This document shows positions 1 to 64,000 of a DNA stretch of 64,000 nucleotides, piece after piece; position 1 is the stretch's first letter; the number at the start of each line of letters is the position of its first letter. Source of the DNA: an uncultured Ruminiclostridium sp. (GTDB lineage Bacteria > Bacillota > Clostridia > Oscillospirales > Ruminococcaceae); the NCBI GenBank assembly GCA_947594425.1, contig CANQED010000001.1, positions 1-64,000 on the forward strand, given 5' to 3'. The notes beneath the pieces were generated by a model that did no database searches, was not told the origin of the DNA, and saw only the letters and a program-made list of their open reading frames with translations. Made by a program: the position numbers and the translations under genes.

Positions 1-1944
1 TACTGCGATACCGCGTCCATCATGTCCTACGGCATGGCGTGGGCTGGCAGCGCGCCGGGGCCGGTTTCCCCGCGCTCCTGGCTTGAGGGAATCTACGACT
101 ATGCATCCCAGGTCATGGATACGGAGAAGGTGTTTCTCGGAATGCCCGCCTACGGCTGGAACTGGCAGATATACGACAAGCCCGCAAATATCGGCAAGAC
201 CTATCGCGGCACTTCGCAGACCTACTATGCTGCGCAGAACTGGCTCAAGGGCGTGTATAACTTCACGGACGATGAGCCGCCGCAGCCGTTTATCCCATTC
301 GTGGGATATTGGGATGATAACAATAAAGTGCCGTGGGCGCTCCCTCATGTGTACGACTACATGGAAGGGCGGGATGCCGACAGCTATTCCTATCCGCAGA
401 TGAGCGGGACATATAACGGCAGGCACTATCTGACGGCGTATAGCAAGCAGCAGAAAACCGAATTTGAGAACATCATCGTTGACCATGACGGCGGCAATTA
501 CGCCAGCGCATCCGGCATTGTGTCTATTGAGAACGGCATCGCCACGCTTGGTGACGAAGGCACGGTCACATATCAGTTTACCGTCAGCACAGCGGGAACT
601 TATGATGTGGCGGTGCGGCTATGCTATCCCTTCTGGGACAAGAACGGCATCTATGTGTCGCTGGACGGAGCGACCACGCACTATACGGAAAGCCGCCTGT
701 GGTGGCCGTATTGGAGAAGCACCTTCTGGACTTCGCTTGCAAGCGGCGTGAGCCTTTCGGCGGGAACGCATACGATAAAGATTTCTGTCGATGTGAAAGG
801 CGTCCAGTTTTACGGCTTCCGCGTCTGTTCGTCCTTTTCAGAAGAGCCGTCTGCCGGTGATGCGACCTATACCTTCTCCCCACGGCAGTTCAAGGACGTG
901 GATGGCAACATGGTCGGGCCCGACCGTGGTTTCAGGCTGACTTTGGAAATGCTCCGCAGAAAGCCCGACTCTGCACTCGTGTGGTACGAGGACTTCCGGG
1001 ACTACGGAGTATTGGAAACGAACTACTGGACGGTGCTGTCAGGCTCCTTTGAGGTGTGGCGGTCGGAGGAATACTCAATGGAGCGAGTTTACTCCCAGCT
1101 TGACGGCAGTGGTCAGCTTGCGTGGCGATATGACGGTTTTTCAGATATTCATCTCCGTGCAAGGCTGGCGTTCCCGGTAAATGGCAGCGGACGGGCTGGC
1201 GTTTTCTGTGGGAATCTTTTCTGCTGTCTGAACTACGATAACCAGGCGGTGGAGCTATGGGACGACTCCACGCTTCTCGGCAGCTACAGCCAGGAGATCA
1301 CGAGAACGCCGAACGCGGACCTTCGGACTGATCCGAATATGTACACGGTGGAGATGCGTATCCGTGGGAACAGAGTGCGCGTCTATTCCGGCTCTTCCTA
1401 TACGCTGCGTTTCACGGCAACGGTCAGCGGTTTCTCCGGCGGCTATGCGGGGTACCGCTCCGACAACCGCACGGTCTGCGAACTGATGCGTTTGGGAGAC
1501 GCCTGGACATACGAGCCGTATGAGCGGTTCGATGTGGTCATGCCGGACGGGACGCAGAAATCCTTCGGTCGTATCAGCAGGAGCAACTGCACATGGGACA
1601 GCGAGTTCCAGGTGTTCACGCTGACCGCAGACGTGGAGGAATCATCCACGAGGAGCGAGGACATTTCGATGGATTATGACTTTTTCCATTCGGACGATAT
1701 GCTCTCGCTTTCTTGCGGCAACGACTATCAGGCAACGGTCATACCCGTGGATATCAACATCTGGGTATCGCGGCTGTTCCTCGGAGACGCGGACGGATTC
1801 TCCATCCTCTATTACCAGGACGTGGACTCCCTCGTCTATTGGGCGAACGAGGCCGCTTATCGGTGGAAGCTCCGAGGAATGTGTATGTGGTCCCTTGGGC
1901 AGGAGGATTTGCGGCTATGGGAATGGCTGCCGAAACAGGTCTGA
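1..1944 (+). CDS. Phage tail-associated GH18-type protein (5' end outside window)
   Basis: The reading frame is open from base 1, so the true start lies before the window. The first ~140 residues resemble the C-terminal half of a glycosyl hydrolase family 18 barrel of the spore/phage YaaH type (MSYGMAW, PGPVSPRSWLEGI, LGMPAYGWNW). The DxxDxDxE catalytic motif would lie upstream and is not seen. Residues ~150-285 look like a beta-sandwich carbohydrate-binding module, and ~310-490 like a concanavalin/LamG-type sandwich. The last ~50 residues (YWANEAAYRWKLRGMCMWSLGQED) resemble the closing strand and helix of a GH18 barrel, so the barrel appears interrupted by the binding domains. It is followed by holin and endolysin genes, consistent with a tail fibre or baseplate protein that binds or cleaves cell-wall polysaccharide. 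The substrate is unknown. Confidence 0.72.
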   Translation, partial: YCDTASIMSYGMAWAGSAPGPVSPRSWLEGIYDYASQVMDTEKVFLGMPAYGWNWQIYDKPANIGKTYRGTSQTYYAAQNWLKGVYNFTDDEPPQPFIPFVGYWDDNNKVPWALPHVYDYMEGRDADSYSYPQMSGTYNGRHYLTAYSKQQKTEFENIIVDHDGGNYASASGIVSIENGIATLGDEGTVTYQFTVSTAGTYDVAVRLCYPFWDKNGIYVSLDGATTHYTESRLWWPYWRSTFWTSLASGVSLSAGTHTIKISVDVKGVQFYGFRVCSSFSEEPSAGDATYTFSPRQFKDVDGNMVGPDRGFRLTLEMLRRKPDSALVWYEDFRDYGVLETNYWTVLSGSFEVWRSEEYSMERVYSQLDGSGQLAWRYDGFSDIHLRARLAFPVNGSGRAGVFCGNLFCCLNYDNQAVELWDDSTLLGSYSQEITRTPNADLRTDPNMYTVEMRIRGNRVRVYSGSSYTLRFTATVSGFSGGYAGYRSDNRTVCELMRLGDAWTYEPYERFDVVMPDGTQKSFGRISRSNCTWDSEFQVFTLTADVEESSTRSEDISMDYDFFHSDDMLSLSCGNDYQATVIPVDINIWVSRLFLGDADGFSILYYQDVDSLVYWANEAAYRWKLRGMCMWSLGQEDLRLWEWLPKQV

Positions 1945-1982
1945 CAATATAACACAATACGACACACTATCTTTCGGGAATC

Positions 1983-2011
1983 AGCGATTGCTTACGGGCA
2001 GTCGCTTTTTT
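1983..2011 (+). terminator. Rho-independent terminator after tail gene
   Basis: The stem AGCGA/TCGCT continues with TGC/GCA after one mismatch, has a short loop, and is followed by six T residues. It separates the tail gene from the lysis cassette. Confidence 0.7.
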
Positions 2012-2041
2012 CATACCAAAACGCAAAGGAGGACATATCTC

Positions 2042-2455
2042 ATGAAAGAATTCTGGAACACCATTCAGGTAATCTTCGCGGCAATCGGAGGGTGGCTCGG
2101 TTACTTCCTCGGAGGCTGTGACGGTCTGCTCATCGCTCTTGTGGCGTTCGTGGCAATCGACTACATCACGGGCGTCATGTGCGCCATCGCCGACAAGAAG
2201 CTCTCCAGCGAGGTGGGATTCAAGGGTATCTGCCGCAAGGTACTAATTTTCCTGCTCGTGGGGATCGCCAACATCCTCGATGTGCAGGTCATCGGCACGG
2301 GCAGCGTCCTGCGCACAGCGGTCATTTTCTTTTACATCTCCAACGAGGGCGTGAGCCTTACGGAGAATGCCGCACATCTTGGACTGCCTATCCCGGAAAA
2401 GCTGAAAGCGGTGCTGGAGCAGCTCCATGACAGATCGGGAAAGGAGGACGAGTGA
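2042..2455 (+). CDS. Phage holin (toxin-secretion/phage-lysis holin family)
   Basis: A 137-residue membrane protein with hydrophobic segments at about residues 9-25, 28-48 and 70-100 and a charged C-terminal tail (HDRSGKEDE). The pattern VAFVAIDYITGVMCAI ... KGICRKVLIFLLVGIANILD is typical of the Firmicutes phage holin_4 family, which makes lesions in the inner membrane so the endolysin can reach the wall. The ATG at 2042 is chosen because an AAAGGAGG-type site lies just upstream; the open frame extends further 5' without a ribosome site. The stop lies one base before the endolysin ATG, so the two form a lysis cassette. Confidence 0.88.
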   Translation: MKEFWNTIQVIFAAIGGWLGYFLGGCDGLLIALVAFVAIDYITGVMCAIADKKLSSEVGFKGICRKVLIFLLVGIANILDVQVIGTGSVLRTAVIFFYISNEGVSLTENAAHLGLPIPEKLKAVLEQLHDRSGKEDE

Positions 2456-2456
2456 C

Positions 2457-3953
2457 ATGGCTTATACAAACAGTTCTATGGTGGCATACACCAAACTCAG
2501 CCCGAACCATTCCGGGCAGCGGACGCATTCTATTGACCGCATCACTCCCCACTGCGTGGTCGGTCAGTGTACGGCGGAGGGGCTTGGGGAGTGGTTTGAA
2601 AAAACCTCCACAAAGGCATCCAGCAATTACGGCATCGATAAGGACGGCCGTGTCGGGATGTATGTGGAGGAGAAGAACCGCTCATGGTGTTCCTCGTCCA
2701 ATGCCAACGACCAGCGGGCGATTACCATCGAGTGCGCATCCGATACCACGGAGCCATATGCGTTCCGTGACATTGTATATCAGACGCTTATCAAGCTGTG
2801 CGCGGATATTTGCAAGAGAAACGGCAAGACGAAGCTCCTGTGGCTCGGCGATAAGGATAAGACGCTCGCCTATGAACCGAAGTCCGGCGAGATGATCCTG
2901 ACCGTCCACCGGTGGTTCGCAAACAAAAGCTGTCCCGGCAACTGGATGTATGCCAGGATGGGCGATCTTGCGGAAAAGGTCACGGCGGTTCTCGGCAGTG
3001 GTACCGGGGGTACCGATGGTTTCACTACTACACAGGGAACACAGGCTTCTGCCTTTTCTTCTCTTTCAGAGTCGGATGTCGTAAAGAGTGTGGGAGCATT
3101 GTTTACGGCAGACCAGAAAAAAACGGGCATCCTCGCATCGGTTTCGATGGCGCAGTTCGTCCTCGAATCCGGCTACGGCAAGTCGGAACTGGCGCAGAAC
3201 GCCAATAACGTGTTCGGCATGAAATGCTCACTCTCCGGCAACACCTGGAGCGGTTCGACCTGGGACGGCAAAAGCAAGTACACCAAGCAGACGAAGGAGC
3301 AGCATACGGACGGCAGCTACGAGACAATTACGGCGGACTTCCGCAAGTATCCGTGCGTGGAGGACTCCATCGCCGACCACAGCGCGTATCTCCTCGGAGC
3401 GAAGAACGGCAGTAAACTCCGCTATGACGGTTTGAAAGGTTGCACCGACTATAAGAAAGCCGTGCAGATCATCAAGGACGGCGGCTATGCCACGAGTCTT
3501 ACCTATGTACAGAACCTCTGCTCGATCATCGAGCGGTGGAACCTTACGCAGTTCGATGTAAAAGAGAGCGAGACGGCTATTGCCTGGTACCGCGTCCGTA
3601 AGACCTGGGCTGATTCCAAGACGCAGAAAGGCGCGTACAAGATTTTGGAGAATGCCAAAAAGTGCGCTGATGCCAATCCGGGATATAGTGTGTTTGATGT
3701 AAATGGTGTAAACATCTACACACCGAAAACAACTACTCCCGTCACGCCGGATGTTCCGTTCCTCGTGCGGATCACCATCACCGACCTTAATATCCGCAAA
3801 GGGCCTGGAACGGATTATGACAGGACGCAGTTCATCCCCGTGGGCGTTTACACCATCGTGGAGGTCAAGTCCGGCAAAGGCTCGACCGCAGGATGGGGAC
3901 GATTGAAGAGCGGCGCGGGATGGATCAGTCTCGACTTCGCCACGAGGATTTAA
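2457..3953 (+). CDS. Modular endolysin: amidase, glucosaminidase, SH3
   Basis: A 498-residue phage lysin. Residues ~1-180 are an Amidase_2/PGRP-type N-acetylmuramoyl-L-alanine amidase (RITPHCVVGQC, ASSNYGIDKDG, ITIECASDT, TVHRWFANKSCPG), with the His/Cys residues expected for zinc binding. Residues ~200-380 are a glucosaminidase domain (GILASVSMAQFVLESGYGKS, NNVFGMKCS, YLLGAKNGSKLRYDGL). After a linker, the C-terminal ~70 residues are a bacterial SH3 wall-binding domain (LNIRKGPGTDYDRTQF, GWGRLKSGAGWISLDF). The ATG at 2457 follows AAAGGAGG within the holin's last codons; an in-frame ATG at 2427 lacks such a site. The protein has two different wall-cutting activities and is longer than a minimal single-domain lysin. 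Confidence 0.9.
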   Translation: MAYTNSSMVAYTKLSPNHSGQRTHSIDRITPHCVVGQCTAEGLGEWFEKTSTKASSNYGIDKDGRVGMYVEEKNRSWCSSSNANDQRAITIECASDTTEPYAFRDIVYQTLIKLCADICKRNGKTKLLWLGDKDKTLAYEPKSGEMILTVHRWFANKSCPGNWMYARMGDLAEKVTAVLGSGTGGTDGFTTTQGTQASAFSSLSESDVVKSVGALFTADQKKTGILASVSMAQFVLESGYGKSELAQNANNVFGMKCSLSGNTWSGSTWDGKSKYTKQTKEQHTDGSYETITADFRKYPCVEDSIADHSAYLLGAKNGSKLRYDGLKGCTDYKKAVQIIKDGGYATSLTYVQNLCSIIERWNLTQFDVKESETAIAWYRVRKTWADSKTQKGAYKILENAKKCADANPGYSVFDVNGVNIYTPKTTTPVTPDVPFLVRITITDLNIRKGPGTDYDRTQFIPVGVYTIVEVKSGKGSTAGWGRLKSGAGWISLDFATRI

Positions 3954-3955
3954 TC

Positions 3956-4081
3956 GGAACACGAGAACACATAGGAACAGCAAATTTCTATCTCTCCGTA
4001 TATAATACACATTTTTTATATACCCTATTTTCGTTCACGAAATTTATGTTGTAATAGGATTTTTCGTGTTCCTCGTGTTCC
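3956..4081 (+). repeat. Inverted repeat in noncoding spacer after endolysin
   Basis: GGAACACGAGAACAC at 3956-3970 is matched by its inverse GTGTTCCTCGTGTTCC at 4066-4081 with a one-base bulge, enclosing about 95 AT-rich bases. It could be a structured RNA, the base of a long hairpin, or a recombination-related element. No coding frame with a ribosome site is seen in the 290-bp spacer 3954-4246. Confidence 0.4.
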
Positions 4082-4117
4082 AACCGTTGAAAATAAAGGA
4101 TTATTCGGAACAGGTAT

Positions 4118-4161
4118 GGCCTGTGGGTGTCTCTTCGGAGAGCCTGCAGGCCGCTTTTTTT
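4118..4161 (+). terminator. Terminator of the lysis module
   Basis: GGCCTG (4118-4123) pairs with CAGGCC (4147-4152), with an inner GTCTC-TTCG-GAGA tetraloop stem. It is followed by GC and a run of seven T. Confidence 0.75.
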
Positions 4162-4246
4162 ATGCCGTAACGGTGGGGGTTGAATTTTTCGGTAGTGAGT
4201 GAGGGAGATACCACAAGACGCATCCCTCGGAAGGAGCCGAAGGATT

Positions 4247-4672
4247 ATGACTGACAATCAAAAATCGCAGATCATCAAACTCCGCGCCGCAGGCAACGGC
4301 TACGGCAAGATTGCCCAGACGCTTGGCATATCTCTGAACACAGTAAAGTCTTTCTGCCGCAGGAACGATATCAACGGGAACGCTGCAATCGAGCCTTCCG
4401 TTACACTCACCGGCGAAACAACAGCCTGCGAGAACTGCGGTCGGGAGATTCAACAGATCGCCAAGCAGAAGAAAAAGCGCTTCTGCTGCGACAAGTGCCG
4501 TAACGAGTGGTGGAACAGCCATCTCGACCAAGTGAAGCGTAAGGCGGTCTACGATTTCAGATGCCCGCACTGCGGTAAGGAGTTCCACATTTACGGGGAC
4601 AGGCGCAGGAAGTATTGCAGCCATGAATGCTACATCGCCGACCGTTTCAAAGGTGGTGACGGCGATGAGTAA
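4247..4672 (+). CDS. Sigma-like HTH protein with two CxxC zinc knuckles
   Basis: A 141-residue protein. Residues ~4-37 form a helix-turn-helix of the sigma-region-4/resolvase type (AAGNGYGKIAQTLGISLNTVKSFCRRN). Two zinc-binding segments follow: CENCGREI...RFCCDKCR at ~63-88 and CPHCGKEF...KYCSHEC at ~108-128. Proteins of this layout are common just upstream of large serine recombinases in clostridial prophages and integrative elements. A regulatory or directionality role is an inference. ATG 4247 is preceded by GGAAGGAG; an upstream in-frame start at 4199 has no ribosome site. It overlaps the next gene by eight bases (ATGAGTAA), suggesting translational coupling. Confidence 0.75.
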   Translation: MTDNQKSQIIKLRAAGNGYGKIAQTLGISLNTVKSFCRRNDINGNAAIEPSVTLTGETTACENCGREIQQIAKQKKKRFCCDKCRNEWWNSHLDQVKRKAVYDFRCPHCGKEFHIYGDRRRKYCSHECYIADRFKGGDGDE

Positions 4673-4850
4673 AGAAGACTTCCGCAACGAAAAGCTCTAT
4701 CAGACCACCATGCACCTTGCCAGGAAGATGCTCGAAGAAGGCATTATTTCCGATGAGGAGTATCGTCAGATTGATACAATTTTCCTTGAGAAATATAAGC
4801 CTGTTTTCGGCACATTATTTTCGGATATATCGTTGACTTCCGGGGCGTAA
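4665..4850 (+). CDS. Small SHOCT-like protein of the recombinase module
   Basis: A 61-residue acidic helical protein. The segment LARKMLEEGIISDEEYRQIDTIFLEKYKP matches the short C-terminal SHOCT-type helical motif (L...GIIT.EEF...K..LL). The ATG lies inside the last codons of the preceding gene, after GGTGG. Small SHOCT-like proteins often sit between the HTH/zinc protein and the serine recombinases in this kind of element. No function is established for them; a role in recombinase oligomerisation or directionality is only a guess. Confidence 0.6.
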   Translation: MSKEDFRNEKLYQTTMHLARKMLEEGIISDEEYRQIDTIFLEKYKPVFGTLFSDISLTSGA

Positions 4851-4884
4851 AGAGTGATGTATAGTGTCGGAAAGGAGTGATTTC

Positions 4885-6660
4885 ATGGCAAAAATCACAA
4901 GGGTCGAACAGGCAGTGCCGACCATAAAAACGAAGAAGAAAGTCGCTGCCTATGCCCGCATCTCGATGGAATCGGAACGCATGAACCATTCCCTCTCCGC
5001 ACAGATCAGCTACTACAGTTCCCTGATACAAAAGAATCCTGACTGGCAGTACGCAGGCGTGTTCGCGGACGATGGGATCAGCGGCACTGGCATAGCCAAG
5101 CGCGATGAATTCAAGCGTATGATTGAAGCCGCCGACAACGGCGAGATCGACATCATCCTTACGAAATCAATCCAACGGTTCGCCAGGAACACGGTGGACC
5201 TGCTGGAGACGGTGCGGCACTTGAAGGATATCGGCGTGGAGGTGCGGTTCGAGAAAGAACACATCAATTCCATGAGCGGTGACGGCGAGTTGATGCTGAC
5301 CATCCTCGCATCCTTCGCACAGGAAGAAAGCCGGAGCCTTTCAGAGAACTGCAAATGGGGTATCAGAAAGCGGTTCGAGAAAGGGATACCGAACGGACAC
5401 TTCCGGGTATACGGCTATCGCTGGGAAGGCGATGAACTGGTCATCGTGCCGGAGGAAGCGGAAGTCGTGAGACGCATTTTTCAGAACTTCCTGGACGGAA
5501 AATCAAGGCTGGAAACGGAGCGGGAGTTCGCCACCGAGGGCATCACAACAAGAGAAGGATGCCGTTGGGTGGATTCCAATATCAAGGTGGTTCTCACAAA
5601 CGTGACCTACACGGGAAACCTTCTCCTGCAGAAAGAGTTCATTTCCGATCCCATTTCAAAGCAGCGGAAAAAGAACAAGGGACAGCTACCGCAGTACTAT
5701 GTGGAGGACACACATCCCACCATCATCGACAAAGCGACCTTCGATTATGTGCAGGAGGAGATCGCACGGCGCAAGGAACTGGGACCGAGGGCGAACAAAA
5801 GCCTGAACCTTACCTGCTTTTCGGGAATGCTGAAATGCCCGCACTGCGGTCAAAGCTATATGCACAACAAGCGTACTGACCGGGGCTTCATGGAGTTTTG
5901 GGTCTGCGGTTCGAGGAAGAAAAAAGGCGGTCGGTGTCCCGTCGGCGGCAGCATAAACCACGAGAACCTCAAGAAAGCCTGCGCCGCCGTCCTCGGCCTG
6001 GATGAGTTCGATGAGGATGCATTCCATGATAGAGTGGATTTCATCAACGTGCCGGAACGCGGGATGCTTGAGTTCCATCTGAAGAACGGCGAGGTCATTA
6101 CTAAGGACTGCCCGAACACAGGACACAAGGACTGCTGGACTGCGGAGTACAGAGCGAAAACATCAGAGAAACGCAGGAAAAGACCGAACTGCAAAGGCTC
6201 CTCCGTCATGACGGGCAAGATAAAGTGCGTGGGGTGCGGGTGCAATTTCCGCAGAGCCACGCAGCCGTCTTCTACATCGGAAAGCGGCAAAGCCTACTAC
6301 TGGCGGTGCGCTGAGCGGGACGGATGCGAAACGGTCGGTCTGCGAGAGGATGTGTTGAAACCATTCATAGCGGAGACGCTCGGCATTGCTGAATATGACG
6401 ATGGTGAGTTTGAAAAGCGGATAGACCACATTGATGTGCTTTCCGCTACGGAGATGGTTTTCCATTTCAAGGACGGCAGGACGGTCAGCCACACATGGGA
6501 GCAGCCGAAACGGGTCGGCAGACCTTGGACGGATGAGCAGAGAGCCAAGTTTAAGGAATCCATCAAGGGTAGGTATACGCCGGAGGTACGGCAGCAGATG
6601 AGCGAACACATGAAACAATTACGGAAGGAGCGTGGTAAAGCATGGCGCAAAGAAAAGTAA
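4885..6660 (+). CDS. Large serine recombinase A
   Basis: About 591 residues. The N-terminal resolvase domain has the catalytic serine in AAYARIS (Ser27), then DDGISGTG and the long E-helix region (FAQEESRSLSENCKWGIRKR). The Recombinase domain follows (PNGHFRVYGYRW...VPEEAEVVRRIFQNFLDG), then a zinc ribbon (CPHCGQSYMHNK...CGSRKKKGGRCP). Unusually, a second zinc ribbon (CVGCGCNFRR...CAERDGCETVG) and a second copy of the flanking module (F..R.D.I.V...E..FH.K.G) follow, so the C-terminal DNA-binding part is duplicated. ATG 4885 follows AAAGGAGTGA; an in-frame GTG at 4864 lies upstream of that site. It overlaps the next recombinase by 19 bases. Role: integration or excision of the element by paired double-strand cuts. 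Confidence 0.9.
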   Translation: MAKITRVEQAVPTIKTKKKVAAYARISMESERMNHSLSAQISYYSSLIQKNPDWQYAGVFADDGISGTGIAKRDEFKRMIEAADNGEIDIILTKSIQRFARNTVDLLETVRHLKDIGVEVRFEKEHINSMSGDGELMLTILASFAQEESRSLSENCKWGIRKRFEKGIPNGHFRVYGYRWEGDELVIVPEEAEVVRRIFQNFLDGKSRLETEREFATEGITTREGCRWVDSNIKVVLTNVTYTGNLLLQKEFISDPISKQRKKNKGQLPQYYVEDTHPTIIDKATFDYVQEEIARRKELGPRANKSLNLTCFSGMLKCPHCGQSYMHNKRTDRGFMEFWVCGSRKKKGGRCPVGGSINHENLKKACAAVLGLDEFDEDAFHDRVDFINVPERGMLEFHLKNGEVITKDCPNTGHKDCWTAEYRAKTSEKRRKRPNCKGSSVMTGKIKCVGCGCNFRRATQPSSTSESGKAYYWRCAERDGCETVGLREDVLKPFIAETLGIAEYDDGEFEKRIDHIDVLSATEMVFHFKDGRTVSHTWEQPKRVGRPWTDEQRAKFKESIKGRYTPEVRQQMSEHMKQLRKERGKAWRKEK

Positions 6661-8222
6661 CGGCAATTCCAGCTACCATCAGCCGGTACACGGCCACGCC
6701 GATCAACAGTACGAAGAAGCGCCGCGTTGCCGGATATGCCCGCGTTTCGACCGACCACGAAGACCAGACCACGAGCTACGAGGCACAGGTCGATTACTAC
6801 ACCAACTACATTAAGAGCCGGGACGATTGGGAGTTCGTTGCCATATACACGGACGAAGGAATCTCGGCAACGAACACCAAAAAGCGCGAGGGCTTCAAAA
6901 CAATGATTGCCGATGCCCTTGCAGGGAAAATCGATCTCATTGTTACCAAGAGCGTGAGCCGTTTCGCAAGGAATACGGTAGACAGCCTTACCACGGTGCG
7001 GAAGCTGAAGGATGAGGGCATTGAGATTTATTTCGAGAAAGAAAACATATGGACGCTGGATTCCAAGGGCGAACTGCTCATCACCATTATGTCGAGCCTT
7101 GCGCAGGAAGAAAGCCGCTCCATTTCCGAAAACGTCACCTGGGGGCAGCGCAAGCGCATGGCAGACGGAAAGGTCAGCTTTGCCTACAGTCGCTTTCTTG
7201 GGCTGGAGAAGGATAAAGAAACCGGCAAGATTGTGGTCAATCCCGAGCAGGCAGAAACCGTGCGTCTGATCTTCCACCTGTTCCTTGAGGGCATGACGCC
7301 GCACTCCATCGCCACGGAACTTACGAGCCGGGGCATCAAGACACCTGCAGGCAAGGACGTGTGGAACCAACAGACGGTGCGCCGGATGCTCTCGAACGAG
7401 AAATACAAGGGCGATGCCCTTTTGCAGAAGGAGTTCACGGTGGACTTCCTTCAGAAAAAGATGAAGAAGAACGAGGGTGAAGTTCCGCAATACTATGTGG
7501 AGGGCAACCACGAGGCAATCATCAGCCCGGCGGTGTTCGACTTGGTGCAAGCGGAGCTTGCCAAGCGCACGAAGGGCGGTTCACGATACAGCGGCGTGAG
7601 CATTTTCTCAAACAAGATCAAATGTGCCGACTGCGGCGGATGGTTCGGCTCGAAGGTCTGGCATTCCACAGACCGCTACCGCAAGGTCATCTACCGCTGC
7701 AACCGCAAGTACAACGGTGAGAAGTGCCAGACTCCCCATGTTACGGAGGACGAGGTTAAGGAGGCGTTTGTGTCGGCATACAACCAACTCGTGACGGAGA
7801 AAAAAGAGATCATTGCCAATGCAGAGATCATCCGCAAAACACTCTGTGTCACCGATTCCCTGCAGGAAGAAAAGGGCAGGCTGGAGGAAGAGATGGTGGT
7901 GCTGGTGGAAATGGCGCAGAACATCGTGGCGGAGAATGCCCGTGTCGCACAGGATCAGGATGAGTACCAGAAACGCTACGATGGACTTGTCCAGCGGTAC
8001 GATACGGCGAAGGCTCGGTACGATAAGGTGGTAGCCGCCATCTCCGCCAAAGAAACGCAGAGCGAACGGTTGTCAAACTTCATCAAGGTGCTGAAAGCCC
8101 AAGACGGCACCATCAGCGAGTTTGACGGCAGCCTTTGGAGCAGCATGGTCGAGTTCGTCACGGTGGGCAGGGGCAAGGAGATCACGGTCACCTTCCGGGA
8201 CGGTACGGAGATACAGGCATAA
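6642..8222 (+). CDS. Large serine recombinase B
   Basis: A 526-residue large serine recombinase. The catalytic serine is in AGYARVS (Ser36), followed by TDEGISATN, the E-helix region (LAQEESRSISENVTWGQRKR), a Recombinase domain (VVNPEQAETVRLIFHLFLEG...SNEKYKGDALLQKEF), one zinc ribbon (CADCGGWFGSK...CNRKYNGEKCQTPH) and a coiled-coil region (~370-470) rich in Glu/Arg, as usual in this family. ATG 6642 follows AAGGAG inside the end of recombinase A, so the pair is translationally coupled. Tandem recombinases may act together or one may be the true integrase; the sequence does not tell which. A terminator follows. Confidence 0.92.
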   Translation: MAQRKVTAIPATISRYTATPINSTKKRRVAGYARVSTDHEDQTTSYEAQVDYYTNYIKSRDDWEFVAIYTDEGISATNTKKREGFKTMIADALAGKIDLIVTKSVSRFARNTVDSLTTVRKLKDEGIEIYFEKENIWTLDSKGELLITIMSSLAQEESRSISENVTWGQRKRMADGKVSFAYSRFLGLEKDKETGKIVVNPEQAETVRLIFHLFLEGMTPHSIATELTSRGIKTPAGKDVWNQQTVRRMLSNEKYKGDALLQKEFTVDFLQKKMKKNEGEVPQYYVEGNHEAIISPAVFDLVQAELAKRTKGGSRYSGVSIFSNKIKCADCGGWFGSKVWHSTDRYRKVIYRCNRKYNGEKCQTPHVTEDEVKEAFVSAYNQLVTEKKEIIANAEIIRKTLCVTDSLQEEKGRLEEEMVVLVEMAQNIVAENARVAQDQDEYQKRYDGLVQRYDTAKARYDKVVAAISAKETQSERLSNFIKVLKAQDGTISEFDGSLWSSMVEFVTVGRGKEITVTFRDGTEIQA

Positions 8223-8242
8223 CAGATACACAGGCAGGAACG

Positions 8243-8271
8243 GCACTCGGCTACGGTCGAGTGTCTTTTTT
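8243..8271 (+). terminator. Terminator after the recombinase pair
   Basis: CACTCG (8244-8249) pairs with CGAGTG (8258-8263) across an 8-base loop and is followed by C and six or more T residues. Confidence 0.8.
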
Positions 8272-8287
8272 CGTTATGGGGTAGAAA
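8271..8287 (+). repeat. Candidate attachment half-site, copy 1
   Basis: TCGTTATGGGGTAGAAA recurs with one mismatch (16/17) at 12616-12632 in the same orientation, 4.3 kb away at the hsdM junction. Weaker similarity continues about 11 bases further on (ATGTGGTAT here, ATGTTGTAT there). The position right after the recombinase terminator is where an attachment site would be expected. Confidence 0.5.
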
Positions 8288-8301
8288 TGTTCATAAATAT
8301 G

Positions 8302-8310
8302 TGGTATAAT
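8302..8310 (+). promoter_or_regulatory. Extended -10 promoter for the cargo genes
   Basis: TGG followed directly by TATAAT is a perfect extended -10 element about 65 bases before the XRE gene. No good -35 hexamer is visible at 17 bases, which extended -10 promoters tolerate. Confidence 0.5.
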
Positions 8311-8374
8311 AAATAACACTTTGAGTGCAATAAACCAACAAAATTATCGTTAGAAACAACAGAGGGATTGAAAT

Positions 8375-8590
8375 ATGGTCAAGAACAATTTTGAAGTCGA
8401 TGTCAAAGTAAAGTGCATCGAAGCTGATATGACACAGGCGAAACTCGGAGAGGAAGTCGGTACAACGGGTCAGTATGTGAATCGGCTCATCAAGAAAGGC
8501 GATTCCATCGTGAATAAAACCTTTGTTCAGATGCTCGAAGTTCTGGGCTATGATATTCAGCTTACCTATGTAAAGCGCGAGGAGGAGTAA
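8375..8590 (+). CDS. Small XRE-family regulator
   Basis: A 71-residue Cro/CI-type helix-turn-helix protein: KCIEADMTQAKLGEEVGTTGQYVNRLIKKGDSIVNKTFVQMLEVLGYDI. The HTH occupies residues ~14-45. ATG 8375 follows AGAGGGATTG. The stop is four bases before the next gene (DUF4268), so the pair is co-transcribed and this protein probably regulates or accompanies it. It is the first gene of the cargo block beyond the recombinases. Confidence 0.8.
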   Translation: MVKNNFEVDVKVKCIEADMTQAKLGEEVGTTGQYVNRLIKKGDSIVNKTFVQMLEVLGYDIQLTYVKREEE

Positions 8591-8594
8591 GACA

Positions 8595-9521
8595 ATGGTG
8601 AACTTGAGCAGACTTGAAGAAATAAAAGATCTGCGGACGGTGTGGCCGCATGAAGCCTTGGACTTTACTCCGTGGCTTTCACAGGACGATAACATCGCTC
8701 TCCTTGCAGATGCAGTGGGGCTTGATATTACCGTTGATGAGACAGAGTCTTCCGTGGGAGATTTCAATGTCGATATCTTTGCGTCTGAGACGGGGACGGA
8801 TCGGAAAATCATCATAGAGAATCAACTGGAGGATACCAACCACGACCACCTCGGCAAGCTGATAACCTATGCGTCTGGTAAATCTGCGGATGTGATTATA
8901 TGGGTCGTGAAACACGCTCGTGAGGAACACAAGGCGGCTATCGAATGGCTGAACAACCATACCGATGAGAAAATCGGATTCTTCCTCTGTGAGATAAAAC
9001 TGTATCGCATCGGTACTTCCGAGCCTGCCGTGAAGTTTGAGGTCATTGAAAAACCTAACGACTGGACAAAGGAAGTAAAAAAGAGCGAGTCTGCAAATGG
9101 GACTCAGCAGCAGAGATACGATTATTGGGTGGCGTTCCAGGACTACGCTTTCCAAAACGCACAGTTTGCAAAGAACTTCAATCGCAGGAAGCCGTCTATG
9201 GATCATTGGATGAACTTCAGCGTGGGTTCTTCTGCCTGCCACATCGCCGTGTCGCAGATTCAGAAGCGGAACGAACTGGACGTGGAACTGTATATCAGCG
9301 AGGATAAAGACCTGTTCCACTCACTCTTTGATAATAAAGACGATATCGAATCCGACGCTGAATTAACCTTTGACTGGCGAGAACTGCCGGAGCGTAAGGC
9401 AAGCCGTATCGTTATCGAGAAGAGCGTAACTTTCGGTGACAAGAATCAATGGAACGCACAGTTTGACTGGATAATCGATGTCATGCTCAAGATGAAGAAA
9501 GCGTTCAAGAAATACTTATAA
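8595..9521 (+). CDS. DUF4268 protein with PD-(D/E)xK-like N-terminal domain
   Basis: A 308-residue soluble protein. The segment VGDFNVDIFASETGTDRKIIIENQLEDTNHDHLGKLITYASG carries the D...(I)ENQ pattern and following helix of restriction-endonuclease-like folds. The C-terminal half (RYDYWVAFQDYAFQNA...DHWMNFSVGSSACHI...ELYISEDKDLFHSLF) matches DUF4268, a domain commonly joined to such nuclease-like cores in mobile DNA. A nucleic-acid-targeting or defence role is inferred; it is not a recognised named enzyme. It lies four bases after the small XRE gene, an arrangement like a regulator plus effector pair. Confidence 0.68.
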   Translation: MVNLSRLEEIKDLRTVWPHEALDFTPWLSQDDNIALLADAVGLDITVDETESSVGDFNVDIFASETGTDRKIIIENQLEDTNHDHLGKLITYASGKSADVIIWVVKHAREEHKAAIEWLNNHTDEKIGFFLCEIKLYRIGTSEPAVKFEVIEKPNDWTKEVKKSESANGTQQQRYDYWVAFQDYAFQNAQFAKNFNRRKPSMDHWMNFSVGSSACHIAVSQIQKRNELDVELYISEDKDLFHSLFDNKDDIESDAELTFDWRELPERKASRIVIEKSVTFGDKNQWNAQFDWIIDVMLKMKKAFKKYL

Positions 9522-9550
9522 TTTGTCTTGTTTGAGGGAGAAGATACAGA

Positions 9551-10390
9551 ATGGGTGAGAAAGTATATAAGCCAATTGTAAAAGATGGAGATCATCTCAT
9601 TCGTTCCAAGGATAATCCAGACCGCGTGAGAGGATTGACGCGGGACGAGAACAATCAGAATCCCGACATCATCGAGTGGGAAGAGTACGATGTTGACGAT
9701 TTACGGAGCGATGATTATGATCCGTACCCTTATGAAGAACGGCGCGTTCAATTAACACCGGAGCAGGAAGAGTTTGCACAGCAAGTGGGAGAAGCTCTGG
9801 GTGCGGCCATTGTAGCAGGAGGCATCTTGCTGTTTCGGGAGGTTATATCTCCTTGGTGGAAAAACACCGCATGGCCTTGGGTTAAGGAAAAGGGGCGCGG
9901 AATAAAAAATGCTGTCAGTGGGAAAAAGGAGCAAAAGACCACAACACCAGCAAAAACAGCTATTAAAAAACAAGCTGAGCCAGATAGACGGCTTGCAGAT
10001 GTTTCTTCGCAGATTGATAAGGCGTTTGAACAATTTTACTTCGAGATGGATGAAGAGGAAGCCAAAGCTCATATGATGAGACTGGTCTATCATATGCTTG
10101 GCGTGGTAAATGAAATCCGGATAATCAGCAACGCTCGAATCAGGAAAGACTGTGAATCGGAAGAACTGTGTATTGAACGGCAGAAGGAAGCTGAGAAGTT
10201 TCTTTCGGAGAAGGTGGCTGCTGGTTTGGATCAGTTACTTTCAAACGAAAATTTACGACTTGACCTGAACACGTCAAGGGAATTGTTCTCATTGACTGGC
10301 GGGGGCGTTCGGCTCAATGGTGAATATGTTCCTGTGCAGGCGATAAAAATTGATGAGGCATTAAAGGCAATTCAAATGCCGGAGTCATAA
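9551..10390 (+). CDS. Unknown cargo protein with one hydrophobic segment
   Basis: I do not recognise this 279-residue protein. An acidic, proline- and tyrosine-containing N-terminus (WEEYDVDDLRSDDYDPYPYEERR) precedes a hydrophobic stretch at ~82-97 (VGEALGAAIVAGGILLF), which could be a single membrane segment or a buried helix. Next come a Trp-rich amphipathic part, a Lys/Thr linker (~130-150) and a helical C-terminal domain (~155-279) with many Glu/Arg pairs. ATG 9551 follows GAGGGAGAAG. It sits between a nuclease-like protein and an acetyltransferase in the cargo block. A membrane-linked accessory or defence protein is possible but unsupported. Confidence 0.55.
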   Translation: MGEKVYKPIVKDGDHLIRSKDNPDRVRGLTRDENNQNPDIIEWEEYDVDDLRSDDYDPYPYEERRVQLTPEQEEFAQQVGEALGAAIVAGGILLFREVISPWWKNTAWPWVKEKGRGIKNAVSGKKEQKTTTPAKTAIKKQAEPDRRLADVSSQIDKAFEQFYFEMDEEEAKAHMMRLVYHMLGVVNEIRIISNARIRKDCESEELCIERQKEAEKFLSEKVAAGLDQLLSNENLRLDLNTSRELFSLTGGGVRLNGEYVPVQAIKIDEALKAIQMPES

Positions 10391-10401
10391 AGGATGTATA
10401 T

Positions 10402-11079
10402 ATGAAGCAACTGAAAGAAAAAGAATACGAGGAAATCCAGCAGTACCTCTATAACAAGGCGCACGGGTACATTTGGACGCCGGACACGCTGGAACTTATA
10501 TGCGGCAGCAATGATAACGAGCCGGAGCCGATTGGCAGACAGATCCTTGAAATGCTGGGCAGGGTGCGTAACGAGCATATCTCCCACATGACGAGCGACA
10601 AGCACAAAAAATATGTGATCCGCAGCCTTCGTAAAGGTGAAACCGATCTGCTGAAGGACTTCTTGTATGAAGCTATCTTCATACCGAAGGGTGCGGAGCC
10701 GCCAGCGCGGGACATCATCGAGAAACCGGAACTTCGTGTGTACACGGATGATTTCGGTACCCAGAAAGGCGATAACTGCTTGGTCGCTGATTTCGGCGGC
10801 AAAGTGGTCGGAGCGGTCTGGACGAGAATCATGGACGATTATGGTCATGTAGATGATGAGACTCCGTCCTTCGCCATTTCGCTTTTTAAGGAATATCGCG
10901 GTCAGGGCATCGGCTCACAGCTTATGGTGAAGATGCTCGAACTACTGAAATGGCAGGGCTATGAACGGGCATCCCTGGCGGTGCAGAAATCAAACTACGC
11001 CGTGAAGATGTATAAGAATGTCGGGTTCAAGACGGTCGATGAAAATGCCGAAGAATATATCATGGTGTGCGAGTTATAA
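10402..11079 (+). CDS. GNAT acetyltransferase with extra N-terminal domain
   Basis: A 225-residue protein. The first ~70 residues (YIWTPDTLELICGSNDNEPEPIGRQILEMLGRVRNEH) are an unrecognised helical extension. From ~72 (VIRSLRKGETDLLKDFLYEAIFIP) it is a GNAT-fold acyltransferase with the acetyl-CoA loop in EYRGQGIGSQLM (~173-184) and the closing motif ASLAVQKSNYAVKMYKNVGFKTV. The substrate is unknown; a small molecule or protein amine is usual for the family. ATG 10402 follows AAGGATG, 11 bases after the preceding stop. It is co-directional with the other cargo genes. Confidence 0.8.
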   Translation: MKQLKEKEYEEIQQYLYNKAHGYIWTPDTLELICGSNDNEPEPIGRQILEMLGRVRNEHISHMTSDKHKKYVIRSLRKGETDLLKDFLYEAIFIPKGAEPPARDIIEKPELRVYTDDFGTQKGDNCLVADFGGKVVGAVWTRIMDDYGHVDDETPSFAISLFKEYRGQGIGSQLMVKMLELLKWQGYERASLAVQKSNYAVKMYKNVGFKTVDENAEEYIMVCEL

Positions 11080-11094
11080 GGAGAGATTTGATAG

Positions 11095-11406
11095 ATGGCA
11101 TCAAGCAAAGAATACCTGGATTTTATATTGGAGCAGCTTTCGGAACTGGATGATGTGACCTATCGGGCGATGATGGGAGAATACATCATTTACTATCGCG
11201 GCAAGATTGTCGGCGGCATTTACGATGATCGCTTCCTCGTGAAGCCTACAAAGTCTGCTGTGGAGATGATGTCAAATGCGGATACAGAACTTCCGTATGA
11301 TGGCGCAAAAGAGATGTTGCTTGTGGACGATGTGGATAATAAAGATTTTCTGCGGGAGCTTTTGGAAGCAATGTATGAGGAACTTCCTGCTCCGAAGAAG
11401 AAGTGA
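11095..11406 (+). CDS. TfoX N-terminal domain protein
   Basis: A 103-residue protein matching the TfoX/Sxy N-terminal domain: short N-terminal helix, then VTYRAMMGEYIIYYRGKIVGGIYDDRFLVKPTKSA and a C-terminal helical part. In gammaproteobacteria TfoX/Sxy regulates competence, but stand-alone TfoX-N proteins in Firmicutes have no assigned role, so competence should not be assumed. ATG 11095 follows AAGGAGAG. It ends eight bases before the NUDIX start. Confidence 0.82.
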   Translation: MASSKEYLDFILEQLSELDDVTYRAMMGEYIIYYRGKIVGGIYDDRFLVKPTKSAVEMMSNADTELPYDGAKEMLLVDDVDNKDFLRELLEAMYEELPAPKKK

Positions 11407-11413
11407 GAACAAT

Positions 11414-11863
11414 ATGAGCAGAACAGAAAATGTCGAACTGACGGTATTGTGTCTCATCACGGATGGAGACAGAATGCTCCTTCAGAACAGAATAAAGAAT
11501 GACTGGCAGGGATATACGCTTCCGGGCGGTCACTTGGAACGGGGGGAATCTTTCGTTGACGCGGTGATTCGTGAGATGAAAGAAGAAACGGGACTGGACA
11601 TAAAGAATCCTCAGCTTGTAGGCGTGAAGCAATTTCCAATTAAGGACGGACGGTATGTTGTTCTTCTGTTTAAGGCTACCGAATATAGCGGGACGGTCGT
11701 GTCTTCCGATGAGGGGCAGATGGAATGGGTAGAAAGCAATCGCCTGTCGGAGATAAACACGGTCGATGATTTTGAGGACTTGATGCGTGTAATAAACGAT
11801 CCGGCGCTGACGGAATTTCAGTACCTGGTCGATGGGGATACGTGGACAGTTTCAATAAAATAG
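11414..11863 (+). CDS. NUDIX hydrolase
   Basis: A 149-residue NUDIX protein with a complete Nudix box: GGHLERGESFVDAVIREM followed by KEETGLDI, giving G-x5-E-x7-RE-x2-EE-x-G. The preceding VLCLITDGDRMLLQNR and the following VVLLFKATEYSG are typical of the MutT/8-oxo-dGTP group. It probably hydrolyses a nucleoside diphosphate derivative in the cytoplasm; the exact substrate is not evident. The ATG at 11414 starts at the family's first strand. A longer in-frame extension upstream overlaps the TfoX gene and reads as noise, so it was rejected. Confidence 0.85.
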   Translation: MSRTENVELTVLCLITDGDRMLLQNRIKNDWQGYTLPGGHLERGESFVDAVIREMKEETGLDIKNPQLVGVKQFPIKDGRYVVLLFKATEYSGTVVSSDEGQMEWVESNRLSEINTVDDFEDLMRVINDPALTEFQYLVDGDTWTVSIK

Positions 11864-11880
11864 CCAGAGGAGATGATTGA

Positions 11881-12483
11881 TTGAGCGAATCGGAACTTTA
11901 CAAAGAACTTGGAATACTGACGAAGAACAGGGACAAGTGGGCAGAGAGCATACCGTATGTTTCTTCTCTCCTTGCACATGAATCCGTAAAGATACAGGCG
12001 AAGGCATTATGGCTGCTTGGTGAGATGGGGATGGAATATCCTCTGAAAGTGCAGGATGCAGTTCCGGAGATTGTTTCCTTCTGCGATAGCACAAAGCCTC
12101 TTTTAAGGGAAAGAGCGGTTAATGCTCTCGGAAGAATCGGTCGCGGCAAATACAGTGTGATAGAGCCGTATTGGATGGACTTGTTCCGTTTTGCATCCGA
12201 TGAGGAAGCCAAGGTACGCTTGAGTTTTATTTGGGCATCGGAAAATATCGCCACAAACACTCCCGACATTTATGAGAATCATATGTCGGTGTTTGAGGAA
12301 TTGCTACATGATACGGATGACAAAGTGCGAATGGAAGCACCGGAAATATTCCGGGTTCTCGGAAAACGTAGACCGGAGTTTGTTAGACCGTTTGTGGAGC
12401 AACTCAAGCACATATCAGAAACTGATGATAATCGTGTTGTGAGAATCCACAGCGCAGGCGCTATTAAGGCAACGATGTCATAG
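11881..12483 (+). CDS. HEAT-repeat protein
   Basis: A 200-residue alpha-solenoid. Tandem ~35-residue helical pairs are visible (VSSLLAHESVKIQAKALWLLGEMG, FCDSTKPLLRERAVNALGRIG, DEEAKVRLSFIWASENIA, DTDDKVRMEAPEIFRVLGKR), ending with an asparagine/arginine-rich cap. The start is a TTG at 11881, placed 8 bases after AGAGGAG; no ATG fits the frame near this site. HEAT solenoids serve as protein-binding scaffolds; the partner is unknown. It is the last clear cargo gene before the truncated hsdM. Confidence 0.72.
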   Translation: MSESELYKELGILTKNRDKWAESIPYVSSLLAHESVKIQAKALWLLGEMGMEYPLKVQDAVPEIVSFCDSTKPLLRERAVNALGRIGRGKYSVIEPYWMDLFRFASDEEAKVRLSFIWASENIATNTPDIYENHMSVFEELLHDTDDKVRMEAPEIFRVLGKRRPEFVRPFVEQLKHISETDDNRVVRIHSAGAIKATMS

Positions 12484-12586
12484 CAGGCAGATTTGTAGTT
12501 TCACGAGGAGAACGCAATGTACGCACAGGCAGCGATAAAATCAAATACCTTACTCCGTAACGGTGCATACGGCATCGTTATGAGGG

Positions 12587-12604
12587 GTGTGCAAAAATGC
12601 ACAC
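12587..12604. repeat. Palindrome near the element/hsdM junction
   Basis: GTGTGC (12587-12592) and GCACAC (12599-12604) form a perfect 6-bp inverted repeat around AAAAAT. Close by are two related copies of the candidate attachment motif: TCGTTATGAGGGGTG at 12575 and TCGTTAAGGGGTAG at 12616. Confidence 0.45.
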
Positions 12605-12615
12605 GGGGGTGTTCA

Positions 12616-12632
12616 TCGTTAAGGGGTAGAAA
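12616..12632 (+). repeat. Candidate attachment half-site, copy 2, at hsdM junction
   Basis: TCGTTAAGGGGTAGAAA matches 8271-8287 at 16 of 17 positions. Recognisable hsdM codons begin about 30-40 bases downstream, so the element/host boundary lies close to this repeat. Confidence 0.5.
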
Positions 12633-13626
12633 AAGGCTGCCGTTATGTTGTATCAAATTAGACACGGCAACAGACCCCGCAATGGGCAGCGCGGGATTTT
12701 TATGCGGGAGCGCAGAATACATATTCGAGCATTATGCATCCGATTTGATGAAAGCTTCCAACAAAAAAAGCTATAATACAACTATGTTTTCCGGCTTTGA
12801 TACCGACCGGACTATGCTGCGTATCGGCGCTATGAATATGATGCTGCATAACGTCAAAGCGCCGAATATCAGCCGGCAGGATTCTCTGGCTGAGGACAAT
12901 ACACACCGAGAGGAATACACCCTTATTATGTCAAATCCGCCTTTTACCGGCAGTCTTGACAAGGAAACTATCTCTAAAGACCTGACCGCTGTAACTCCCA
13001 CGAAAAAGACCGAGCTGCTGTTTTTGGCGTTGTTTTTAAAGTCGCTGAAAATCGGCGGCAGATGTGCGTCTATAGTGCCGGACGGCGTGCTTTTCGGCTC
13101 CGGCAAGGCACATAAGGCGATCCGCAAGGAGCTTGTCGAGAACAACCGCCTAGTAGCAGTTATTTCCATGCCGAGCGGCGTTTTCAAGCCGTATGCGGGA
13201 GTGTCGACGGCTATTGTGATTTTCACTAAAACAGGCGGCGGCGGAACGGACAACGTATGGTTTTACGATATGAAAGCCGACGGATTCAGCCTCGATGACA
13301 AGCGCAGCCCGATAGAGCAGAACGATATCCCCGATATCATTGAGCGCTTTTCGCGCCTCGACGCCGAGGCGGACAGAGGGCGCACCGAGCAGAGCTTCTT
13401 TGTACCGAAGTCGGAGATCGCGGAAAACGACTATGACCTGTCGATAAATAAGTATAAGAAAACCGAGTATGTGGCTGTGGAATACCCGCCGACAAGTGAG
13501 ATCATAGCGGAGCTTGACGGATTGAACAAGCAGGTAGCGCAGGAAACGGCAAAGCTGAAAGAAATTCTCAAAAAGTAACGGGAAAAAGAAAACAGTTCAG
13601 CATAGTTAGGGCAAGAAAGGCTTACA

Positions 13627-14832
13627 ATGGTCAATACAAAGAGAACTAAACTATCGGAAATTGCTTCTCTTATTACTAAAGGATATACCCCTACATCTTT
13701 AGGATTTGATTATCAGGACACAGGTATCAATTTTTTAAAGATAGAATGCTTTAAAGAGGACGGCAGTTTCATCCCTTCAAAAGTTTCGCACATTTCGGAA
13801 GAATGCAATACAAAATTAAGGCGTTCTCAACTCAAAGAGGGCGATATATTATTCTCGATCGCAGGTGCTGTCGGCAGAGTTTCTATTGTCACAAAGGATA
13901 TGTTACCTGCAAATACTAATCAGGCTTTATCAATAATCAGGATAGATAGAGATAATATCCATCTGCCGTTTATCAAACTTGTACTGACCTCTCCCATTAT
14001 TAAGAAGCAATTGGAAAAGAAGAAACAAGGCGCCGCACAATTGATCGTTTCTTTGAAAGACATAGGAGATTTAGAGATCCCTTTACCGTCATTTAGCAGA
14101 CAAATTGAATTGTCTGATAAATTCAACGCTGTTCATTCTATTATCGATCACCGCAAGCGGCAGCTTGAAATGCTCGATACGCTTATTAAGGCAAGGTTTG
14201 CGGAGATGTTCGGCAAACCGGAAATCGATCCGATGAATTGGAATACAGTCAATATTGCCGATGTTGCCGCCGGTAAAATTTCTAACGGTTTCTTCGCTAA
14301 AAGAGATGAATATTGTGATGATGGAAATATTAAAGTTCTCGGGGTCACCAACATAGTAAACCGAATGTACTCTTATACAGATAATTTGCCGAGAGCCAAC
14401 GGAACAGCCGCGGATATAGAAAAATACAGTGTCAAATACGGCGATATGCTGTTTTGCCGATCTTCCCTTGTCGCCGAAGGGATAGGCAAAGCATCCGTAG
14501 TTCATCAAAACACACCCGCAAATGTATTGTTTGAATGTCATGTCATCAGGCTGCCGTTGAACCTATCAAAATGTGTGCCCGAGTTTATGCAAGTCCTCTC
14601 AACTACCGATTTTTTCAGAAAACAAATAATTTCACAATCAAAAACCGCTACAATAACAACTATAAGTCACGACGGACTTTTAAAAACAAAGATAATATTG
14701 CCGCCAATGAAGCTGCAAAAAGAATTTTTAACTTTTGTAAAACAAGTCGATAAAACAAAAGCCGAGGTGCAAAAGGCACTTGACGAGGCGCAGCTTTTAT
14801 TCGACAGCTTGATGCAGGAGTACTTTGGGTGA
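13627..14832 (+). CDS. hsdS: Type I restriction-modification specificity subunit HsdS
   Basis: A 401-residue HsdS with two target-recognition domains. TRD1 spans ~1-165 (KLSEIASLITKGYTPT, LKIECFKEDGSFIP, EGDILFSIAGAVGRVSI, LEIPLPSFSRQIEL) and TRD2 ~205-375 (VNIADVAAGKISNGFF, YGDMLFCRSSLVAEGIGKASV, IILPPMKLQKEF). Each is followed by the conserved helical spacer (DHRKRQLEMLDTLIKARFAEMFG and AEVQKALDEAQLLFDSLMQEYFG). It would set the bipartite DNA target for HsdM/HsdR. ATG 13627 follows AGAAAGG. Its methylase partner just upstream is truncated, and no hsdR is in the window, so the system is probably inactive unless the element excises. Confidence 0.9.
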   Translation: MVNTKRTKLSEIASLITKGYTPTSLGFDYQDTGINFLKIECFKEDGSFIPSKVSHISEECNTKLRRSQLKEGDILFSIAGAVGRVSIVTKDMLPANTNQALSIIRIDRDNIHLPFIKLVLTSPIIKKQLEKKKQGAAQLIVSLKDIGDLEIPLPSFSRQIELSDKFNAVHSIIDHRKRQLEMLDTLIKARFAEMFGKPEIDPMNWNTVNIADVAAGKISNGFFAKRDEYCDDGNIKVLGVTNIVNRMYSYTDNLPRANGTAADIEKYSVKYGDMLFCRSSLVAEGIGKASVVHQNTPANVLFECHVIRLPLNLSKCVPEFMQVLSTTDFFRKQIISQSKTATITTISHDGLLKTKIILPPMKLQKEFLTFVKQVDKTKAEVQKALDEAQLLFDSLMQEYFG

Positions 14833-14903
14833 GGAGTATAGAAAAACTAAACGCTGACGTTGTTAAGAATTCTGCATACAAAAAAGGAAAAGGACAAAAT
14901 CTT

Positions 14904-15590
14904 ATGAACAAAAGAAATTATGATCTTATAGAAAAATATATGCTGTCCTGTATGGAGGACAGCGCACATGACAAAGAACACATATACCGTGTGTTGTACG
15001 CGGCACTTGAGATCGCAAAAGAAGAAACAAACGTCGATCATGATGTTCTGATAACAGCGTGTTTATTGCATGATATCGGGAGAAAAGAGCAGTATGAGGA
15101 CCCGTCGGTGTGCCATGCACAGGTCGGCGGAGAAAAAGCTTTCAGATTCTTGCGGGAACACGGTTTTGAAAACGATTTTTCCGAAAGAGTAAAGCACTGT
15201 ATTGTAACTCACAGATTCAGAAATAATGATCCGCCTCGGAGCATTGAGGCTAAGATTTTATTTGATGCTGATAAGTTAGATGTCACGGGCGCGCTCGGTA
15301 TCGCAAGGACTCTTATGTATAGAGGGATCGTTGCAGAACCTTTGTATACCGTCACACCCGACGGTTCGGTATCAAACGGGGAAAACGATACTGTTCCCTC
15401 TTTTTTTCAGGAGTATAAGCGCAAGCTGGAGGGGATATACTCAAAGTTTTATACGGTACGGGGCAAGGAGATAGCGAAAAAAAGGCAGCAAGCGGCAATC
15501 GACTTCTATGAGAGTCTGTATAGTGAGGTGAGTTCGTCCTATCAAAACGGGAAAGAATTATTATTACAAATCATTGAAAACGATGGTTGA
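14904..15590 (+). CDS. HD-domain phosphohydrolase
   Basis: A 228-residue HD protein. The metal-binding motifs are visible: H in HDKEHIYRVL (~19-28), the HD pair in LLHDIGR (~51-57), H in CIVTHRFR, and D in KILFDADKLDVTGALGIAR. This is the YedJ-like HD family of metal-dependent phosphohydrolases with loosely defined nucleotide or phosphoester substrates. ATG 14904 follows AAAGGAC; a longer frame from 14829 overlaps the hsdS end without a good ribosome site. It is an independent host gene downstream of the R-M locus, same strand. Confidence 0.85.
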   Translation: MNKRNYDLIEKYMLSCMEDSAHDKEHIYRVLYAALEIAKEETNVDHDVLITACLLHDIGRKEQYEDPSVCHAQVGGEKAFRFLREHGFENDFSERVKHCIVTHRFRNNDPPRSIEAKILFDADKLDVTGALGIARTLMYRGIVAEPLYTVTPDGSVSNGENDTVPSFFQEYKRKLEGIYSKFYTVRGKEIAKKRQQAAIDFYESLYSEVSSSYQNGKELLLQIIENDG

Positions 15591-15638
15591 TTTTTCCTAT
15601 ATTTATTGTCTAAGCGCAAGAATAATGAGGTCGAATAT

Positions 15639-15907
15639 ATGACAACTGTAAATTTCTATGAAGAAGCTGCGGATGAAAAATTAAAATTCGCCGTGATCAT
15701 TGCAAAAAAGGACGGAAAGTGGATCTTCTGGCAGAGGCACAGCGCGAGGGGGATCTGGTGGTCGTCCCCGCGGGACCGGACAATCACGAGGCTGTCGTCA
15801 GAATTGAAACTATAGAATACCATTCAGAAGATGAAGCGCCTTTCCCCGTGGATAAGACAAAGCATATACTTAGGAAATATGAAGAAGATGATGACGAAGA
15901 AGAGTGA
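15639..15907 (+). pseudogene. Frameshifted chimeric remnant (NUDIX-like start, unrelated tail)
   Basis: ATG 15639 opens a frame beginning like the first strand of a NUDIX hydrolase (FYEEAADEKLKFAVIIAKKDGKW) but loses meaning after ~27 codons. From about 15700 a different frame gives LLAEAQREGDLVVVPAGPDNHEAVVRIETIEYHSEDEAPFP in pieces, like the tail of a small clostridial family with a PriA-N-like 'D.V.VPAG..N.EA.V' strand motif. I read this as a deletion that joined two genes out of frame. No Nudix box remains. Sequencing error is an alternative but would not explain the two families. Confidence 0.5.
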
Positions 15908-15981
15908 GTGTGTTAACTCCCCTCCCCTTACATAACCGTCGATCTTACAGATTAGAAAACAGCGGCTTTTTGATGACATAT

Positions 15982-16040
15982 AATAAAGCGGAGCTGTTGC
16001 CTTAAATTTCAAGGCAGCGGCTCCGCTTTATTATTTTTCT
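15982..16040. terminator. Strong bidirectional terminator
   Basis: A 22-base arm at 15982-16003 pairs with 16011-16032 (core AATAAAGCGGAGC / GCTCCGCTTTATT) around a 7-base loop, with T-rich sequence after it on the + strand. The reverse complement also ends in T-rich sequence. It separates the convergent + and - strand genes. Confidence 0.85.
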
Positions 16041-16085
16041 GTTTTTAATGTTTTTGCTTTGTAAGTCTCTCTTTTGTATTCTTAA

Positions 16086-17009
16086 TCACATTATCACCTT
16101 AAAGCATACGGTCTTTGCATTGATAAGCGGGCTGTTATACGCAAAATAGACCGTACCCGATACGGGGGTCCTTATCTCGGCGACAAGCTCTCCGTCGAGC
16201 GGGTCGTATATCCTGCCCAGCACATCGCCGTGCTCGACGGTGCTGCCTATCTCGGTAGCTCTGAAAAACAGCCCCGCTGCCTCGGATTGTATCTGCTTTG
16301 TCATATCCTCGTCTATTATCTCCGTGATGTACCCGGGAGGAGTTTTTGACGCGGCAATGCCCCGATTGCACATAAAGCGCAGTATGGCGTTTACGGCCTC
16401 GTCCGCCGCTTTAACGTCTATCTCGTCGGTCGCGTTCGCATATACCGAAAACGCCTTGGTTTCCCACACCTGCCAGTTATAATTTAGCGTTGTGGTGTCG
16501 TAAGGTCGCGGCTTGCGGACAATGCCGAATTCAAGCCCGAAATCTCTCATAATATCGGGGTCGGTAAAGCCCGTGTCCATCATCTTGACATGCGGCAGGA
16601 AAATCCCCGATTGGTAAAAGCTTGCAAGCTGTATGCCGTACTCATACCCCTGCAATTTGCTGAAAATACCGTCCGCGATACGCTGTGTAGTTTCCCCCAG
16701 ATCATAACCGGGGAACATTCTGTTGATGTCCGTATTATCCATAGCCCAAAAGCGTTTGCCGATATTCATTGAATAGTAATTCACGCAGGGTACGACAAGT
16801 ATTTCGGTATCGTCGGCGAGCCTGCCCTCGCATTCGAGCTTTTTCAGCGCCTGGACCATTCGTGAGCAGACATACATCTGCTGTACCTCGTTTCCGCGCA
16901 TAGCGCCCACGATAGCAAGCGATTTTCTGCCGCTCCCAAAGCGAAAGCCGATAATATCGAGCTGTTCGCGGTAAGGCGATTTGAGCGAAAAAAGTATCTT
17001 CTTTTTCAT
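16086..17009 (-). CDS. AstE/aspartoacylase-like protein lacking catalytic residues
   Basis: A 307-residue M14-type (succinylglutamate desuccinylase/aspartoacylase) fold with the C-terminal lipoyl-like beta-barrel (AAGLFFRATEIGSTVEHGDVLGRIYDPLDGEL). The NRMFPG loop is kept, but the usual G-x-H-G-N-E zinc motif reads GAMRGNE (His to Arg), the second zinc His (DxHS in the neighbour) is replaced in IQLASFYQSG, and the catalytic Glu (VVEMG in the neighbour) aligns with VYANA. It is thus probably a non-catalytic partner of the paralogue upstream, whose stop overlaps its start by four bases (ATGA). It is the last gene of the ATP-grasp operon and ends at a strong terminator. Confidence 0.8.
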   Translation of the reverse strand: MKKKILFSLKSPYREQLDIIGFRFGSGRKSLAIVGAMRGNEVQQMYVCSRMVQALKKLECEGRLADDTEILVVPCVNYYSMNIGKRFWAMDNTDINRMFPGYDLGETTQRIADGIFSKLQGYEYGIQLASFYQSGIFLPHVKMMDTGFTDPDIMRDFGLEFGIVRKPRPYDTTTLNYNWQVWETKAFSVYANATDEIDVKAADEAVNAILRFMCNRGIAASKTPPGYITEIIDEDMTKQIQSEAAGLFFRATEIGSTVEHGDVLGRIYDPLDGELVAEIRTPVSGTVYFAYNSPLINAKTVCFKVIM

Positions 17010-17944
17010 TGCTCTTTACCTCGCTCTGGCTGTAATATCCGCGCAAGAAGCGAGCCTCCGTAGACCACGGGATATTCGCGGAGGGTGAATATCATCCCGT
17101 CGCAAACGGCGAGCACCTTTTCGACCACCTTTGAAGTCAGCGGGTCGACCACGTCGCCGATATGATCGCCCTGCTTTACGGTGTCGCCAAAGCTTGCATA
17201 AGGCACAAATATCCCCGCCGCGTCAGAATTTACAAAGCCTACCATATGCCCCTCGGAGATGATAGGTTCGCGGACGGGAGAGGTCTCCCCTTTCCACATC
17301 CCGAGCTCTTTCATAAGGTTAAGCACGCCGTCAAACAGCTGAGTGCAGTATTCTTTGGTAATATGCATACCGACGCCCATTTCTACAACGAGCGTTTTTG
17401 TGCCCCTGCTGTTTAGGGTGTGAGCGAGGGTCGATTCGAGTACCGTCGCGGCGTCGTGTATCCACACAAAATCCACGTTAAGCATTTTTGCATACGGGAC
17501 AAGCGTTTTCGCGGTCGGCACGCTTATGCGTACCTGCGGTATCTCCTTAAGAAAGATATTGCTCGAATGCACGTCTACGCACATATCCGAGCCCGAGAGG
17601 TCGTCGACGATAGACGAGCATATCACCTCGACCATAGTGCCGCCCTTTGTACCGGGGAATACCCTGTTCATATCAAGGTCAAACATCGGTATGCCTCTTG
17701 TTATGCTGTCAATGCCCATAGGATTGAGTGCGGGATAAATATCTATTATGCCGTCAAGCAAGTCGATATTAGCGTCAATGAAGCTTCCTACCATGTACGC
17801 GAGGTACTGCCCCTCTAATTCGTCGCCGTGGGTACCCGTCACAAGGCTGAGGCGGGTGTTATTTTTGCCGTTTTGTATCCGTCTTTTCTGTATGGTCAGG
17901 CTCTCATTTACCGCAAGCGGTATGCTTGCAACCGTTTGGACCAC
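17006..17944 (-). CDS. AstE/aspartoacylase-family amidohydrolase
   Basis: A 312-residue zinc-dependent M14-family protein. The zinc ligands are present in GTHGDE (His, Glu) and CVDVHSS (His), the substrate loop in DMNRVFPGT and the catalytic Glu in TLVVEMGVGMHI. The C-terminal barrel is AAGIFVPYASFGDTVKQGDHIGDV. Family members remove an acyl group or cleave an amide next to an amino acid. In this operon the natural substrate could be a peptide made by the ATP-grasp enzyme (inference). The start is a GTG at 17944 after GAAAGGAAT; an ATG just upstream hits a stop after two codons. The paralogue downstream lacks the same residues. Confidence 0.85.
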   Translation of the reverse strand: MVQTVASIPLAVNESLTIQKRRIQNGKNNTRLSLVTGTHGDELEGQYLAYMVGSFIDANIDLLDGIIDIYPALNPMGIDSITRGIPMFDLDMNRVFPGTKGGTMVEVICSSIVDDLSGSDMCVDVHSSNIFLKEIPQVRISVPTAKTLVPYAKMLNVDFVWIHDAATVLESTLAHTLNSRGTKTLVVEMGVGMHITKEYCTQLFDGVLNLMKELGMWKGETSPVREPIISEGHMVGFVNSDAAGIFVPYASFGDTVKQGDHIGDVVDPLTSKVVEKVLAVCDGMIFTLREYPVVYGGSLLARILQPERGKEQ

Positions 17945-17958
17945 TTATATCATTCCTT

Positions 17959-18729
17959 TCAAGTAAGCTCACTTCTTACAAGCTGGAGCTGTTTGGTGTA
18001 TTTTCCGAACATCACGCCCCTGTCAATGGCGCAGTCGCGAAAATCCCGCCCCTGCGAGATAACGATATAATCGTCATTTACGGCGCAGTTGTTGGCGGGG
18101 TCTATTCCCTCCCAGCGGTCGCCCGTCCAGTACTCGACCCACGAATGCGTCTCGCCGTCGCAAAACGCAAGCCCCGCGATATATCTTGCGGCAATACCCT
18201 CCATGCGCAAAAGTGAGATAAGGATATGCGAAAAATCTTGACACACGCCCTTTTTTAAGGCAAAGGCCTGCTGTGCGGTAGTCGTTGTATCGGTAAAGCC
18301 TTTTTCGTATTTAACGGTTTCGGCAAGGATATTGCAAAGATATCTTGCTTTATCCGCCGCAGTTCCCGTGCAATTTTCCTTGACGCTGTCGTGAAACGCT
18401 TTCAGCGCGTCATCGGGCTTAGTGTACGGCGATTGATAGAGATAGCAAGGCATATAGTCGGTTCGGTAATTTAAGTGCTCCACCTCAGCCGAGCCTTTTA
18501 TCTCAAAGTCGAGAAAACGGTGATCGTCTCTCATATACCCCGCCGTCACGTTATTACCGAACGCGTCGACTGTCTGCTTTGTCGGAATATACGGCGTGAT
18601 ATTAAGACTGCATGACAGGATATGCTGCGTGTTTGTCTCGGGCGGGATTATTCTCAGCGAAAAGGTGTGATCGTGAACATAATCGTCAAAGGTCAGCTTT
18701 GTGGAGTAAAAGAAATTAACACGTTTCAT
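17959..18729 (-). CDS. Transglutaminase-like cysteine protease
   Basis: A 256-residue protein with an N-terminal beta domain (~1-110) and a transglutaminase core. The triad is visible: Cys in KKGVCQDFSH (~162), His in GETHSWVEYW (~199) and Asp in WEGIDPANN (~214). Bacterial members mostly act as cysteine peptidases or amidases. The gene overlaps the alpha-E gene upstream by four bases. ATP-grasp + alpha-E + transglutaminase is a recurrent bacterial cluster predicted to make and process a peptide or peptide tag. Confidence 0.85.
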   Translation of the reverse strand: MKRVNFFYSTKLTFDDYVHDHTFSLRIIPPETNTQHILSCSLNITPYIPTKQTVDAFGNNVTAGYMRDDHRFLDFEIKGSAEVEHLNYRTDYMPCYLYQSPYTKPDDALKAFHDSVKENCTGTAADKARYLCNILAETVKYEKGFTDTTTTAQQAFALKKGVCQDFSHILISLLRMEGIAARYIAGLAFCDGETHSWVEYWTGDRWEGIDPANNCAVNDDYIVISQGRDFRDCAIDRGVMFGKYTKQLQLVRSELT

Positions 18730-19427
18730 ACCTTTACCTCCTCCGTCTCAAACAAATGTCCGAGGCTGTCTACCGCCCTGTCCGCGCCCAGCTTATAGTC
18801 ATCCTCTGTGCCGAGTATCTCCACTAAGTCGGAAAGAAATTTGGTGCTGTAGCGATAGGGCGTGCCCTTAGGCACGCGGTTAAGATTTTTGAGCAGTCGA
18901 ATAAATTCTTTTTCGACAACGTCAAAGGGGTATTTCAACCTGATATACAGATCAAGCCGCTCTATGGTCTTGCCGATATAGATTATATTCCTTATCTCAT
19001 CGTCATAAATATGCTCGTTGATACTGCCCCAAAACCCGTATACTATATCCTCGAGCGGCAAAAGCGAAAGCCGCACGTTGCTGCTTTGCTCCGCCTTTGT
19101 AATGGTATCCTTTGCCATTTGCAAAAATGAAAGCGAATCCGTCGAGATCTCTTCGCGCAAAACTATGCCGTTATCATATGCGCGCTCTAAGCTGTAAGCG
19201 GCGGAATTAGCATTGCTCTTATCAAAAAGCATACGGCGGATAAAGTCCCTGTTATCCGTATAGATGTCGGGAAGCCCAAAGCAGTTAAGATAATCGGTAT
19301 AGCCGTGCTCGGTCCCTATCATCTTGTCAAACTGCCTGCCCAAAGCTTTCATTGTCGTAAAAAATCTTTCGGTATAGCGTCCGAGCCAATAAAGGCGGTC
19401 GCTGTGTTCTAACGAGATAGTACCCAT
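18726..19427 (-). CDS. Alpha-E domain protein (DUF403)
   Basis: A 233-residue all-helical protein. The opening EHSDRLYWLGRYTERFFTTMKAL and the later IIYIGKTIERLDLYIRLKYPFDVVEKEF are the repeated Glu-containing helices that define the alpha-E family, usually adjacent to circularly permuted ATP-grasp and transglutaminase genes. No biochemical activity is proven for the family. It overlaps the ATP-grasp gene by 19 bases upstream and the transglutaminase by four bases downstream, so the three are translationally coupled. The C-terminus is acidic (LFETEEVKV). Confidence 0.88.
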   Translation of the reverse strand: MGTISLEHSDRLYWLGRYTERFFTTMKALGRQFDKMIGTEHGYTDYLNCFGLPDIYTDNRDFIRRMLFDKSNANSAAYSLERAYDNGIVLREEISTDSLSFLQMAKDTITKAEQSSNVRLSLLPLEDIVYGFWGSINEHIYDDEIRNIIYIGKTIERLDLYIRLKYPFDVVEKEFIRLLKNLNRVPKGTPYRYSTKFLSDLVEILGTEDDYKLGADRAVDSLGHLFETEEVKV

Positions 19428-20740
19428 GTATCTTTAAAGCCTCCTCCTTGCGACGAATTGACCACGAACGAATCGGGGTTGCGTGAAAACCTTGTCAGCC
19501 CCGACGCCCAAACCTTTGTTTTCTCACCCGAAAGCACAAAGGCTCTCAGGTCCGCCTTGCGCATGACCGTTTCATCGCCCTCTATGATAGGCAGATCAAG
19601 AAAGTCGATGACCTCCTGCGCGATAAAGCGTCTGGGCTCCGCGATTATCGTTTTGCGAAATTCTTCTAATTTTTCTTTTGTAAGGTCGCTGCCGAATACC
19701 ACGCCATAGCCGCCCGCCTCCGCGACGTCCTTTATGACGAGAGTGTCAAGGTGCGCCATGACATATTTCATATCTTCCTCATAAAACGGCAGATAGGTCG
19801 GCGCGTTTTTAAGTATCGGCTCTTCGCCGAGGTAGTATTTTATCATTTTCGGCACGAAATAATAAATGCCCTTATCGTCGGCTACGCCGTTGCCCGGCGC
19901 GTTGATTATCGCTACGTTTCCGCTGCGGTAGGCCTCCATTAGATTGGGGATACCGATAAGCGAGTCGGGCAAAAATGTCAGCGGGTCGAGGTACTCGTCC
20001 GAGATACGGCGATACAGCACGCCTATCCTCGTTTTGCCGCCCGAATATGTATGATGATAGAGAATATTATCCTCTACGAAAAGCTCGTCATTTTGCACCA
20101 GTACCGAGCCTGTCAGCTCCGCAAGGTAAGAATGCTCAAAATATGCCGCATTGTACCGTCCCGGAGTGAGTATCGCTCTTTCGCCGCCGCAGTTGACATA
20201 TTCCATCGTACTTTTAAGCAGCTCGGCGTATCCTCGGTTATCGATGATGGAGTTTTCCTCAAAAGCCTGCGGCGCGGCAATGCGCGTCAGGTCCCTTGCG
20301 ATTAGCGGATATGAAGCTCCGGAGGGTATACGCAGATTATCCTCCAATATATACCATTCTCCGTCCTTTGCCTGTACAAGGTCTATCCCAGAGATGTGGC
20401 TGTACACGTTGTTTTTAGGTGTGATACCCTCGCATTCGGCAAGATAGCCCTTAGAGATATAGATAAAGTCCTCGGGTATGACGCCGTCCCGCACGATCTT
20501 TTTATCGTGATAAATGTCAAAAAGGAACTCGTTTAAGGCGTTTACACGCTGAGCAAGTCCCCTTTCCATACTCTTAAAATCTTCTGCCGTTATGACACGC
20601 GGAATAGGATCGAATGGGAAGAATTGCTCGTTGAACACGCCGTTTTTGTATATGCCGAACTTTACGCCGTATCTTCTGAGTAGCTCGTTTATCTCGTTGG
20701 CGTTGCCCACTGCCTTTGTAAACTGCACCTGCTGTGTCAT
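19409..20740 (-). CDS. Circularly permuted ATP-grasp ligase (DUF404/DUF407)
   Basis: About 443 residues. The opening KFGIYKNGVFNEQFFPFDPIPRVI and the following RGLAQRVNALNEFLFDIYHDKKIVRDGVIP match the CP_ATPgrasp_2 family. ENNLRIPSGASYPLIAR-type (here DNLRIPSGASYPL) and ERAILTPGRYN are further family blocks. It should couple a carboxylate to an amine through an acyl-phosphate, giving a peptide-like bond. ATG 20740 is chosen because AGGAG lies eight bases upstream; a GTG three codons earlier lacks spacing. It is the first gene of a five-gene operon driven by the promoter at 20834-20862. Confidence 0.88.
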   Translation of the reverse strand: MTQQVQFTKAVGNANEINELLRRYGVKFGIYKNGVFNEQFFPFDPIPRVITAEDFKSMERGLAQRVNALNEFLFDIYHDKKIVRDGVIPEDFIYISKGYLAECEGITPKNNVYSHISGIDLVQAKDGEWYILEDNLRIPSGASYPLIARDLTRIAAPQAFEENSIIDNRGYAELLKSTMEYVNCGGERAILTPGRYNAAYFEHSYLAELTGSVLVQNDELFVEDNILYHHTYSGGKTRIGVLYRRISDEYLDPLTFLPDSLIGIPNLMEAYRSGNVAIINAPGNGVADDKGIYYFVPKMIKYYLGEEPILKNAPTYLPFYEEDMKYVMAHLDTLVIKDVAEAGGYGVVFGSDLTKEKLEEFRKTIIAEPRRFIAQEVIDFLDLPIIEGDETVMRKADLRAFVLSGEKTKVWASGLTRFSRNPDSFVVNSSQGGGFKDTWVLSR

Positions 20741-20764
20741 ATTTCTCACTCCTATCGTAAAAAT

Positions 20765-20812
20765 ATAGAAAAAACAAAAACGACGCTTGCTCCGATACCG
20801 GAGAAGCGCCGT
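20765..20812 (-). terminator. Terminator-like hairpin in the leader of the ATP-grasp operon
   Basis: On the minus strand CGGCGCTTCTCCG pairs with CGGAGCAAGCGTCG (20781-20812) and is followed by TTTTTGTTTTTT (20769-20780 region). It lies between the promoter and the ATG, so it would end most transcripts unless it is prevented from forming. Confidence 0.65.
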
Positions 20813-20833
20813 TGCTTTGCTTTTCTAAAGATT

Positions 20834-20862
20834 ATTGTATCACTTATGGGCGGATTTGTCAA
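20834..20862 (-). promoter_or_regulatory. Sigma-A promoter of the ATP-grasp operon
   Basis: On the minus strand TTGACA (20857-20862) and TACAAT (20834-20839) are separated by exactly 17 bases. Transcription would start near 20827, giving a leader of about 85 bases that contains a terminator-like hairpin. Confidence 0.8.
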
Positions 20863-20913
20863 GCACTTGAGGTTATTTTTTTGTAGAGGGGGAGAGGAAA
20901 GGGACAAAATTAT

Positions 20914-20946
20914 GTCGGCTGCAAAGATCTCTCTTTAACAGCCGAC
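20914..20946 (-). terminator. Probable terminator after DUF4176 gene
   Basis: GTCGGCTG and CAGCCGAC form a perfect 8-bp stem with a 17-base loop; on the minus strand it is followed by ATAATTTTGT. It would end the type VII secretion transcript before the ATP-grasp promoter. Confidence 0.5.
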
Positions 20947-21013
20947 AGTTTCGCCTGCACGGTGAAATTTTTATTTAGCAACGACACGGTGGGGCATACG
21001 GTTAGATGGCGGT

Positions 21014-21322
21014 TTATTCAGCAGAGAGATTTTGTTCTTCTTTCAATTTACCATCTTCAGTAAATGTTTTATCCAAGTAGTCGATCCAATTTTCCCGTTC
21101 GGGATTATTATATCCTTTGAAGATTATGTCGTTTATAGCGGAATGATTAAACATAAAATTGCCATCATCTCCTATAAATCCTTCCGGATATAAGACTCCT
21201 ATATAATCATAGATAACCTCCGGATTGTCATTTGTGGTTATTTTGACACCGATTATCATGATCTTTCTAATTCCGCCCTGTAAGGTCACGACCGTTCCTA
21301 TCGGAAGCAATTCTTTAAACAT
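21014..21322 (-). CDS. DUF4176 protein of the type VII locus
   Basis: A 102-residue protein. The segment ELLPIGTVVTLQGGIRKIMIIGVKI...YDYIGVLYPEGFIG is the DUF4176 signature, a family found almost only beside Firmicutes type VII secretion effectors. It may be an effector chaperone, targeting or accessory factor; no activity is established. ATG 21322 (MFKELLPIG) follows AAAGGAG; an in-frame TTG at 21343 is upstream of that site. The C-terminus is a charged tail. It is the last gene of the 20-kb minus-strand block, after the putative effector. Confidence 0.8.
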   Translation of the reverse strand: MFKELLPIGTVVTLQGGIRKIMIIGVKITTNDNPEVIYDYIGVLYPEGFIGDDGNFMFNHSAINDIIFKGYNNPERENWIDYLDKTFTEDGKLKEEQNLSAE

Positions 21323-21486
21323 ATTAAGTATCTCCTTTAACAATAAAAATTTTACTTATTTTGGAATAAGCGCGGAATACAACCTCCCGCTTATTCTCAT
21401 GTGCATTATCACTGCACTCAATTTAATTTTACTCGGTTCTGCTATAGCCGAATTACCGAGTATGCCCCTTTATATCAAAATTGATA

Positions 21487-23031
21487 TTATCCGAATATAT
21501 TTTTCCATCCATCCGAAATCCACTTTCCTACAGCACTGCAAGCACTGCCTATACCTTTTGCAGCCGAGGAAGCAGTTTTGCCTATAAAACTGCAAGCGTC
21601 ACCAACTCCGTCTATCGCTACCGAAGTAATCATGCCTGCACCTGCGAGTGCTGAAGCTCCAATTCTTAAAACAAAGTTATTACTCTCATCGTCCGCATAA
21701 TCCATCAGACCTTGTGCGCCTCGGACATATGCGGAAGAAAACGCATGGCTGCGAACATAATCCGCACCGGTGGTTTCAGTAAAATGGACTATTCCGGCCG
21801 AAATATCATCCGCTTTGTCTGAAAGTCCCAAAACATCACTCAATCCAAGCGTTAAGCAACTTGCCACAGATGTTAAGCCGCGTACGGAGCCGTAAAGTCC
21901 GCTTTCTCCTATGTCACTGAAGCCAAACGATCCGTCTTCACTCAATTCAGCGGCTTTTGACATGGTTCCCCTGATTGTATCTATACCTACAATCGAGAGA
22001 TTAGCGAAACTATTTATTTTTTTGACAGTGGCCTGTCCCGAATACGAAGCTCTCCACTCGTATTTAGCGGTAACACTGCGGTATAAATGTTTCTGTGCGA
22101 ATTTGACATTTACCGCTGCTTTTCCCAAACTAATTCCGGAATTGACTTCACTTAAAACTTGATCCGCCTTTTGATACAAATCGGCGTCTTCGTTAAACAA
22201 AGTGCGTACTGTTTCTATGCTTTCAGCTGTAAATCCACATGCGTTGCCTATAATTGAAACGTAATTATTTGCTTTGCCCAATCTTTTGCTTAACCTTGAC
22301 GCTTCAAGAGGGCTCAATTTTGAATCGTAATAATTATACAACCCGTTCCAGGCTGATGCTGAGGATTTAGCAAATTTCAAACCTCCGGAAGCCAATTCTT
22401 CATTGCTGTTATAATCAGTGCCGACAAAAGTCCAAAGTCCGCTTAGATATGATAATGTTGATGAAGATAGTTGAAGGTCAGCTTTTTGGTCTTTTTGATT
22501 TGAGAGCTTGGAAAGCAATTTTAAAACGACCGGCGAAACTTCCATCGGGTCAAACGGCATTTCTGAATTATCCTGCGTATTAGTGTAATTTTCTGCCGTT
22601 TTAACGGCTTCAACAGTCGCTTGATTACACGAGTTAAGCGTTCCGCTCAGACGTCCCGCCATATATTCCGCATTGAATTTTCCGTTTTGCGGATCAATTA
22701 TTTGTTCCATTTCTTTGATGTATATTTGCCATTGATCAAGGGCGGAATACAAAATTGAAAAGGTGGATTTGTAGTTCCTGTCGATTGAATAAACAGAATT
22801 GAATATCTTCTCTATTTGATTTTTTGTGGTGTTGTTTTTATCGATTACCTTTTTATGATATGCGTTTACATCATTTATGTAATTTTTGATGTTTAATTTA
22901 CCGATCCAAGTTTCAAAATCGAGCCATCTGTCGCCGATCCAGTCAGTAAAATTATTATATTTCTCGTTTTCGACTTGAGAAACGAGATTAAATAATTTTT
23001 GCTTGGATATTAATGAAAAATCTCTGTACAT
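21487..23031 (-). CDS. Putative type VII secreted effector with glycine/alanine-rich C-terminus
   Basis: A 514-residue protein I cannot place in a named family. The N-terminal ~120 residues are helical and Trp-containing (FTDWIGDRWLDFETWIGKL, SALDQWQIYIKEMEQII). The centre (~230-400) is a Ser/Ala-rich helical region. The last ~65 residues are hydrophobic and rich in Gly, Ala and Ser with GxxxG/AxxxG spacing (GASALAGAGMITSVAIDG then SAAKGIGSACSAVGKW), like the glycine-zipper tails of membrane-depolarising toxins. There is no signal peptide. It sits behind two WXG-like small proteins and a coiled-coil protein and before DUF4176, the usual layout around LXG/Tel-type effectors. The toxin role is inferred. 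Confidence 0.6.
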   Translation of the reverse strand: MYRDFSLISKQKLFNLVSQVENEKYNNFTDWIGDRWLDFETWIGKLNIKNYINDVNAYHKKVIDKNNTTKNQIEKIFNSVYSIDRNYKSTFSILYSALDQWQIYIKEMEQIIDPQNGKFNAEYMAGRLSGTLNSCNQATVEAVKTAENYTNTQDNSEMPFDPMEVSPVVLKLLSKLSNQKDQKADLQLSSSTLSYLSGLWTFVGTDYNSNEELASGGLKFAKSSASAWNGLYNYYDSKLSPLEASRLSKRLGKANNYVSIIGNACGFTAESIETVRTLFNEDADLYQKADQVLSEVNSGISLGKAAVNVKFAQKHLYRSVTAKYEWRASYSGQATVKKINSFANLSIVGIDTIRGTMSKAAELSEDGSFGFSDIGESGLYGSVRGLTSVASCLTLGLSDVLGLSDKADDISAGIVHFTETTGADYVRSHAFSSAYVRGAQGLMDYADDESNNFVLRIGASALAGAGMITSVAIDGVGDACSFIGKTASSAAKGIGSACSAVGKWISDGWKNIFG

Positions 23032-23045
23032 ACATATCCTCTCTC

Positions 23046-23342
23046 TTAGTATTTTCCTGACGATCTTACATCGCCGCCCAGGTTCTTGACAGCCTTTTGT
23101 TCGCTTTTATTATAACTGCTTTTGAGATTTGTCAGGAAAGAAATCGTATTGCCTACAAGTAATTCCAAATGCAAATCAATATCTTGATATTGTTTGGCTA
23201 TTTTCTCTAATTCGTTGACGGTCTGCCCTCCTCCGACCGTGGTCGGCGCAGCGGTCTTTGCCGATACGCATTTTGACTTTAATGCCTGTAACTTTGAAAT
23301 GGCATTATCTATTACCAATAAATTAATATTAATTTCAGCCAT
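23046..23342 (-). CDS. Small WXG-like type VII helper/substrate 1
   Basis: A 98-residue helical protein starting MAEININLLVIDNAISKLQALKSKC. A central glycine stretch (TTVGGGQTVNELEKIAKQY) sits between two helices, the hairpin shape expected of small type VII substrates or effector-binding chaperones. The tryptophan of a true WXG motif is absent. ATG 23342 follows GGAAGGAGTGGG. It ends 14 bases before the effector ATG, so it may be the dedicated partner that escorts the effector, as small helical proteins do for LXG toxins in Streptococcus and Staphylococcus. That role is inferred from position. Confidence 0.65.
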   Translation of the reverse strand: MAEININLLVIDNAISKLQALKSKCVSAKTAAPTTVGGGQTVNELEKIAKQYQDIDLHLELLVGNTISFLTNLKSSYNKSEQKAVKNLGGDVRSSGKY

Positions 23343-23360
23343 TTTACCCACTCCTTCCGA

Positions 23361-23648
23361 CTAATATAAATATTGATCCGACTCATCTACAGCTTTCAAA
23401 AACATCTCAACCTGCATTTTTGCCACGGATGAGATACCGCCGAACTGCTTTTTTAACTTGCTTGCATATTCGATATATGACGACAGAGCTTTTGCCGTAT
23501 CTCCGCTTACAATAGCTCGGTTCCTCAGATCTTGTAAAATAGAAACATATTCAAAAACTATATTGTCTATTTTCTCACCTTGTGAACTAAAGTACTTCCC
23601 CATCGATCGACAAAAGTCATCGTCTATGATTATATCATTACTCGCCAT
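23361..23648 (-). CDS. Small WXG-like type VII helper/substrate 2
   Basis: A 95-residue helical protein: MASNDIIIDDDFCRSMGKYF...FGGISSVAKMQVEMFLKAVDESDQYLY. It has two long helices with a short Gly-containing turn near residue 65-70, resembling WXG100-fold proteins but with no Trp. ATG 23648 follows GGGAGGGAAAAGG. It lies between the coiled-coil protein and helper 1. Together with helper 1 it would make a pair of small partners for the 514-residue effector, as reported for LXG effectors with two helpers. That pairing is an inference from gene order. Confidence 0.65.
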   Translation of the reverse strand: MASNDIIIDDDFCRSMGKYFSSQGEKIDNIVFEYVSILQDLRNRAIVSGDTAKALSSYIEYASKLKKQFGGISSVAKMQVEMFLKAVDESDQYLY

Positions 23649-23664
23649 ACCTTTTCCCTCCCGA

Positions 23665-24252
23665 TCAATCAGTAGCATATCGCAGTTGATTTTTCCAATA
23701 GGTTATTCTCTGCCTGCGATATGACAGATTACTGTTCGCATTACTTTTTTTGCTCTGATATGAATTTATACTTCGCTGTTTTGAATCGATCTCTCTTTGC
23801 GTGTTTGACGCCTTTTTCTGATATTCATCAGATTGCCTTTGAAGACTGCCGACCTGCCTGTCTATTTTGTCTTTTGCCGCGGTCAAGCCGTTATAAGCCT
23901 TTTTGTATTCGCTTCCCGACAACAGATTTTTCATATCGGAAATGTAAGCGCGGATAAAATTAACATTAAGCTTCTGAGAAAAATTAGCGTTGAATTTGCT
24001 TATTCGTTTTGATTGTCGATTAGAAAAATTCGTTTGCAAATTTTGATACTTTTTCTTTAGCTGGTTAAGCTCCGATATTTGCTTTTTCAGGTCGTTAGAT
24101 TTAGAAATGTAATTCGATTTTTGCGAATAGAGCGACCTGATTTGAGATTGCAGGCTGTTTATTTTTTGCTGATAGCTATTGACCTGACTTTGAAACTCCG
24201 AAACCAATCTTTCGTTGTATCTTATGTTGTTTTGTATTTCTACCCTTTTCAC
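23665..24252 (-). CDS. Coiled-coil protein of the type VII effector cassette
   Basis: A 195-residue protein that is nearly all Gln/Lys/Ser/Asn-rich coiled coil: two long helical arms (~10-75 and ~125-180) around a central region with FIRAYISDMKNLLSGSEYKKAYNGL. It recalls the DUF5082/YwqH-type coiled-coil proteins found before LXG toxins in Bacillus, though I cannot confirm the family. The start is a GTG at 24252 after GGGAGGTG. It opens the effector sub-block, separated from WXG100 by a 160-base spacer with a hairpin. Confidence 0.62.
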   Translation of the reverse strand: MKRVEIQNNIRYNERLVSEFQSQVNSYQQKINSLQSQIRSLYSQKSNYISKSNDLKKQISELNQLKKKYQNLQTNFSNRQSKRISKFNANFSQKLNVNFIRAYISDMKNLLSGSEYKKAYNGLTAAKDKIDRQVGSLQRQSDEYQKKASNTQREIDSKQRSINSYQSKKSNANSNLSYRRQRITYWKNQLRYATD

Positions 24253-24355
24253 AAAAGCACCTCCCGAAATATAATTTTAACAAGGGACTTGCCCGTAGTT
24301 ATATCAATCCGTTTTAATGGCGGTATAAGGTGTAAAGCATACACATTTTGACATT

Positions 24356-24388
24356 GGCAGAATGCTTTGTATTGATTGGCATTCTGCC
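24356..24388 (-). promoter_or_regulatory. Intercistronic hairpin after the WXG100 gene
   Basis: GGCAGAATGC (24356-24365) and GCATTCTGCC (24379-24388) form a perfect 10-bp stem that extends by CATT/AATG after a bulge. There is no T run on the minus strand, so it is more likely an mRNA-stabilising or processing structure than a terminator. It would let WXG100 be made in excess over the downstream genes. Confidence 0.45.
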
Positions 24389-24412
24389 GAATGTCTCCAT
24401 GTGCCAGAGTCA

Positions 24413-24718
24413 TTATCCTCTGAGTTTGCTTCCGGTCTCACGGTCGACGCGTTGCATTTCTTCGGAATATGTTGTAAGGTTTCTATGCATTTCCTCAAAC
24501 AATTTAACTGCTTGATTAAGACATTTTTCTTTAATGTCTGAATACCGTGACTCATAGCCGGTAGCCGCCTCGCCCTTCCATCCGTTGGCACGAAGCTCAG
24601 CTATAGTTCTATCCATGCTCTTAATAAGACTCATCATGTTATTCATATTGTCTTTAATTACTTTTGCCTTTTCACCGGCAATTTGGGCATTTAGATAGAT
24701 CGTTCCAACTTCAGCCAT
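24413..24718 (-). CDS. WXG100-family secreted protein (EsxA-like)
   Basis: A 101-residue helical-hairpin protein with the WXG turn in RANGWKGEAATGY (~42-54) and a C-terminal Y/E-containing helix ending EEMQRVDRETGSKLRG, which resembles the YxxxD/E secretion signal region. WXG100 proteins are exported by EssC and are needed for secretion of other substrates. ATG 24718 follows AAAGGAGG; a start six codons upstream lies before that site. It lies just downstream of essC, 71 bases after its stop. Confidence 0.9.
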   Translation of the reverse strand: MAEVGTIYLNAQIAGEKAKVIKDNMNNMMSLIKSMDRTIAELRANGWKGEAATGYESRYSDIKEKCLNQAVKLFEEMHRNLTTYSEEMQRVDRETGSKLRG

Positions 24719-24789
24719 TTTATTTCCTCCTTTCATATTAAAATTTATATAGTAAAATCAGCGCGAACTGATCCACTACCGATAATTTA

Positions 24790-27700
24790 TTACTCGGCTT
24801 TGACGAGTTTAAGCTTGGTGACGATACTGTCATCAATATAGTAGGCGTCGCCAATGCCAAGCTTTTTCCGATTTGCTTTTATATCGTCATACGACACATC
24901 GAACGGCTTTAGATTATCAAGATCCTCAAAGCAGATAAGATGCCGCTCCTGCTTTATCATATTGATCGGTTCGGGAGCATCATAGGATACTGACGCATTA
25001 ACGTAGTTTGCGAATATGACGGCCACATTCATACCCTTATAGCGGCTCACGATATCGGTGAATTGCTCCGTCAGCTCTATATCATCGCCGATAACTTTGG
25101 CGACATCATTATTCTGTACCACAAGCAGGAGTAATTCGCCCGGGTCGCCCATTGTGCCGTTTTCTATCAAGCTGTCATATCTGGATTCAAGCTTGGAGTG
25201 CCAATCGCTTATTACGGAATGAATTTCATCGGCGCCGAGCGTATAGCCGCTGACGATGCTTAAATCTTTAAACTCGGCGTATTTTCTTGAGACGTCATCG
25301 AATATCACAACACTTGAAGGATACTCGGTCTTGATAGATTCTAAAGAAAGAAGAATATTCTTAATGAAATTCTTGTGTCCGGTATTTTCCTTACCGCATA
25401 TACCGATCAGTCCGAGGCTCGCAAGATCCAAGTAGAACGGTTCGACCTCGTTGTAGGTAAGACCGACGGCAAGATTATATGATTTCGGATTTATGCTGAA
25501 ATTGTGATACAGAGAATTTTCATCAAGCACAGCAGGAATGAACGGTATCGGTTTTGCTTTCGCGGCGTTGATAATATTGCTGTTGATATCTTCTATCAGC
25601 TGTTGTATTTCGCCGACCCTTTCGATTTCCTTTTCAGCAGCAAAAGCGAGATAGGTTTGACATTCCATTATACGCTTATCAATTTCAAGCACACATCGTC
25701 CCGGCTTTTCGTCAGGCGTCAAAGTAATGTGGTCGAAGAGATTGTTATATTCGCTGCTGTCGTTACAGAACAGGGCGATTTTGTTGGAAAAATTAGCAAG
25801 ATATCTGTATCCGATCCCCGACGTCTGAGAGTTGGCCGCTATAGTGGAAATGCCGACAGACAAGCCCTCCCGTACGAGCAGCAGCAAGCTGTCATCATCT
25901 TGTAAATACAGTTCAATAAGCGCGGTCAGATTATCTATGAACAAATAGATCAGCGGCAGATCGCTGTACCCTGCTTCAACATATGACGCGAATGAACTTA
26001 CGCCGACCGATGCTAATCTTTCCTTTCTTACTGCCATCTCGTCAAATAAAAGCTTAAAAAGATTTTTGAGCTTTTCATCTTCTGATGAACAGACAACTCC
26101 TCCGACTTGCTTAAGCGGTTCAAAGCTCTTAAGAACCATTGAACCGAAGTCTAAAATGTATATATTTGCCTGTGCGGAGGTCCTTGTAGATGCTATGCTT
26201 CGTATCAGGCTTTGCAGCAAATTGGTCTTGCCATATTGAGAAGAACCTATTATCAGCGTATTCTTCTTTTCTATATTGAGTTTTGCAACGCCCTGATATT
26301 GATTATCCGGATCGTCGTAAACACCAATGGCAGTGAGAGAGATATCGCCGTCAATATTCTGCGGATACAGTATCCTTTCGCTCAAAGAGGGCAGGCAAAT
26401 ATTATCCAGCTTTTCAATATTGTGATTTTTACAGTAGGCGTTTACGTACTGTACGACAGCCTCCAACTGCGTTTTGACGTCGCCGGACGCTTCTCGTTTT
26501 TTCCGTACATATACGGGCGTCCTTTTTCCCGATTCGCTGACACTGTAAAGAGTAAATTCCTTTACAGTGCTGTCTAATATCTTTGACGGAGCGCCGCTGT
26601 ATGCCGATTGGAACAGCTCGAATATTTCGTTGTTGCCGACTTGAAAATAAGCTCTGCCCGGTTCTTTGATCTCTGCTGCAAGAGGAGATTTCAGCACCTC
26701 GTTGCTGTCCTCTTGACTTTGTACCTTTAGACACAGCTTGAACCGAGAATTGCTCCATATCTGATCGTCTACCTGCCCGTAGGGCTTTTGCGTGGCAAGT
26801 ATCAGATGCACGCCAAGACTTCGCCCTATTCTCGCCGCGGAGATAAGCTCTTTCATGAAATCAGGCTGTTCCGCTTTTAATTCGGCAAATTCATCAACTA
26901 TAAGCACTAAATGGGGTATGGGCGTTTTTACCTGTCCCTCTTTATATTTCTGTATGTATTTATTTATGTGATTTACGTCGGCTTGAGCAAACAGACGCTG
27001 TCTTTTTTGCAATTCCGCTTTTATAGAGCGCAGGGAACGGTCAATTTCTTTTCCGTCAATATTAGTGATAGCCCCCAAAAGGTGCGGCAAGGCTTTGAAT
27101 TGATTTACCATACCGCCGCCTTTAAAATCAATAATGACAAACGAGATCTCATATGGATGGAAAAGCGTGGCTGCGGATAATATGTAAGTTTGCAGAATTT
27201 CAGATTTTCCCGAGCCGGTCGTACCGGCGACCAGCCCGTGCGGACCATGTGCCTTGTCATGAAGATCCAGCGATATTTTCCCGGCTTTGGAAACTCCTAT
27301 AGGCGCCGCCATAGACTTTGTCACGTCCGTTTGAGCCCAACGTGAAGCGAGATCCATATCGTCTGCGTCTAAAATGTTAAGCAGCTCAAACAGGGATATA
27401 TTTTTTGTAAGTGTGCCTTCAAGAGAAATTTCTTCAGTATAGACAGGCGCGAGGAATTGAACGATCCTATCGGCTTCATTATCGCTTATCTGACGGTATG
27501 TAAAATCAACGCTCTTATCTTTATTTGACGTTTGGATAAGCGAACCCTCCGTATCGGATCTCAATTCTATAATTCGGCTGCATCCGAGCGGGATTTTCGT
27601 CCTCGAATTTTCCATGAAAATAAAAGTAAAACCGAGTTTATGTCCTTCGTTAATAAATTTTGACAACGGATGGCTTTGAAATCCGCAGTCATCATAAAAG

Positions 27701-29283
27701 AAAACGACCAGGTGAGGAGCGCAGGCTTCCTCGCTGCGCTGTGCAAGCTCTTTGTAAAGGTAGTCAAAGATCCTCGCCTTGCTCTCATCGTCGCAAACTA
27801 TGTATCTTGCTCCCGAAAGTTCTTCATAAGCGTGCGGCAAAAAACGCAGCCAAGAGATCTTATCTTTATTTGATTTGTTCGCAATGAAAAACAGCTTTAC
27901 ATCCGTCGGATAATGTCGCGCGCAAATGTCCGTAACCATATTTTTCATTATGGCAAAGCGCAGATTTTCCGAGCCGACTATCCCTATCGCATTTGCTTCT
28001 TTAAGAGCGCACACGACAGGAGCGTTTTGCAGAACTTTTTCTTTCTCGCTGATCTTACCCGGTATTAATTGCAAGTCGTCTTCGATTTCCAAACGTTCCT
28101 GCTTTTTGTAATTTATCTTCCGCTCAGCCTGAATGCTTCCGATACCGAGCCGTACAGCCAAAAAATCTTCATCGCAAGGCAATCTGTCAAACAGGTCGCC
28201 CGAAAAGTCAAATATCATTCTTTTTTCTGTTTCGAGATCCGGATAGATAGTTTCAAGCGCAATACGCTCTTTATCTCTGTATTCGGTTATCTCCGTTTGT
28301 TTTTCCTCGGCGTATTTATGATATTTCTCTATCCTTTGCCTGCATTCGGTTTTATAGTCTTTTTTGCCCTGCGTGATACCGATAATCGTTGTCAGAACTG
28401 CGGTTACTCCTGAAAGCGCGCTGAGTATTATCATGCTCGTACCGCCCATAAACGCCATCAAGCCGGATATCATAAGCATACTGATCGAAGGCAGAAGTGC
28501 TGCCAGTATGTTGTTTTTCGGTTTGCTCGGCTTGCTTGGCGGATCAAGTATTTCTATTTCGTCTTTGTTCAGCACCAACTTTAACCGCGTATTTCTAGTA
28601 AATTCGGGATAGTTTTTCGGCGTTGGCATATCCTCATAATAAAGTCCGTTTATCAGAATATCATCTCGTATCTCCGTCCAAAGAAGATCGTTTTTATAAT
28701 AAAACACAAAATCGGATATTGAGAAGAAATCCCCGTTTTTAACTGTGCATTTTTGATGTACCTTTGTCCTGTTGAGATATACGCCATAGGTGGTTTTTTC
28801 AACGGTAAGCATCAAGCCGTCGCTTGTTTTATTCAAAAAAATACCGTCTGATCGTACAAATATGCTTTTCAGCACGATCTGATATGACGGCGTAGTGCCT
28901 ATTTGCAAAGAATTAACGGCAGAAATATCGATCGCTCTTTCATATCTGCGCCGTTCAAGCTCAAAATCCAATAAATACTCTATGCCAAAGACTTCATTCT
29001 CGGATTCTTTATATTTGACGGAAAAAGTCATGCCGTTTGCTAACGGCAGTGTCAGAAACTTGCGAACATCGCCGATATCAAGGTAAAGATTGTCCGAACA
29101 GGTGACAGTCCACGATTCATTCTGTCTTACAAAGTACAGTGCGACTGCTTCAAAGAACAGATCCTTATGAATGCGTATGTGACAATCCGAGTCGGTGCCG
29201 ACTTTAATTTGTTGCACATCGGTCGGCAATTCAATTTCTCTATAGATATTTTTTCCTGAAATATTTATTCTGTACCTGTTCAT
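24790..29283 (-). CDS. essC: EssC-type FtsK/SpoIIIE ATPase of type VII secretion
   Basis: A 1497-residue membrane ATPase. The N-terminus has two FHA-like domains (~1-95 and ~100-200), then two hydrophobic segments at ~255-305 (LLPSISMLMISGLMAF, MIILSALSGVTAVLTTIIG). Three FtsK-type ATPase domains follow. D1 has Walker A GTTGSGKS (~690) and Walker B LVLIVDEFAEL (~795). D2 has GSSQYGKT (~1016), lacking the usual first glycine pattern. D3 has GKENTGHKN (~1299), a degenerate P-loop. This matches Firmicutes EssC, the motor and likely conduit for WXG100 substrates. The gene lies directly after YukD and before WXG100. The name essC is given by homology of architecture. Confidence 0.93.
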   Translation of the reverse strand: MNRYRINISGKNIYREIELPTDVQQIKVGTDSDCHIRIHKDLFFEAVALYFVRQNESWTVTCSDNLYLDIGDVRKFLTLPLANGMTFSVKYKESENEVFGIEYLLDFELERRRYERAIDISAVNSLQIGTTPSYQIVLKSIFVRSDGIFLNKTSDGLMLTVEKTTYGVYLNRTKVHQKCTVKNGDFFSISDFVFYYKNDLLWTEIRDDILINGLYYEDMPTPKNYPEFTRNTRLKLVLNKDEIEILDPPSKPSKPKNNILAALLPSISMLMISGLMAFMGGTSMIILSALSGVTAVLTTIIGITQGKKDYKTECRQRIEKYHKYAEEKQTEITEYRDKERIALETIYPDLETEKRMIFDFSGDLFDRLPCDEDFLAVRLGIGSIQAERKINYKKQERLEIEDDLQLIPGKISEKEKVLQNAPVVCALKEANAIGIVGSENLRFAIMKNMVTDICARHYPTDVKLFFIANKSNKDKISWLRFLPHAYEELSGARYIVCDDESKARIFDYLYKELAQRSEEACAPHLVVFFYDDCGFQSHPLSKFINEGHKLGFTFIFMENSRTKIPLGCSRIIELRSDTEGSLIQTSNKDKSVDFTYRQISDNEADRIVQFLAPVYTEEISLEGTLTKNISLFELLNILDADDMDLASRWAQTDVTKSMAAPIGVSKAGKISLDLHDKAHGPHGLVAGTTGSGKSEILQTYILSAATLFHPYEISFVIIDFKGGGMVNQFKALPHLLGAITNIDGKEIDRSLRSIKAELQKRQRLFAQADVNHINKYIQKYKEGQVKTPIPHLVLIVDEFAELKAEQPDFMKELISAARIGRSLGVHLILATQKPYGQVDDQIWSNSRFKLCLKVQSQEDSNEVLKSPLAAEIKEPGRAYFQVGNNEIFELFQSAYSGAPSKILDSTVKEFTLYSVSESGKRTPVYVRKKREASGDVKTQLEAVVQYVNAYCKNHNIEKLDNICLPSLSERILYPQNIDGDISLTAIGVYDDPDNQYQGVAKLNIEKKNTLIIGSSQYGKTNLLQSLIRSIASTRTSAQANIYILDFGSMVLKSFEPLKQVGGVVCSSEDEKLKNLFKLLFDEMAVRKERLASVGVSSFASYVEAGYSDLPLIYLFIDNLTALIELYLQDDDSLLLLVREGLSVGISTIAANSQTSGIGYRYLANFSNKIALFCNDSSEYNNLFDHITLTPDEKPGRCVLEIDKRIMECQTYLAFAAEKEIERVGEIQQLIEDINSNIINAAKAKPIPFIPAVLDENSLYHNFSINPKSYNLAVGLTYNEVEPFYLDLASLGLIGICGKENTGHKNFIKNILLSLESIKTEYPSSVVIFDDVSRKYAEFKDLSIVSGYTLGADEIHSVISDWHSKLESRYDSLIENGTMGDPGELLLLVVQNNDVAKVIGDDIELTEQFTDIVSRYKGMNVAVIFANYVNASVSYDAPEPINMIKQERHLICFEDLDNLKPFDVSYDDIKANRKKLGIGDAYYIDDSIVTKLKLVKAE

Positions 29284-29296
29284 TACTTACATTCCT

Positions 29297-29551
29297 CTAT
29301 TCCGTGTAATACACGATCGTCCCGTTTCGCACGCCAAAGTCGGACAGCTTTCTGTTGCCTTTCAGCAAGGCTATCGGATTTTCCGTCTTTAGATAGCATT
29401 GTTTTATGTCGGTAATATCTATTTCCAAATCAAAGGCGGAATTAATCGCCATAACAAACTCGTTTGCCGTTATATCCAAAGGAGTTTCTATATCGGCTTG
29501 TATATCTCTGAGTTTGTCTTTGAATATAATTATAGCTGATTCTTTCGTCAT
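29297..29551 (-). CDS. YukD/EsaB-like ubiquitin-fold protein
   Basis: An 84-residue beta-grasp protein: IIIFKDKLRDIQADIETPLDITANEFVMAINSAF ... LLKGNRKLSDFGVRNGTIVYYTE. The 'L.d.gV.nGT.v' ending is typical of YukD-type WXG100-associated ubiquitin-like proteins, which lack the C-terminal Gly-Gly needed for conjugation. In Bacillus and Staphylococcus it is a cytoplasmic accessory subunit of type VII secretion. The start at 29551 follows TGAGGTAAACGG. It is 13 bases upstream of essC and 10 bases downstream of the MinD-like gene. Confidence 0.88.
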   Translation of the reverse strand: MTKESAIIIFKDKLRDIQADIETPLDITANEFVMAINSAFDLEIDITDIKQCYLKTENPIALLKGNRKLSDFGVRNGTIVYYTE

Positions 29552-29561
29552 ACCGTTTACC

Positions 29562-30617
29562 TCATGATAATAATAATGCTATTTTTTGAAAGGCGCTGAT
29601 TTTTGCAATTTCATTTATCGTCATACTGTCGCAGTCGGAAATATGTTCTATATATTCATTTACCGTAAATTTAGATGTAAATTCGGTCCGGAGCAGAGCG
29701 TTCTCGCTTGTCTGTTCAAAATCATTGCATACGAGAATATATTTATCCGACGACATTCCGTTGATATTGGAAATAAGGCGTTTTGCAGCAAATGCGGCCT
29801 GTGGATTTTGCTTTGTAACGATGATCACTTTATCGGCATCTTTCATCAGCTTTGCGTTGACCTCGTCAAAAGTGTTTACGGCGTCCACTATGACATAATC
29901 ATATTCGTTTGACGCTTTTGCGGTCTCGGCGAGTTTTTCGTATATTGAATAGTCCAATCCGACCGACATAATATCAGCCTTAAAAGGCGGTATATAATAA
30001 TACTCTTCTTTTCTTATCAGCGGGCGAATGCTGTCGTATATGCCGTTATTAAAGTCTTCCGAGTTAGTGTAAGTATATAAATCGTTTAAAGGCGATCTGT
30101 CCGCAAGTCTGTATTGAAAAGACTGTAAATAATCCGCGTTGATATAGAGCGCCGTTTTCCCTATCATAGCCAAACACTGACAGGCGGCAAGAGCCAGTGT
30201 TGTTTTTCCCGTGCCGCCGCAGGCTGAGGTCACTAAAATAAGCCGAGAAGCATTTTTATGAATGGAAGGGTCGGTGCTTCCGAGATTATCTCTTAAAATC
30301 TGCGAGAATATGGATTTGATATTTGTATACTTGTAAATTGTCGTGACATTAATACCTTCCGACCGCTCATTTTCTTCCTGCTCGGACATGAGATAGATGT
30401 TTGCTATATTATGTCTTTGTAAAGAAGAGTCATATAAATTGTCGGCTATTATCAGCACATTCGCACTTTGGGGTTTTGAAAATTTATTTCTGAATATCTC
30501 GGCGTCGGTGATAACTTCTAACTCTATTTTTTCAAAATACTCCTCGGCAAATTTCACCTGTATAGGGACAATATAGTTTAAGTCCGTATCTACAATGATA
30601 ACCCGCGACTTTACCAT
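29562..30617 (-). CDS. MinD/CpaE-like ATPase with receiver-like N-terminus
   Basis: A 351-residue protein. The first ~110 residues (VIIVDTDLNYIVPIQVKFAEEYF...VLIIADNLYD...) resemble a receiver-like fold without a clear phospho-acceptor set, as in CpaE/TadZ. Then comes a P-loop ATPase of the MinD/ParA group with the deviant Walker A SACGGTGKTTLALA (~132-145), a second switch in YDYVIVDAVNTFDE (~248-261) and VIIVTKQNPQAAFAAKRLI. CpaE-like ATPases position secretion machines at a cell pole, so this may place the EssC apparatus (inference). ATG 30617 follows AAGGAGGAG. It lies between the FHA protein and YukD. Confidence 0.83.
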   Translation of the reverse strand: MVKSRVIIVDTDLNYIVPIQVKFAEEYFEKIELEVITDAEIFRNKFSKPQSANVLIIADNLYDSSLQRHNIANIYLMSEQEENERSEGINVTTIYKYTNIKSIFSQILRDNLGSTDPSIHKNASRLILVTSACGGTGKTTLALAACQCLAMIGKTALYINADYLQSFQYRLADRSPLNDLYTYTNSEDFNNGIYDSIRPLIRKEEYYYIPPFKADIMSVGLDYSIYEKLAETAKASNEYDYVIVDAVNTFDEVNAKLMKDADKVIIVTKQNPQAAFAAKRLISNINGMSSDKYILVCNDFEQTSENALLRTEFTSKFTVNEYIEHISDCDSMTINEIAKISAFQKIALLLS

Positions 30618-30629
30618 ACCTGCTCCTCC

Positions 30630-31544
30630 TTATCTGATCTCTGCTTTGAAGCTGCTGTTTGATAAACGCACAATGTCGCCGTTTCTGATAGGCAGCTGCT
30701 GATTTGGTCCTACTCTTGCCCCGTTTACGAATGTTCCGTTTGAGCTTATCAGATCCGATATAGTAAATTGACCTTCACTTCGCTTTATAACGCAGTGTTT
30801 TCGGCTTATGGTGTTGTTAAAGGATATTACGCCGTCAACGGCAGCGGCGTTTTTGCCTATGGTATATTCGTCTTTGTCTATAACAAACTCCAATTGCTCC
30901 AATGTGTTTATCGATACTAAATGCAAAACAGGCGCGGTTGCGTAAGACGTTTGATCGTCATAGCGCGGCAGCTTTTCATCTGCGCTTTTAATATGCGTAT
31001 ATATATCGTCCAAAGTCAGCCGTCTGTTTTTAAGGTCGGATATCAAGCTGTTTATTTGCTGAGAGCATAAAGCGAGAGGCAAACCCGAGATCATATTCAG
31101 CAGCGAGGCGCGCAGCTCGTTTTCAAAGCTTGAATAATCGTCAAACCATCTTTTGCTTATCGGCAGATAAACCAAGAACACCTTATATGTTGCGGGGTCG
31201 ACAAATATATGCTCAAACGCAATATCAATATTTTCACAGCATAAAAATCCGTTGGCCTTGATATTTACGATGTTTGCGAGCAGATTGTTTACGAGCAGCC
31301 GAAGCCCGTCGGCGTCCGCAAGCGAAACAAGCGACGAAAACGCTTTCAGATCATCGGTGAGATAAAAAAGTTGAATTTTATCGTTGAAAAGCATCTTCAT
31401 ACACTTGACAAGGCAGTCGTCTTTTTGACTGTGCATCACTTTATATTCGGTAGTCAAAAAAAGCCCGCTGTCGCCGAGAATATAAGTAAGGTTATCCCCT
31501 AAACACATTTCTGTTATCAAAGTTTTTCTTTCCTGTAAATTCAT
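30630..31544 (-). CDS. FHA-domain protein with DUF6382-like N-terminus (type VII locus)
   Basis: A 304-residue protein. Residues ~1-190 are a mixed alpha/beta domain of the DUF6382 type (TYILGDSGLFLTTEYKVM, ENIDIAFEHIFVDPATYKVFLVYLPI). Residues ~215-304 are an FHA domain with its pThr-binding signature: YTIGKNAAAVDGVISFNN, ISRKHCVI, and SSNGTFVNGARV. It lies where EssB/YukC would be expected in other Firmicutes loci, and DUF6382 may be a distant equivalent, but it lacks a membrane segment. It likely binds a phosphothreonine made by the kinase encoded upstream. ATG 31544 follows AAGGAG. Confidence 0.82.
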   Translation of the reverse strand: MNLQERKTLITEMCLGDNLTYILGDSGLFLTTEYKVMHSQKDDCLVKCMKMLFNDKIQLFYLTDDLKAFSSLVSLADADGLRLLVNNLLANIVNIKANGFLCCENIDIAFEHIFVDPATYKVFLVYLPISKRWFDDYSSFENELRASLLNMISGLPLALCSQQINSLISDLKNRRLTLDDIYTHIKSADEKLPRYDDQTSYATAPVLHLVSINTLEQLEFVIDKDEYTIGKNAAAVDGVISFNNTISRKHCVIKRSEGQFTISDLISSNGTFVNGARVGPNQQLPIRNGDIVRLSNSSFKAEIR

Positions 31545-31561
31545 GTGTTCTCCTTCTTCAT

Positions 31562-31653
31562 GTTATTTACTGCAAGCTGACCTGTGAGCTTACCTCATAA
31601 ATCAGCTTCCGGTAAATAACTCTCCGCCTTCCCGCACGTGATTGTGCGGGAAG
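31562..31653 (-). promoter_or_regulatory. Two nested hairpins before the secretion-core genes
   Basis: GTTATTTAC (31562-31570) pairs with GTAAATAAC (31612-31620). Inside, AAGCTGA (31574-31580) pairs with TCAGCTT (31602-31608), then TGAG with CTCA. A second hairpin, CTTCCCGCAC/GTGCGGGAAG, occupies 31628-31653. On the minus strand they lie immediately upstream of the FHA-gene ribosome site. The 313-base gap 31545-31857 shows no convincing gene apart from a Lys/Arg-rich 65-codon frame (ATG 31868, minus) without a ribosome site. Confidence 0.5.
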
Positions 31654-31857
31654 TACGGAATTTGTTATTATCAGATCGTTTCTTTTGTATGGACGATCAT
31701 TACTTCGTCTATAATTTTGAATTTTTTGGCGAGCCGTTTCTTTTGTCTGAGCCGTTTTCTGCAAAGTCTTTGTTTTCTGAAGTTTTGTGCAATTTTATTC
31801 AGAGCCGATATCTTATGTATATTTTCATTATCGATAACCGTATATTTGCAGCCGGTA

Positions 31858-34800
31858 TTATTGGTCATGGCGATAATTTCTTTTTGTTTTTCCGCAGGTG
31901 AGCGCCATGATACAGCCGCAAACGACAAGTATTATAAGCGAATACCGAAGCTCAATAATATCAAAGCCGCCGGTCTGCGGAGACGAGCTTTCTTGCGAAT
32001 TGTCAGCGTCTGTATTGATCGTATGGTCGCCCTCCTGCAAAGCGGTAAATACAAGTTCACCGTCATTTGCTTGGATAGTCATGGTAAATATTGAACGATT
32101 TTCGGCAGTTATGACGTTCTCGGTCACGGACAGCGGCGTTCCTTCTACAATGCTGAACTCCTTAGATGCTATCACATTTCCGTCGGCGTCTTTTGCGGTC
32201 AGCGAATGCGCTCCCATTTCAACCGTGTTAAAGCGGAAAAATCCGTTACTGTCGGTACGTGCGGTCTGTATCTCAGAATGAAGCTCGATCGGCACATCTG
32301 CCATGGGTTCTCCGCTTTTATCAACTAATTGACCGATAAACGTTACATATTCAGCGCTTTGCAGATCTTCGTTTTCTAATTGAGCGATAACCGCTTCGGC
32401 GTTGACAAGCTCGTCATAATTTGCGATGATCTTCTGCTGCGCATCGGTAAGCAGATTGTAGGCTTTCCTTGCTTCTTCGACCTTTTCTTTGTCGCTTAAT
32501 GTGATATTTTCGGGAAGCTTTGCTATCATGTCTGAAACCTTATCGGCGGCTTTTCTGTCAGCTTCTGCCGCTTTCTCGTATTCTTCCAAAGCAGACACGG
32601 CATTTTCCGCTTTTACCAAATCGGAATAATTTGCCACAAGCTCCTTTTGTGCGTCAGTGAGAGCGTCATATGCTTCTCTCGCGGCGCTTATTGATGCTTT
32701 GTCGGATAGAGCGGGAGATTTCGGCAGCTCGCCGATAAGATTTTCTACGGTTTTTGCCGCCGCCTTGTCTTCTTCGTTTGCTTTTTCTTGTAATTTTAAA
32801 GCGGCGATCGTACTTTCGGCGTCGGTCAATTTACCGTAATTTACAACGTCCTGCTTTTGTATGTCCGTCAAAGCGTCATACGCTTTTCTTGCAGCTTCAA
32901 CAGCGCCTTCGTCATTCAGCGTTACCGACTCGGGTATCGCATTTATAAGAGTAATTACTTCATTTACCGGAATTTTTGCTTTTTCCTCATCGTTTAATTC
33001 TTTAAGCATGTTTTCGGCGTCGATAAGCTTGTTTAAGTTGGAAACATATTTCTTTTGCTGAGCGGTCAGGTTTTCATATGCGCTTCTTGCGCTGTCTACT
33101 GCCGCTTTGTCATTTAATGTTACGGGATACGGCAGAGAATTTATCGCAGCCGTAACAGCGTCGGCGGCAGCTCTGTCATTGTTTTCTTTTTCTTCTAAAC
33201 TTTTCAGCGCCTGCTCTGCCGCTGTCAGCTTGTCATAGTTAGTGACCTTATTTTTTTGCGCATCGGTCAGCGCATCATATGCGTCCCTTGCCTTTTGGAT
33301 AGTATCCTTGTCGCTCGATCCGACGGTATCGGGTATCTCGTCTATCAGCGAAATGACATTATCTACAGCCGTATCGGTTTTTTGTATATCTATTGTAAAG
33401 TTTTGCGCTGTGCGTTTAAGTTCGCCCTCGTGGGTATTGTTCGGATCTCCTCCGCCTGTGCGAAATTCTGCGGCTATAGTGTTAGAACCGCTCTTGTCGG
33501 CTTTATTCTCAAAAGTTTGGCTTCTTATAGTGATCCTTGTGCTTCCTTCCGAGACGTCATAATCCGTACCCTCTATAAGTTTTTCACCGTTTAACCAAAA
33601 GTCAACAAAGTCTGCGAAAGCGCCGTTCGAGCGGAACACTTGGTCGCCGGTCTCTTTAAGCACAAATCCGTGGTCCCCGTATGTGTCTTCACCTATGGTA
33701 TCAAGAATATCATAGCCATCGTCGGAGGCTTCAAAGACGTTGTCGTTAGTGTTTTCTTTTACATTCAAGGTCAATTCGACAAAAGAGGGTTCAAAGTAAG
33801 TATAATCGGCTTCTACCGTAAAATGGTATTCTCCCGCTTTAAGCGGCGTGCCGTATATCTCGCCGGTTTTCGTATTAAGCTCGACGCCTTCGGGAAGCTC
33901 TCCCGAATATAATCCAAAGGTAACTTCATTCCAATCATGTATGTTGTTTGTAGCGACGATATGAGAATACGGAACATACTTTACGGCGTCGGTGAGAGTT
34001 TCGGTGATGATATCAGGCTGTTGTGCTGTGCCGTTCAATTCGATAAGTACAGGCTCTTGTCCTTTCGCTTTGATAATTAATGTGCCTTTTACCTCCCCTT
34101 CTCCGTCCGGAAGCAGTCTGATTTTGGCAAGGTTAGGTATTTCTCCGTATTTTGTATCGGAAGAAGTGGTCGTGAACGCCGCAAGCGTATCGTTGCCTGT
34201 TCCTCCTACAGTCCAATAAGGATCAAGCTTAACATTTTCCGCATCTAAAAGCTCTACGCTAAGCTCCTTGAGCGGCGCGTTTCCTATATTTGCTATCAGA
34301 ATATCATGCTTATATTCAAAGTACTCGTCAAGGATAACCTCTCTTTCGCTCGGCCCGTACACATATAGCTCGGGGCCGTTGTTGTTCAGCTTTTTGAAGG
34401 TTATCCAATAATTGCGGTTGTTTTCTTTTCCGTTGTCAATTATTACACCGGTGTATTGTTGATTTTCACTGCTGAAATCTCTTATGTGATCTTCCTCTAC
34501 CTTTGCGCCGGTGTCCTTAGATACGGCATATACTCTATCCGTGTTAGCATACCAGAAATTCGGCTTTAACTTGGTCAAATCGGCGTCGGGGTCATTAATA
34601 AACAAAGTCTGATAACCATAGCCGTAGTACGTATCCATGTTGATAGATTTGCCGTTTTCTACTGCATATGTATCATAAGCATTACCCTGATCGTCTGTTG
34701 CACCTGTTACCCTGAACCATGGGTCGGTCTCACCAACTATAGGCTTATCAGTAAATTCCATCCATTTATTGCGGTTATCCACGACTTTTACAGTAATTTT

Positions 34801-36108
34801 ATCTGCATCGGTATCATACAAAAGCGGAACAAGAGAATTAACTGAAAGGGGGTAATGTTTAAATATAGTAAAGTTTATACCATCTCCACTATAATTTTCT
34901 AAATACCCATTACGAAGCACATCTTCAGTGATATCCTCCGCACCTGCTTCAGTAGCAGCTTCAATTGAATCATAATGACCTCGAACTATTTTTTTTACTA
35001 AAGAAGCAAAATCAGCCTTCCCTCCGCCTAAATAGTTCATCTGCTGAATATAATCATAGTCAAAATAGTATTTTTCATTTGCTGAATAAATCGGCTGTAG
35101 TTCATAAGTCAATGTCGTAATATGTTTTTCACCATCAAATTCAGTTTTCAAATTTGAAAAAACATTTTCCTTAACGCCCTCATTTAGTGAGTATATCTTT
35201 CCATCATGACGGGGATACCAGTTCCAATACCTCATCAAAACATATTTCTTGCTATATTCTTCGCCATCAACATATGTTACAATTTGGAACATTTCATCTG
35301 TGTTTTTCTCTCCAGAGATTTGCCATCCAGTATTAGGAGTTTCCATATTCTGATTTAGTATTTGACCAGTTGTAAAAGGATTTTTTACAGTAACAAGGTA
35401 ACTCCTTCCATTTCCATCATCAACCACCATCGTAGGATATACTTCTAACTTTACTCTTGGGTTTTCTGTTAATTCGGATTTAATATTTAGCCATACGGTT
35501 CCTTCATCTGCTAAGCATCCATCCCATGAACTCTTAAAAGAAAAATCATAATTTAGTATGTCATATACATTGTTATACTTGCTTACCCAGTAATTAACAT
35601 CAGTCGGAACCGCTTTTTTTCTAATAGAATCATCGCTTTGTGTATATATTTCAAGTTCAAGATTATCTTCAAAATTATCCTGCACATATACTCTTACAAT
35701 GTAACGGATATTATTTTCATTTAACTGTCCGTATTTTCCAACAATAATCTCAAGTTGATATGTATCAACGCCTTCTCCTGGATACAGATCAATTGTTTCG
35801 CCTGAGCCAATATTGTATTGTTGATATTCTTCTATTCCGTCCGTCTCATTTTTTAAATACTTCCATACAGTTGTAGCATCCTCTGGGATCTCAATCGGAT
35901 TCCCATCTGAATCCGTGAGCATATTAAGCATGTTGTCTACAGACATTGATGACAGTTGCTTATCTGAATAGCCATAAAGCGCTAAATATGCTTTCTCTTC
36001 CTTCAACGGCAGCATAGATGCCTGTGCGATAACTCCCGTAGAAGTGATAGCCGTTATTACCATCACAAGTGACAGTAAAAGGCATAACGCTTTTTTAATC
36101 ATTTTCAT
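31858..36108 (-). CDS. Large wall-anchored surface protein with FIVAR-like repeats
   Basis: About 1416 residues. Signal peptide MKMIKKALCLLLSLVMVI...AQA; ATG 36108 follows AGGAGG. The N-terminal ~600 residues are unrecognised beta-rich sequence with many Tyr/Trp. An Ig-like region follows (NIGNAPLKELSVELLDAE) and a putative Ig with SGELPEGVELNTKTGEIYGTP (He_PIG type). Then come five ~75-residue helical repeats with the signature AR.AYDALT.AQK..V.NY.KL..AE, like FIVAR sugar-binding repeats. A carboxypeptidase-regulatory-like domain (GQLVDKSGEPMADVPIELHS) precedes the C-terminal SPQTGG, a hydrophobic helix and a basic tail: a sortase signal with Leu replaced by Ser. It overlaps the kinase gene by 14 bases and belongs to the switchable operon. 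Confidence 0.85.
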   Translation of the reverse strand: MKMIKKALCLLLSLVMVITAITSTGVIAQASMLPLKEEKAYLALYGYSDKQLSSMSVDNMLNMLTDSDGNPIEIPEDATTVWKYLKNETDGIEEYQQYNIGSGETIDLYPGEGVDTYQLEIIVGKYGQLNENNIRYIVRVYVQDNFEDNLELEIYTQSDDSIRKKAVPTDVNYWVSKYNNVYDILNYDFSFKSSWDGCLADEGTVWLNIKSELTENPRVKLEVYPTMVVDDGNGRSYLVTVKNPFTTGQILNQNMETPNTGWQISGEKNTDEMFQIVTYVDGEEYSKKYVLMRYWNWYPRHDGKIYSLNEGVKENVFSNLKTEFDGEKHITTLTYELQPIYSANEKYYFDYDYIQQMNYLGGGKADFASLVKKIVRGHYDSIEAATEAGAEDITEDVLRNGYLENYSGDGINFTIFKHYPLSVNSLVPLLYDTDADKITVKVVDNRNKWMEFTDKPIVGETDPWFRVTGATDDQGNAYDTYAVENGKSINMDTYYGYGYQTLFINDPDADLTKLKPNFWYANTDRVYAVSKDTGAKVEEDHIRDFSSENQQYTGVIIDNGKENNRNYWITFKKLNNNGPELYVYGPSEREVILDEYFEYKHDILIANIGNAPLKELSVELLDAENVKLDPYWTVGGTGNDTLAAFTTTSSDTKYGEIPNLAKIRLLPDGEGEVKGTLIIKAKGQEPVLIELNGTAQQPDIITETLTDAVKYVPYSHIVATNNIHDWNEVTFGLYSGELPEGVELNTKTGEIYGTPLKAGEYHFTVEADYTYFEPSFVELTLNVKENTNDNVFEASDDGYDILDTIGEDTYGDHGFVLKETGDQVFRSNGAFADFVDFWLNGEKLIEGTDYDVSEGSTRITIRSQTFENKADKSGSNTIAAEFRTGGGDPNNTHEGELKRTAQNFTIDIQKTDTAVDNVISLIDEIPDTVGSSDKDTIQKARDAYDALTDAQKNKVTNYDKLTAAEQALKSLEEKENNDRAAADAVTAAINSLPYPVTLNDKAAVDSARSAYENLTAQQKKYVSNLNKLIDAENMLKELNDEEKAKIPVNEVITLINAIPESVTLNDEGAVEAARKAYDALTDIQKQDVVNYGKLTDAESTIAALKLQEKANEEDKAAAKTVENLIGELPKSPALSDKASISAAREAYDALTDAQKELVANYSDLVKAENAVSALEEYEKAAEADRKAADKVSDMIAKLPENITLSDKEKVEEARKAYNLLTDAQQKIIANYDELVNAEAVIAQLENEDLQSAEYVTFIGQLVDKSGEPMADVPIELHSEIQTARTDSNGFFRFNTVEMGAHSLTAKDADGNVIASKEFSIVEGTPLSVTENVITAENRSIFTMTIQANDGELVFTALQEGDHTINTDADNSQESSSPQTGGFDIIELRYSLIILVVCGCIMALTCGKTKRNYRHDQ

Positions 36109-38971
36109 TTTGAGTTCCTCCTGAATAATTTTGATTTGCTGATGATATAAGCTCATTTATATTATAAATGCGTGTTTTACGCATATTTCCGGTGGGATAA
36201 TCGAATATCAGCGTTTGTTCGACTATATCGCTTAAGTACGGCAGCGTCGCTATGGCTTCGCAGCTGCCGTTAAGGAGCAGTCCGTAACAATATCCGTCCG
36301 CTGTCACATATTGGGTTATGATATATTCGCCCGCTTGCGTCACATAAGTCAGATATGCGTCCTCTGATAATTCGCAGACGAGATCGCCGCTTTTTAAATC
36401 ATAGACTTTCGGCGCTCCGTGAAGAGGTGACTCGATCCTGAAATTATCGGTCAAAAACTCTTCATCAAGTGAAAGATCGGGCGCGCTCCGCTTTTCTTCT
36501 CCCGCTTTTGTTCCGTCCCTCGCATTATAAATAATAACCGTGCCGTCGTTATAGATCACTTCAAGACGAGAACCGCCGGCGTCCCTTATATACTGCTGAT
36601 CGTAAATTTGCTGAGCATTGGGGATATCGACTTCTTTTATCAGCTCTCCGTCAACCGAATATACTCGGAACTGTTTGTATGAAAACAGCATGACCGTTTT
36701 TCCGTCGCCGCTTATTCTTGCTTCGTCATGCGGATATGAAGGGTCGTAGGTGAAAATTTCCGCTTCGGGATGATTTTCATATTTCATTATCCGAATTACA
36801 GGCGAGTCCATACTTCCGATAAGGGCAATGCCGTTTGATATCTGCAAGAAGTCGCTGCTGTGATCGCTTTCGTGCTTTGATGTAAGAGCGGCTCTTTCAT
36901 CAAAAAACATATATCCGTTTTTGTACGCGGCTATGGTATGCCGATCGCTCACCGCATAGCTTAGGATGTTTTCGGCAGTGGTAATAAGCGGCGTCTGCTC
37001 TCCGGTGACAGGATCTATCCTTACGAGCAGATTTTCGGTTTGCAGACATATGCCGTTTTCATCGGTGCAGACACTGAACGCCTTATCCGATTCAAAGCCG
37101 CCGGTTTGCTCTTGCTTATTTGTGTCGATGACCGCAAAAGCCGATTTATTTGCAGTCGATGCAGAAAAAGCAAAATACCGCTTATAAAATCCCCCTTCAA
37201 AATGACTGTAACCGGAGGCGTCGTCATAAATCATGACGGAATTTTCGGGATCTTTTAAATCCATTAGCTCCAACGAGCCGTCAGCGAAACTGATACCGAG
37301 CAAAGAACCGTCTTCGTTGAGCGAGAGCAGGTTGTCGTTAGGATTGGCAAATATATCGTTTGCGGTTATCTGCTGATGCTTGCCGTCAAAATCCACCGTA
37401 CCCAATTCAACGCCGTTTTCCGCATTATACAACGTTGCGTACGCTTCGTCTTTGTAGATGCCTATAACGGTTTTTTTATCGCCTGATACCGCTATCGCCG
37501 TCGCCGGCTTTCCCTTCCAGAGCTCCGATAGGGTTTTGGTGTTATATGCGCATATACCGTTTGCGCCCGAATAAACGATAATGTCATTATCAATAAATTC
37601 GACCTCCGACAGTGCGGATATGTCCGTATTCAAAGTTGAAATGATTTCGGAGCTTTCCGTGTCAAAAACCGCGGCCGCTCCCGAATAAATACAAGCTGCG
37701 GTTTTCCCGTCGGGAGAAAGAGAAAGGAAAAGCGGAGAAGAGGGGAGCTCAACGGTTTTGTGAGTTTTAAATCCGTCGGACAGGTCGTATACCCCGAGCG
37801 CATCCGCAAGGGCGCTTTGAGCTTTTGCGATGTACTGCGGACCAAATAATTCGCCGTTTTGCGGCAGAGCGTCAAGCGCATATTGTACGGCTTTTGCGGT
37901 GTCGCCGTCAGAAAGAGCGTTTTGCGAATACTCTGCGAGCTTCAGTCGGCTTTCGGTCAATTGCATCCCCTTTAATCCCAAGAAAGAAGCGGTCACGCCG
38001 AAAACAAGCGTTAGACTTGCTATAGCATATGCTATGATCTCGCTTCTTTTTAGCCTTCTTGCGCGCGGATCGTTTTTTCTAAGCTGCAAAAATGACTCGA
38101 GCATTTCGTCCGCCGTTTGAAAACGCAAATTGGGATTTGGCTCCATGGCCTTTTTAATAATTGCCGCAATTTGCGGGCTAAATTCCTTATCGGACAGCGG
38201 AACGACCTCTGTGGCGTCCTTGGCGGGACGTTTACCGCTCAAAAGGTGATATAATGTAGCGCCTACGCTGTATATGTCCGAGCGCACGTCAGGCATAATG
38301 CGCTTTTTTCGTGTTGCGGCCGAGCTTGAGCTTGAGTTTATTTGAGATAATGCGACCGTAGCCGTCTTGTCGTCTATTTTTTCCGTAGGCTCATCAGTGC
38401 CGACAGAGTCGCCGCTGACCGAATAATCCAGTCCGTAGTGCTCCGGCGAGGAATAGCCCACACTAAATCCGACAACATTTTCTTCACCCAAAGCAAGCGC
38501 TATATTAAAATCTATCAGACTTATGTCATTGTTAGGCTTGCGCATAAGATTAGCAGGCTTTATATCACTGTGAACAAAGCCTTTGGGCGGGTCGCCGTGA
38601 ATAGGACTGTGCAGATAGCAAAGAGCTTCGAGGATTTGTATCGCCCATTGAATGACCTGCGGCTGAGAAAATCGCTCGCCTCTTATCAGCGGCTTGTCAA
38701 GGCTCTCTCCGTTTATGTATTCCATAACGGTGTAAACCGTTTTCCCGTCTGTAAAAAAATCATAAACCTGAGGGATATTGGGATGGCTCAGTTCCTTTAA
38801 CACATCGACTTCACGGCGAAATACATCCTGACGTGCGGTGATCTTGCGCTTATCGGCTTTCAAAACAACTTTTTTGCCGAGTCGCAGATGGTTAGCCAAA
38901 AAGACGTTGCCGTTGCCGCCCGAGCCGATTTTTTCTATTATCTCATATGTCCCCGCGATCATTTCAGCCAT
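36095..38971 (-). CDS. Membrane Ser/Thr kinase with extracellular beta-propeller
   Basis: A 958-residue protein. The kinase domain is ~8-295: glycine loop GSGGNGNVF (16-24), Lys38 in VVLKADK, catalytic loop HSDIKPANL (134-142; Arg of HRD replaced by Ser), metal motif DFN (154-156; Gly replaced by Asn), SPEH (APE equivalent, 174-177). A ~47-residue Ser/Thr-rich insert follows before SDIYSVG. A single membrane helix is at ~311-333. The outer ~620 residues have repeated D-G-K-T and blade-like strands (SLSPDGKTAACIYSG, AVSGDKKTVIGIY, ISGDGKTVMLFSY) of a WD40/PQQ-type propeller, probably a ligand sensor. It works with the PP2C and two FHA proteins in the same operon, likely controlling secretion by threonine phosphorylation. 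Confidence 0.88.
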   Translation of the reverse strand: MAEMIAGTYEIIEKIGSGGNGNVFLANHLRLGKKVVLKADKRKITARQDVFRREVDVLKELSHPNIPQVYDFFTDGKTVYTVMEYINGESLDKPLIRGERFSQPQVIQWAIQILEALCYLHSPIHGDPPKGFVHSDIKPANLMRKPNNDISLIDFNIALALGEENVVGFSVGYSSPEHYGLDYSVSGDSVGTDEPTEKIDDKTATVALSQINSSSSSAATRKKRIMPDVRSDIYSVGATLYHLLSGKRPAKDATEVVPLSDKEFSPQIAAIIKKAMEPNPNLRFQTADEMLESFLQLRKNDPRARRLKRSEIIAYAIASLTLVFGVTASFLGLKGMQLTESRLKLAEYSQNALSDGDTAKAVQYALDALPQNGELFGPQYIAKAQSALADALGVYDLSDGFKTHKTVELPSSPLFLSLSPDGKTAACIYSGAAAVFDTESSEIISTLNTDISALSEVEFIDNDIIVYSGANGICAYNTKTLSELWKGKPATAIAVSGDKKTVIGIYKDEAYATLYNAENGVELGTVDFDGKHQQITANDIFANPNDNLLSLNEDGSLLGISFADGSLELMDLKDPENSVMIYDDASGYSHFEGGFYKRYFAFSASTANKSAFAVIDTNKQEQTGGFESDKAFSVCTDENGICLQTENLLVRIDPVTGEQTPLITTAENILSYAVSDRHTIAAYKNGYMFFDERAALTSKHESDHSSDFLQISNGIALIGSMDSPVIRIMKYENHPEAEIFTYDPSYPHDEARISGDGKTVMLFSYKQFRVYSVDGELIKEVDIPNAQQIYDQQYIRDAGGSRLEVIYNDGTVIIYNARDGTKAGEEKRSAPDLSLDEEFLTDNFRIESPLHGAPKVYDLKSGDLVCELSEDAYLTYVTQAGEYIITQYVTADGYCYGLLLNGSCEAIATLPYLSDIVEQTLIFDYPTGNMRKTRIYNINELISSANQNYSGGTQNEND

Positions 38972-39173
38972 CGTTATATTCCTCTTTGTCGTTTGCCTGT
39001 GCTTTTTGCCGCTCAGACCTTTTTACCCGTTTGCCGTATTCGGCATCCATGCGAGCGTTTAAATTAGTTCTTTTGATCGTAAATATGACAAAATTGCCGA
39101 CAGCAAGCAGCAGAGCCGCCGCAGATATTATTGTCCCTGTGTAAAATACCGTATCGCTTGTGAGCCATTCCAT
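38964..39173 (-). CDS. Small single-pass membrane protein
   Basis: A 69-residue protein with one hydrophobic helix at ~9-31 (VFYTGTIISAAALLLAVGNFVIFTI) followed by a strongly basic and then acidic cytoplasmic tail (KRTNLNARMDAEYGKRVKRSERQKAQANDKEEYNDG). Its ATG overlaps the PP2C stop by one base and its end overlaps the kinase start by eight, so it is translationally coupled to both. I do not recognise a family. A scaffold or membrane anchor for the phosphatase/kinase pair is a plausible guess only. Confidence 0.7.
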   Translation of the reverse strand: MEWLTSDTVFYTGTIISAAALLLAVGNFVIFTIKRTNLNARMDAEYGKRVKRSERQKAQANDKEEYNDG

Positions 39174-39952
39174 TACTTTCCCTCGCTGTCTGCATTTACT
39201 TTGATCACTATAACGGAAATATTATCCTTTTCTCCGCGTTCTTTCGCAGTGTTGATCAATGTCCTTATGCTTTCTCTTAATTGTTTTTCACTTGATTTTT
39301 TACCGTATTCAAAAGCATTCAGCATTTCGCTTTCCGTAATAGTATGACGAAATCCGTCGGAACACAGTATATAAATTCCCGTATCGGTCTTTCTTTTCAA
39401 AATTTGCGGCTCTATCGTTTTTGACGCCCCGATACATTGAAGCAAAAGATTTCGCCGCTTGTCGTTTTTTGCCTGATCGGGCGTTAAATATCCTCTGATG
39501 ACTTCTCTTGCTACAAATGTCTGATCAACGGTAAGCTGTTCAATATGGGAATTGATTTTATATATCCTGCAGTCACCGACATGAAGGATCAGATATTCGT
39601 CGCCTACAAACAGGATACCGGAAAATGTAGTTCCCATATTTGCTTTATTCTTTTGTCCGTAATCCCTAATTCGGGTGTTGATATCTTTAAGCAGCAGCGT
39701 TAATTTGCTGCCGACGATTTGAATATCAAAATCCTCCATCTCGAAAGGCAGCAAATTTGTAAACCAGTCAGAAAACGCACGTATTACAACAGCGCTGGCA
39801 AGCTCTCCCTTTGACAGTCCACCCATTCCGTCACAAATAACAGCCATGAGGATCTCGGTGTTATCATATATCGCGTGCTTTATAAGTAAGCTGTCCTGGT
39901 TTATTGCCTTGTTAACACCTATATCGGTATCTGCGACAGCAAAAAATCTCAT
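39173..39952 (-). CDS. PP2C-type Ser/Thr phosphatase
   Basis: A 259-residue PPM-family phosphatase with all main motifs: ADTDIGVNKAINQDSLL, VICDGMGGLSKGELAS, MGTTFSGILFVGDEYLILHVGDCRIY, CSDGFRHTI, and EKDNISVIVIKV. The aspartates of CDG, GD and DN are the metal ligands. It should reverse phosphorylation by the kinase encoded downstream. ATG 39952 (MRFFAVADTD) is preferred: AGGAAGTGAG precedes it and it begins at the first conserved strand. An ATG at 40012 would overlap the FHA gene and has no ribosome site. Confidence 0.9.
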   Translation of the reverse strand: MRFFAVADTDIGVNKAINQDSLLIKHAIYDNTEILMAVICDGMGGLSKGELASAVVIRAFSDWFTNLLPFEMEDFDIQIVGSKLTLLLKDINTRIRDYGQKNKANMGTTFSGILFVGDEYLILHVGDCRIYKINSHIEQLTVDQTFVAREVIRGYLTPDQAKNDKRRNLLLQCIGASKTIEPQILKRKTDTGIYILCSDGFRHTITESEMLNAFEYGKKSSEKQLRESIRTLINTAKERGEKDNISVIVIKVNADSEGK

Positions 39953-39986
39953 AGTGCTCACTTCCTGTTTCTTGCTGTTTTTCGGC

Positions 39987-41090
39987 TCAAACACTAAATG
40001 TAAATTCTTCATTTGACAGCATTAGTGTGTCACCGTCAAATATTTCCACCTCGTACTGAGCAGGTAATAGTCTCTTGTTTATAAAGGTCTTGTTTGTGGA
40101 ATTTAAATCCAACACATAATAATGCTCTTTGCGTACAACAATATCAGCATGGCTTTTGCTTACTGTGTTGTTATCGGAAATCACATAATCAACACAACTT
40201 TTGTCCTTTCCTAAACGGAACACCGGTTTATCTATTAAGATCGTTTCGCCGGTCGACTTCCTAATTAATGTCGGATAATGAATTAATTCCGTGCTTTCCT
40301 CCTCGTTTAAGAGCTGTGTGCTGTCCTCATCTTCGAGCAGTGCCGTTTCATCTTCGTTAAGAAGAAGAGTAGAGGTTACCTCCCTATCGTCTGCCGAAGC
40401 TGTATGCTCCAATAACTCGGTAGGATCAGAGCAAACTATATCCGATTGTTGATTCTCGCCTGACGCGGATTTTGATTTTGGTACAGGAGTTATTCCATCC
40501 AAAGCTTTATGAGATTTGGCGGTTTCAGACCTTGCTGTTAATTTCGTGACCCTGCTGTCCTCCTGTTCGATATATTTCTGAATTTTTAATGGATCGAATA
40601 CATCCATAGAAGAAAGGAAATACATGAAGCGAGATACAAAGTCAAAATCGCCGTTATCACACATAGGTTTTACCGTATTTGACACCGACTTCATAAACGT
40701 CAAGATATCCGGATTGTGTTGCAATTGTGTAACAGGCAAATAAATAAATTGAAGCTCTTTAGTTGCCTCATTGATATATATATTATCGCATTCCAACAAC
40801 AGTCTGCTTTGATGCAGACCGCTTCTTTTCACTGTTGCGGCAGCCATTGAAATTTGCTGCATTATAAATAGAAATTCGTACTTGCTCAAGAGTTTTTTAA
40901 GGTGCTTTTTCAGCGCAACTCCCTCGGTACCTCTGTACTCTATAATACTTTTTTTGTAGACGCTTGGTTTAAGAAATCCGCGGACAAAGACCCTACAGAT
41001 AAGATCAAGTTCTTCAAAATCAATATCCTGCGAAGAAAGCTTTACTTTCACTTCCAATTGACCGCTTTTGCTCTTTGCTTTGATTTTCAT
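39987..41090 (-). CDS. FHA-domain protein with tandem threonine motifs
   Basis: A 367-residue protein. Residues ~1-180 are an alpha/beta domain related to that of the FHA protein at 30630-31544 (LLLECDNIYINEATKELQFIYLPV, DFDFVSRFMYFLSS). A low-complexity linker contains closely spaced motifs T-LLLNEDE, T-ALLEDED and T-QLLNEEE (~240-272), an acidic threonine pattern suitable for kinase phosphorylation. The C-terminal ~90 residues are an FHA domain (PVFRLGKDKSCVDYVIS, VSKSHADIV, NSTNKTFINKRL). A phosphothreonine in the linker could dock to its own or the other FHA domain (inference). The start is three bases after the HTH gene stop. Confidence 0.85.
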   Translation of the reverse strand: MKIKAKSKSGQLEVKVKLSSQDIDFEELDLICRVFVRGFLKPSVYKKSIIEYRGTEGVALKKHLKKLLSKYEFLFIMQQISMAAATVKRSGLHQSRLLLECDNIYINEATKELQFIYLPVTQLQHNPDILTFMKSVSNTVKPMCDNGDFDFVSRFMYFLSSMDVFDPLKIQKYIEQEDSRVTKLTARSETAKSHKALDGITPVPKSKSASGENQQSDIVCSDPTELLEHTASADDREVTSTLLLNEDETALLEDEDSTQLLNEEESTELIHYPTLIRKSTGETILIDKPVFRLGKDKSCVDYVISDNNTVSKSHADIVVRKEHYYVLDLNSTNKTFINKRLLPAQYEVEIFDGDTLMLSNEEFTFSV

Positions 41091-41093
41091 TAC

Positions 41094-41408
41094 TCAATCA
41101 CCGTTATTATCGAACTTTTGTTCTGCCAGCATATTTATATCCTCTATCATATCGCTTGCGACAATGCTGTTGAAAATCTCCGTATCTCTCTGACGGGCAA
41201 CCATAATTATGGCAAGACAGGTATCCCAGCTTAAATTAACTACGCCTCTTTCGATTTTTGATATTTGCTGACGGCTTTTCCCGACAAGCTTACCAAGCTG
41301 TGTTTGACTGATATTAAAAGCTTTTCTCAGTTCAGGCAGCTTTTCCGTCATTTCAAACAATATGTCGCTTTGCGGTACTTTTACATCAATAATTTCATTC
41401 ATTTTCAT
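41094..41408 (-). CDS. XRE-family regulator at the head of the type VII/kinase operon
   Basis: A 104-residue Cro/CI-type protein. The HTH is at ~23-80: LPELRKAFNISQTQLGKLVGKSRQQISKIERGVVNLSWDTCLAIIMVAR. ATG 41408 follows ACGAAAGAG; a GTG directly before it is also possible. It is the first gene of the minus-strand block running to 21 kb, and its start lies only eight bases from the left inverted repeat of the invertible segment. It may bind the switch or operon promoter. The downstream FHA gene begins three bases after its stop. Confidence 0.85.
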   Translation of the reverse strand: MKMNEIIDVKVPQSDILFEMTEKLPELRKAFNISQTQLGKLVGKSRQQISKIERGVVNLSWDTCLAIIMVARQRDTEIFNSIVASDMIEDINMLAEQKFDNNGD

Positions 41409-41416
41409 CACACTCT

Positions 41417-41441
41417 TTCGTAGAATATCTCATTCTAAGAA
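41417..41441 (-). repeat. Left recombination site of the invertible segment
   Basis: On the minus strand this reads TTCTTAGAAT, then spacer GAGAT, then ATTCTACGAA. The identical 25 bases occur on the + strand at 42848-42872, giving a perfect inverted repeat pair. The two 10-base arms are themselves inverted copies (9/10 match) around the asymmetric 5-base spacer, the form of a tyrosine-recombinase crossover site. Confidence 0.9.
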
Positions 41442-41467
41442 AAACGTTAAAACTATTCACTTCAAGC

Positions 41468-42634
41468 CTATTTTTCATCCGACTGACCATTTTTCTGACC
41501 ATTTATTCCCGAAACCAACTCTAATTGTCTGCGCTTATACTCGAGTGAAGAATGAACATATATATTGAGCGTGATATTAACACCGGAGTGCCCTAAAATC
41601 TCACTTAATGATTTTATGTCCATACCCGCTTCAACGCAGCGAGTGGCAAAAGTGTGCCTTAGACAATGATAGTTAAAACTTTGCAAATTGCATTCGTCTA
41701 AATATTTGTGAAAATAATTCTCAAAGCTTCTCGGGTCACTATATTCATAGGTTTTTCCCGGTATAACAAAGCCGCCCGACTTCTTACAGCGGATCATCAG
41801 CGGCATTATTCCTGACGGTATAGGGATAACTCTATCGGAAAATACCGTTTTCACCCCGCAGAGTACAAGTCGAGTTTTATTTTCTTGCATATTCGGCGCA
41901 ACGTTTGTTATCCTTTCCACGGTGTAATGAACATGAACGGTCCTTTCTGTCAAATCAACATCTTCCCAGCGCAATCCACAAACTTCTCCTATACGAAGCC
42001 CCATACGAAGCGATAGCAAAACACCGAGTTTTCTTTCGTCGATATCCGAGGTCAAATATTCTTCCAACATATCCTGCTCTTTATGTGACATGACTTTAAC
42101 TCCATGCCTGCGTTTTTGTTTAGCGGGTCTTGAAATCGAACCGAAAGACATAGAGCGATATCCTTCTTTTAATGAAAAATCAAGTGTTGAAGATATAATA
42201 AAGCAAATTGTTTGAATATAGCTTGATGAAAGACCGCCGCCTCCATCTAATCTTCCGTTGCTTGATTTTGCATAAATAAATCGGTTGACGGTCGGAGTAT
42301 CTATATTATTGATTTTTATCTTACCGAGAACCGGCAGGATATGCTTGCTTATCAAGCTATAATATTTTGCATAGGTCTGATCTTTGAGATTATTTCGTTT
42401 GCTTTGAAGCCAAAGGAAAAGTACTTCACGAAAAGTCAAATCGGACCTCGCGGCGGAAAATGTATTTTTGGATGCCTCTTCAATCGCCTCGTTAAGCTTC
42501 TTTTTGACATTAAGATATGTGCTTGCGTATACTGAGCCATACTTTGCTTTTCCCGTAGTATCATATGTTTTGATATATCTTCCTTCCCATCTTCCGTCTT
42601 TGCGTTTGCGGATGTTTTCTCCTCGCCTTGGCAT
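41468..42634 (-). CDS. Tyrosine recombinase inside the invertible segment
   Basis: A 388-residue phage-integrase-family protein. The N-terminal AP2/arm-type beta domain (RRGENIRKRKDGRWEGRYI...YASTYLNVKKKL) is followed by a SAM-like core-binding domain (~55-160) and the catalytic domain with Arg in SLRMGLRIGEVCGLRW, H-x-x-R in YHCLRHTFATRC, His in LGHSGVNITL and Tyr in NIYVHSS. ATG 42634 follows GGAGAG. It lies between two perfect inverted copies of a complete crossover site, so it most likely inverts its own segment rather than integrating an element. Two direct repeats TTTTTGACCC just before the gene could be arm sites. As oriented, its transcript runs toward the type VII operon. Confidence 0.92.
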   Translation of the reverse strand: MPRRGENIRKRKDGRWEGRYIKTYDTTGKAKYGSVYASTYLNVKKKLNEAIEEASKNTFSAARSDLTFREVLFLWLQSKRNNLKDQTYAKYYSLISKHILPVLGKIKINNIDTPTVNRFIYAKSSNGRLDGGGGLSSSYIQTICFIISSTLDFSLKEGYRSMSFGSISRPAKQKRRHGVKVMSHKEQDMLEEYLTSDIDERKLGVLLSLRMGLRIGEVCGLRWEDVDLTERTVHVHYTVERITNVAPNMQENKTRLVLCGVKTVFSDRVIPIPSGIMPLMIRCKKSGGFVIPGKTYEYSDPRSFENYFHKYLDECNLQSFNYHCLRHTFATRCVEAGMDIKSLSEILGHSGVNITLNIYVHSSLEYKRRQLELVSGINGQKNGQSDEK

Positions 42635-42780
42635 AATTATCTCTCCATTCAATGAATTTTTGACCCGTTTTTTGACCCTTAATAGCTCTAAAAGTCTTCC
42701 AGAACACGGGATAAACTATGTATATTATAATACTTCGGGCAGGATTTGGCGGATTTTTGTCTAAATTTTAGTATCGGGTA

Positions 42781-42809
42781 TTGACAATGAAAGCGTCATG
42801 GAGTATAAT
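42781..42809 (+). promoter_or_regulatory. Consensus sigma-A promoter inside the invertible segment
   Basis: TTGACA (42781-42786), a spacer of exactly 17 bases, and TATAAT (42804-42809): both hexamers are perfect. As sequenced it points right, out of the segment into the terminator at 42908-42955. After inversion it would point left, about 65 bases of leader ahead of the XRE gene at 41408. Confidence 0.88.
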
Positions 42810-42847
42810 AAATACTGTAAAAATTAAGCGGCAAATGGAATTAAAAC

Positions 42848-42872
42848 TTCTTAGAATGAGATATTCTACGAA
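42848..42872 (+). repeat. Right recombination site of the invertible segment
   Basis: TTCTTAGAAT, spacer GAGAT, ATTCTACGAA; the exact inverse of 41417-41441. The bases beyond the 25-bp unit do not match on either side, so the repeat is precisely one crossover site. Confidence 0.9.
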
Positions 42873-42907
42873 TCATTAATACCAAATGCCGCCGATATAA
42901 AGGCGAC

Positions 42908-42955
42908 GCCCCGACTGTCCTCTTTAAAGAAGATAGTCGGGGCATATATTTTTTT
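42908..42955 (+). terminator. Terminator facing the invertible promoter
   Basis: GCCCCGACT (42908-42916) pairs with AGTCGGGGC (42935-42943), followed by ATATA and seven T on the + strand only. No + strand gene precedes it, so it appears to exist to stop the outward transcript of the promoter at 42781. Confidence 0.85.
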
Positions 42956-43021
42956 GCGTATTTTACGCTTTTAAGAATATCATTACGATATTTAGGCGGG
43001 ACTCAATGATAAAGCTCCCCC

Positions 43022-44197
43022 TCACTCTATCCTTTCCGCGTCCTTAGCGAACTGCGAAAGATCGCGCCCTTTAAGGACGAGCCCGAGCAGCTCGGGGAGC
43101 TTTTGCGGAGAGCAGGCAAAGCACGGTATGCCGAGCCGTGAGAGCTTGCCTGCGACGGCCGCGTCGTAATAGGGCTTTCCTCGGTCGGCGAGCGCTAATA
43201 GGCACACGACGGTAACGCCCGAATGCTTCATCTCCTCCATACGCCTTATAAACGCGGCGCGGTTTCCTCCCTCGTCAAGGTCGGAGATGAGGAAAAAGAG
43301 CGTCTTTTTCGGGTTCTCGATAAGCTGCTGACAGTAGACGACCGATTTATCGATATCCGTGCCGCCGCCGAGCTGAAAGCCATACAGCAGGTCGACGGGG
43401 TCGGAGCATTTATCGGTAAGGTCGACTATATTCGTATCAAAAGCCACAACGTGCGTTTTTACAGAGCTCATACTTGCGAGGATACAGCTTACCACCGAAG
43501 AATAAATGACCGATTCTCCCATAGAACCGCTCTGATCAATGTCGAGGATTATGTTCCACTTGCTTGCGGCGCTGACCGCGGCACGCTCGAAAAAGTAAAA
43601 GTGCTCGGGGACGATAGTCTTAAGCTCGGGAGAATAATGCTTTAAGTTTCTGCGGATAGTCATTTTGTAGTCGAGAGCCGACGCGGACGGTATCGGAGAA
43701 TGCTCGCGGCGGTTGACGGCGGCTGTGACGGCTCGGCGGATATCCTGCTCGAGCAGCTTATTAATATCCTCGACTATCTTGCGGATAAACTCGCGTACGC
43801 TGTCCTTTGAGCGCTTGGGGATCATATCCTTTAGCGTAAGTATCGCGCTTGCAAGGGAGATGTCGGGCTCGGTGTTTTCGAGAATTTCGGGCTCGAGGAT
43901 AAGCTGCTTTAATCCGCAGCGCGTCATAGCGTCGTTTTGTATGACCTTTACTATTTCCTTATCAAAAAGGGTTCTCACGTCGCCGAGCCAACGGGATATC
44001 TGCGGATTTGACGGGCCGTGGCCCGCGCCGCCGCTGCCGAACCCGCCGCTTTCGGTCTTATTGTATATCGCCGCAAGCGCGCTGTCCATAAGGTCCTGCT
44101 CGTCAGAAAGGGCAGGCATATCCATATTTGAAAAGCGGCTGTCGCTCTCCTGCCCGAGAATAAGCCTCCAGCGCTGCATTTGTGCTGTTTTGTCCAT
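43022..44197 (-). CDS. VWA-domain protein of the MoxR/SWIM/DUF5682 operon
   Basis: A 391-residue protein. A helical N-terminal half with a Gly-rich linker (SGGFGSGGAGHGPSNPQ) precedes a von Willebrand A domain from ~215 with a complete MIDAS: DIDQSGSMGES (DxSxS), the conserved Thr in QLGGGTDIDKS, and Asp in LISDLDEGG. MoxR ATPases typically act on or with VWA partners to remodel or load a protein. ATG 44197 follows AGGTGAG. It is the last gene of the operon, nine bases after the DUF5682 stop. Confidence 0.88.
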   Translation of the reverse strand: MDKTAQMQRWRLILGQESDSRFSNMDMPALSDEQDLMDSALAAIYNKTESGGFGSGGAGHGPSNPQISRWLGDVRTLFDKEIVKVIQNDAMTRCGLKQLILEPEILENTEPDISLASAILTLKDMIPKRSKDSVREFIRKIVEDINKLLEQDIRRAVTAAVNRREHSPIPSASALDYKMTIRRNLKHYSPELKTIVPEHFYFFERAAVSAASKWNIILDIDQSGSMGESVIYSSVVSCILASMSSVKTHVVAFDTNIVDLTDKCSDPVDLLYGFQLGGGTDIDKSVVYCQQLIENPKKTLFFLISDLDEGGNRAAFIRRMEEMKHSGVTVVCLLALADRGKPYYDAAVAGKLSRLGIPCFACSPQKLPELLGLVLKGRDLSQFAKDAERIE

Positions 44198-44205
44198 AAT
44201 CTCAC

Positions 44206-46479
44206 CTATATATCAAAGTCCATATCCACTAAAGCGTCAATAGCGTCCTGCGACGCCTCGTCAAGCTTAGCGTTTAGCACCTCGCTTACCTCCTCGACGT
44301 TAAGTCCCCAGATCTCGCCTAAATTTTCGGCTATAGAATTTTTCTCTCCCGCAGAAAAATCCGCGAACGCCCGCCGTAAAAACACCAACGCGCGTTTAAA
44401 TTCGTCGTCGTCAAGCGTCTCGATATACTCGTCGAGGCTTTCCCACAGCGACAGACGCGCTATAAGCCCATAGCGGTTTTTCAGCGTCAGCCCCTCGAAC
44501 CAACCCGCTCCGAGGTCGGCAGGAACGCCCTTAGATAGCCGCCTTGACACCTCGGCTTTAAGCTGCTCGTTCGTCATCTGATTTCTTTCGAGCAAAATCG
44601 CCGTGCTTAGCCCCGAAAGCTTGGTATTTAGGTCGTCGCGCCGCGCGGTCTCACTAAGAGCCGAGAGCCATTTTTCGCCGTCGAGAAAGTCCTGCGCAAG
44701 CTCCACGGAGTTAAGCATATTGATCGCGTCAGCTATCGCCCGAGACGCCGCGTCGTCGCAGACGCACGCGTCAGTCATAACAAGGCAGGCGCGCAGATAT
44801 ATCTGCTGTAGGATAGGAATAATTTCCGAGCAGTCCGCGCGGCGGATATCGCCGTAAGAAATGATATTAGACAGCCGAAAAGCGGTCTTTGCGAGATCCT
44901 CAAACGACACCGTATCGACAGCGGCCTTTTGGAGCGCGGTCACCGCATAGCTTGCCGCCGCGGACATTCCGCAGCAAAAAGCGTCCTCTAAAGCGCCTGC
45001 TATAACGGACATCTCGTCAGTATGCTCGACTTTTTCTTTAAGCTCATACGCCGCCGCGAGCTCGACTGTGTCGCCCTTAAGCGCGCTCTCGACTAAGGCT
45101 ATCTCGCACTCAGGCGTCCAGCTTATATTCCACTCTTCCGACCAAGTGGCGTTGTCCTGCTTAGACGGGACGTATTCGGCAAAGCTTATCCCGAGCACTC
45201 TCAGCTTATGCAAAAAGAACGAGCGGTCAAGGTCAAGAAACGCGGACTTTTCGGTGCCAGCTCTTATATTCTCGCGCAGGTCGAGCTTAAGCTCCTGATT
45301 TGTCAGAGAGCGGTATTTTTCGAGCTTAAGCTCTTTAAGCAAGCGATAAAAATCGTCCTGTATGCTCGTTCTCGACACGCCCTCGGGGAGCGCGCCTATT
45401 TTGGTGCCGATCTCGGTATCCGCCGAGGCGATACTTACAGCCGCAAGGCTGCCCTCACCTATGCAGGTCTCAGCCGCGTCGCGCAGATCCCGCAAGGTGG
45501 GGATATTGCCGCCGCGCATTTTAGCTAGCGAGCCTGCAAGCCTTACGCCCTCGATGACCTGCGCCGAGGACGCGGCGCCGCCGTTTTCACGCATTTTTTC
45601 GGCTATTTTAGAAAGATAGGCGTTTGCGGCGTACATTCTGTCGCCTTTAGACAGTCCCTCCCAGATAAGCTCATAATATGCGGGAGCCTTGTTCCCCGCG
45701 CCATAGCCCGAGCGCGTCGACAGCCGATAATACGAGTACGGCATAAGCGTGTGCAGGGACGAAAGCGTAGGATATGTCGGCGCTTCTTCGTCCGCCTCCC
45801 ACGTTTTCAGCCCCTCGACGTGATATGCGCCGGTAACTACGGCTATTTTCTCGGGAGAAAGCCCGCCGTTTACCGCGTCTTTGATAACCTTGCGCATATA
45901 TATCTCGCGCAGCCTTGTTTCGTTTGCGTCAAATTCGTCCTCTGCGGAAAATTCCCGTATCTTTGCGCCGAAAAGGTTAGCGCCCTCGTGATAAGCCGAA
46001 TAATCGGCGCACTGCTCAAGCGTACGCTCCCAGAAAGTCTCGTGCGAGCCGTCCGCGCTATTCTCCGCAATGCGCTCGTAAACGTCGGGCTTGTGCTCGG
46101 TCTGCTCGAATTTGTCAAAATCGCCGCTTTCGTCCTGCTCGGCTTTTCGTATTTTCTCATCCAAAAGCGCAAGAAAAACCTCCGACGGAAGATCCATAAA
46201 CCGAAACGGAACGTTGTTCTCCCGGCACCAAAGGATAGCCTGATACTCAGAAGAATACTCAGCGAAAGGGTAAAGAATAGTCCTCACGGGTACGCTTTTA
46301 GTGTACGCCAAGATAGCGAACGGCGGCTTTGTCTCGGGTCTTACTATATCGTCAGCGGTGTCCTCAAAATCCGTCGGTGCTTCTATGATAACAAGCTCGG
46401 GACGCGTTTTTGAGAGAAACTCGCGCAGATAATACGCGCCCGCCGGTGAGAGGTGGCGTATTCCGAAGAAGTTTATCAT
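44206..46479 (-). CDS. DUF5682 family protein
   Basis: About 757 residues. The start MINFFGIRHLSPAGAYYLREFLSKTRPELVIIEAP is the DUF5682 signature; further blocks are AVVTGAYHVEGL and PYSYYRLSTRSGYGAGNKAPAYYELIW. The first ~300 residues look like an alpha/beta domain related to TraB/EreA-type folds with conserved His/Glu (inference); the rest is mainly helical. There is no known activity. The ATG overlaps the MoxR stop by four bases (ATGA). It is one of the constant partners in the MoxR-VWA-SWIM cluster. Confidence 0.82.
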   Translation of the reverse strand: MINFFGIRHLSPAGAYYLREFLSKTRPELVIIEAPTDFEDTADDIVRPETKPPFAILAYTKSVPVRTILYPFAEYSSEYQAILWCRENNVPFRFMDLPSEVFLALLDEKIRKAEQDESGDFDKFEQTEHKPDVYERIAENSADGSHETFWERTLEQCADYSAYHEGANLFGAKIREFSAEDEFDANETRLREIYMRKVIKDAVNGGLSPEKIAVVTGAYHVEGLKTWEADEEAPTYPTLSSLHTLMPYSYYRLSTRSGYGAGNKAPAYYELIWEGLSKGDRMYAANAYLSKIAEKMRENGGAASSAQVIEGVRLAGSLAKMRGGNIPTLRDLRDAAETCIGEGSLAAVSIASADTEIGTKIGALPEGVSRTSIQDDFYRLLKELKLEKYRSLTNQELKLDLRENIRAGTEKSAFLDLDRSFFLHKLRVLGISFAEYVPSKQDNATWSEEWNISWTPECEIALVESALKGDTVELAAAYELKEKVEHTDEMSVIAGALEDAFCCGMSAAASYAVTALQKAAVDTVSFEDLAKTAFRLSNIISYGDIRRADCSEIIPILQQIYLRACLVMTDACVCDDAASRAIADAINMLNSVELAQDFLDGEKWLSALSETARRDDLNTKLSGLSTAILLERNQMTNEQLKAEVSRRLSKGVPADLGAGWFEGLTLKNRYGLIARLSLWESLDEYIETLDDDEFKRALVFLRRAFADFSAGEKNSIAENLGEIWGLNVEEVSEVLNAKLDEASQDAIDALVDMDFDI

Positions 46480-47561
46480 TCGTTCAGCTCCCTGCAAGCC
46501 TTATAAAGCCCCATCCACGCCATACCGCGCTTTTTCATAACATTTTCGAGATATTCTTTCCACGCGACTGAGTCCTTGTCGTCATCTTTTACGACAGCGC
46601 CCTGAAGCCCCGCCGCGATATCCTCGTCGGATATCTTGCCGCTGCCAAAGCTGCCGGCAAGCGCCATACTGTTGCAGAGCAAAGAGATAGCCTCGGCGGT
46701 AGAAAGCACGCCCGCGGTGGTCTTGACCTTTTGCTTTTTGTCGAGGGTCTCCCCGTTTCTCAGCTCACGGAAAACGGTGCATATCTTTTCGATGACCTCG
46801 TCCTTGGGAAGAGCGGCATTTAAGTCAAGACTGCCCGAAAGCTGTTCTACGCGCGTTTTGACAATGTTCATTTCCTCTTCAAGGGTCTCGGGCGCAGGGA
46901 GCACCACGATGTTAAAGCGCCTTTTGAGCGCCGCAGACATATCGTTTACGCCCTTGTCGCGGGTGTTTGCGGTGGCGATTATCGAAAAGCCCTTTTTAGC
47001 GGGGACTTCGAGAGAAAGCTCGGGTACGCTTATCCGCTTTTCAGAAAGCAAGGAAATAAGCGTGTCCTGCACCTCCGACGCACAGCGCGAAATTTCTTCC
47101 ATGCGCGCGATAGCCCCGTCCTCCATAGCCGTAAACACGGGACTTTTGAGCATAGCGGCCTCGGACGGACCGTTTGAGATAAGCATAGCGTAATTCCACG
47201 AGTAGCGTATCTGCTCCTCGGCCGTGCCCGCCGTGCCTTGTATAACGCGGGAGGAATTTCCATTTATCGCTGCGGTAAGATGCTCGGAGAGCCAGCTTTT
47301 CGCCGTTCCCGGTTCTCCGATAAGCAATAATGCGCGGTCGGTGACGAGCGTCGCTATCGCTATCTCGACGAGGCGCTCGTGACCTATGTATTTCGGCGTG
47401 ATGACGGTACCGCCGACCTTGCCGCCGCAGATATAAGTTTTCACCGAGCGCGGCGACATTCTCCACCCCTCGGGTATAGGGTCTTTTTCCGCCTTGATAA
47501 GCGCGTTCAGTTCCTCCTCGAAAAGCTTTTCGGCGGGAAGCCTTAATATCGAATTGTCCAT
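46476..47561 (-). CDS. MoxR-type AAA+ ATPase
   Basis: A 361-residue AAA+ protein: Walker A in LLLIGEPGTAKSWLSEHL, the MoxR loop YAMLISNGPSEAAML, Walker B region in AIARMEEISRCASEVQDTLISLLSEKRI, sensor 1 in SIIATANTRDKGVNDMSAALKRRFN, and the sensor 2 helical lid at the C-terminus. This is the ATP-driven remodelling component of the operon. ATG 47561 follows AAAAGGAGAAAG. It is 12 bases downstream of the HEAT-like gene and overlaps DUF5682. Confidence 0.9.
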   Translation of the reverse strand: MDNSILRLPAEKLFEEELNALIKAEKDPIPEGWRMSPRSVKTYICGGKVGGTVITPKYIGHERLVEIAIATLVTDRALLLIGEPGTAKSWLSEHLTAAINGNSSRVIQGTAGTAEEQIRYSWNYAMLISNGPSEAAMLKSPVFTAMEDGAIARMEEISRCASEVQDTLISLLSEKRISVPELSLEVPAKKGFSIIATANTRDKGVNDMSAALKRRFNIVVLPAPETLEEEMNIVKTRVEQLSGSLDLNAALPKDEVIEKICTVFRELRNGETLDKKQKVKTTAGVLSTAEAISLLCNSMALAGSFGSGKISDEDIAAGLQGAVVKDDDKDSVAWKEYLENVMKKRGMAWMGLYKACRELNE

Positions 47562-47573
47562 ATCTTTCTCCTT

Positions 47574-49421
47574 TTAATGCTGTTCAGTCCAAAAATGCTC
47601 TATAAACTCGCGTATATCCTCTAAATCGAGGTTGAGCTTTATTTTGTTGCTGTTTGCGTAGCTTTCGAGGTTGTCGATCTCTTTGCATAAGTATTCATAG
47701 TCGCTCGGCACCCAGCGCAAGAATTTATACGCATCGTTGAATTTGTCCTTAAACTTCTTGTGATTTGCTTTAAAATATTCCGTGACGAGCCCCTCGACAT
47801 TTTTAAGACCCAAGGCTTTTATCATCAGCAAATAATTGATATAGTCCTCGCCCTCGACTATTCGCTTAAAATAATGCTGTTTCAGCTTCTCGCGCATAAC
47901 TTCGTCATCAGGGTCGTACAGCTCACATGTAAAATTGTCCGCCATATACCAGTCGCAGTCAAAGAGCATATCTATCCACTTTTCTTTTACGGGATGATTT
48001 ACCGGGAGCGTATATGTCTCGGCCACCTCGGCGGCATTGAACTGACCGTCGAATACTTTATACTTAATGAAATACTTTCCGTCGGCGCATTTTATATTTT
48101 TCATGCAGGACATCGCGGGGGTGTAGAATACGCCTTTATTGCTTTGCTTAGACGCGCGTTTTTTAGCCTCGAGGACTTTCTTTTTGAGCCAGTCTGTGCA
48201 GTCGTCATTGCCTATAACTCTCGCGTAAAAGGCGGTCTCTTCAAACTGAGCGGGATATTTATTCTCAAGCTCGAGCGCGAGGGCGCACATCTCGGGGTCG
48301 CCCGTCGTCGCGACGGTCGTTGTCAGCGCGTTGCTTACAAGCTCTCTTATTTGCGTCCTCATCGCTTTTTTGTCGTCGTCCGCTAAGCATATCCTTCTTA
48401 TAACGTCCGCAACGTCCTTGCCTAACTTTCCTTGAAACGCGTAATACTCGATATCAACAAGCCCTAAGCCGTTCATCTTATAATCCCCGCCGTCGTTGTT
48501 GTCGAGCAGGCGGTTGCCTATCTTCGCGGCGAGCCTGCTCGCCCACGGGGTACGGCTGTATTTTAAGTATTCAAGCGTCTCCTGCGGCTTTTTCTGCTCC
48601 ATTTGCTCAAAAAATCCACGCGCCTTGTCGCAGTCGAGCCTTGCGAGGGTGTAATACGCCTCGTCCTTTATCGCGCCCTTTTCGGTGCTTATCAGCTCAA
48701 TCAGCTTGTCGGCGTTGCCTGCGTCGTGCCTTAGCGCGCGCACGAGCAGCTTTTTAATATTCTTCTCGGCGAGCGGGAGGTTTTCTAAATAAAAGTCGTT
48801 AGCCTTTTCTTTTCCGAGGGTATCTATAAGCAGGACGCGCCTTATCATCTCCTTTTTGCCCTTAGGGTCAAAGCCTTTTTTTAGCAGCGGGAGCATATCC
48901 TCGCCCATATTCTCGATTATCCCGAAAACCATATCCGCAAGGTCTGAATAGGACGCGCCTAAGCCCTTTACCAGCGCGGGCTTTACGCGATAGTCTCGGA
49001 GCAGCTCGGAGCGGCTGTCGACGGCCTCTTTTACTTTATTGTACTGCCCGCCGCCCGATTTAGTGAGCGCGTTTATCAGCACGGAGAGCTTAGAATACGG
49101 GGCGTTTATTATCTCGGCGGAAAAGTCCTCTAAGGGTATATCTTCCGTATCGCCTTGTACGTCATATCCCGCGAGAGCCACCGTAACGGAATCGGTGAGC
49201 GTCAGCGCGTCGAGCAATGTCCCCGCCGCGTCCCCGCTTTCTCCCGAAACAAGCTTATTTGACAGCTCATATATCTTGCCGAAAACGGGCGACGCGTCTT
49301 TAAGCGGCTCTATCGCGCCGACCGCCTTTTTCAGCCTGAAATTCTCACTCAGCAGATCTGCGCCCGCTATCGCCGCCGAACGCAGTTGCGAGCGAAGCTC
49401 AAAAATAGGTGTAGTATCCAT
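47574..49421 (-). CDS. Alpha-solenoid (HEAT-like) protein of the MoxR operon
   Basis: A 615-residue helical protein with loosely repeated helix pairs (LLKKGFDPKGKKEMIRRVLLIDTLG, KNIKKLLVRALRHDAGNADKLIELIS, KDEAYYTLARLDCDKARGFFEQM), consistent with HEAT-like solenoids. A small beta-rich insert (YFIKYKVFDGQFNAAEVAETYTLP) lies at ~440-465 and a charged helical C-terminus follows. I do not recognise a named family. It is a constant-size partner between the SWIM and MoxR genes, so it likely scaffolds that complex. ATG 49421 follows GAGGAGG. Confidence 0.75.
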   Translation of the reverse strand: MDTTPIFELRSQLRSAAIAGADLLSENFRLKKAVGAIEPLKDASPVFGKIYELSNKLVSGESGDAAGTLLDALTLTDSVTVALAGYDVQGDTEDIPLEDFSAEIINAPYSKLSVLINALTKSGGGQYNKVKEAVDSRSELLRDYRVKPALVKGLGASYSDLADMVFGIIENMGEDMLPLLKKGFDPKGKKEMIRRVLLIDTLGKEKANDFYLENLPLAEKNIKKLLVRALRHDAGNADKLIELISTEKGAIKDEAYYTLARLDCDKARGFFEQMEQKKPQETLEYLKYSRTPWASRLAAKIGNRLLDNNDGGDYKMNGLGLVDIEYYAFQGKLGKDVADVIRRICLADDDKKAMRTQIRELVSNALTTTVATTGDPEMCALALELENKYPAQFEETAFYARVIGNDDCTDWLKKKVLEAKKRASKQSNKGVFYTPAMSCMKNIKCADGKYFIKYKVFDGQFNAAEVAETYTLPVNHPVKEKWIDMLFDCDWYMADNFTCELYDPDDEVMREKLKQHYFKRIVEGEDYINYLLMIKALGLKNVEGLVTEYFKANHKKFKDKFNDAYKFLRWVPSDYEYLCKEIDNLESYANSNKIKLNLDLEDIREFIEHFWTEQH

Positions 49422-49431
49422 AATTACCTCC

Positions 49432-50895
49432 TCAGTAAAGCAGTCTTACAACGTTGTTTTCGCCGTCGGGGATAATGCAGAGCGGCTGAGCGGCTATTTT
49501 CCGCTCGGCGAGGTCATAATAAAATCCGCACAGCATAACGCCGTTTTCGAGATATTTTTTGCTCGGCAACGCCTCTATCAGCGCGGTAGTGGGCTCAAGC
49601 TCCGCAAAATCGCTCAGCGCGACCGTATCGCCGCCCTTAGTCCTAAGGACGGTCTTTTCTCCGACCCTGCAAATCTTATTAAACGCGACAAGCTTATATA
49701 TCACGGGGCTTGACATGGCATTTTGCAGAAAATTGCGAATGCTCTTTATTTCGTCCTTTATTGAATTTGCCGCAAAGTCGCGCATTTTATTAAAATCCTC
49801 ATCGGTAAGCTCACAAAAATCTGCGGCGTTCCAGCGTACGCGGACATTGCCGTCACCGGGGTATATCGCCATCGAGGGGATCTGCACCGCCCCGAAAACG
49901 GAGTCCTCCGCCTTTACGTATTTAAGCGACTTAAGCGGGCGGAAATTCTTCGTCTGATAAATTTTGCCGCTTACAAGATCGAGCCACACGCCTGTGTCGA
50001 TGTATTCTTTTCTCGCTTCGTCCAAAGTCACGCTGAATGACAATTGCGTTAAGCGCGCATCTTTCTCGCATTTTCCGACCGCCTCTAACTCGGTCAGCTT
50101 CCAGTTTCCGCCGAGCTCTTCATACAGCGGGGTATCGTCCGCCGCAGGGTCGTCGTTCTCGATCTTCTCGGTGATGTATTTCCGCGATTTTTTGATAAGA
50201 GAATTAAGCTTTTCGAGCACGTCGATGGCGTTATCGTAATGTATCTCGAGGTTGTCCTTTTGATATTCGGTTATCTCGATAATAAGGCGGTTGAACAGCC
50301 TCTGTATGCCGATAAGATAATAGTCGCCGAACTGCTTGGATAGCGCTTGATAATTAGACAGATAAGCGCCGCCCATAGTGCCCAGCCCCGCCGAGATAAG
50401 CTCTTTGACCGCTTTATCGCAAAGGTCTAAGCCCTCGAGCTGCTTTTTAAGCTTTTTCTTTTTAGCGGAGTTAGAGGCCTTTTTAGCGGCGGCGGTTTTC
50501 TTAGCGTCCTCGGGAGAAGCGCCGTCGGCGGGAGCGTCCGATTTAGCGGCTTTAGCGGCGAGCTTTGCCCGCTTTGAGATAATGTCCTCGGGTATCTCGC
50601 ATATCTCAAAGGCCTTGTCCGACATCATCTCGTACATAAGCCCCAGCGAGTGCTTGCAGGGGAATTGCCTGCTCGGGCAGGAACAGCGAAAAACGGGGTG
50701 ATCCTCGTCTATGTAGTCCGCCGAGGTGATATAAGGCTTTTTGCCGCTGCCCTGACATTCGCCCATAAAGAAAGTATCGTCCGCCGAGCGGTAAAGCTTT
50801 GTAAAGCCGCCCGAGCTTGAGATCTTTTTGCCGTTTGCCGCGGCCGCGGGATTGGGCGCAAGCGACAAAATCAGCTGTTCGGTAATGTTCTTCAA
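49432..50895 (-). CDS. SWIM zinc-finger protein
   Basis: About 487 residues. The SWIM motif is in FRCSCPSRQFPCKHSLGLMY (C-x-C-xn-C-x-H). A low-complexity Ala/Lys segment (~125-165, SPEDAKKTAAAKKASNSAKK) separates it from a helical middle and a C-terminal beta-rich part (DTGVWLDLVSGKIYQTKNF, VRVRWNAADFCELTDEDF). SWIM domains bind DNA or proteins. The likely start is TTG 50895 (LKNITEQL), seven bases after AAAGGAG; an ATG at 50967 would add 24 residues of unlikely sequence upstream of that site. It is the first gene of the five-gene operon. Confidence 0.82.
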   Translation of the reverse strand: MKNITEQLILSLAPNPAAAANGKKISSSGGFTKLYRSADDTFFMGECQGSGKKPYITSADYIDEDHPVFRCSCPSRQFPCKHSLGLMYEMMSDKAFEICEIPEDIISKRAKLAAKAAKSDAPADGASPEDAKKTAAAKKASNSAKKKKLKKQLEGLDLCDKAVKELISAGLGTMGGAYLSNYQALSKQFGDYYLIGIQRLFNRLIIEITEYQKDNLEIHYDNAIDVLEKLNSLIKKSRKYITEKIENDDPAADDTPLYEELGGNWKLTELEAVGKCEKDARLTQLSFSVTLDEARKEYIDTGVWLDLVSGKIYQTKNFRPLKSLKYVKAEDSVFGAVQIPSMAIYPGDGNVRVRWNAADFCELTDEDFNKMRDFAANSIKDEIKSIRNFLQNAMSSPVIYKLVAFNKICRVGEKTVLRTKGGDTVALSDFAELEPTTALIEALPSKKYLENGVMLCGFYYDLAERKIAAQPLCIIPDGENNVVRLLY

Positions 50896-51014
50896 TGTTA
50901 ATTCTCCTTTGTAATTTAATAAAAAAACCGTTAATTTAATTATACACTTTTTATAATAATATTTCAATGGATTTTATGTAAAAAAGAATTATTTTATCTC
51001 GGCAAAAACGAATA

Positions 51015-51043
51015 TTGACAGAAAAAACATAATATGCTAAAAT
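51015..51043 (+). promoter_or_regulatory. Sigma-A promoter for the leader peptide and GNAT gene
   Basis: TTGACA (51015-51020), 17 bases, TAAAAT (51038-51043). The predicted start near 51050 gives a ~110-base leader carrying a small coding frame and two competing hairpins. Confidence 0.78.
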
Positions 51044-51091
51044 TATCACAACGGCAAATTATGATTTCATAAAAAGAAAGGGTGATGTTAC

Positions 51092-51130
51092 ATGAAAAAG
51101 AATCGTGTATGGAGGGTTCACGTTTCCTAA
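51092..51130 (+). CDS. 12-residue leader peptide
   Basis: ATG 51092 follows AGAAAGGGTG with good spacing and encodes MKKNRVWRVHVS then TAA. It is too short to be a conventional gene. Its codons 7-9 form one strand of a hairpin and its stop codon lies at the other strand, the arrangement of a translational attenuator for the acetyltransferase gene starting 29 bases later. Confidence 0.7.
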   Translation: MKKNRVWRVHVS

Positions 51131-51153
51131 CCCTCCGAATATAACTTTGGAGG
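51111..51153 (+). promoter_or_regulatory. Mutually exclusive hairpins controlling the GNAT ribosome site
   Basis: Segment 1 GGAGGGTT (51111-51118) pairs perfectly with segment 2 AACCCTCC (51129-51136). Segment 2 with following bases, CCTCCGAA (51132-51139), can instead pair with TTTGGAGG (51146-51153), which is the ribosome-binding site of the GNAT gene. Only one stem can form at a time. A ribosome on the leader peptide would decide which. Confidence 0.72.
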
Positions 51154-51159
51154 AAAGAA

Positions 51160-52143
51160 ATGGAAAACAAAATCAAGTATGTGCAGTTGTCTTCTGACGA
51201 CAAGGAAAAATGCGCTGTCTTTGAAAAAATGATGGCTGCTTATGTCAAAGAACTGGACGAGCATGGACACGACCCGATGCCGAAGGAATTCCTGCAAAAA
51301 TGGATCAAGAGTATCTTGTCCATGCAGGGCCCGTCTGACCGCCATCTGGAGCTTTGCTATGACGGCGAGACACTGATCGGTTTTCTTTACGGAAAAATCG
51401 ATCATGCGGATCACAAAGGCTTCATTAAGCCGGGGTACGGTTACATTATGGAATTCTATGTGAAGCCGGAGTATCGCCGCAGAGGTTATGGCCGGGCGAT
51501 GTACCGGCGGCTGGAACGACTGTTTATCAATGACGGCGCAGATAAAATGTATCTGACGGCCGATCCGGTTACAGGAAGACCATTTTGGGAAGCGATGGGC
51601 TTTTCTGTGACAGGCGAGCGGTCGCCGGAGAATAAGATGGAGATATATGAAAAATCTGTGTCGTTCGACTCAAGCGGGAGAGAAAAGCTCGTGCCGCTTA
51701 CGGAAGAAACCGCCACGGAGATAGGCGGCTGGAGGTATGAGAGTCCGTATGACGCTTATAGCTTCAGTGGAGATGCAGATAGCTGGCTTATGGACAGGTC
51801 AACATGGGGGACAGAACAGTTTTGTCTGGCAGACGGCGATTGGGTCATTGGTCAGGTGGCTTGTCAGAATGACGGTGATGATCTGTGGGTCGGCTGGTCA
51901 ATGGCTCCACGGCTGTGCGGAAAAGGCAACGGGGCCGCATTTGTAAAAAAGTGTATTACGGAATTGCGTCGTGTGACGGGGCATAAAGGTCGCATGATGC
52001 TGCGGGTGGCGGCTTGGAATCAAAGAGCTATTCATGCGTATCAAAAAGCGGGCTTTACATATGTGGAAACAATTCAAGATGAAATTGCCTATTCCAATCA
52101 TATGGAGGATTTCTGGGTGATGGAGTTGAAAAGCATGAAGTAG
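51160..52143 (+). CDS. Double-domain GNAT acetyltransferase
   Basis: A 327-residue protein with two GNAT domains. The first (~5-170) has YIMEFYVKPEYRRRGYGRAMYRRLE with the acetyl-CoA loop RRRGYG and closes with GRPFWEAMGFSVTGE. The second (~175-327) has WVGWSMAPRLCGKGNGAAFVKKCI with loop GKGNG and RVAAWNQRAIHAYQKAGFTYV. The substrate is not evident. The attenuator-like leader upstream recalls inducible antibiotic-resistance genes, so acetylation of a translation-targeting drug is a possibility, but this is inference. ATG 51160 follows TTGGAGG, the site masked by the hairpin. Confidence 0.85.
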   Translation: MENKIKYVQLSSDDKEKCAVFEKMMAAYVKELDEHGHDPMPKEFLQKWIKSILSMQGPSDRHLELCYDGETLIGFLYGKIDHADHKGFIKPGYGYIMEFYVKPEYRRRGYGRAMYRRLERLFINDGADKMYLTADPVTGRPFWEAMGFSVTGERSPENKMEIYEKSVSFDSSGREKLVPLTEETATEIGGWRYESPYDAYSFSGDADSWLMDRSTWGTEQFCLADGDWVIGQVACQNDGDDLWVGWSMAPRLCGKGNGAAFVKKCITELRRVTGHKGRMMLRVAAWNQRAIHAYQKAGFTYVETIQDEIAYSNHMEDFWVMELKSMK

Positions 52144-52211
52144 GCTTTGTGAATATGCCGTTTTGCGCGCCAATTTATAATTTTGTGAAAAGGAGCATTG
52201 CGGAGGGTGAA

Positions 52212-52796
52212 ATGAAAACAAAAAGATTGAACAGAGATTTATGGGGATTTCAGCATTATCCGTACTATCAGATGGAAATGGACAACGAGATCTTTCAAGG
52301 CTTTGTCAGCGTGATCATGCTGACAGACGGAGAGCAAAATTTTTGGGATTTTGAAAAAGCCGGAAAAGTTCCTGTTACGGGCGGCGGAATGGTTTGGCTG
52401 CAGCTGATACCTAAGAGAAAAAAGAGACTGATCACGGCAATGTTTAACCCTGCGGAAGAGGGAAAGGCGCGTTCCGTATCGGTATGGTATGTTGATGTGA
52501 TTGAAAAATATGTATATGACAACGATGGTGTTGCGGTATACTGGGACAAATATTTAGATGTTTTGGCTACTCCGCAGGGCGACATCAAGATTGACGACAA
52601 GGATGAGCTGGATGAAGCATATCGGCAGAATGATTTGACGAAAGTACAGTACGAGGAAGCGTTGGATGAATGCGACGCCATTATTTCTCAGATGTTTACG
52701 GATCTTGGGAGGACCGAAAAAAACTGCCTTGCGATTTTGCGTAAGGCAATTAAGATGATCGAGAATGGGGAATATCAGCTGAAATTGAATGTATAG
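52212..52796 (+). CDS. DUF402 family protein
   Basis: A 194-residue protein. The strands GMVWLQLIPKRKKRLITAMFN, ARSVSVWYVDVIEKYVYDNDGVAVYWDKYLDVLATPQGDIKIDDKDELDEAY and the final helix match DUF402, whose studied members (FomD, and the Staphylococcus Ntdp group) are metal-dependent nucleoside phosphate hydrolases. The Trp-Tyr-x-Asp and Asp-x-Tyr-x-Asp residues are the expected metal-site pattern. ATG 52212 follows GGAGGGTG; a longer frame from 52149 lacks a site. It lies 68 bases downstream of the GNAT gene and may share its transcript. Confidence 0.8.
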   Translation: MKTKRLNRDLWGFQHYPYYQMEMDNEIFQGFVSVIMLTDGEQNFWDFEKAGKVPVTGGGMVWLQLIPKRKKRLITAMFNPAEEGKARSVSVWYVDVIEKYVYDNDGVAVYWDKYLDVLATPQGDIKIDDKDELDEAYRQNDLTKVQYEEALDECDAIISQMFTDLGRTEKNCLAILRKAIKMIENGEYQLKLNV

Positions 52797-52965
52797 AAGA
52801 TAAGTTTCCACACGGCACGAGACCGAACATATTCCCGAAAACGAGCAAGGGCGCTTAGCCATCGAGCATATCGCCTTGATATTTGTAAATTAATATATAA
52901 ATAGTTCCAACCTTTTTGAATTTTTGTGTCTATATGGGTGAAAGCTTTCAACGAGGTACAAACAG

Positions 52966-54621
52966 ATGAACAAATATAACGCCGAGAAAACAGTAACCGA
53001 ATATTTAAAGCCCATCTTCGGTTTTGCGCTGAAACGATGCAAAAGCATTCAGGACGCGGAGGATCTGTCACAAGAGATAATGCTGCGGGCGTTTCGTGCG
53101 CTGCTTTTGAGAAATGACATAGCGGACACAAATAAATTCATATGGACGGTGGCACACAACGCGCTAAGCAACTATTATCGCGATAGTGCAAAAAGCGTGG
53201 TCGGCGTTTCTATCGACGAAATAGCGGAGCTTATCGCCGACCCGTCCTGTGAGCCGGAGTTTGACAGCGATGTGGTTTGCCGTCTGCAAAGCGAGATCGC
53301 CTATCTTTCTAAACTGCAAAGGCGCATCGTGATCGCATATTATTTTGAAAACCGAAAGCAAGCGGATATTGCAAAAGAGTTAGACATTCCTCTCGGCACA
53401 GTCAAATGGCATCTGTTTGAGGCGAAAAAAGAATTGAAACGAGGAATGAAAATTATGAGAAAATCAAGCGAGCTCAAATTTAACCCTATTCATTTTCACT
53501 CATACGGTATCAGCGGTTCTGGCGGCTCAAAATCTCCCGACGAGATCTTCCGCTCGACCCTTGCTCAGAATATCTGCTACTGTGTGCGTGATACGGCAAA
53601 GACGGTAAACGAAATTTCCGAGGATCTGGGCGTATCCCCGGTCTATGTGGAGACGGAGGTCGATTTTTTAGAGGAATACGGCCTTTTACAAGTCGAGAAA
53701 GGCAAATATATTGTTAATTTTATAATCAGTGAACCTACATCCGAGCTGCTGACCATGCAAGACAGTATGTATAAAAGTGCCGCGGCGCTGTTTGCGAACG
53801 ATTTGTATGACGAGCTGATAAGTTCCGGTATTCTTGACGATCCCGACATTATTTGCCATCAAACGGACGGGGCGATCTCCTTAACCGAAACACCTTCGTC
53901 GGATCGCAATTTTTTACTGTGGTCGCTGATCCCGTATATTGCCGCAAACTCCGGAGAAAGGCTCAGGGGCGATAAGATCTCTTTTGAAGAGGTCGCTGCA
54001 ATTCGTCCTGACGGCGGACAGAACATCTTTCACGCAGAGGTCATGCCGGAAAATTTGGTGCTCCCTGAGGACTATGTGGAGATGAAAAATTGGTGTGGAC
54101 CGATGTGGAATGAAGCATACGGTCACATACTTTGGCAGGTCGACAGTCGGTGGTCGCGGCGCGAAAAGCCCGACACACGCTATTCCGGGGACGCAAAGCG
54201 AGTGCTTTCTCTTTACAGTCGGGAGAAAGAGGAGACTTTGTCAAAGGACGAATATGCTTGGCTTGCCGAGCGCGGCTTTGTCAAAACAAACGGCGATTAT
54301 GACGGGGATTTTAAATCCTCATGGCAGATCGTGATACTTGCGAGCAATGAGATCAAAGAAAAATTGCTCTGTGTCGGCGAAAAGATCAAGGAAAAGTACA
54401 AGGCAAAATTTGACGCTCTGAAAGCGCCGTACGCTGAGGCTGTTTTAAAATCGGTCCCGACTCATCTGAGAAAAGTAATAGGATTTGAGTTGCAGTATAT
54501 CTTTCACTCCGACGGGTGTTTTTTGCTGCATTGCATCACCGAGCTAATAAATACCGGCAAGCTTAAGGAGCCCACAGAGGGTCAGAAAAAGGCGTTGACA
54601 ACGCTGATATTACCGAAATAA
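52966..54621 (+). CDS. ECF-like sigma factor with long C-terminal extension
   Basis: A 551-residue protein. Residues ~1-160 are a sigma-70 family unit: region 2 in ALKRCKSIQDAEDLSQEIMLRAFRALL...FIWTVAHNALSNYYRD and region 4 in LSKLQRRIVIAYYFENRKQADIAKELDIPLGTVKWHLFEAKKEL. After a linker, ~190-250 is a winged-helix-like segment (NICYCVRDTAKTVNEISEDLGVSPVYVETEVDFLEEYGLL). The remaining ~300 residues form an unrecognised domain with many aromatic residues (MKNWCGPMWNEAYGHILWQVDSRWSRR), perhaps a sensor. Ordinary ECF factors are ~160-200 residues. No anti-sigma gene is adjacent, so the C-terminal part may do that job. ATG 52966 follows ACGAGGTAC. Confidence 0.83.
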   Translation: MNKYNAEKTVTEYLKPIFGFALKRCKSIQDAEDLSQEIMLRAFRALLLRNDIADTNKFIWTVAHNALSNYYRDSAKSVVGVSIDEIAELIADPSCEPEFDSDVVCRLQSEIAYLSKLQRRIVIAYYFENRKQADIAKELDIPLGTVKWHLFEAKKELKRGMKIMRKSSELKFNPIHFHSYGISGSGGSKSPDEIFRSTLAQNICYCVRDTAKTVNEISEDLGVSPVYVETEVDFLEEYGLLQVEKGKYIVNFIISEPTSELLTMQDSMYKSAAALFANDLYDELISSGILDDPDIICHQTDGAISLTETPSSDRNFLLWSLIPYIAANSGERLRGDKISFEEVAAIRPDGGQNIFHAEVMPENLVLPEDYVEMKNWCGPMWNEAYGHILWQVDSRWSRREKPDTRYSGDAKRVLSLYSREKEETLSKDEYAWLAERGFVKTNGDYDGDFKSSWQIVILASNEIKEKLLCVGEKIKEKYKAKFDALKAPYAEAVLKSVPTHLRKVIGFELQYIFHSDGCFLLHCITELINTGKLKEPTEGQKKALTTLILPK

Positions 54622-54627
54622 TAGCAA

Positions 54628-54661
54628 GAGCGTCCCTGCGATTTTAACCGCAGGGACGCTC
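54628..54661. terminator. GC-rich hairpin after the sigma-factor gene
   Basis: GAGCGTCCCTGCG (54628-54640) pairs perfectly with CGCAGGGACGCTC (54649-54661). It lacks a T run, so it may stabilise the 3' end or act with the second hairpin downstream. Confidence 0.6.
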
Positions 54662-54715
54662 GCCTTGTGGGGTGCATTGAGCGGGCAGACACGGTATTTA
54701 GGTATAATCGCAGCA

Positions 54716-54744
54716 AAAAAGCATCGCGCAGTGCGATGCTTTTT
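54716..54744. terminator. Bidirectional terminator between convergent genes
   Basis: AAAAAGCATCGC (54716-54727) pairs with GCGATGCTTTTT (54733-54744), with T runs after the stem on both strands. It serves the + strand sigma gene and the - strand LRR gene. Confidence 0.8.
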
Positions 54745-54786
54745 GCTTATCTATTTAACACTCGGAGGGTGAATGCCGTATCGCGC

Positions 54787-57060
54787 TTATTTAGCCCGAA
54801 CGGTTATCGTCTTAGCGGCGCCGTACAGCGGAGTCTTGCCGCTCATCTTATAGGTCCTTACTCTGAACGTATAGGAGGTTTTTGATTTAAGACCAGAAAT
54901 GCGGTATTGTGTAGTGGAGTTATTGGTTATCTTTGTCACACGTATCCACTTATTGCCGCTTTTGCGCTCGATGATATAGCCGCCCGCGGAGGTATTTTTA
55001 TTCCATGCGAGGCGAACGGCGTCTTTTGCCGAACCTTTAAGATAAAGCCCGCCGACCGCCGTCGGATTGGTGCGTGCCGAGATACTCTTGTATCCGCTGT
55101 AAAGGGCGGTCTTTCCTACCATATTATATGAGCGTATGCGGAAGCTGTAAGCCGTTCCCGCTTTTAGCCCGGATATGCGGTACTCGGTGATAGTATTCTT
55201 AGTAAGCTTTGCTATACGCTTCCATGAGCTGCCGCTCTTTTGCTCTATTATGTAGCCGTCAGCGGAGGTGTTTTTATTCCACGAGAGGCGCAGCGCGTCA
55301 GACGCGCGACCTTTGAGCTTTAGTCCCGCAACGTCTGACGGAGCGGTAGTCCACGAGCCTGAGACATAGTTACTGTAAGCGGCTGCCGAGCCGACCATTT
55401 TATACGATTTTACCCGTATGGGATACTTAGTCGAGGCCTTTAAGCCTTTGACTGTATATGAGCTTGTCGAGCGGTTGGTTATCTTTGCGACGCGTGACCA
55501 CTTGCCGCCGGAGTACTTTTCGATTATATATCCGTCCGCAGTATTTGTAGGCGTCCATTTTACGGTAAGGGAGGACGAGGCTCTGCGGGAGAGCTTTACA
55601 GCTAAGACGCTGTTAGGCTTACTTTTTATTACAATTATGTTGCATATGGCGGTCTTGCCGCTTGTAGTAGTTGCTCTTACGGCGGTAATGCCCTCTTGTT
55701 TAGCAAAAAGGATGCCGGATTGGCAATTTATTATTGAAGAGCTGCCGGTCTCCCAAGTAACTCCGTCATTCGAGTTTGAGGGCGAAAGTGTATAATCAAG
55801 CGCAAGGATTTGGTCAACCTCTAAAACGACCGTATTTCTGAGCTTTATAGAGGTAGAAGGTACAGCCTTGCGCAAAGAATACGTCACACCGTAATTTTTG
55901 GCATAATCTAAAGCTTTGCTGCCCGAGAAGCAATACATATGAACGTTGTCGGTATCATTAAACATCGTTGAGCTTACTGCACCGTATCCGAAATAAGCGG
56001 AGGTGAGCTTATCGCAGCCCGCAAAGGCTTCGCCGCCGATATATGTTACACTGCTCGGTACGGTTATGGATTTTATGCCCGATTTTTTAAACGCTCCGGT
56101 GCCTATAGAATATATTCTGCTGCCGAGGTCGATCGAGGTAAGCGACGAGCATTCTTCAAAGCAGAAATCATCTATTTGATAGAGCGTTCCTTTTATTATG
56201 ACTTTGTTTAGCGCTATATCATCTTCAAACGCGCTGTCGCCTATATATATGACCTTTTTGCCTAAAGTTACGGTGGACAGCTTATCGCATCCGTAGAACG
56301 CACTATCGCCTACCGTTTCACAACTGACAACTGCCGTAGTCAAAGAATCACAATCAGAAAAAACGCCGTATTCAAAATCTACGACCGTGCTCGGTATAGT
56401 GACAGACTTTAATCCGCTTGCGGTAAAAGCGTTCGCGCCGAGAGCGTACAGCTTATTGCCCAAGTTTATTGACGTCAATGCATAACACTCTCTAAAGCAA
56501 GAACCGTTTATTTTAAGCAGATTGCCTTTTACATTGACGGTCTTTAACTTCTCATCGCCGCTAAATACGGCATTGTCGAGATATTTAACATTAGAGCCGA
56601 GCGTAACGGTAGTTAGATTATCGCAGCCCAAAAATGCCGCAAAGCCTATACTTTCCGAATTTATCGTCGCGGTGGTCAAATTGTCGCAGCCCTCAAACGC
56701 GCTTGAGCCTAAATAGGTGACGCTGCTCGGTATGCTTACGGACTTAAGACCGCAGCCGTTAAAAGCATAATTCCCGATATATTCAATATTGCTCGGTATA
56801 TCGACCGAATTAAAATTGTAATTGCTCACAAAAGCAAAGCTATCTATACCTTTTACGGGTATCCCGTCTATTTTTGAGGGTATGACAAGCTTATCGGCAA
56901 AGCCCGTATAACCCGTTATATATACGGAACCGTCATATTGTTTCGTATATTTCCAAAATCCCGAGGTCTGCTCTGCCCCGGCAAATATGCTTATCGAACA
57001 TACGGCAGCTATCGCCGCCGCGGTGCCTATAAGCCCCGCAATAATTTTACTTATTTTCAT
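54787..57060 (-). CDS. Secreted BspA-type LRR protein with Ig-like and FN3 domains
   Basis: A 757-residue secreted protein. Signal peptide MKISKIIAGLIGTAAAIAAV...FAGA. Residues ~45-400 are BspA/LRR_5 repeats (e.g. VTIPSTVVDFEYGVFSDCDSL, LGKKVIYIGDSAF, VPSSVTYIGGEAFAGC). Residues ~410-490 are a Big_2-type Ig domain (LDYTLSPSNSNDGVTWETGSS). Three FN3 domains follow (~495-757), each with WN or WTxNTADGYIIE and YRISGLKxxTxYxFRVRxY. There is no sortase motif or membrane helix at the C-terminus, so it is released or held non-covalently. The role is probably adhesion or polymer binding. ATG 57060 follows AGAGGAC. Confidence 0.88.
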   Translation of the reverse strand: MKISKIIAGLIGTAAAIAAVCSISIFAGAEQTSGFWKYTKQYDGSVYITGYTGFADKLVIPSKIDGIPVKGIDSFAFVSNYNFNSVDIPSNIEYIGNYAFNGCGLKSVSIPSSVTYLGSSAFEGCDNLTTATINSESIGFAAFLGCDNLTTVTLGSNVKYLDNAVFSGDEKLKTVNVKGNLLKINGSCFRECYALTSINLGNKLYALGANAFTASGLKSVTIPSTVVDFEYGVFSDCDSLTTAVVSCETVGDSAFYGCDKLSTVTLGKKVIYIGDSAFEDDIALNKVIIKGTLYQIDDFCFEECSSLTSIDLGSRIYSIGTGAFKKSGIKSITVPSSVTYIGGEAFAGCDKLTSAYFGYGAVSSTMFNDTDNVHMYCFSGSKALDYAKNYGVTYSLRKAVPSTSIKLRNTVVLEVDQILALDYTLSPSNSNDGVTWETGSSSIINCQSGILFAKQEGITAVRATTTSGKTAICNIIVIKSKPNSVLAVKLSRRASSSLTVKWTPTNTADGYIIEKYSGGKWSRVAKITNRSTSSYTVKGLKASTKYPIRVKSYKMVGSAAAYSNYVSGSWTTAPSDVAGLKLKGRASDALRLSWNKNTSADGYIIEQKSGSSWKRIAKLTKNTITEYRISGLKAGTAYSFRIRSYNMVGKTALYSGYKSISARTNPTAVGGLYLKGSAKDAVRLAWNKNTSAGGYIIERKSGNKWIRVTKITNNSTTQYRISGLKSKTSYTFRVRTYKMSGKTPLYGAAKTITVRAK

Positions 57061-57141
57061 ATGTAGTCCTCTTTTCTGAGTTATTCTTCACCCGGAGATA
57101 AAGCTGTATATAGAGCTTTATTTTAGGCGGCTTTATCCGAA

Positions 57142-57158
57142 GATGTACATTGTACATC
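57142..57158. promoter_or_regulatory. 17-bp palindrome upstream of the LRR gene
   Basis: GATGTACA and TGTACATC flank one base, an operator-like palindrome about 80 bases before the LRR gene start. No matching regulator is identified. The rest of the 143-base gap holds an AAAGCT/AGCTTT stem and no gene. Confidence 0.35.
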
Positions 57159-57203
57159 AAAGATCCGAGATATACCAGAATTATCGTTATCGTAGATTTT
57201 ACC

Positions 57204-58343
57204 CTACTCAACTTTTTCGAGGTAGAAATCTTCAGAGTATTGGGTAAAACCGAGACTGTAATAATAATACACGCCCTCATCGCTGAAGTTAAAAATTTCT
57301 TCACGGTCTTCTTCTCTGCCTAATACGGTATAGGGCTCGTATCTGTTTACAATTTCGATATTATATATTCCCCCGTAAGCCGGAGTGCTGTCGTTTATTC
57401 CGCCGGAATATACAAGTTCGCCGGTTTGTGTATCGGTTATTTTTGCGGTTATAGAATTTAAAGATTGTTTATCTGACATAGTCACTTCAAGAGAATAATC
57501 TTGACCGACCCACACGCCCTCTAAATCATATTCTTTACGTTCTTCGGTAACCTCTGTTCCTCTATCGTACACCCATTCTAATTTTGAATCGTCAAAAACC
57601 AAGGTGTACCCATAATATAGCTCTTCTCGCGCATACGGGAACAAATTATAATAATAAGTGGTAACTTTAAACTCGGCGTCATCGGTAATTAAATCTTCAG
57701 GTATCGCATAAGGAGTATACTCCTCCCAGTCAACTGAACTTTCGACTGTCGCTCCATTCTCCAAGTCTTCAAGAGTTATGGAAAAAACGGACTCGTCATA
57801 TAACCAAACTGAATAAATCTCACAACAATCATAATTTGGATAAGGATATACATTCGGGATTATACTTTCGATCACTTCTCTGGAAGGCGTCATTAACGGA
57901 AGATAGTTACTTTCCTGCTCGCTTATCACATCAAGTATCCATCCCTCGTTATAAAGATTATAGGTCAATTTATAGGAAAAATCGTACCTTACGGCTTCGT
58001 TTTCGGCCGAGCCCGATAAATAGATAATATCGATCTTATCCTCAATGGTCGTTTGCCGCTTATCTATCTCCAAATTCTGTATCTCAAACGAATTTTCGCT
58101 GAAAATCGGCTCTTGAGACTCTAAATCGAATTTTATCTTGTCAAGCTCGACCACTTCATTGCTCGGCGAGGGCTTAGTGAAAGGGGTATCCTCGCTGCTA
58201 CTTTCTCTGTCAGCGCTGTCCGCATCGGTCGCACTGCTTGGACTGCTTGAAAATAAAGCGTCTTGCGTCACCTCACTCGTCGAGCAGCCGGAAAGCAATG
58301 CCGTTATCAACACTGCGGTCATAATAAATCGTAGCTTTTTCAT
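57204..58343 (-). CDS. Lipoprotein of unknown function
   Basis: A 379-residue predicted lipoprotein: MKKLRFIMTAVLITALLSGC carries a lipobox LLSGC with Cys at 20. A Ser/Asp/Thr-rich spacer (~22-60) keeps the rest away from the membrane. The remainder is acidic and Tyr-rich with two beta-domains, the second (~275-379) starting YDLEGVWVGQDYSLEVTMSD. No family is recognised. ATG 58343 follows AAGGAG; a longer frame overlaps the upstream gene. It follows the zinc-ribbon membrane gene by 11 bases and probably shares its transcript. Confidence 0.8.
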   Translation of the reverse strand: MKKLRFIMTAVLITALLSGCSTSEVTQDALFSSSPSSATDADSADRESSSEDTPFTKPSPSNEVVELDKIKFDLESQEPIFSENSFEIQNLEIDKRQTTIEDKIDIIYLSGSAENEAVRYDFSYKLTYNLYNEGWILDVISEQESNYLPLMTPSREVIESIIPNVYPYPNYDCCEIYSVWLYDESVFSITLEDLENGATVESSVDWEEYTPYAIPEDLITDDAEFKVTTYYYNLFPYAREELYYGYTLVFDDSKLEWVYDRGTEVTEERKEYDLEGVWVGQDYSLEVTMSDKQSLNSITAKITDTQTGELVYSGGINDSTPAYGGIYNIEIVNRYEPYTVLGREEDREEIFNFSDEGVYYYYSLGFTQYSEDFYLEKVE

Positions 58344-58354
58344 ATTATTTCTCC

Positions 58355-59182
58355 TTATCTGTTTTTTCCGCACTGGGTGCAGAATGTATCCTTAGTATAA
58401 TTTCTCGCCCCACAGCTGCATATCCATACACCGTTTGACGAGGGCGCGGGCTCGGCGGTCTGTATAGCCTGTTTTTTGCGATTATACTCCATCCAAACTA
58501 TTTTATTATTCAAGTTGGTCGCCACTATCGCGGCGGCTATGGCTAAAATAACAAATATAAGCGCCGAGGTCGGAAATACAAGCTTAACGAGCGACGATGC
58601 GGCTTGATTCATATATGAGCTGAACAGGTCGGATGAGCTTGACGACGATGCGCCCGAGCTCATAAAAGTATTCCATATCAGCACCACAAGAATAAATATA
58701 CCGTTCATAACCGCTAAAAAGATTATTGAGCTCCTATGCAGCCTTAAGCTTTCGTCATCATAGCCTTTGACGTGCGCTCTTATTCCTCTTATGAAAAATA
58801 CTATAGTCAATACAATAAATATCGTTGCCGCGAAAAAAGCCACATGTAACAACCCTACAAGCCCCGAGCCGAATATTTTTTCATAATTAGATGAATTTGA
58901 CAGCAAATCTATCCAGCCTATGGGAGGCAGTGACCCGCTTCCGGAGAAATACGAGGACAATTTAAACGTCAAAACGGGGAAAAACATACTTAACGCGATA
59001 ATGCAATTCATTACAAATGTTATCCAGTAATAGGCGCTTGTTGACGGCCCGGGCGCAGCATAGACAGGCTGAGCCGTCCTTTGGTTCATTACCCCTTGGT
59101 TGGGAGTGAGATCGTGCCTACAGTATCTGCAAAATATTGCGTCATCCTGTATCTCTTCTTTACAATACGGACATTTTTTCAT
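58355..59182 (-). CDS. Zinc-ribbon membrane protein
   Basis: A 275-residue protein with a zinc ribbon at each end: [22 protein letters not shown] (4-25, in parts) and [21 protein letters not shown] at the C-terminus. Four hydrophobic segments lie between: ~50-75 ([19 protein letters not shown]), ~107-130 ([20 protein letters not shown]), ~150-170 and ~205-230. A Ser-rich loop joins the last two. Both ribbons would be cytoplasmic with an even number of helices. The function is unknown; such proteins often accompany surface or signalling genes. It lies between the TIR gene and the lipoprotein gene. Confidence 0.8.
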
Positions 59183-59231
59183 TATTTTATTTTCCTTTCA
59201 TTTTTTATGATACCGCGTTGTGCGGTCATCT

Positions 59232-61583
59232 TTAACGCGTGTAGCCGGTGTGCAATTCGACGTCATCTAATATGTTATTGCCTAAAATCAAATTGTTCCA
59301 TTCTTCAACTGTACCACCGTAATATACTTTTTCAAGTTTTACATTTAAATAATCATTGTATACAAAAGCATTTATATCTATTTCTTTGACACTCTTGGGT
59401 ATGACAACCGTAGTTAACGGTGTGTCATAAAATGTAAACTGTTTTATTATCGTTACTCCGTCAGGTATTTCAAAATATCTCAGATTATTGCAATAGTTGA
59501 AAGCGCCTTCACCGATTTCTTTAATATTGTTAGATGCGCTTATATTAATATTAGATAACTGACTGAAAAGAAATGCATCTTCTGCTACTTCGGTAACCGT
59601 ATCCGGTATGGTAAATGAACCTGTTTTATCTCTGGGACAACTTAAAAGCGTTGTTTTATTTTTATTATACAAAACACCGTTTTCGCTCGAATAATAATTA
59701 TTATTGCTGTCAACCGTTATTTTTTTCAAATAATAGCACGAGTAAAGCGAGGATACATTTATAGATTTAATTCCTGCCGGTATATATATTTCTGTAATCT
59801 CATAATTAATTGAATTATTATTGTTCGAAAAAGCACTTTCTCCTATGCTTGTAACCTTTACTCCGGAAATACTGGAGGGAATTACCACTTTATCGTCGTT
59901 GCCTACATAAGAAGATATCTCCAACGTTCCGTTAGTCAATAGCCTTGTAGTGAAATCTTCGGCAGGCGACGAGTTATAGTCCGAGTTCGGCTTTTCGGTA
60001 GCGGGCTTTTGTGTCTGCGGCTTTTCAGTAACAGGCTTTTGTGTCTGCGGCTTTTCGGTCTCAGCGGGCTTCTGAGTCTGGGGCTGAGAAGCGCTTTGTG
60101 ACGGGTCGGTGTCGGAGAGATAATCCTTATGTATAAATGAGCCGTCCTCCAGCTTATAATAATCCGTATCGGTTTTGGCGATGATTTTTACGCTGCTGCC
60201 CTGCTTATGCAGCTCCACCCTTTTTGAGCCTACTACTGCTTCCTTGCGCGAATAGCAGTCTACGGTCACATATTTTACGCCCGAGGCCTCGGTCTCCTCC
60301 CATTTCGGAGATGAGCTGTCCGTTTTGTCGGTCTGTGTGACGTCGGCAGACGAGGTATCGTCTTCTTTTGAAGTTGACGATGTGTCAGACGCGGTGCTGC
60401 TTTCTTCCGAGGCGTCTGACTGCTCGTCGTTGGCAGAGCTGTCAGAAGAGTCGTCGGTATTTTCGTCCGAGTATTCGCTTTCGGCCACGTATACCGCCTG
60501 ACCGTCATTGTTTGCCTTTATCAAAAGCAGCACAGCGGCTGCGGCTGCTATGACGGCAGCGGCAATTGCGGCTATCTTTATCCACAGCGGCAGCTTTTTC
60601 TTCTTCTCTACTGTCGCGTCGTCCGCGTCATCCGCGTCGTATACGGCCTTTGCGGGTTGGAGCTCTTCGCTCTCGGCCGCCTTTATATCGTCGTGGTGCG
60701 CGTTATCAGCCTCGCTTTTTGCAAACAAAGCGTCGACATCCTTAGCAAACTTGCTCTTGCTCTGAGCGGAAAGAGGCTCTGCGTCTTGCGCGGGAGCGGT
60801 CTCTGCGGGGAGAGGCTCGGGGTCTTGCTCGGGCGCGCTCTCTGTGGGGAGAGGCTCAGCGTCTTGCACGGGCGCGGTCTCTGCGGGGAGGGGCTCGGGG
60901 TCCTGCGCGGGAGCGGTCTCTGCGGGGAGAGGCTCAGCGTCCTGCGCGGGAGCGCTCTCTACAGGGAGAGGCTCGGGGGCTTGCGCGGGCGCGGTCTCTA
61001 TAGCTACGCTCACTGCGGTAGGCTTTTTCTTATCGGAAATATCCTCGACAAACCACTTATCGCTAAACGGCTCGCGCTTGTCGGAATAATCCTCCGGCTC
61101 ATAATCCTCCGGCTTAGACACTACTATCGTATTATCGGGCGCGCCCTTGCATTCGTCCATATCATGCGCGGAATATAATTTACTGAAAAACTCATCCGTG
61201 CCCGAAAGCTTATATTTAAATACAGACTGTGTAGCGGACAGCTGCATTTCCATTCCGAGCGACATCTCGACCGATTCGAGGATAACGGAGATAAGCTTTT
61301 TCATCTTCATAAGCGCGAAATTGATCTCTCTTCTGCAATTATGCGAGTTAAGAGCATTTTCGGTGATAAAGGCTATACATATCGCGCTTTTATTTAAGTG
61401 GCTCGCTATTATTTCGGGCCACTCAGAGCCGGGGTCTATCCCCTCGTCATACCATATTCTGTATCCGTCCTTTGCCAGCTGCTCAATAATCGGGAACACC
61501 TGAGCTCTGTCCTTGTGGCAATAGCTGATAAAAATATATTTTTCATTTCCGTCATATGGCTTTACGGAGCATCTTTTTTTCAT
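59232..61583 (-). CDS. TIR - transmembrane - SH3 - LRR protein (Toll-like in reverse order)
   Basis: A 783-residue protein. Residues ~14-140 are a TIR domain: YIFISYCHKDRAQVFPIIEQL, BB-loop-like YDEGIDPGSEWPEII, and NSHNCRREINFAL, in which the Glu after Cys is the position of the catalytic Glu of NAD-cleaving TIRs. Then come six 13-residue Pro/Glu repeats (~198-275), an acidic linker, a basic-flanked membrane helix (~332-356), and a Ser/Thr/Asp-rich outer stalk. An SH3-like domain (VDCYSRKEAVVGSKRVELHK) and QTQKP repeats precede a C-terminal BspA-type LRR (~550-770). The topology is N-inside: a cytoplasmic TIR and extracellular LRR. ATG 61583 follows GGAGGAAG. Confidence 0.88.
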   Translation of the reverse strand: MKKRCSVKPYDGNEKYIFISYCHKDRAQVFPIIEQLAKDGYRIWYDEGIDPGSEWPEIIASHLNKSAICIAFITENALNSHNCRREINFALMKMKKLISVILESVEMSLGMEMQLSATQSVFKYKLSGTDEFFSKLYSAHDMDECKGAPDNTIVVSKPEDYEPEDYSDKREPFSDKWFVEDISDKKKPTAVSVAIETAPAQAPEPLPVESAPAQDAEPLPAETAPAQDPEPLPAETAPVQDAEPLPTESAPEQDPEPLPAETAPAQDAEPLSAQSKSKFAKDVDALFAKSEADNAHHDDIKAAESEELQPAKAVYDADDADDATVEKKKKLPLWIKIAAIAAAVIAAAAAVLLLIKANNDGQAVYVAESEYSDENTDDSSDSSANDEQSDASEESSTASDTSSTSKEDDTSSADVTQTDKTDSSSPKWEETEASGVKYVTVDCYSRKEAVVGSKRVELHKQGSSVKIIAKTDTDYYKLEDGSFIHKDYLSDTDPSQSASQPQTQKPAETEKPQTQKPVTEKPQTQKPATEKPNSDYNSSPAEDFTTRLLTNGTLEISSYVGNDDKVVIPSSISGVKVTSIGESAFSNNNNSINYEITEIYIPAGIKSINVSSLYSCYYLKKITVDSNNNYYSSENGVLYNKNKTTLLSCPRDKTGSFTIPDTVTEVAEDAFLFSQLSNINISASNNIKEIGEGAFNYCNNLRYFEIPDGVTIIKQFTFYDTPLTTVVIPKSVKEIDINAFVYNDYLNVKLEKVYYGGTVEEWNNLILGNNILDDVELHTGYTR
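60759..60992 (-). repeat. Six 39-bp tandem repeats in the TIR gene
   Basis: Six units encode variants of APAQDAEPLPAET (13 residues). They are near-identical at DNA level and GC-rich, a likely site of copy-number change that would alter the length of the linker between TIR and membrane. Confidence 0.8.
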
Positions 61584-61605
61584 ATCGTCACACTTCCTCC
61601 GCCGA

Positions 61606-61971
61606 TTATTCTTCTATACATAAAATATCCAAAAGCCCTGAAAGCTCAAAATTATCCTTGACGTTCTCGGACAAATTTGTAAGAACAAATTCCGAGGTTT
61701 CTTTCTCGTCGATAATTTGCTGGATAGAGAGCAACGCTTTCATAGCTAAGCTTGCTATATAGGTTACATTTCCTAAGTCGATCTTGACTTTATCGAACAC
61801 CGAGATCAAAGCCATGATCTCATCCTCAAACTCATGAGCCACCTCGTTGTTTATCTCGCCGGAAACCGTAACAAGGATAAAATCGCCCTCTTTTTTCTCG
61901 AGCATAGAAAACACCAAGACATCGTCCGTGTACACTTCGAGGGTATTTGCATTCATCTTACGAGTATTCAT
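61606..61971 (-). CDS. STAS-domain protein (anti-sigma-factor-antagonist type)
   Basis: A 121-residue protein with a STAS fold: FILVTVSGEINNEVAHEFEDEIMALISVFDKVKIDLGNVTYIASLAMKALLSIQQII...FVLTNLSENVKDNFELSGLLDIL. The usual D-S-x-G at the phosphorylation helix reads ASLAM: a Ser is kept, but the Asp and Gly are lost. Partner kinase or anti-sigma genes are not visible nearby. ATG 61971 follows AGGAGAGG; the longer frame adds hydrophobic residues upstream of that site. It lies 23 bases before the TIR gene, so it may relay a signal with it. Confidence 0.78.
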   Translation of the reverse strand: MNTRKMNANTLEVYTDDVLVFSMLEKKEGDFILVTVSGEINNEVAHEFEDEIMALISVFDKVKIDLGNVTYIASLAMKALLSIQQIIDEKETSEFVLTNLSENVKDNFELSGLLDILCIEE

Positions 61972-62049
61972 AAATTCCTCTCCTATAATAATTATATAAT
62001 AAATATGCATTAAGCATAAATATTGTCTTAATTAAAGGCCGCAAAATAT

Positions 62050-62241
62050 TTAATATTTAGAATTTAATCTTCGGATAAATTCGCTGAGATCCTCTTTTCT
62101 TGCGGCATATACCATATCCAACGAATTTTCGTCGAGTTCCTCTTGAGCATATGAATTTACAATTTGCGTCAGCTTATCGTCGACTCCGTATTCCTGTGTT
62201 TTAAATATCTCGTACAGCTTTCTTTCGATATCCTCATTCAT
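62050..62241 (-). CDS. Small acidic helical protein
   Basis: A 63-residue protein: MNEDIERKLYEIFKTQEYGVDDKLTQIVNSYAQEELDENSLDMVYAARKEDLSEFIRRLNSKY in total. It is helical, acidic and has no membrane segment or leader motif. ATG 62241 follows AGGAGGGGAG. It lies between the precursor peptides and the STAS gene. It may be a regulator or a maturation helper for either; no family is recognised. Confidence 0.62.
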   Translation of the reverse strand: MNEDIERKLYEIFKTQEYGVDDKLTQIVNSYAQEELDENSLDMVYAARKEDLSEFIRRLNSKY

Positions 62242-62293
62242 ATGCTCCCCTCCTATCATACTTATTTAGTAACAGTCTTTTGTTAATAATTTT

Positions 62294-62321
62294 GAGCGGC
62301 GACCGAAAACGGTCGACGCTC
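62294..62321 (-). terminator. Hairpin after the precursor-peptide genes
   Basis: GAGCG and CGACCG pair with CGGTCG and CGCTC around AAAA with one symmetric mismatch, flanked by TTTT/AAAA. It probably reduces transcription from the peptide genes into the small-protein/STAS/TIR genes. Confidence 0.6.
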
Positions 62322-62333
62322 AAAACATCAAAC

Positions 62334-62663
62334 TTAGCAAACGCCAAAGGTTTTGTACACCCAGTCACAGAATTTACCGCCGTATTTCCAGCCTAATTTT
62401 AACGCGCCTACGCAAATGGATATGGTCTCCTGCAATCCAAAGCCCGCGCCGCCCGAGACCTCGTCAAGAGATTCGGCGTCAAGCTCTGACGACGTATTCA
62501 TTTTTACGAGGCTGTTTGACAATTGCTGAACATCGCTTTCAGAAAGCTCAACACCGTTCTCGGCAAAAGCCTTGCTGAGGTCATTCATACTTTTGAGCGA
62601 GTCCAAATTGTTCATAAACTCGGGATCGTTCAACAACTCTACGATTTTTTCTTCTTTAGTCAT
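62334..62663 (-). CDS. Nif11-leader precursor peptide 2
   Basis: A 109-residue peptide precursor. The leader (1-72) is of the Nif11-like type (EEKIVELLNDPEFMNNLDSLKSMNDLSKAFAENGVELSESDV) and ends in LDEVSGG, a double-glycine cleavage site. The 37-residue core starts AGFGLQETISICVGAL and ends KFCDWVYKTFGVC, with three Cys and several Gly/Trp. ATG 62663 follows AAGGAAC. It is 11 bases after precursor 1. The core could be a cyclised or disulfide-containing RiPP or an unmodified bacteriocin-like peptide. Confidence 0.82.
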   Translation of the reverse strand: MTKEEKIVELLNDPEFMNNLDSLKSMNDLSKAFAENGVELSESDVQQLSNSLVKMNTSSELDAESLDEVSGGAGFGLQETISICVGALKLGWKYGGKFCDWVYKTFGVC

Positions 62664-62674
62664 TTTAATGTTCC

Positions 62675-63001
62675 TTATCTGCGCTTTAATGCACGAGCAC
62701 CGTAGCCTGTGAAGAAGCCTATTGCCGCAGAGCCGATAGCAAAGCATGCCAAGCAGCTTGCTGTAATAAGTATTCCGCCCGAAACATTGTCGAGATCCGA
62801 CGCGTCTAATTCGCCGTTCTTAGAGACTGCCGCGGATTCTTTTACCATAGAAGCGATATCCTCCTCGGATAACTGTACTCCGTAATCGGCGAAAAGCTTT
62901 TGACACTCCCGGTCGGTCTCCACCGTATTAAGCTTTTCGATAAACTCGGGATTTTCGAGCAGCTTGCTTGCCTCTTCAAATCTTTTCTCAATTTGTGCCA
63001 T
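62675..63001 (-). CDS. Nif11-leader precursor peptide 1
   Basis: A 108-residue precursor. The leader (1-76) is Nif11-like (EEASKLLENPEFIEKLNTVETDRECQKLFADYGVQLSEEDI) ending LDNVSGG. The 32-residue core is hydrophobic with GxxxG spacing (ITASCLACFAIGSAAIGFF, then TGYGARALKRR), two Cys and a basic tail, like membrane-active bacteriocins. ATG 63001 follows GGAGG. A weak promoter (TTGCAA, TATATA, 19-base gap) lies at 63055-63085 on the minus strand. The 90-base gap to the exporter gene contains nothing else. Confidence 0.82.
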   Translation of the reverse strand: MAQIEKRFEEASKLLENPEFIEKLNTVETDRECQKLFADYGVQLSEEDIASMVKESAAVSKNGELDASDLDNVSGGILITASCLACFAIGSAAIGFFTGYGARALKRR

Positions 63002-63091
63002 TTTGATATTCCTCCGTATAAATTTTTATTTTTCAGCATCTCTGCTGTCATCTATATATACACGTCAAAACCGAAAGTGTTGCAAAAAAAT

Positions 63092-64000
63092 TTATACAAT
63101 TTGTCTGCTTGCCAAATTATAGAAGAGCGAGCGGTTGTTCATAAGCTCCTCGTAGGTGCCCTGCTCGACTATATGCCCCTTGTCGATAACGATTATCCTG
63201 TCGCATTTAATAATGGTGCTCAGCCTATGAGCGATGACTATCCTTGTCGCGTCCATCTTTTCGAGAGCATCGCACACCATACCCTGAGTGATATTGTCAA
63301 GGGCACTTGTAGCCTCGTCAAAAAACACTATCTTCGGGTTTGATATTATCGCGCGGGCAATAAGTATCCTCTGCTGCTGTCCTCCCGAAATAGTGCCGCA
63401 ATCCTCCGAAAGCACGGTATTAAGCTTCATGGGCATAGCGTCTATATCATCCTTAAGTCCAACGGCCTCTACGACCCTTTCGACGTCCTTTACGGTAGCC
63501 CGGGGCGCGGTTATGGTTATATTTTCAAATATGCTCCCGGATATGAGCTTTCCCGACTGCAAGACTACGCCCATCTTTTTGCGAAGCTCTCTTTTATCAA
63601 TGCTTTCGAGATCCTTGTTGTCGTAGTATATTTTACCGGAGGTAGGCTTTTCAAAGCCGAGCATAAGCTTCATAAGCGTGGATTTTCCGCAGCCTGACGA
63701 GCCGATAAGCCCTACATACTCGCCGGGCTTGATATTGAGCGATATTTCATCCAGCACAAGCGGGCTGTCCTGCTCATATGCAAAGGACACATTGTTTATT
63801 TCTATCTGACCGCTGATATCCCCGGGCAGCTCTTTAGCCTCGTCATATTCGGGAAGCTCCGTCAAAACGGGCATAAGTCTGTCCATGTTGGGCTTTTCGC
63901 TCTTATACGAAACCGCGGCGTTTACCAGCCGGAGAAAATATGCGGAAAACGCGCCGAACAAAGAGCTGAACGCGATAAACGTACCAAGCCCTATGCTTGT
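63092..64000 (-). CDS. ABC exporter of the bacteriocin/NHLM type (5' end outside window)
   Basis: The frame is open to base 64000, so only the C-terminal ~300 residues are seen: the end of the membrane domain (IGLGTFIAFSSLFGAF) and a complete nucleotide-binding domain with Walker A GSSGCGKSTLMK, Q-loop VVLQSGKL, signature TISGGQQQRI, Walker B IVFFDEATSALD and H-loop IAHRLST. This matches peptide exporters that pair with double-glycine leader peptides, such as NHLM/PCAT systems. A peptidase domain, if present, would lie beyond the window. It is upstream of the two Nif11-leader precursors. Confidence 0.88.
   Translation of the reverse strand, partial: TSIGLGTFIAFSSLFGAFSAYFLRLVNAAVSYKSEKPNMDRLMPVLTELPEYDEAKELPGDISGQIEINNVSFAYEQDSPLVLDEISLNIKPGEYVGLIGSSGCGKSTLMKLMLGFEKPTSGKIYYDNKDLESIDKRELRKKMGVVLQSGKLISGSIFENITITAPRATVKDVERVVEAVGLKDDIDAMPMKLNTVLSEDCGTISGGQQQRILIARAIISNPKIVFFDEATSALDNITQGMVCDALEKMDATRIVIAHRLSTIIKCDRIIVIDKGHIVEQGTYEELMNNRSLFYNLASRQIV

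Follow-up and report, generated by a model that had tools for sequence, protein, structure and literature searches.

The 64-kb stretch of DNA analyzed here, referred to below as the window, probably carries a self-contained phase-variation cassette of ~1.46 kb, which has a Hin-like layout built with a tyrosine recombinase and adjoins a predicted type VII secretion operon. Two inverted 25-bp repeats, separated by 1406 nt, delimit the segment and enclose a recombinase gene together with a strong outward promoter. The cassette and its immediate surroundings comprise the following features:

41417-41441, minus strand: left recombination site of 25 bp, with a 5-bp spacer between two 10-bp arms
41468-42652, minus strand: tyrosine recombinase gene within the putative invertible segment (PF00589 and PF14659, above the Pfam cut-offs)
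42504-42533, plus strand: second promoter-like match, inside the recombinase gene, 11/12
42724-42752, minus strand: weak candidate promoter for the recombinase gene, 9/12, a chance-level score
42781-42809, plus strand: outward promoter TTGACA-17-TATAAT, 12/12 consensus, which would drive the operon after inversion
42805-42834, minus strand: another weak candidate promoter toward the operon, 9/12
42848-42872, plus strand: right recombination site of 25 bp, matching the left site in inverted orientation at 25/25 positions
42908-42943, plus strand: intrinsic terminator just beyond the right site, -26.6 kcal/mol, z -6.8, followed by a U run

A preliminary description of this DNA had reported perfect 25-bp inverted repeats at both ends of the segment, each made of two 10-bp arms around GAGAT; the repeats are indeed complementary at 25/25 positions, and the description of their make-up (arm TTCTTAGAAT / spacer GAGAT / arm ATTCTACGAA) is right. 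The arms of each site are symmetric at 9/10 positions and the 5-bp spacer is asymmetric. Apart from these repeats, the 64-kb window has no non-overlapping inverted 20-mers that match perfectly (chance would give ~2e-6 perfect pairs of 25 bp), and a search of the 2.6-Mb genome allowing up to three mismatches returned exactly two copies of the site. Crossover by tyrosine recombinases between inversely oriented spacers leads to inversion of the intervening DNA, not to its deletion. Since the spacers of the two sites are mutually inverted, recombination between them would invert the segment and not delete it.

The enclosed gene encodes a 394-aa protein. Its ORF is complete, as had been claimed, and so are its catalytic motifs: GLRIGE, HCLRH, LGHS, and NIYVH were all found and align with the Int protein in PDB 6emy (presumably the Tn1549 integrase), which is the nearest solved sequence (E 6e-17). 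The stop codon lies just 26 nt from the left site. From its position inside the segment and its catalytic motifs, this gene would supply the cognate site-specific recombinase of an inverton. Inverted repeats enclosing a promoter beside an operon, the other hallmark of invertons, are likewise present, the promoter being recognized by sequence only.

The outward promoter reaches a 12/12 score that was unmatched in shuffles of that cassette end (0/100). As sequenced, it is aimed away from the operon and into the strong terminator, whose stability was attained by 0/200 shuffles; the perfect sigma-A promoter directed outward into a terminator, as first described, is thus present. Inside the segment, only two candidates read toward the operon, both with 9/12 matches. 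The recombinase gene itself reads toward the operon, and no terminator-like site was flagged between the two in the sequenced orientation, so that weak read-through expression is possible, in line with the caveat already attached to the locus. In the inverted orientation, the leader to the first XRE ATG would measure ~68 nt if transcription starts at 42816, close to the ~65 bases estimated before.

Immediately beyond the left site begins a block of minus-strand genes, which contains the following:

41094-41411, minus strand: XRE (HTH_3) regulator, first target gene (PF01381)
39987-41090, minus strand: DUF6382 and FHA protein, TseJ-like (PF00498, PF19909)
39173-40012, minus strand: PP2C phosphatase, TseF-like (PF13672)
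36095-38971, minus strand: Ser/Thr kinase, TseD-like (PF00069)
31858-36156, minus strand: 1432-aa Ig-like protein, TseI-like (PF05345)
30630-31544, minus strand: second FHA protein (PF00498)
29562-30617, minus strand: MinD/ParA-like ATPase, AAA_31 (PF13614)
29297-29551, minus strand: YukD/EsaB-like protein, TseB-like (PF08817)
24790-29283, minus strand: EssC/TseC-like ATPase (TIGR03928, 1121 bits vs. a cut-off of 778)
24413-24736, minus strand: WXG100 protein (PF06013)
21014-24252, minus strand: small proteins, and a 514-aa product matching no Pfam family

The XRE ORF opens at GTG 41411, 5 nt from the left repeat; the distance grows to 11 nt for its first ATG (41405). The gene therefore adjoins the repeat as reported, at a distance of 5 or 11 nt in place of the eight bases given earlier. 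Because only 5-11 nt separate the repeat from the possible starts, no promoter fits there; a separate strong promoter directly before the XRE gene that acts in either orientation, named beforehand as a finding that would speak against a switch, is ruled out. Relatives of this XRE protein occur in 3/197 genomes of the family, its own included, and it is no family marker.

The same-strand block was confirmed to run from XRE to ~21 kb on the minus strand and is T7SS-like. Its domains agree with the target proposed initially, a type VII secretion and Ser-Thr kinase operon, and allow a more precise assignment: the block is predicted to encode a T7SSe-like type VII secretion system, or a similar T7SSj, as judged by domains and not by a tree. 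The core genes A, B, C, D, F, I, and J of T7SSe/T7SSj were all matched by domain. With regard to T7SSb, the staphylococcal/Bacillus type, EssC scores over its NCBIfam cut-off, but the EsaA, EssA, and EssB families were absent among the ORFs given to Pfam, a set that covered part of the small ORFs. Matches to YwqH-like and DUF5344 families among the small proteins at 21014-24252 are under their cut-offs and that to DUF4176 is over it; the products of this region are probable cargo and partners.

Gaps of 201, 313, 160, and 143 nt occur between called genes of the block. Scanning 21400-41399, in which the first three of these gaps lie entirely and the last lies in part, revealed only one weak 5-pair minus-strand terminator-like site in the gaps (39095-39112), and 60 internal promoter-like sites on both strands vs. 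46.8 expected, i.e., a chance level. Given the four 143-313-nt gaps and the chance-level promoter count, a single transcript from XRE through the type VII genes is putative. Elsewhere in the window, a same-strand MoxR-VWA-type block (43022-50967; AAA_5, DUF5682, VWA_CoxE) lies upstream of the cassette and reads toward it, and the product of 59232-61583 combines a TIR domain at its N terminus with BspA-type leucine-rich repeats.

In the mechanism that we propose, the recombinase encoded inside the segment would recombine both 25-bp sites, and the resulting inversion would turn the segment carrying the recombinase's own gene and the strong outward promoter. In the sequenced, OFF-like state, the rightward promoter would yield a transcript of ~130 nt that stops at the terminator, and XRE and the type VII genes could be reached only at a low level, by transcription through the recombinase gene. 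Inversion (ON) would bring the promoter to ~68 nt before the XRE start, from where it would drive the XRE-to-type VII block, and the recombinase gene would be directed away and still intact, which would make the switch reversible. We infer from the locus that inversion occurs in the source strain and that the state with the promoter toward the operon is the expressed one.

Relatives of the recombinase were detected in 58/197 genomes of the family with its own genome counted (E<=1e-30), in 15/60 genomes at the genus level (E<=1e-40), and in 8/398 genomes, from five families, across a sample of the phylum (E<=1e-60). The cassette survey comprised 81 distinct recombinase genes from fetched loci (tblastn, E<=1e-25), with viral and Listeria loci left out. 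Among the 71 genes with enough flank, 61 are enclosed by repeats with a score of at least 15 (810 shuffles scored 14 at most) and 10 are not, L014 and L047 being scored as not enclosed despite the imperfect sites in them. Together with four cassettes with short flanks, these genes form an enclosed set of 65, in which L055 is doubtful (low-complexity repeat, score 15). A further scan of genome contigs yielded four loci, including one clearly enclosed cassette, L003.

The layout of these cassettes is similar to that in the window. The repeats lie at median distances of 85 nt past the recombinase match and 183 nt before it, and TTCG or CGAA is present in 48/65 arms vs. 17% of random stretches. 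An outward promoter with at least 10/12 matches occurs at the 5' end of 54/65 cassettes and is missing in 11/65; the corresponding counts are 10/65 for inward promoters and 2/65 for the 3' end. The best outward 5'-end promoter has a mean score of 10.6 of 12 over the 65 cassettes; for 37 cassettes analyzed earlier it averaged 10.35, and dinucleotide-shuffled versions of those stretches averaged 8.56. The identity between the two sites of L018, L048, and L049 spans the outer arm and the spacer and ends in the inner arm, as expected if the spacer is exchanged and the inner arms move with the segment.

Viral contigs were screened too, and their loci were not used: the P0001 loci (80 kept) are all distant, with 23-28% identity among the matches listed, and the exact site has no match in the viral contigs. 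In the three Listeria loci excluded from the survey, the top-scoring repeats reach 15, 11, and 9, and no locus has a family-type site.

Cassettes of the family precede unrelated operons, and even sister copies in one genome have different targets (in G243, L235 lies before EssC and L246 before a LytTR gene). Such a distribution would also suit a small mobile element that has terminal inverted repeats, inserted itself before the operon, and switches nothing, an explanation that we regard as very improbable. No direct duplication was seen by eye beside the window arms, the outward promoter is kept in 54/65 cassettes, both orientations are found before homologous targets, and both junctions occur in one assembly; portability, moreover, is compatible with switching.

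The evidence on orientation, which bears directly on the phase switch, comes from the same 65 cassettes. A cassette was termed OFF-like if the recombinase 3' end faces a gene reading away and the other side faces a gene reading toward it. By these classes, which rest on simple longest-ORF gene calls, 31 cassettes are OFF-like, 9 are ON-like, 15 are flanked on both sides by genes reading away, 6 have no flanking gene that reads away, and 4 are without a gene on one side. The 31:9 skew among the 40 clear cases differs from 1:1 (p 0.0007). Two cassettes called ON-like, L017 (= L117) and L030, have the signal-peptidase-like homolog on the 3' side and hence may be OFF-like, so the true skew may exceed 31:9. 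The bias may reflect flipping that is biased or rare, or use of the co-directional state itself.

Homologous targets were observed on opposite sides of the cassette. The LytTR-type target flank is on the 5' side in L031 and on the 3' side in L018, L036, L048, and L050 (Pfam LytTR confirmed in L048 and L036), and the signal-peptidase-like flank is on the 5' side in L012 and L015 and on the 3' side in L024 (Pfam in L012). Type VII loci that contain FHA, PP2C, kinase, and EssC genes differ as well: that of G031 is ON-like and that of the window OFF-like. Close relatives show no orientation difference: the L021/L051 and L114/L115 pairs have homologous flanks and the same orientation within each pair, the LytTR cassettes L018, L047, L048, and L050 agree as far as their flanks reach, and L218 and L219, with near-identical recombinases, are both OFF-like.

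In one relative, both junctions were found. The genome G126 has three sister cassettes before LytTR-type loci, on contigs C44, C104, and C121 (= L050, L018, and L047, respectively), and on C44 the target flank is joined to the cassette 3' end inside the contig and to the 5' end in the last 55 bases. We read this double junction as an assembly-graph branch from a mixed population. Exchange among the sister copies is an alternative origin of the 55-base end: C121 shares the flank, and the spacers at its ends are unlike, which itself suggests exchange between cassettes. The switch proposed in the preliminary description is thus backed by the anatomy of the locus, the layout of 65 relatives, opposite orientations at homologous targets, and the two junctions of one relative. 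The main uncertainty concerns polarity and rate, since the OFF-like bias and the rarity of terminators would also fit low-level co-directional expression.

In a scheme of reverse polarity, the co-directional sequenced state would be the expressed one, with the recombinase and type VII genes on one transcript, and the strong promoter would silence or redirect expression after inversion. Consistent with this scheme, 31/40 clear cassettes, perhaps 33, are co-directional, and just 26 nt lie between the recombinase stop and the site in the window. A terminator between the recombinase stop and the target was found in at least 3/31 OFF-like cassettes vs. at least 13/31 past the 5' arm; these counts are lower bounds because the terminator rule missed the window's own outward terminator, a mismatched hairpin, and the few terminators before the target make read-through possible. 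Nevertheless, we consider reverse polarity unlikely: only two 9/12 candidates read toward the operon vs. the 12/12 outward promoter, and the flipped promoter would enter the operon with a ~68-nt leader. We therefore retain the assignment in which inversion toward the operon would turn expression on.

To place the window among related secretion loci, we used a type VII sample of 27 loci, consisting of 24 EssC loci of at least 470 bits from the 197-genome family sample (window included) and three from the genus; weaker EssC matches were not taken, and several loci end at contig ends. A cassette stands at the head of 5/27 loci (the window, G243, G236, G124, and G031). EssC directly follows the cassette in G243, lies ~10 kb downstream in G236, with intervening called genes on the same strand except one of ~124 codons, and ~16 kb downstream in G031. 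In G124, a site is located just before the EssC gene, the sites are 28/31 alike, the outward promoter scores 12/12 with an 18-base spacer, and the recombinase is split over contigs C44 and C45. Within the genus, EssC is encoded in 5/71 genomes (E<=1e-120), three of which (3/5) have the cassette.

A sixth type VII locus, in G153 (L091:5100-5797), has an XRE gene, a perfect promoter, and, by eye, a seemingly decayed recombinase start at the contig end, and is possibly a switch frozen ON. Locking may therefore occur, and the window could by analogy be a former switch now held in the sequenced state; with both of its sites perfect and its recombinase ORF and catalytic motifs complete, we find this quite unlikely. 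An active cassette remains our preferred reading of the window.

A recombinase tree was built for 64 of the 65 cassettes, 12 of them with a target label; L055 was dropped, and G124 was left out, its recombinase being divided between two contigs. The four full-length type VII-linked recombinases require four changes on this tree, all forced by well-supported branches among the labeled rows, and the association of the cassette with type VII loci thus most likely arose repeatedly. The recombinase closest to that of the window (55%, G115) heads a Tad-type operon with TadZ-like, T2SSE, and weak T2SSF matches. Another recombinase, in G224, heads a block whose first gene is similar to the MinD-like ATPase gene of the window and is probably the one TadZ-like member in a scan of 30 target proteins (29 of the 31 in the terminator analysis, and L031). 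The first target gene is often a regulator, namely XRE in the window and LytTR in 5/30 target proteins and also in G236; an integrase match was obtained for 3/30.

The source genome contains further cassettes. A second one is found on the same contig (L040:5330-6552, corresponding to 69330-70552), ~27 kb from the first; it has a different site and is OFF-like, and its target begins with a sigma-70-family (ECF-like) gene. Four more (L041:238-1440, L042:5173-6375, L044:5614-6816, and L045:6194-7441) each precede a second tyrosine recombinase-sized gene, followed by glycosyltransferase genes at L041, L044, and L045 and by IspD and zinc dehydrogenase genes at L042. Three of these four share an identical 20-base site, so that cross-talk or large rearrangements are possible. 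A similar gene pair with one recombinase relative, without detected enclosing repeats, precedes a glycosyltransferase gene at L043:5096-7187 and is a possible locked or decayed switch.

With some reserve, we lean toward a broader interpretation, in which a tyrosine recombinase, an outward promoter, and two private sites form a portable phase-switch module that is widespread in this family of Bacillota-type genomes. Type VII loci would have acquired the module at least four times, and Tad-type operons, LytTR and sigma regulators, surface proteins, and glycan loci would have acquired it too; with at least six cassettes in the source genome, secretion, regulatory, and surface-glycan programs could vary independently from cell to cell. 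If the window cassette flips, type VII secretion joins flagella, capsules, and fimbriae under bet-hedging by DNA inversion. Single cells could then turn a secretion machine on or off, and its expression in mostly-OFF cultures would escape population-average assays. Repeated capture by type VII and Tad-type loci would offer a route to other costly surface systems whose silence in culture means that they are switched off, not dead. Since the cassette is self-contained, one gene and two sites should be enough for a test in a laboratory host.

Invertible promoters are well known. In the flagellar switch of Salmonella (Hin/fljBA), the serine recombinase Hin acts at hix sites with a Fis-bound enhancer. 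The window cassette shares with this system a recombinase gene inside the invertible segment and an outward promoter for the neighboring operon; it has no serine recombinase at hix-type sites and differs in its tyrosine recombinase (PF00589), its ~1.46-kb segment, and its type VII target. The available part of PMC5903667 likewise names Hin as a recombinase within an invertible segment, and it describes the Cdi switches of C. difficile as short invertible regions, some of which need RecV. The resemblance to Cdi/RecV lies in the clostridial background, the tyrosine recombinase, and the inverted repeats before surface or motility genes (PMC5903667, in the same part), whereas each cassette here brings its own recombinase. 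Thus, the comparison with RecV made at the outset is sound as to the recombinase type and less apt than that with Hin, because the recombinase gene itself sits inside the invertible segment. A putative 844-bp invertible segment of Providencia stuartii, described in the same portion of PMC5903667, also encloses a recombinase ORF within inverted repeats beside a surface locus; unlike the window, it belongs to a Gram-negative species, has 14-bp imperfect repeats, and flanks a fimbrial locus.

With T7SSe/T7SSj, as presented in the accessible text of PMC11217815, the target block shares WXG100, YukD-like, EssC-like ATPase, Ser/Thr kinase, PPM phosphatase, DUF6382 and FHA, and giant Ig-like proteins; no word starting with "invert", "phase", "promoter", or "recombinase" occurs in the main text of that source as accessible. 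A search of literature on type VII secretion and inversion, which most subscription papers fell outside, found no type VII locus switched by promoter inversion. Other kinds of variation appear in the available parts of two papers, homopolymer-tract variation at ESX-1 (PMC11898584) and chromosome rearrangements in S. aureus (PMC6778178). The nearest counterpart among gut Clostridia is inverton group 139 with invertase group 35, whose repeats are Clostridia-dominated (32/33) and linked to a nearby tyrosine recombinase (PMC11892184, as far as available; "type VII" and "T7SS" are absent from its main text to that extent). This group may overlap with the present cassette family.
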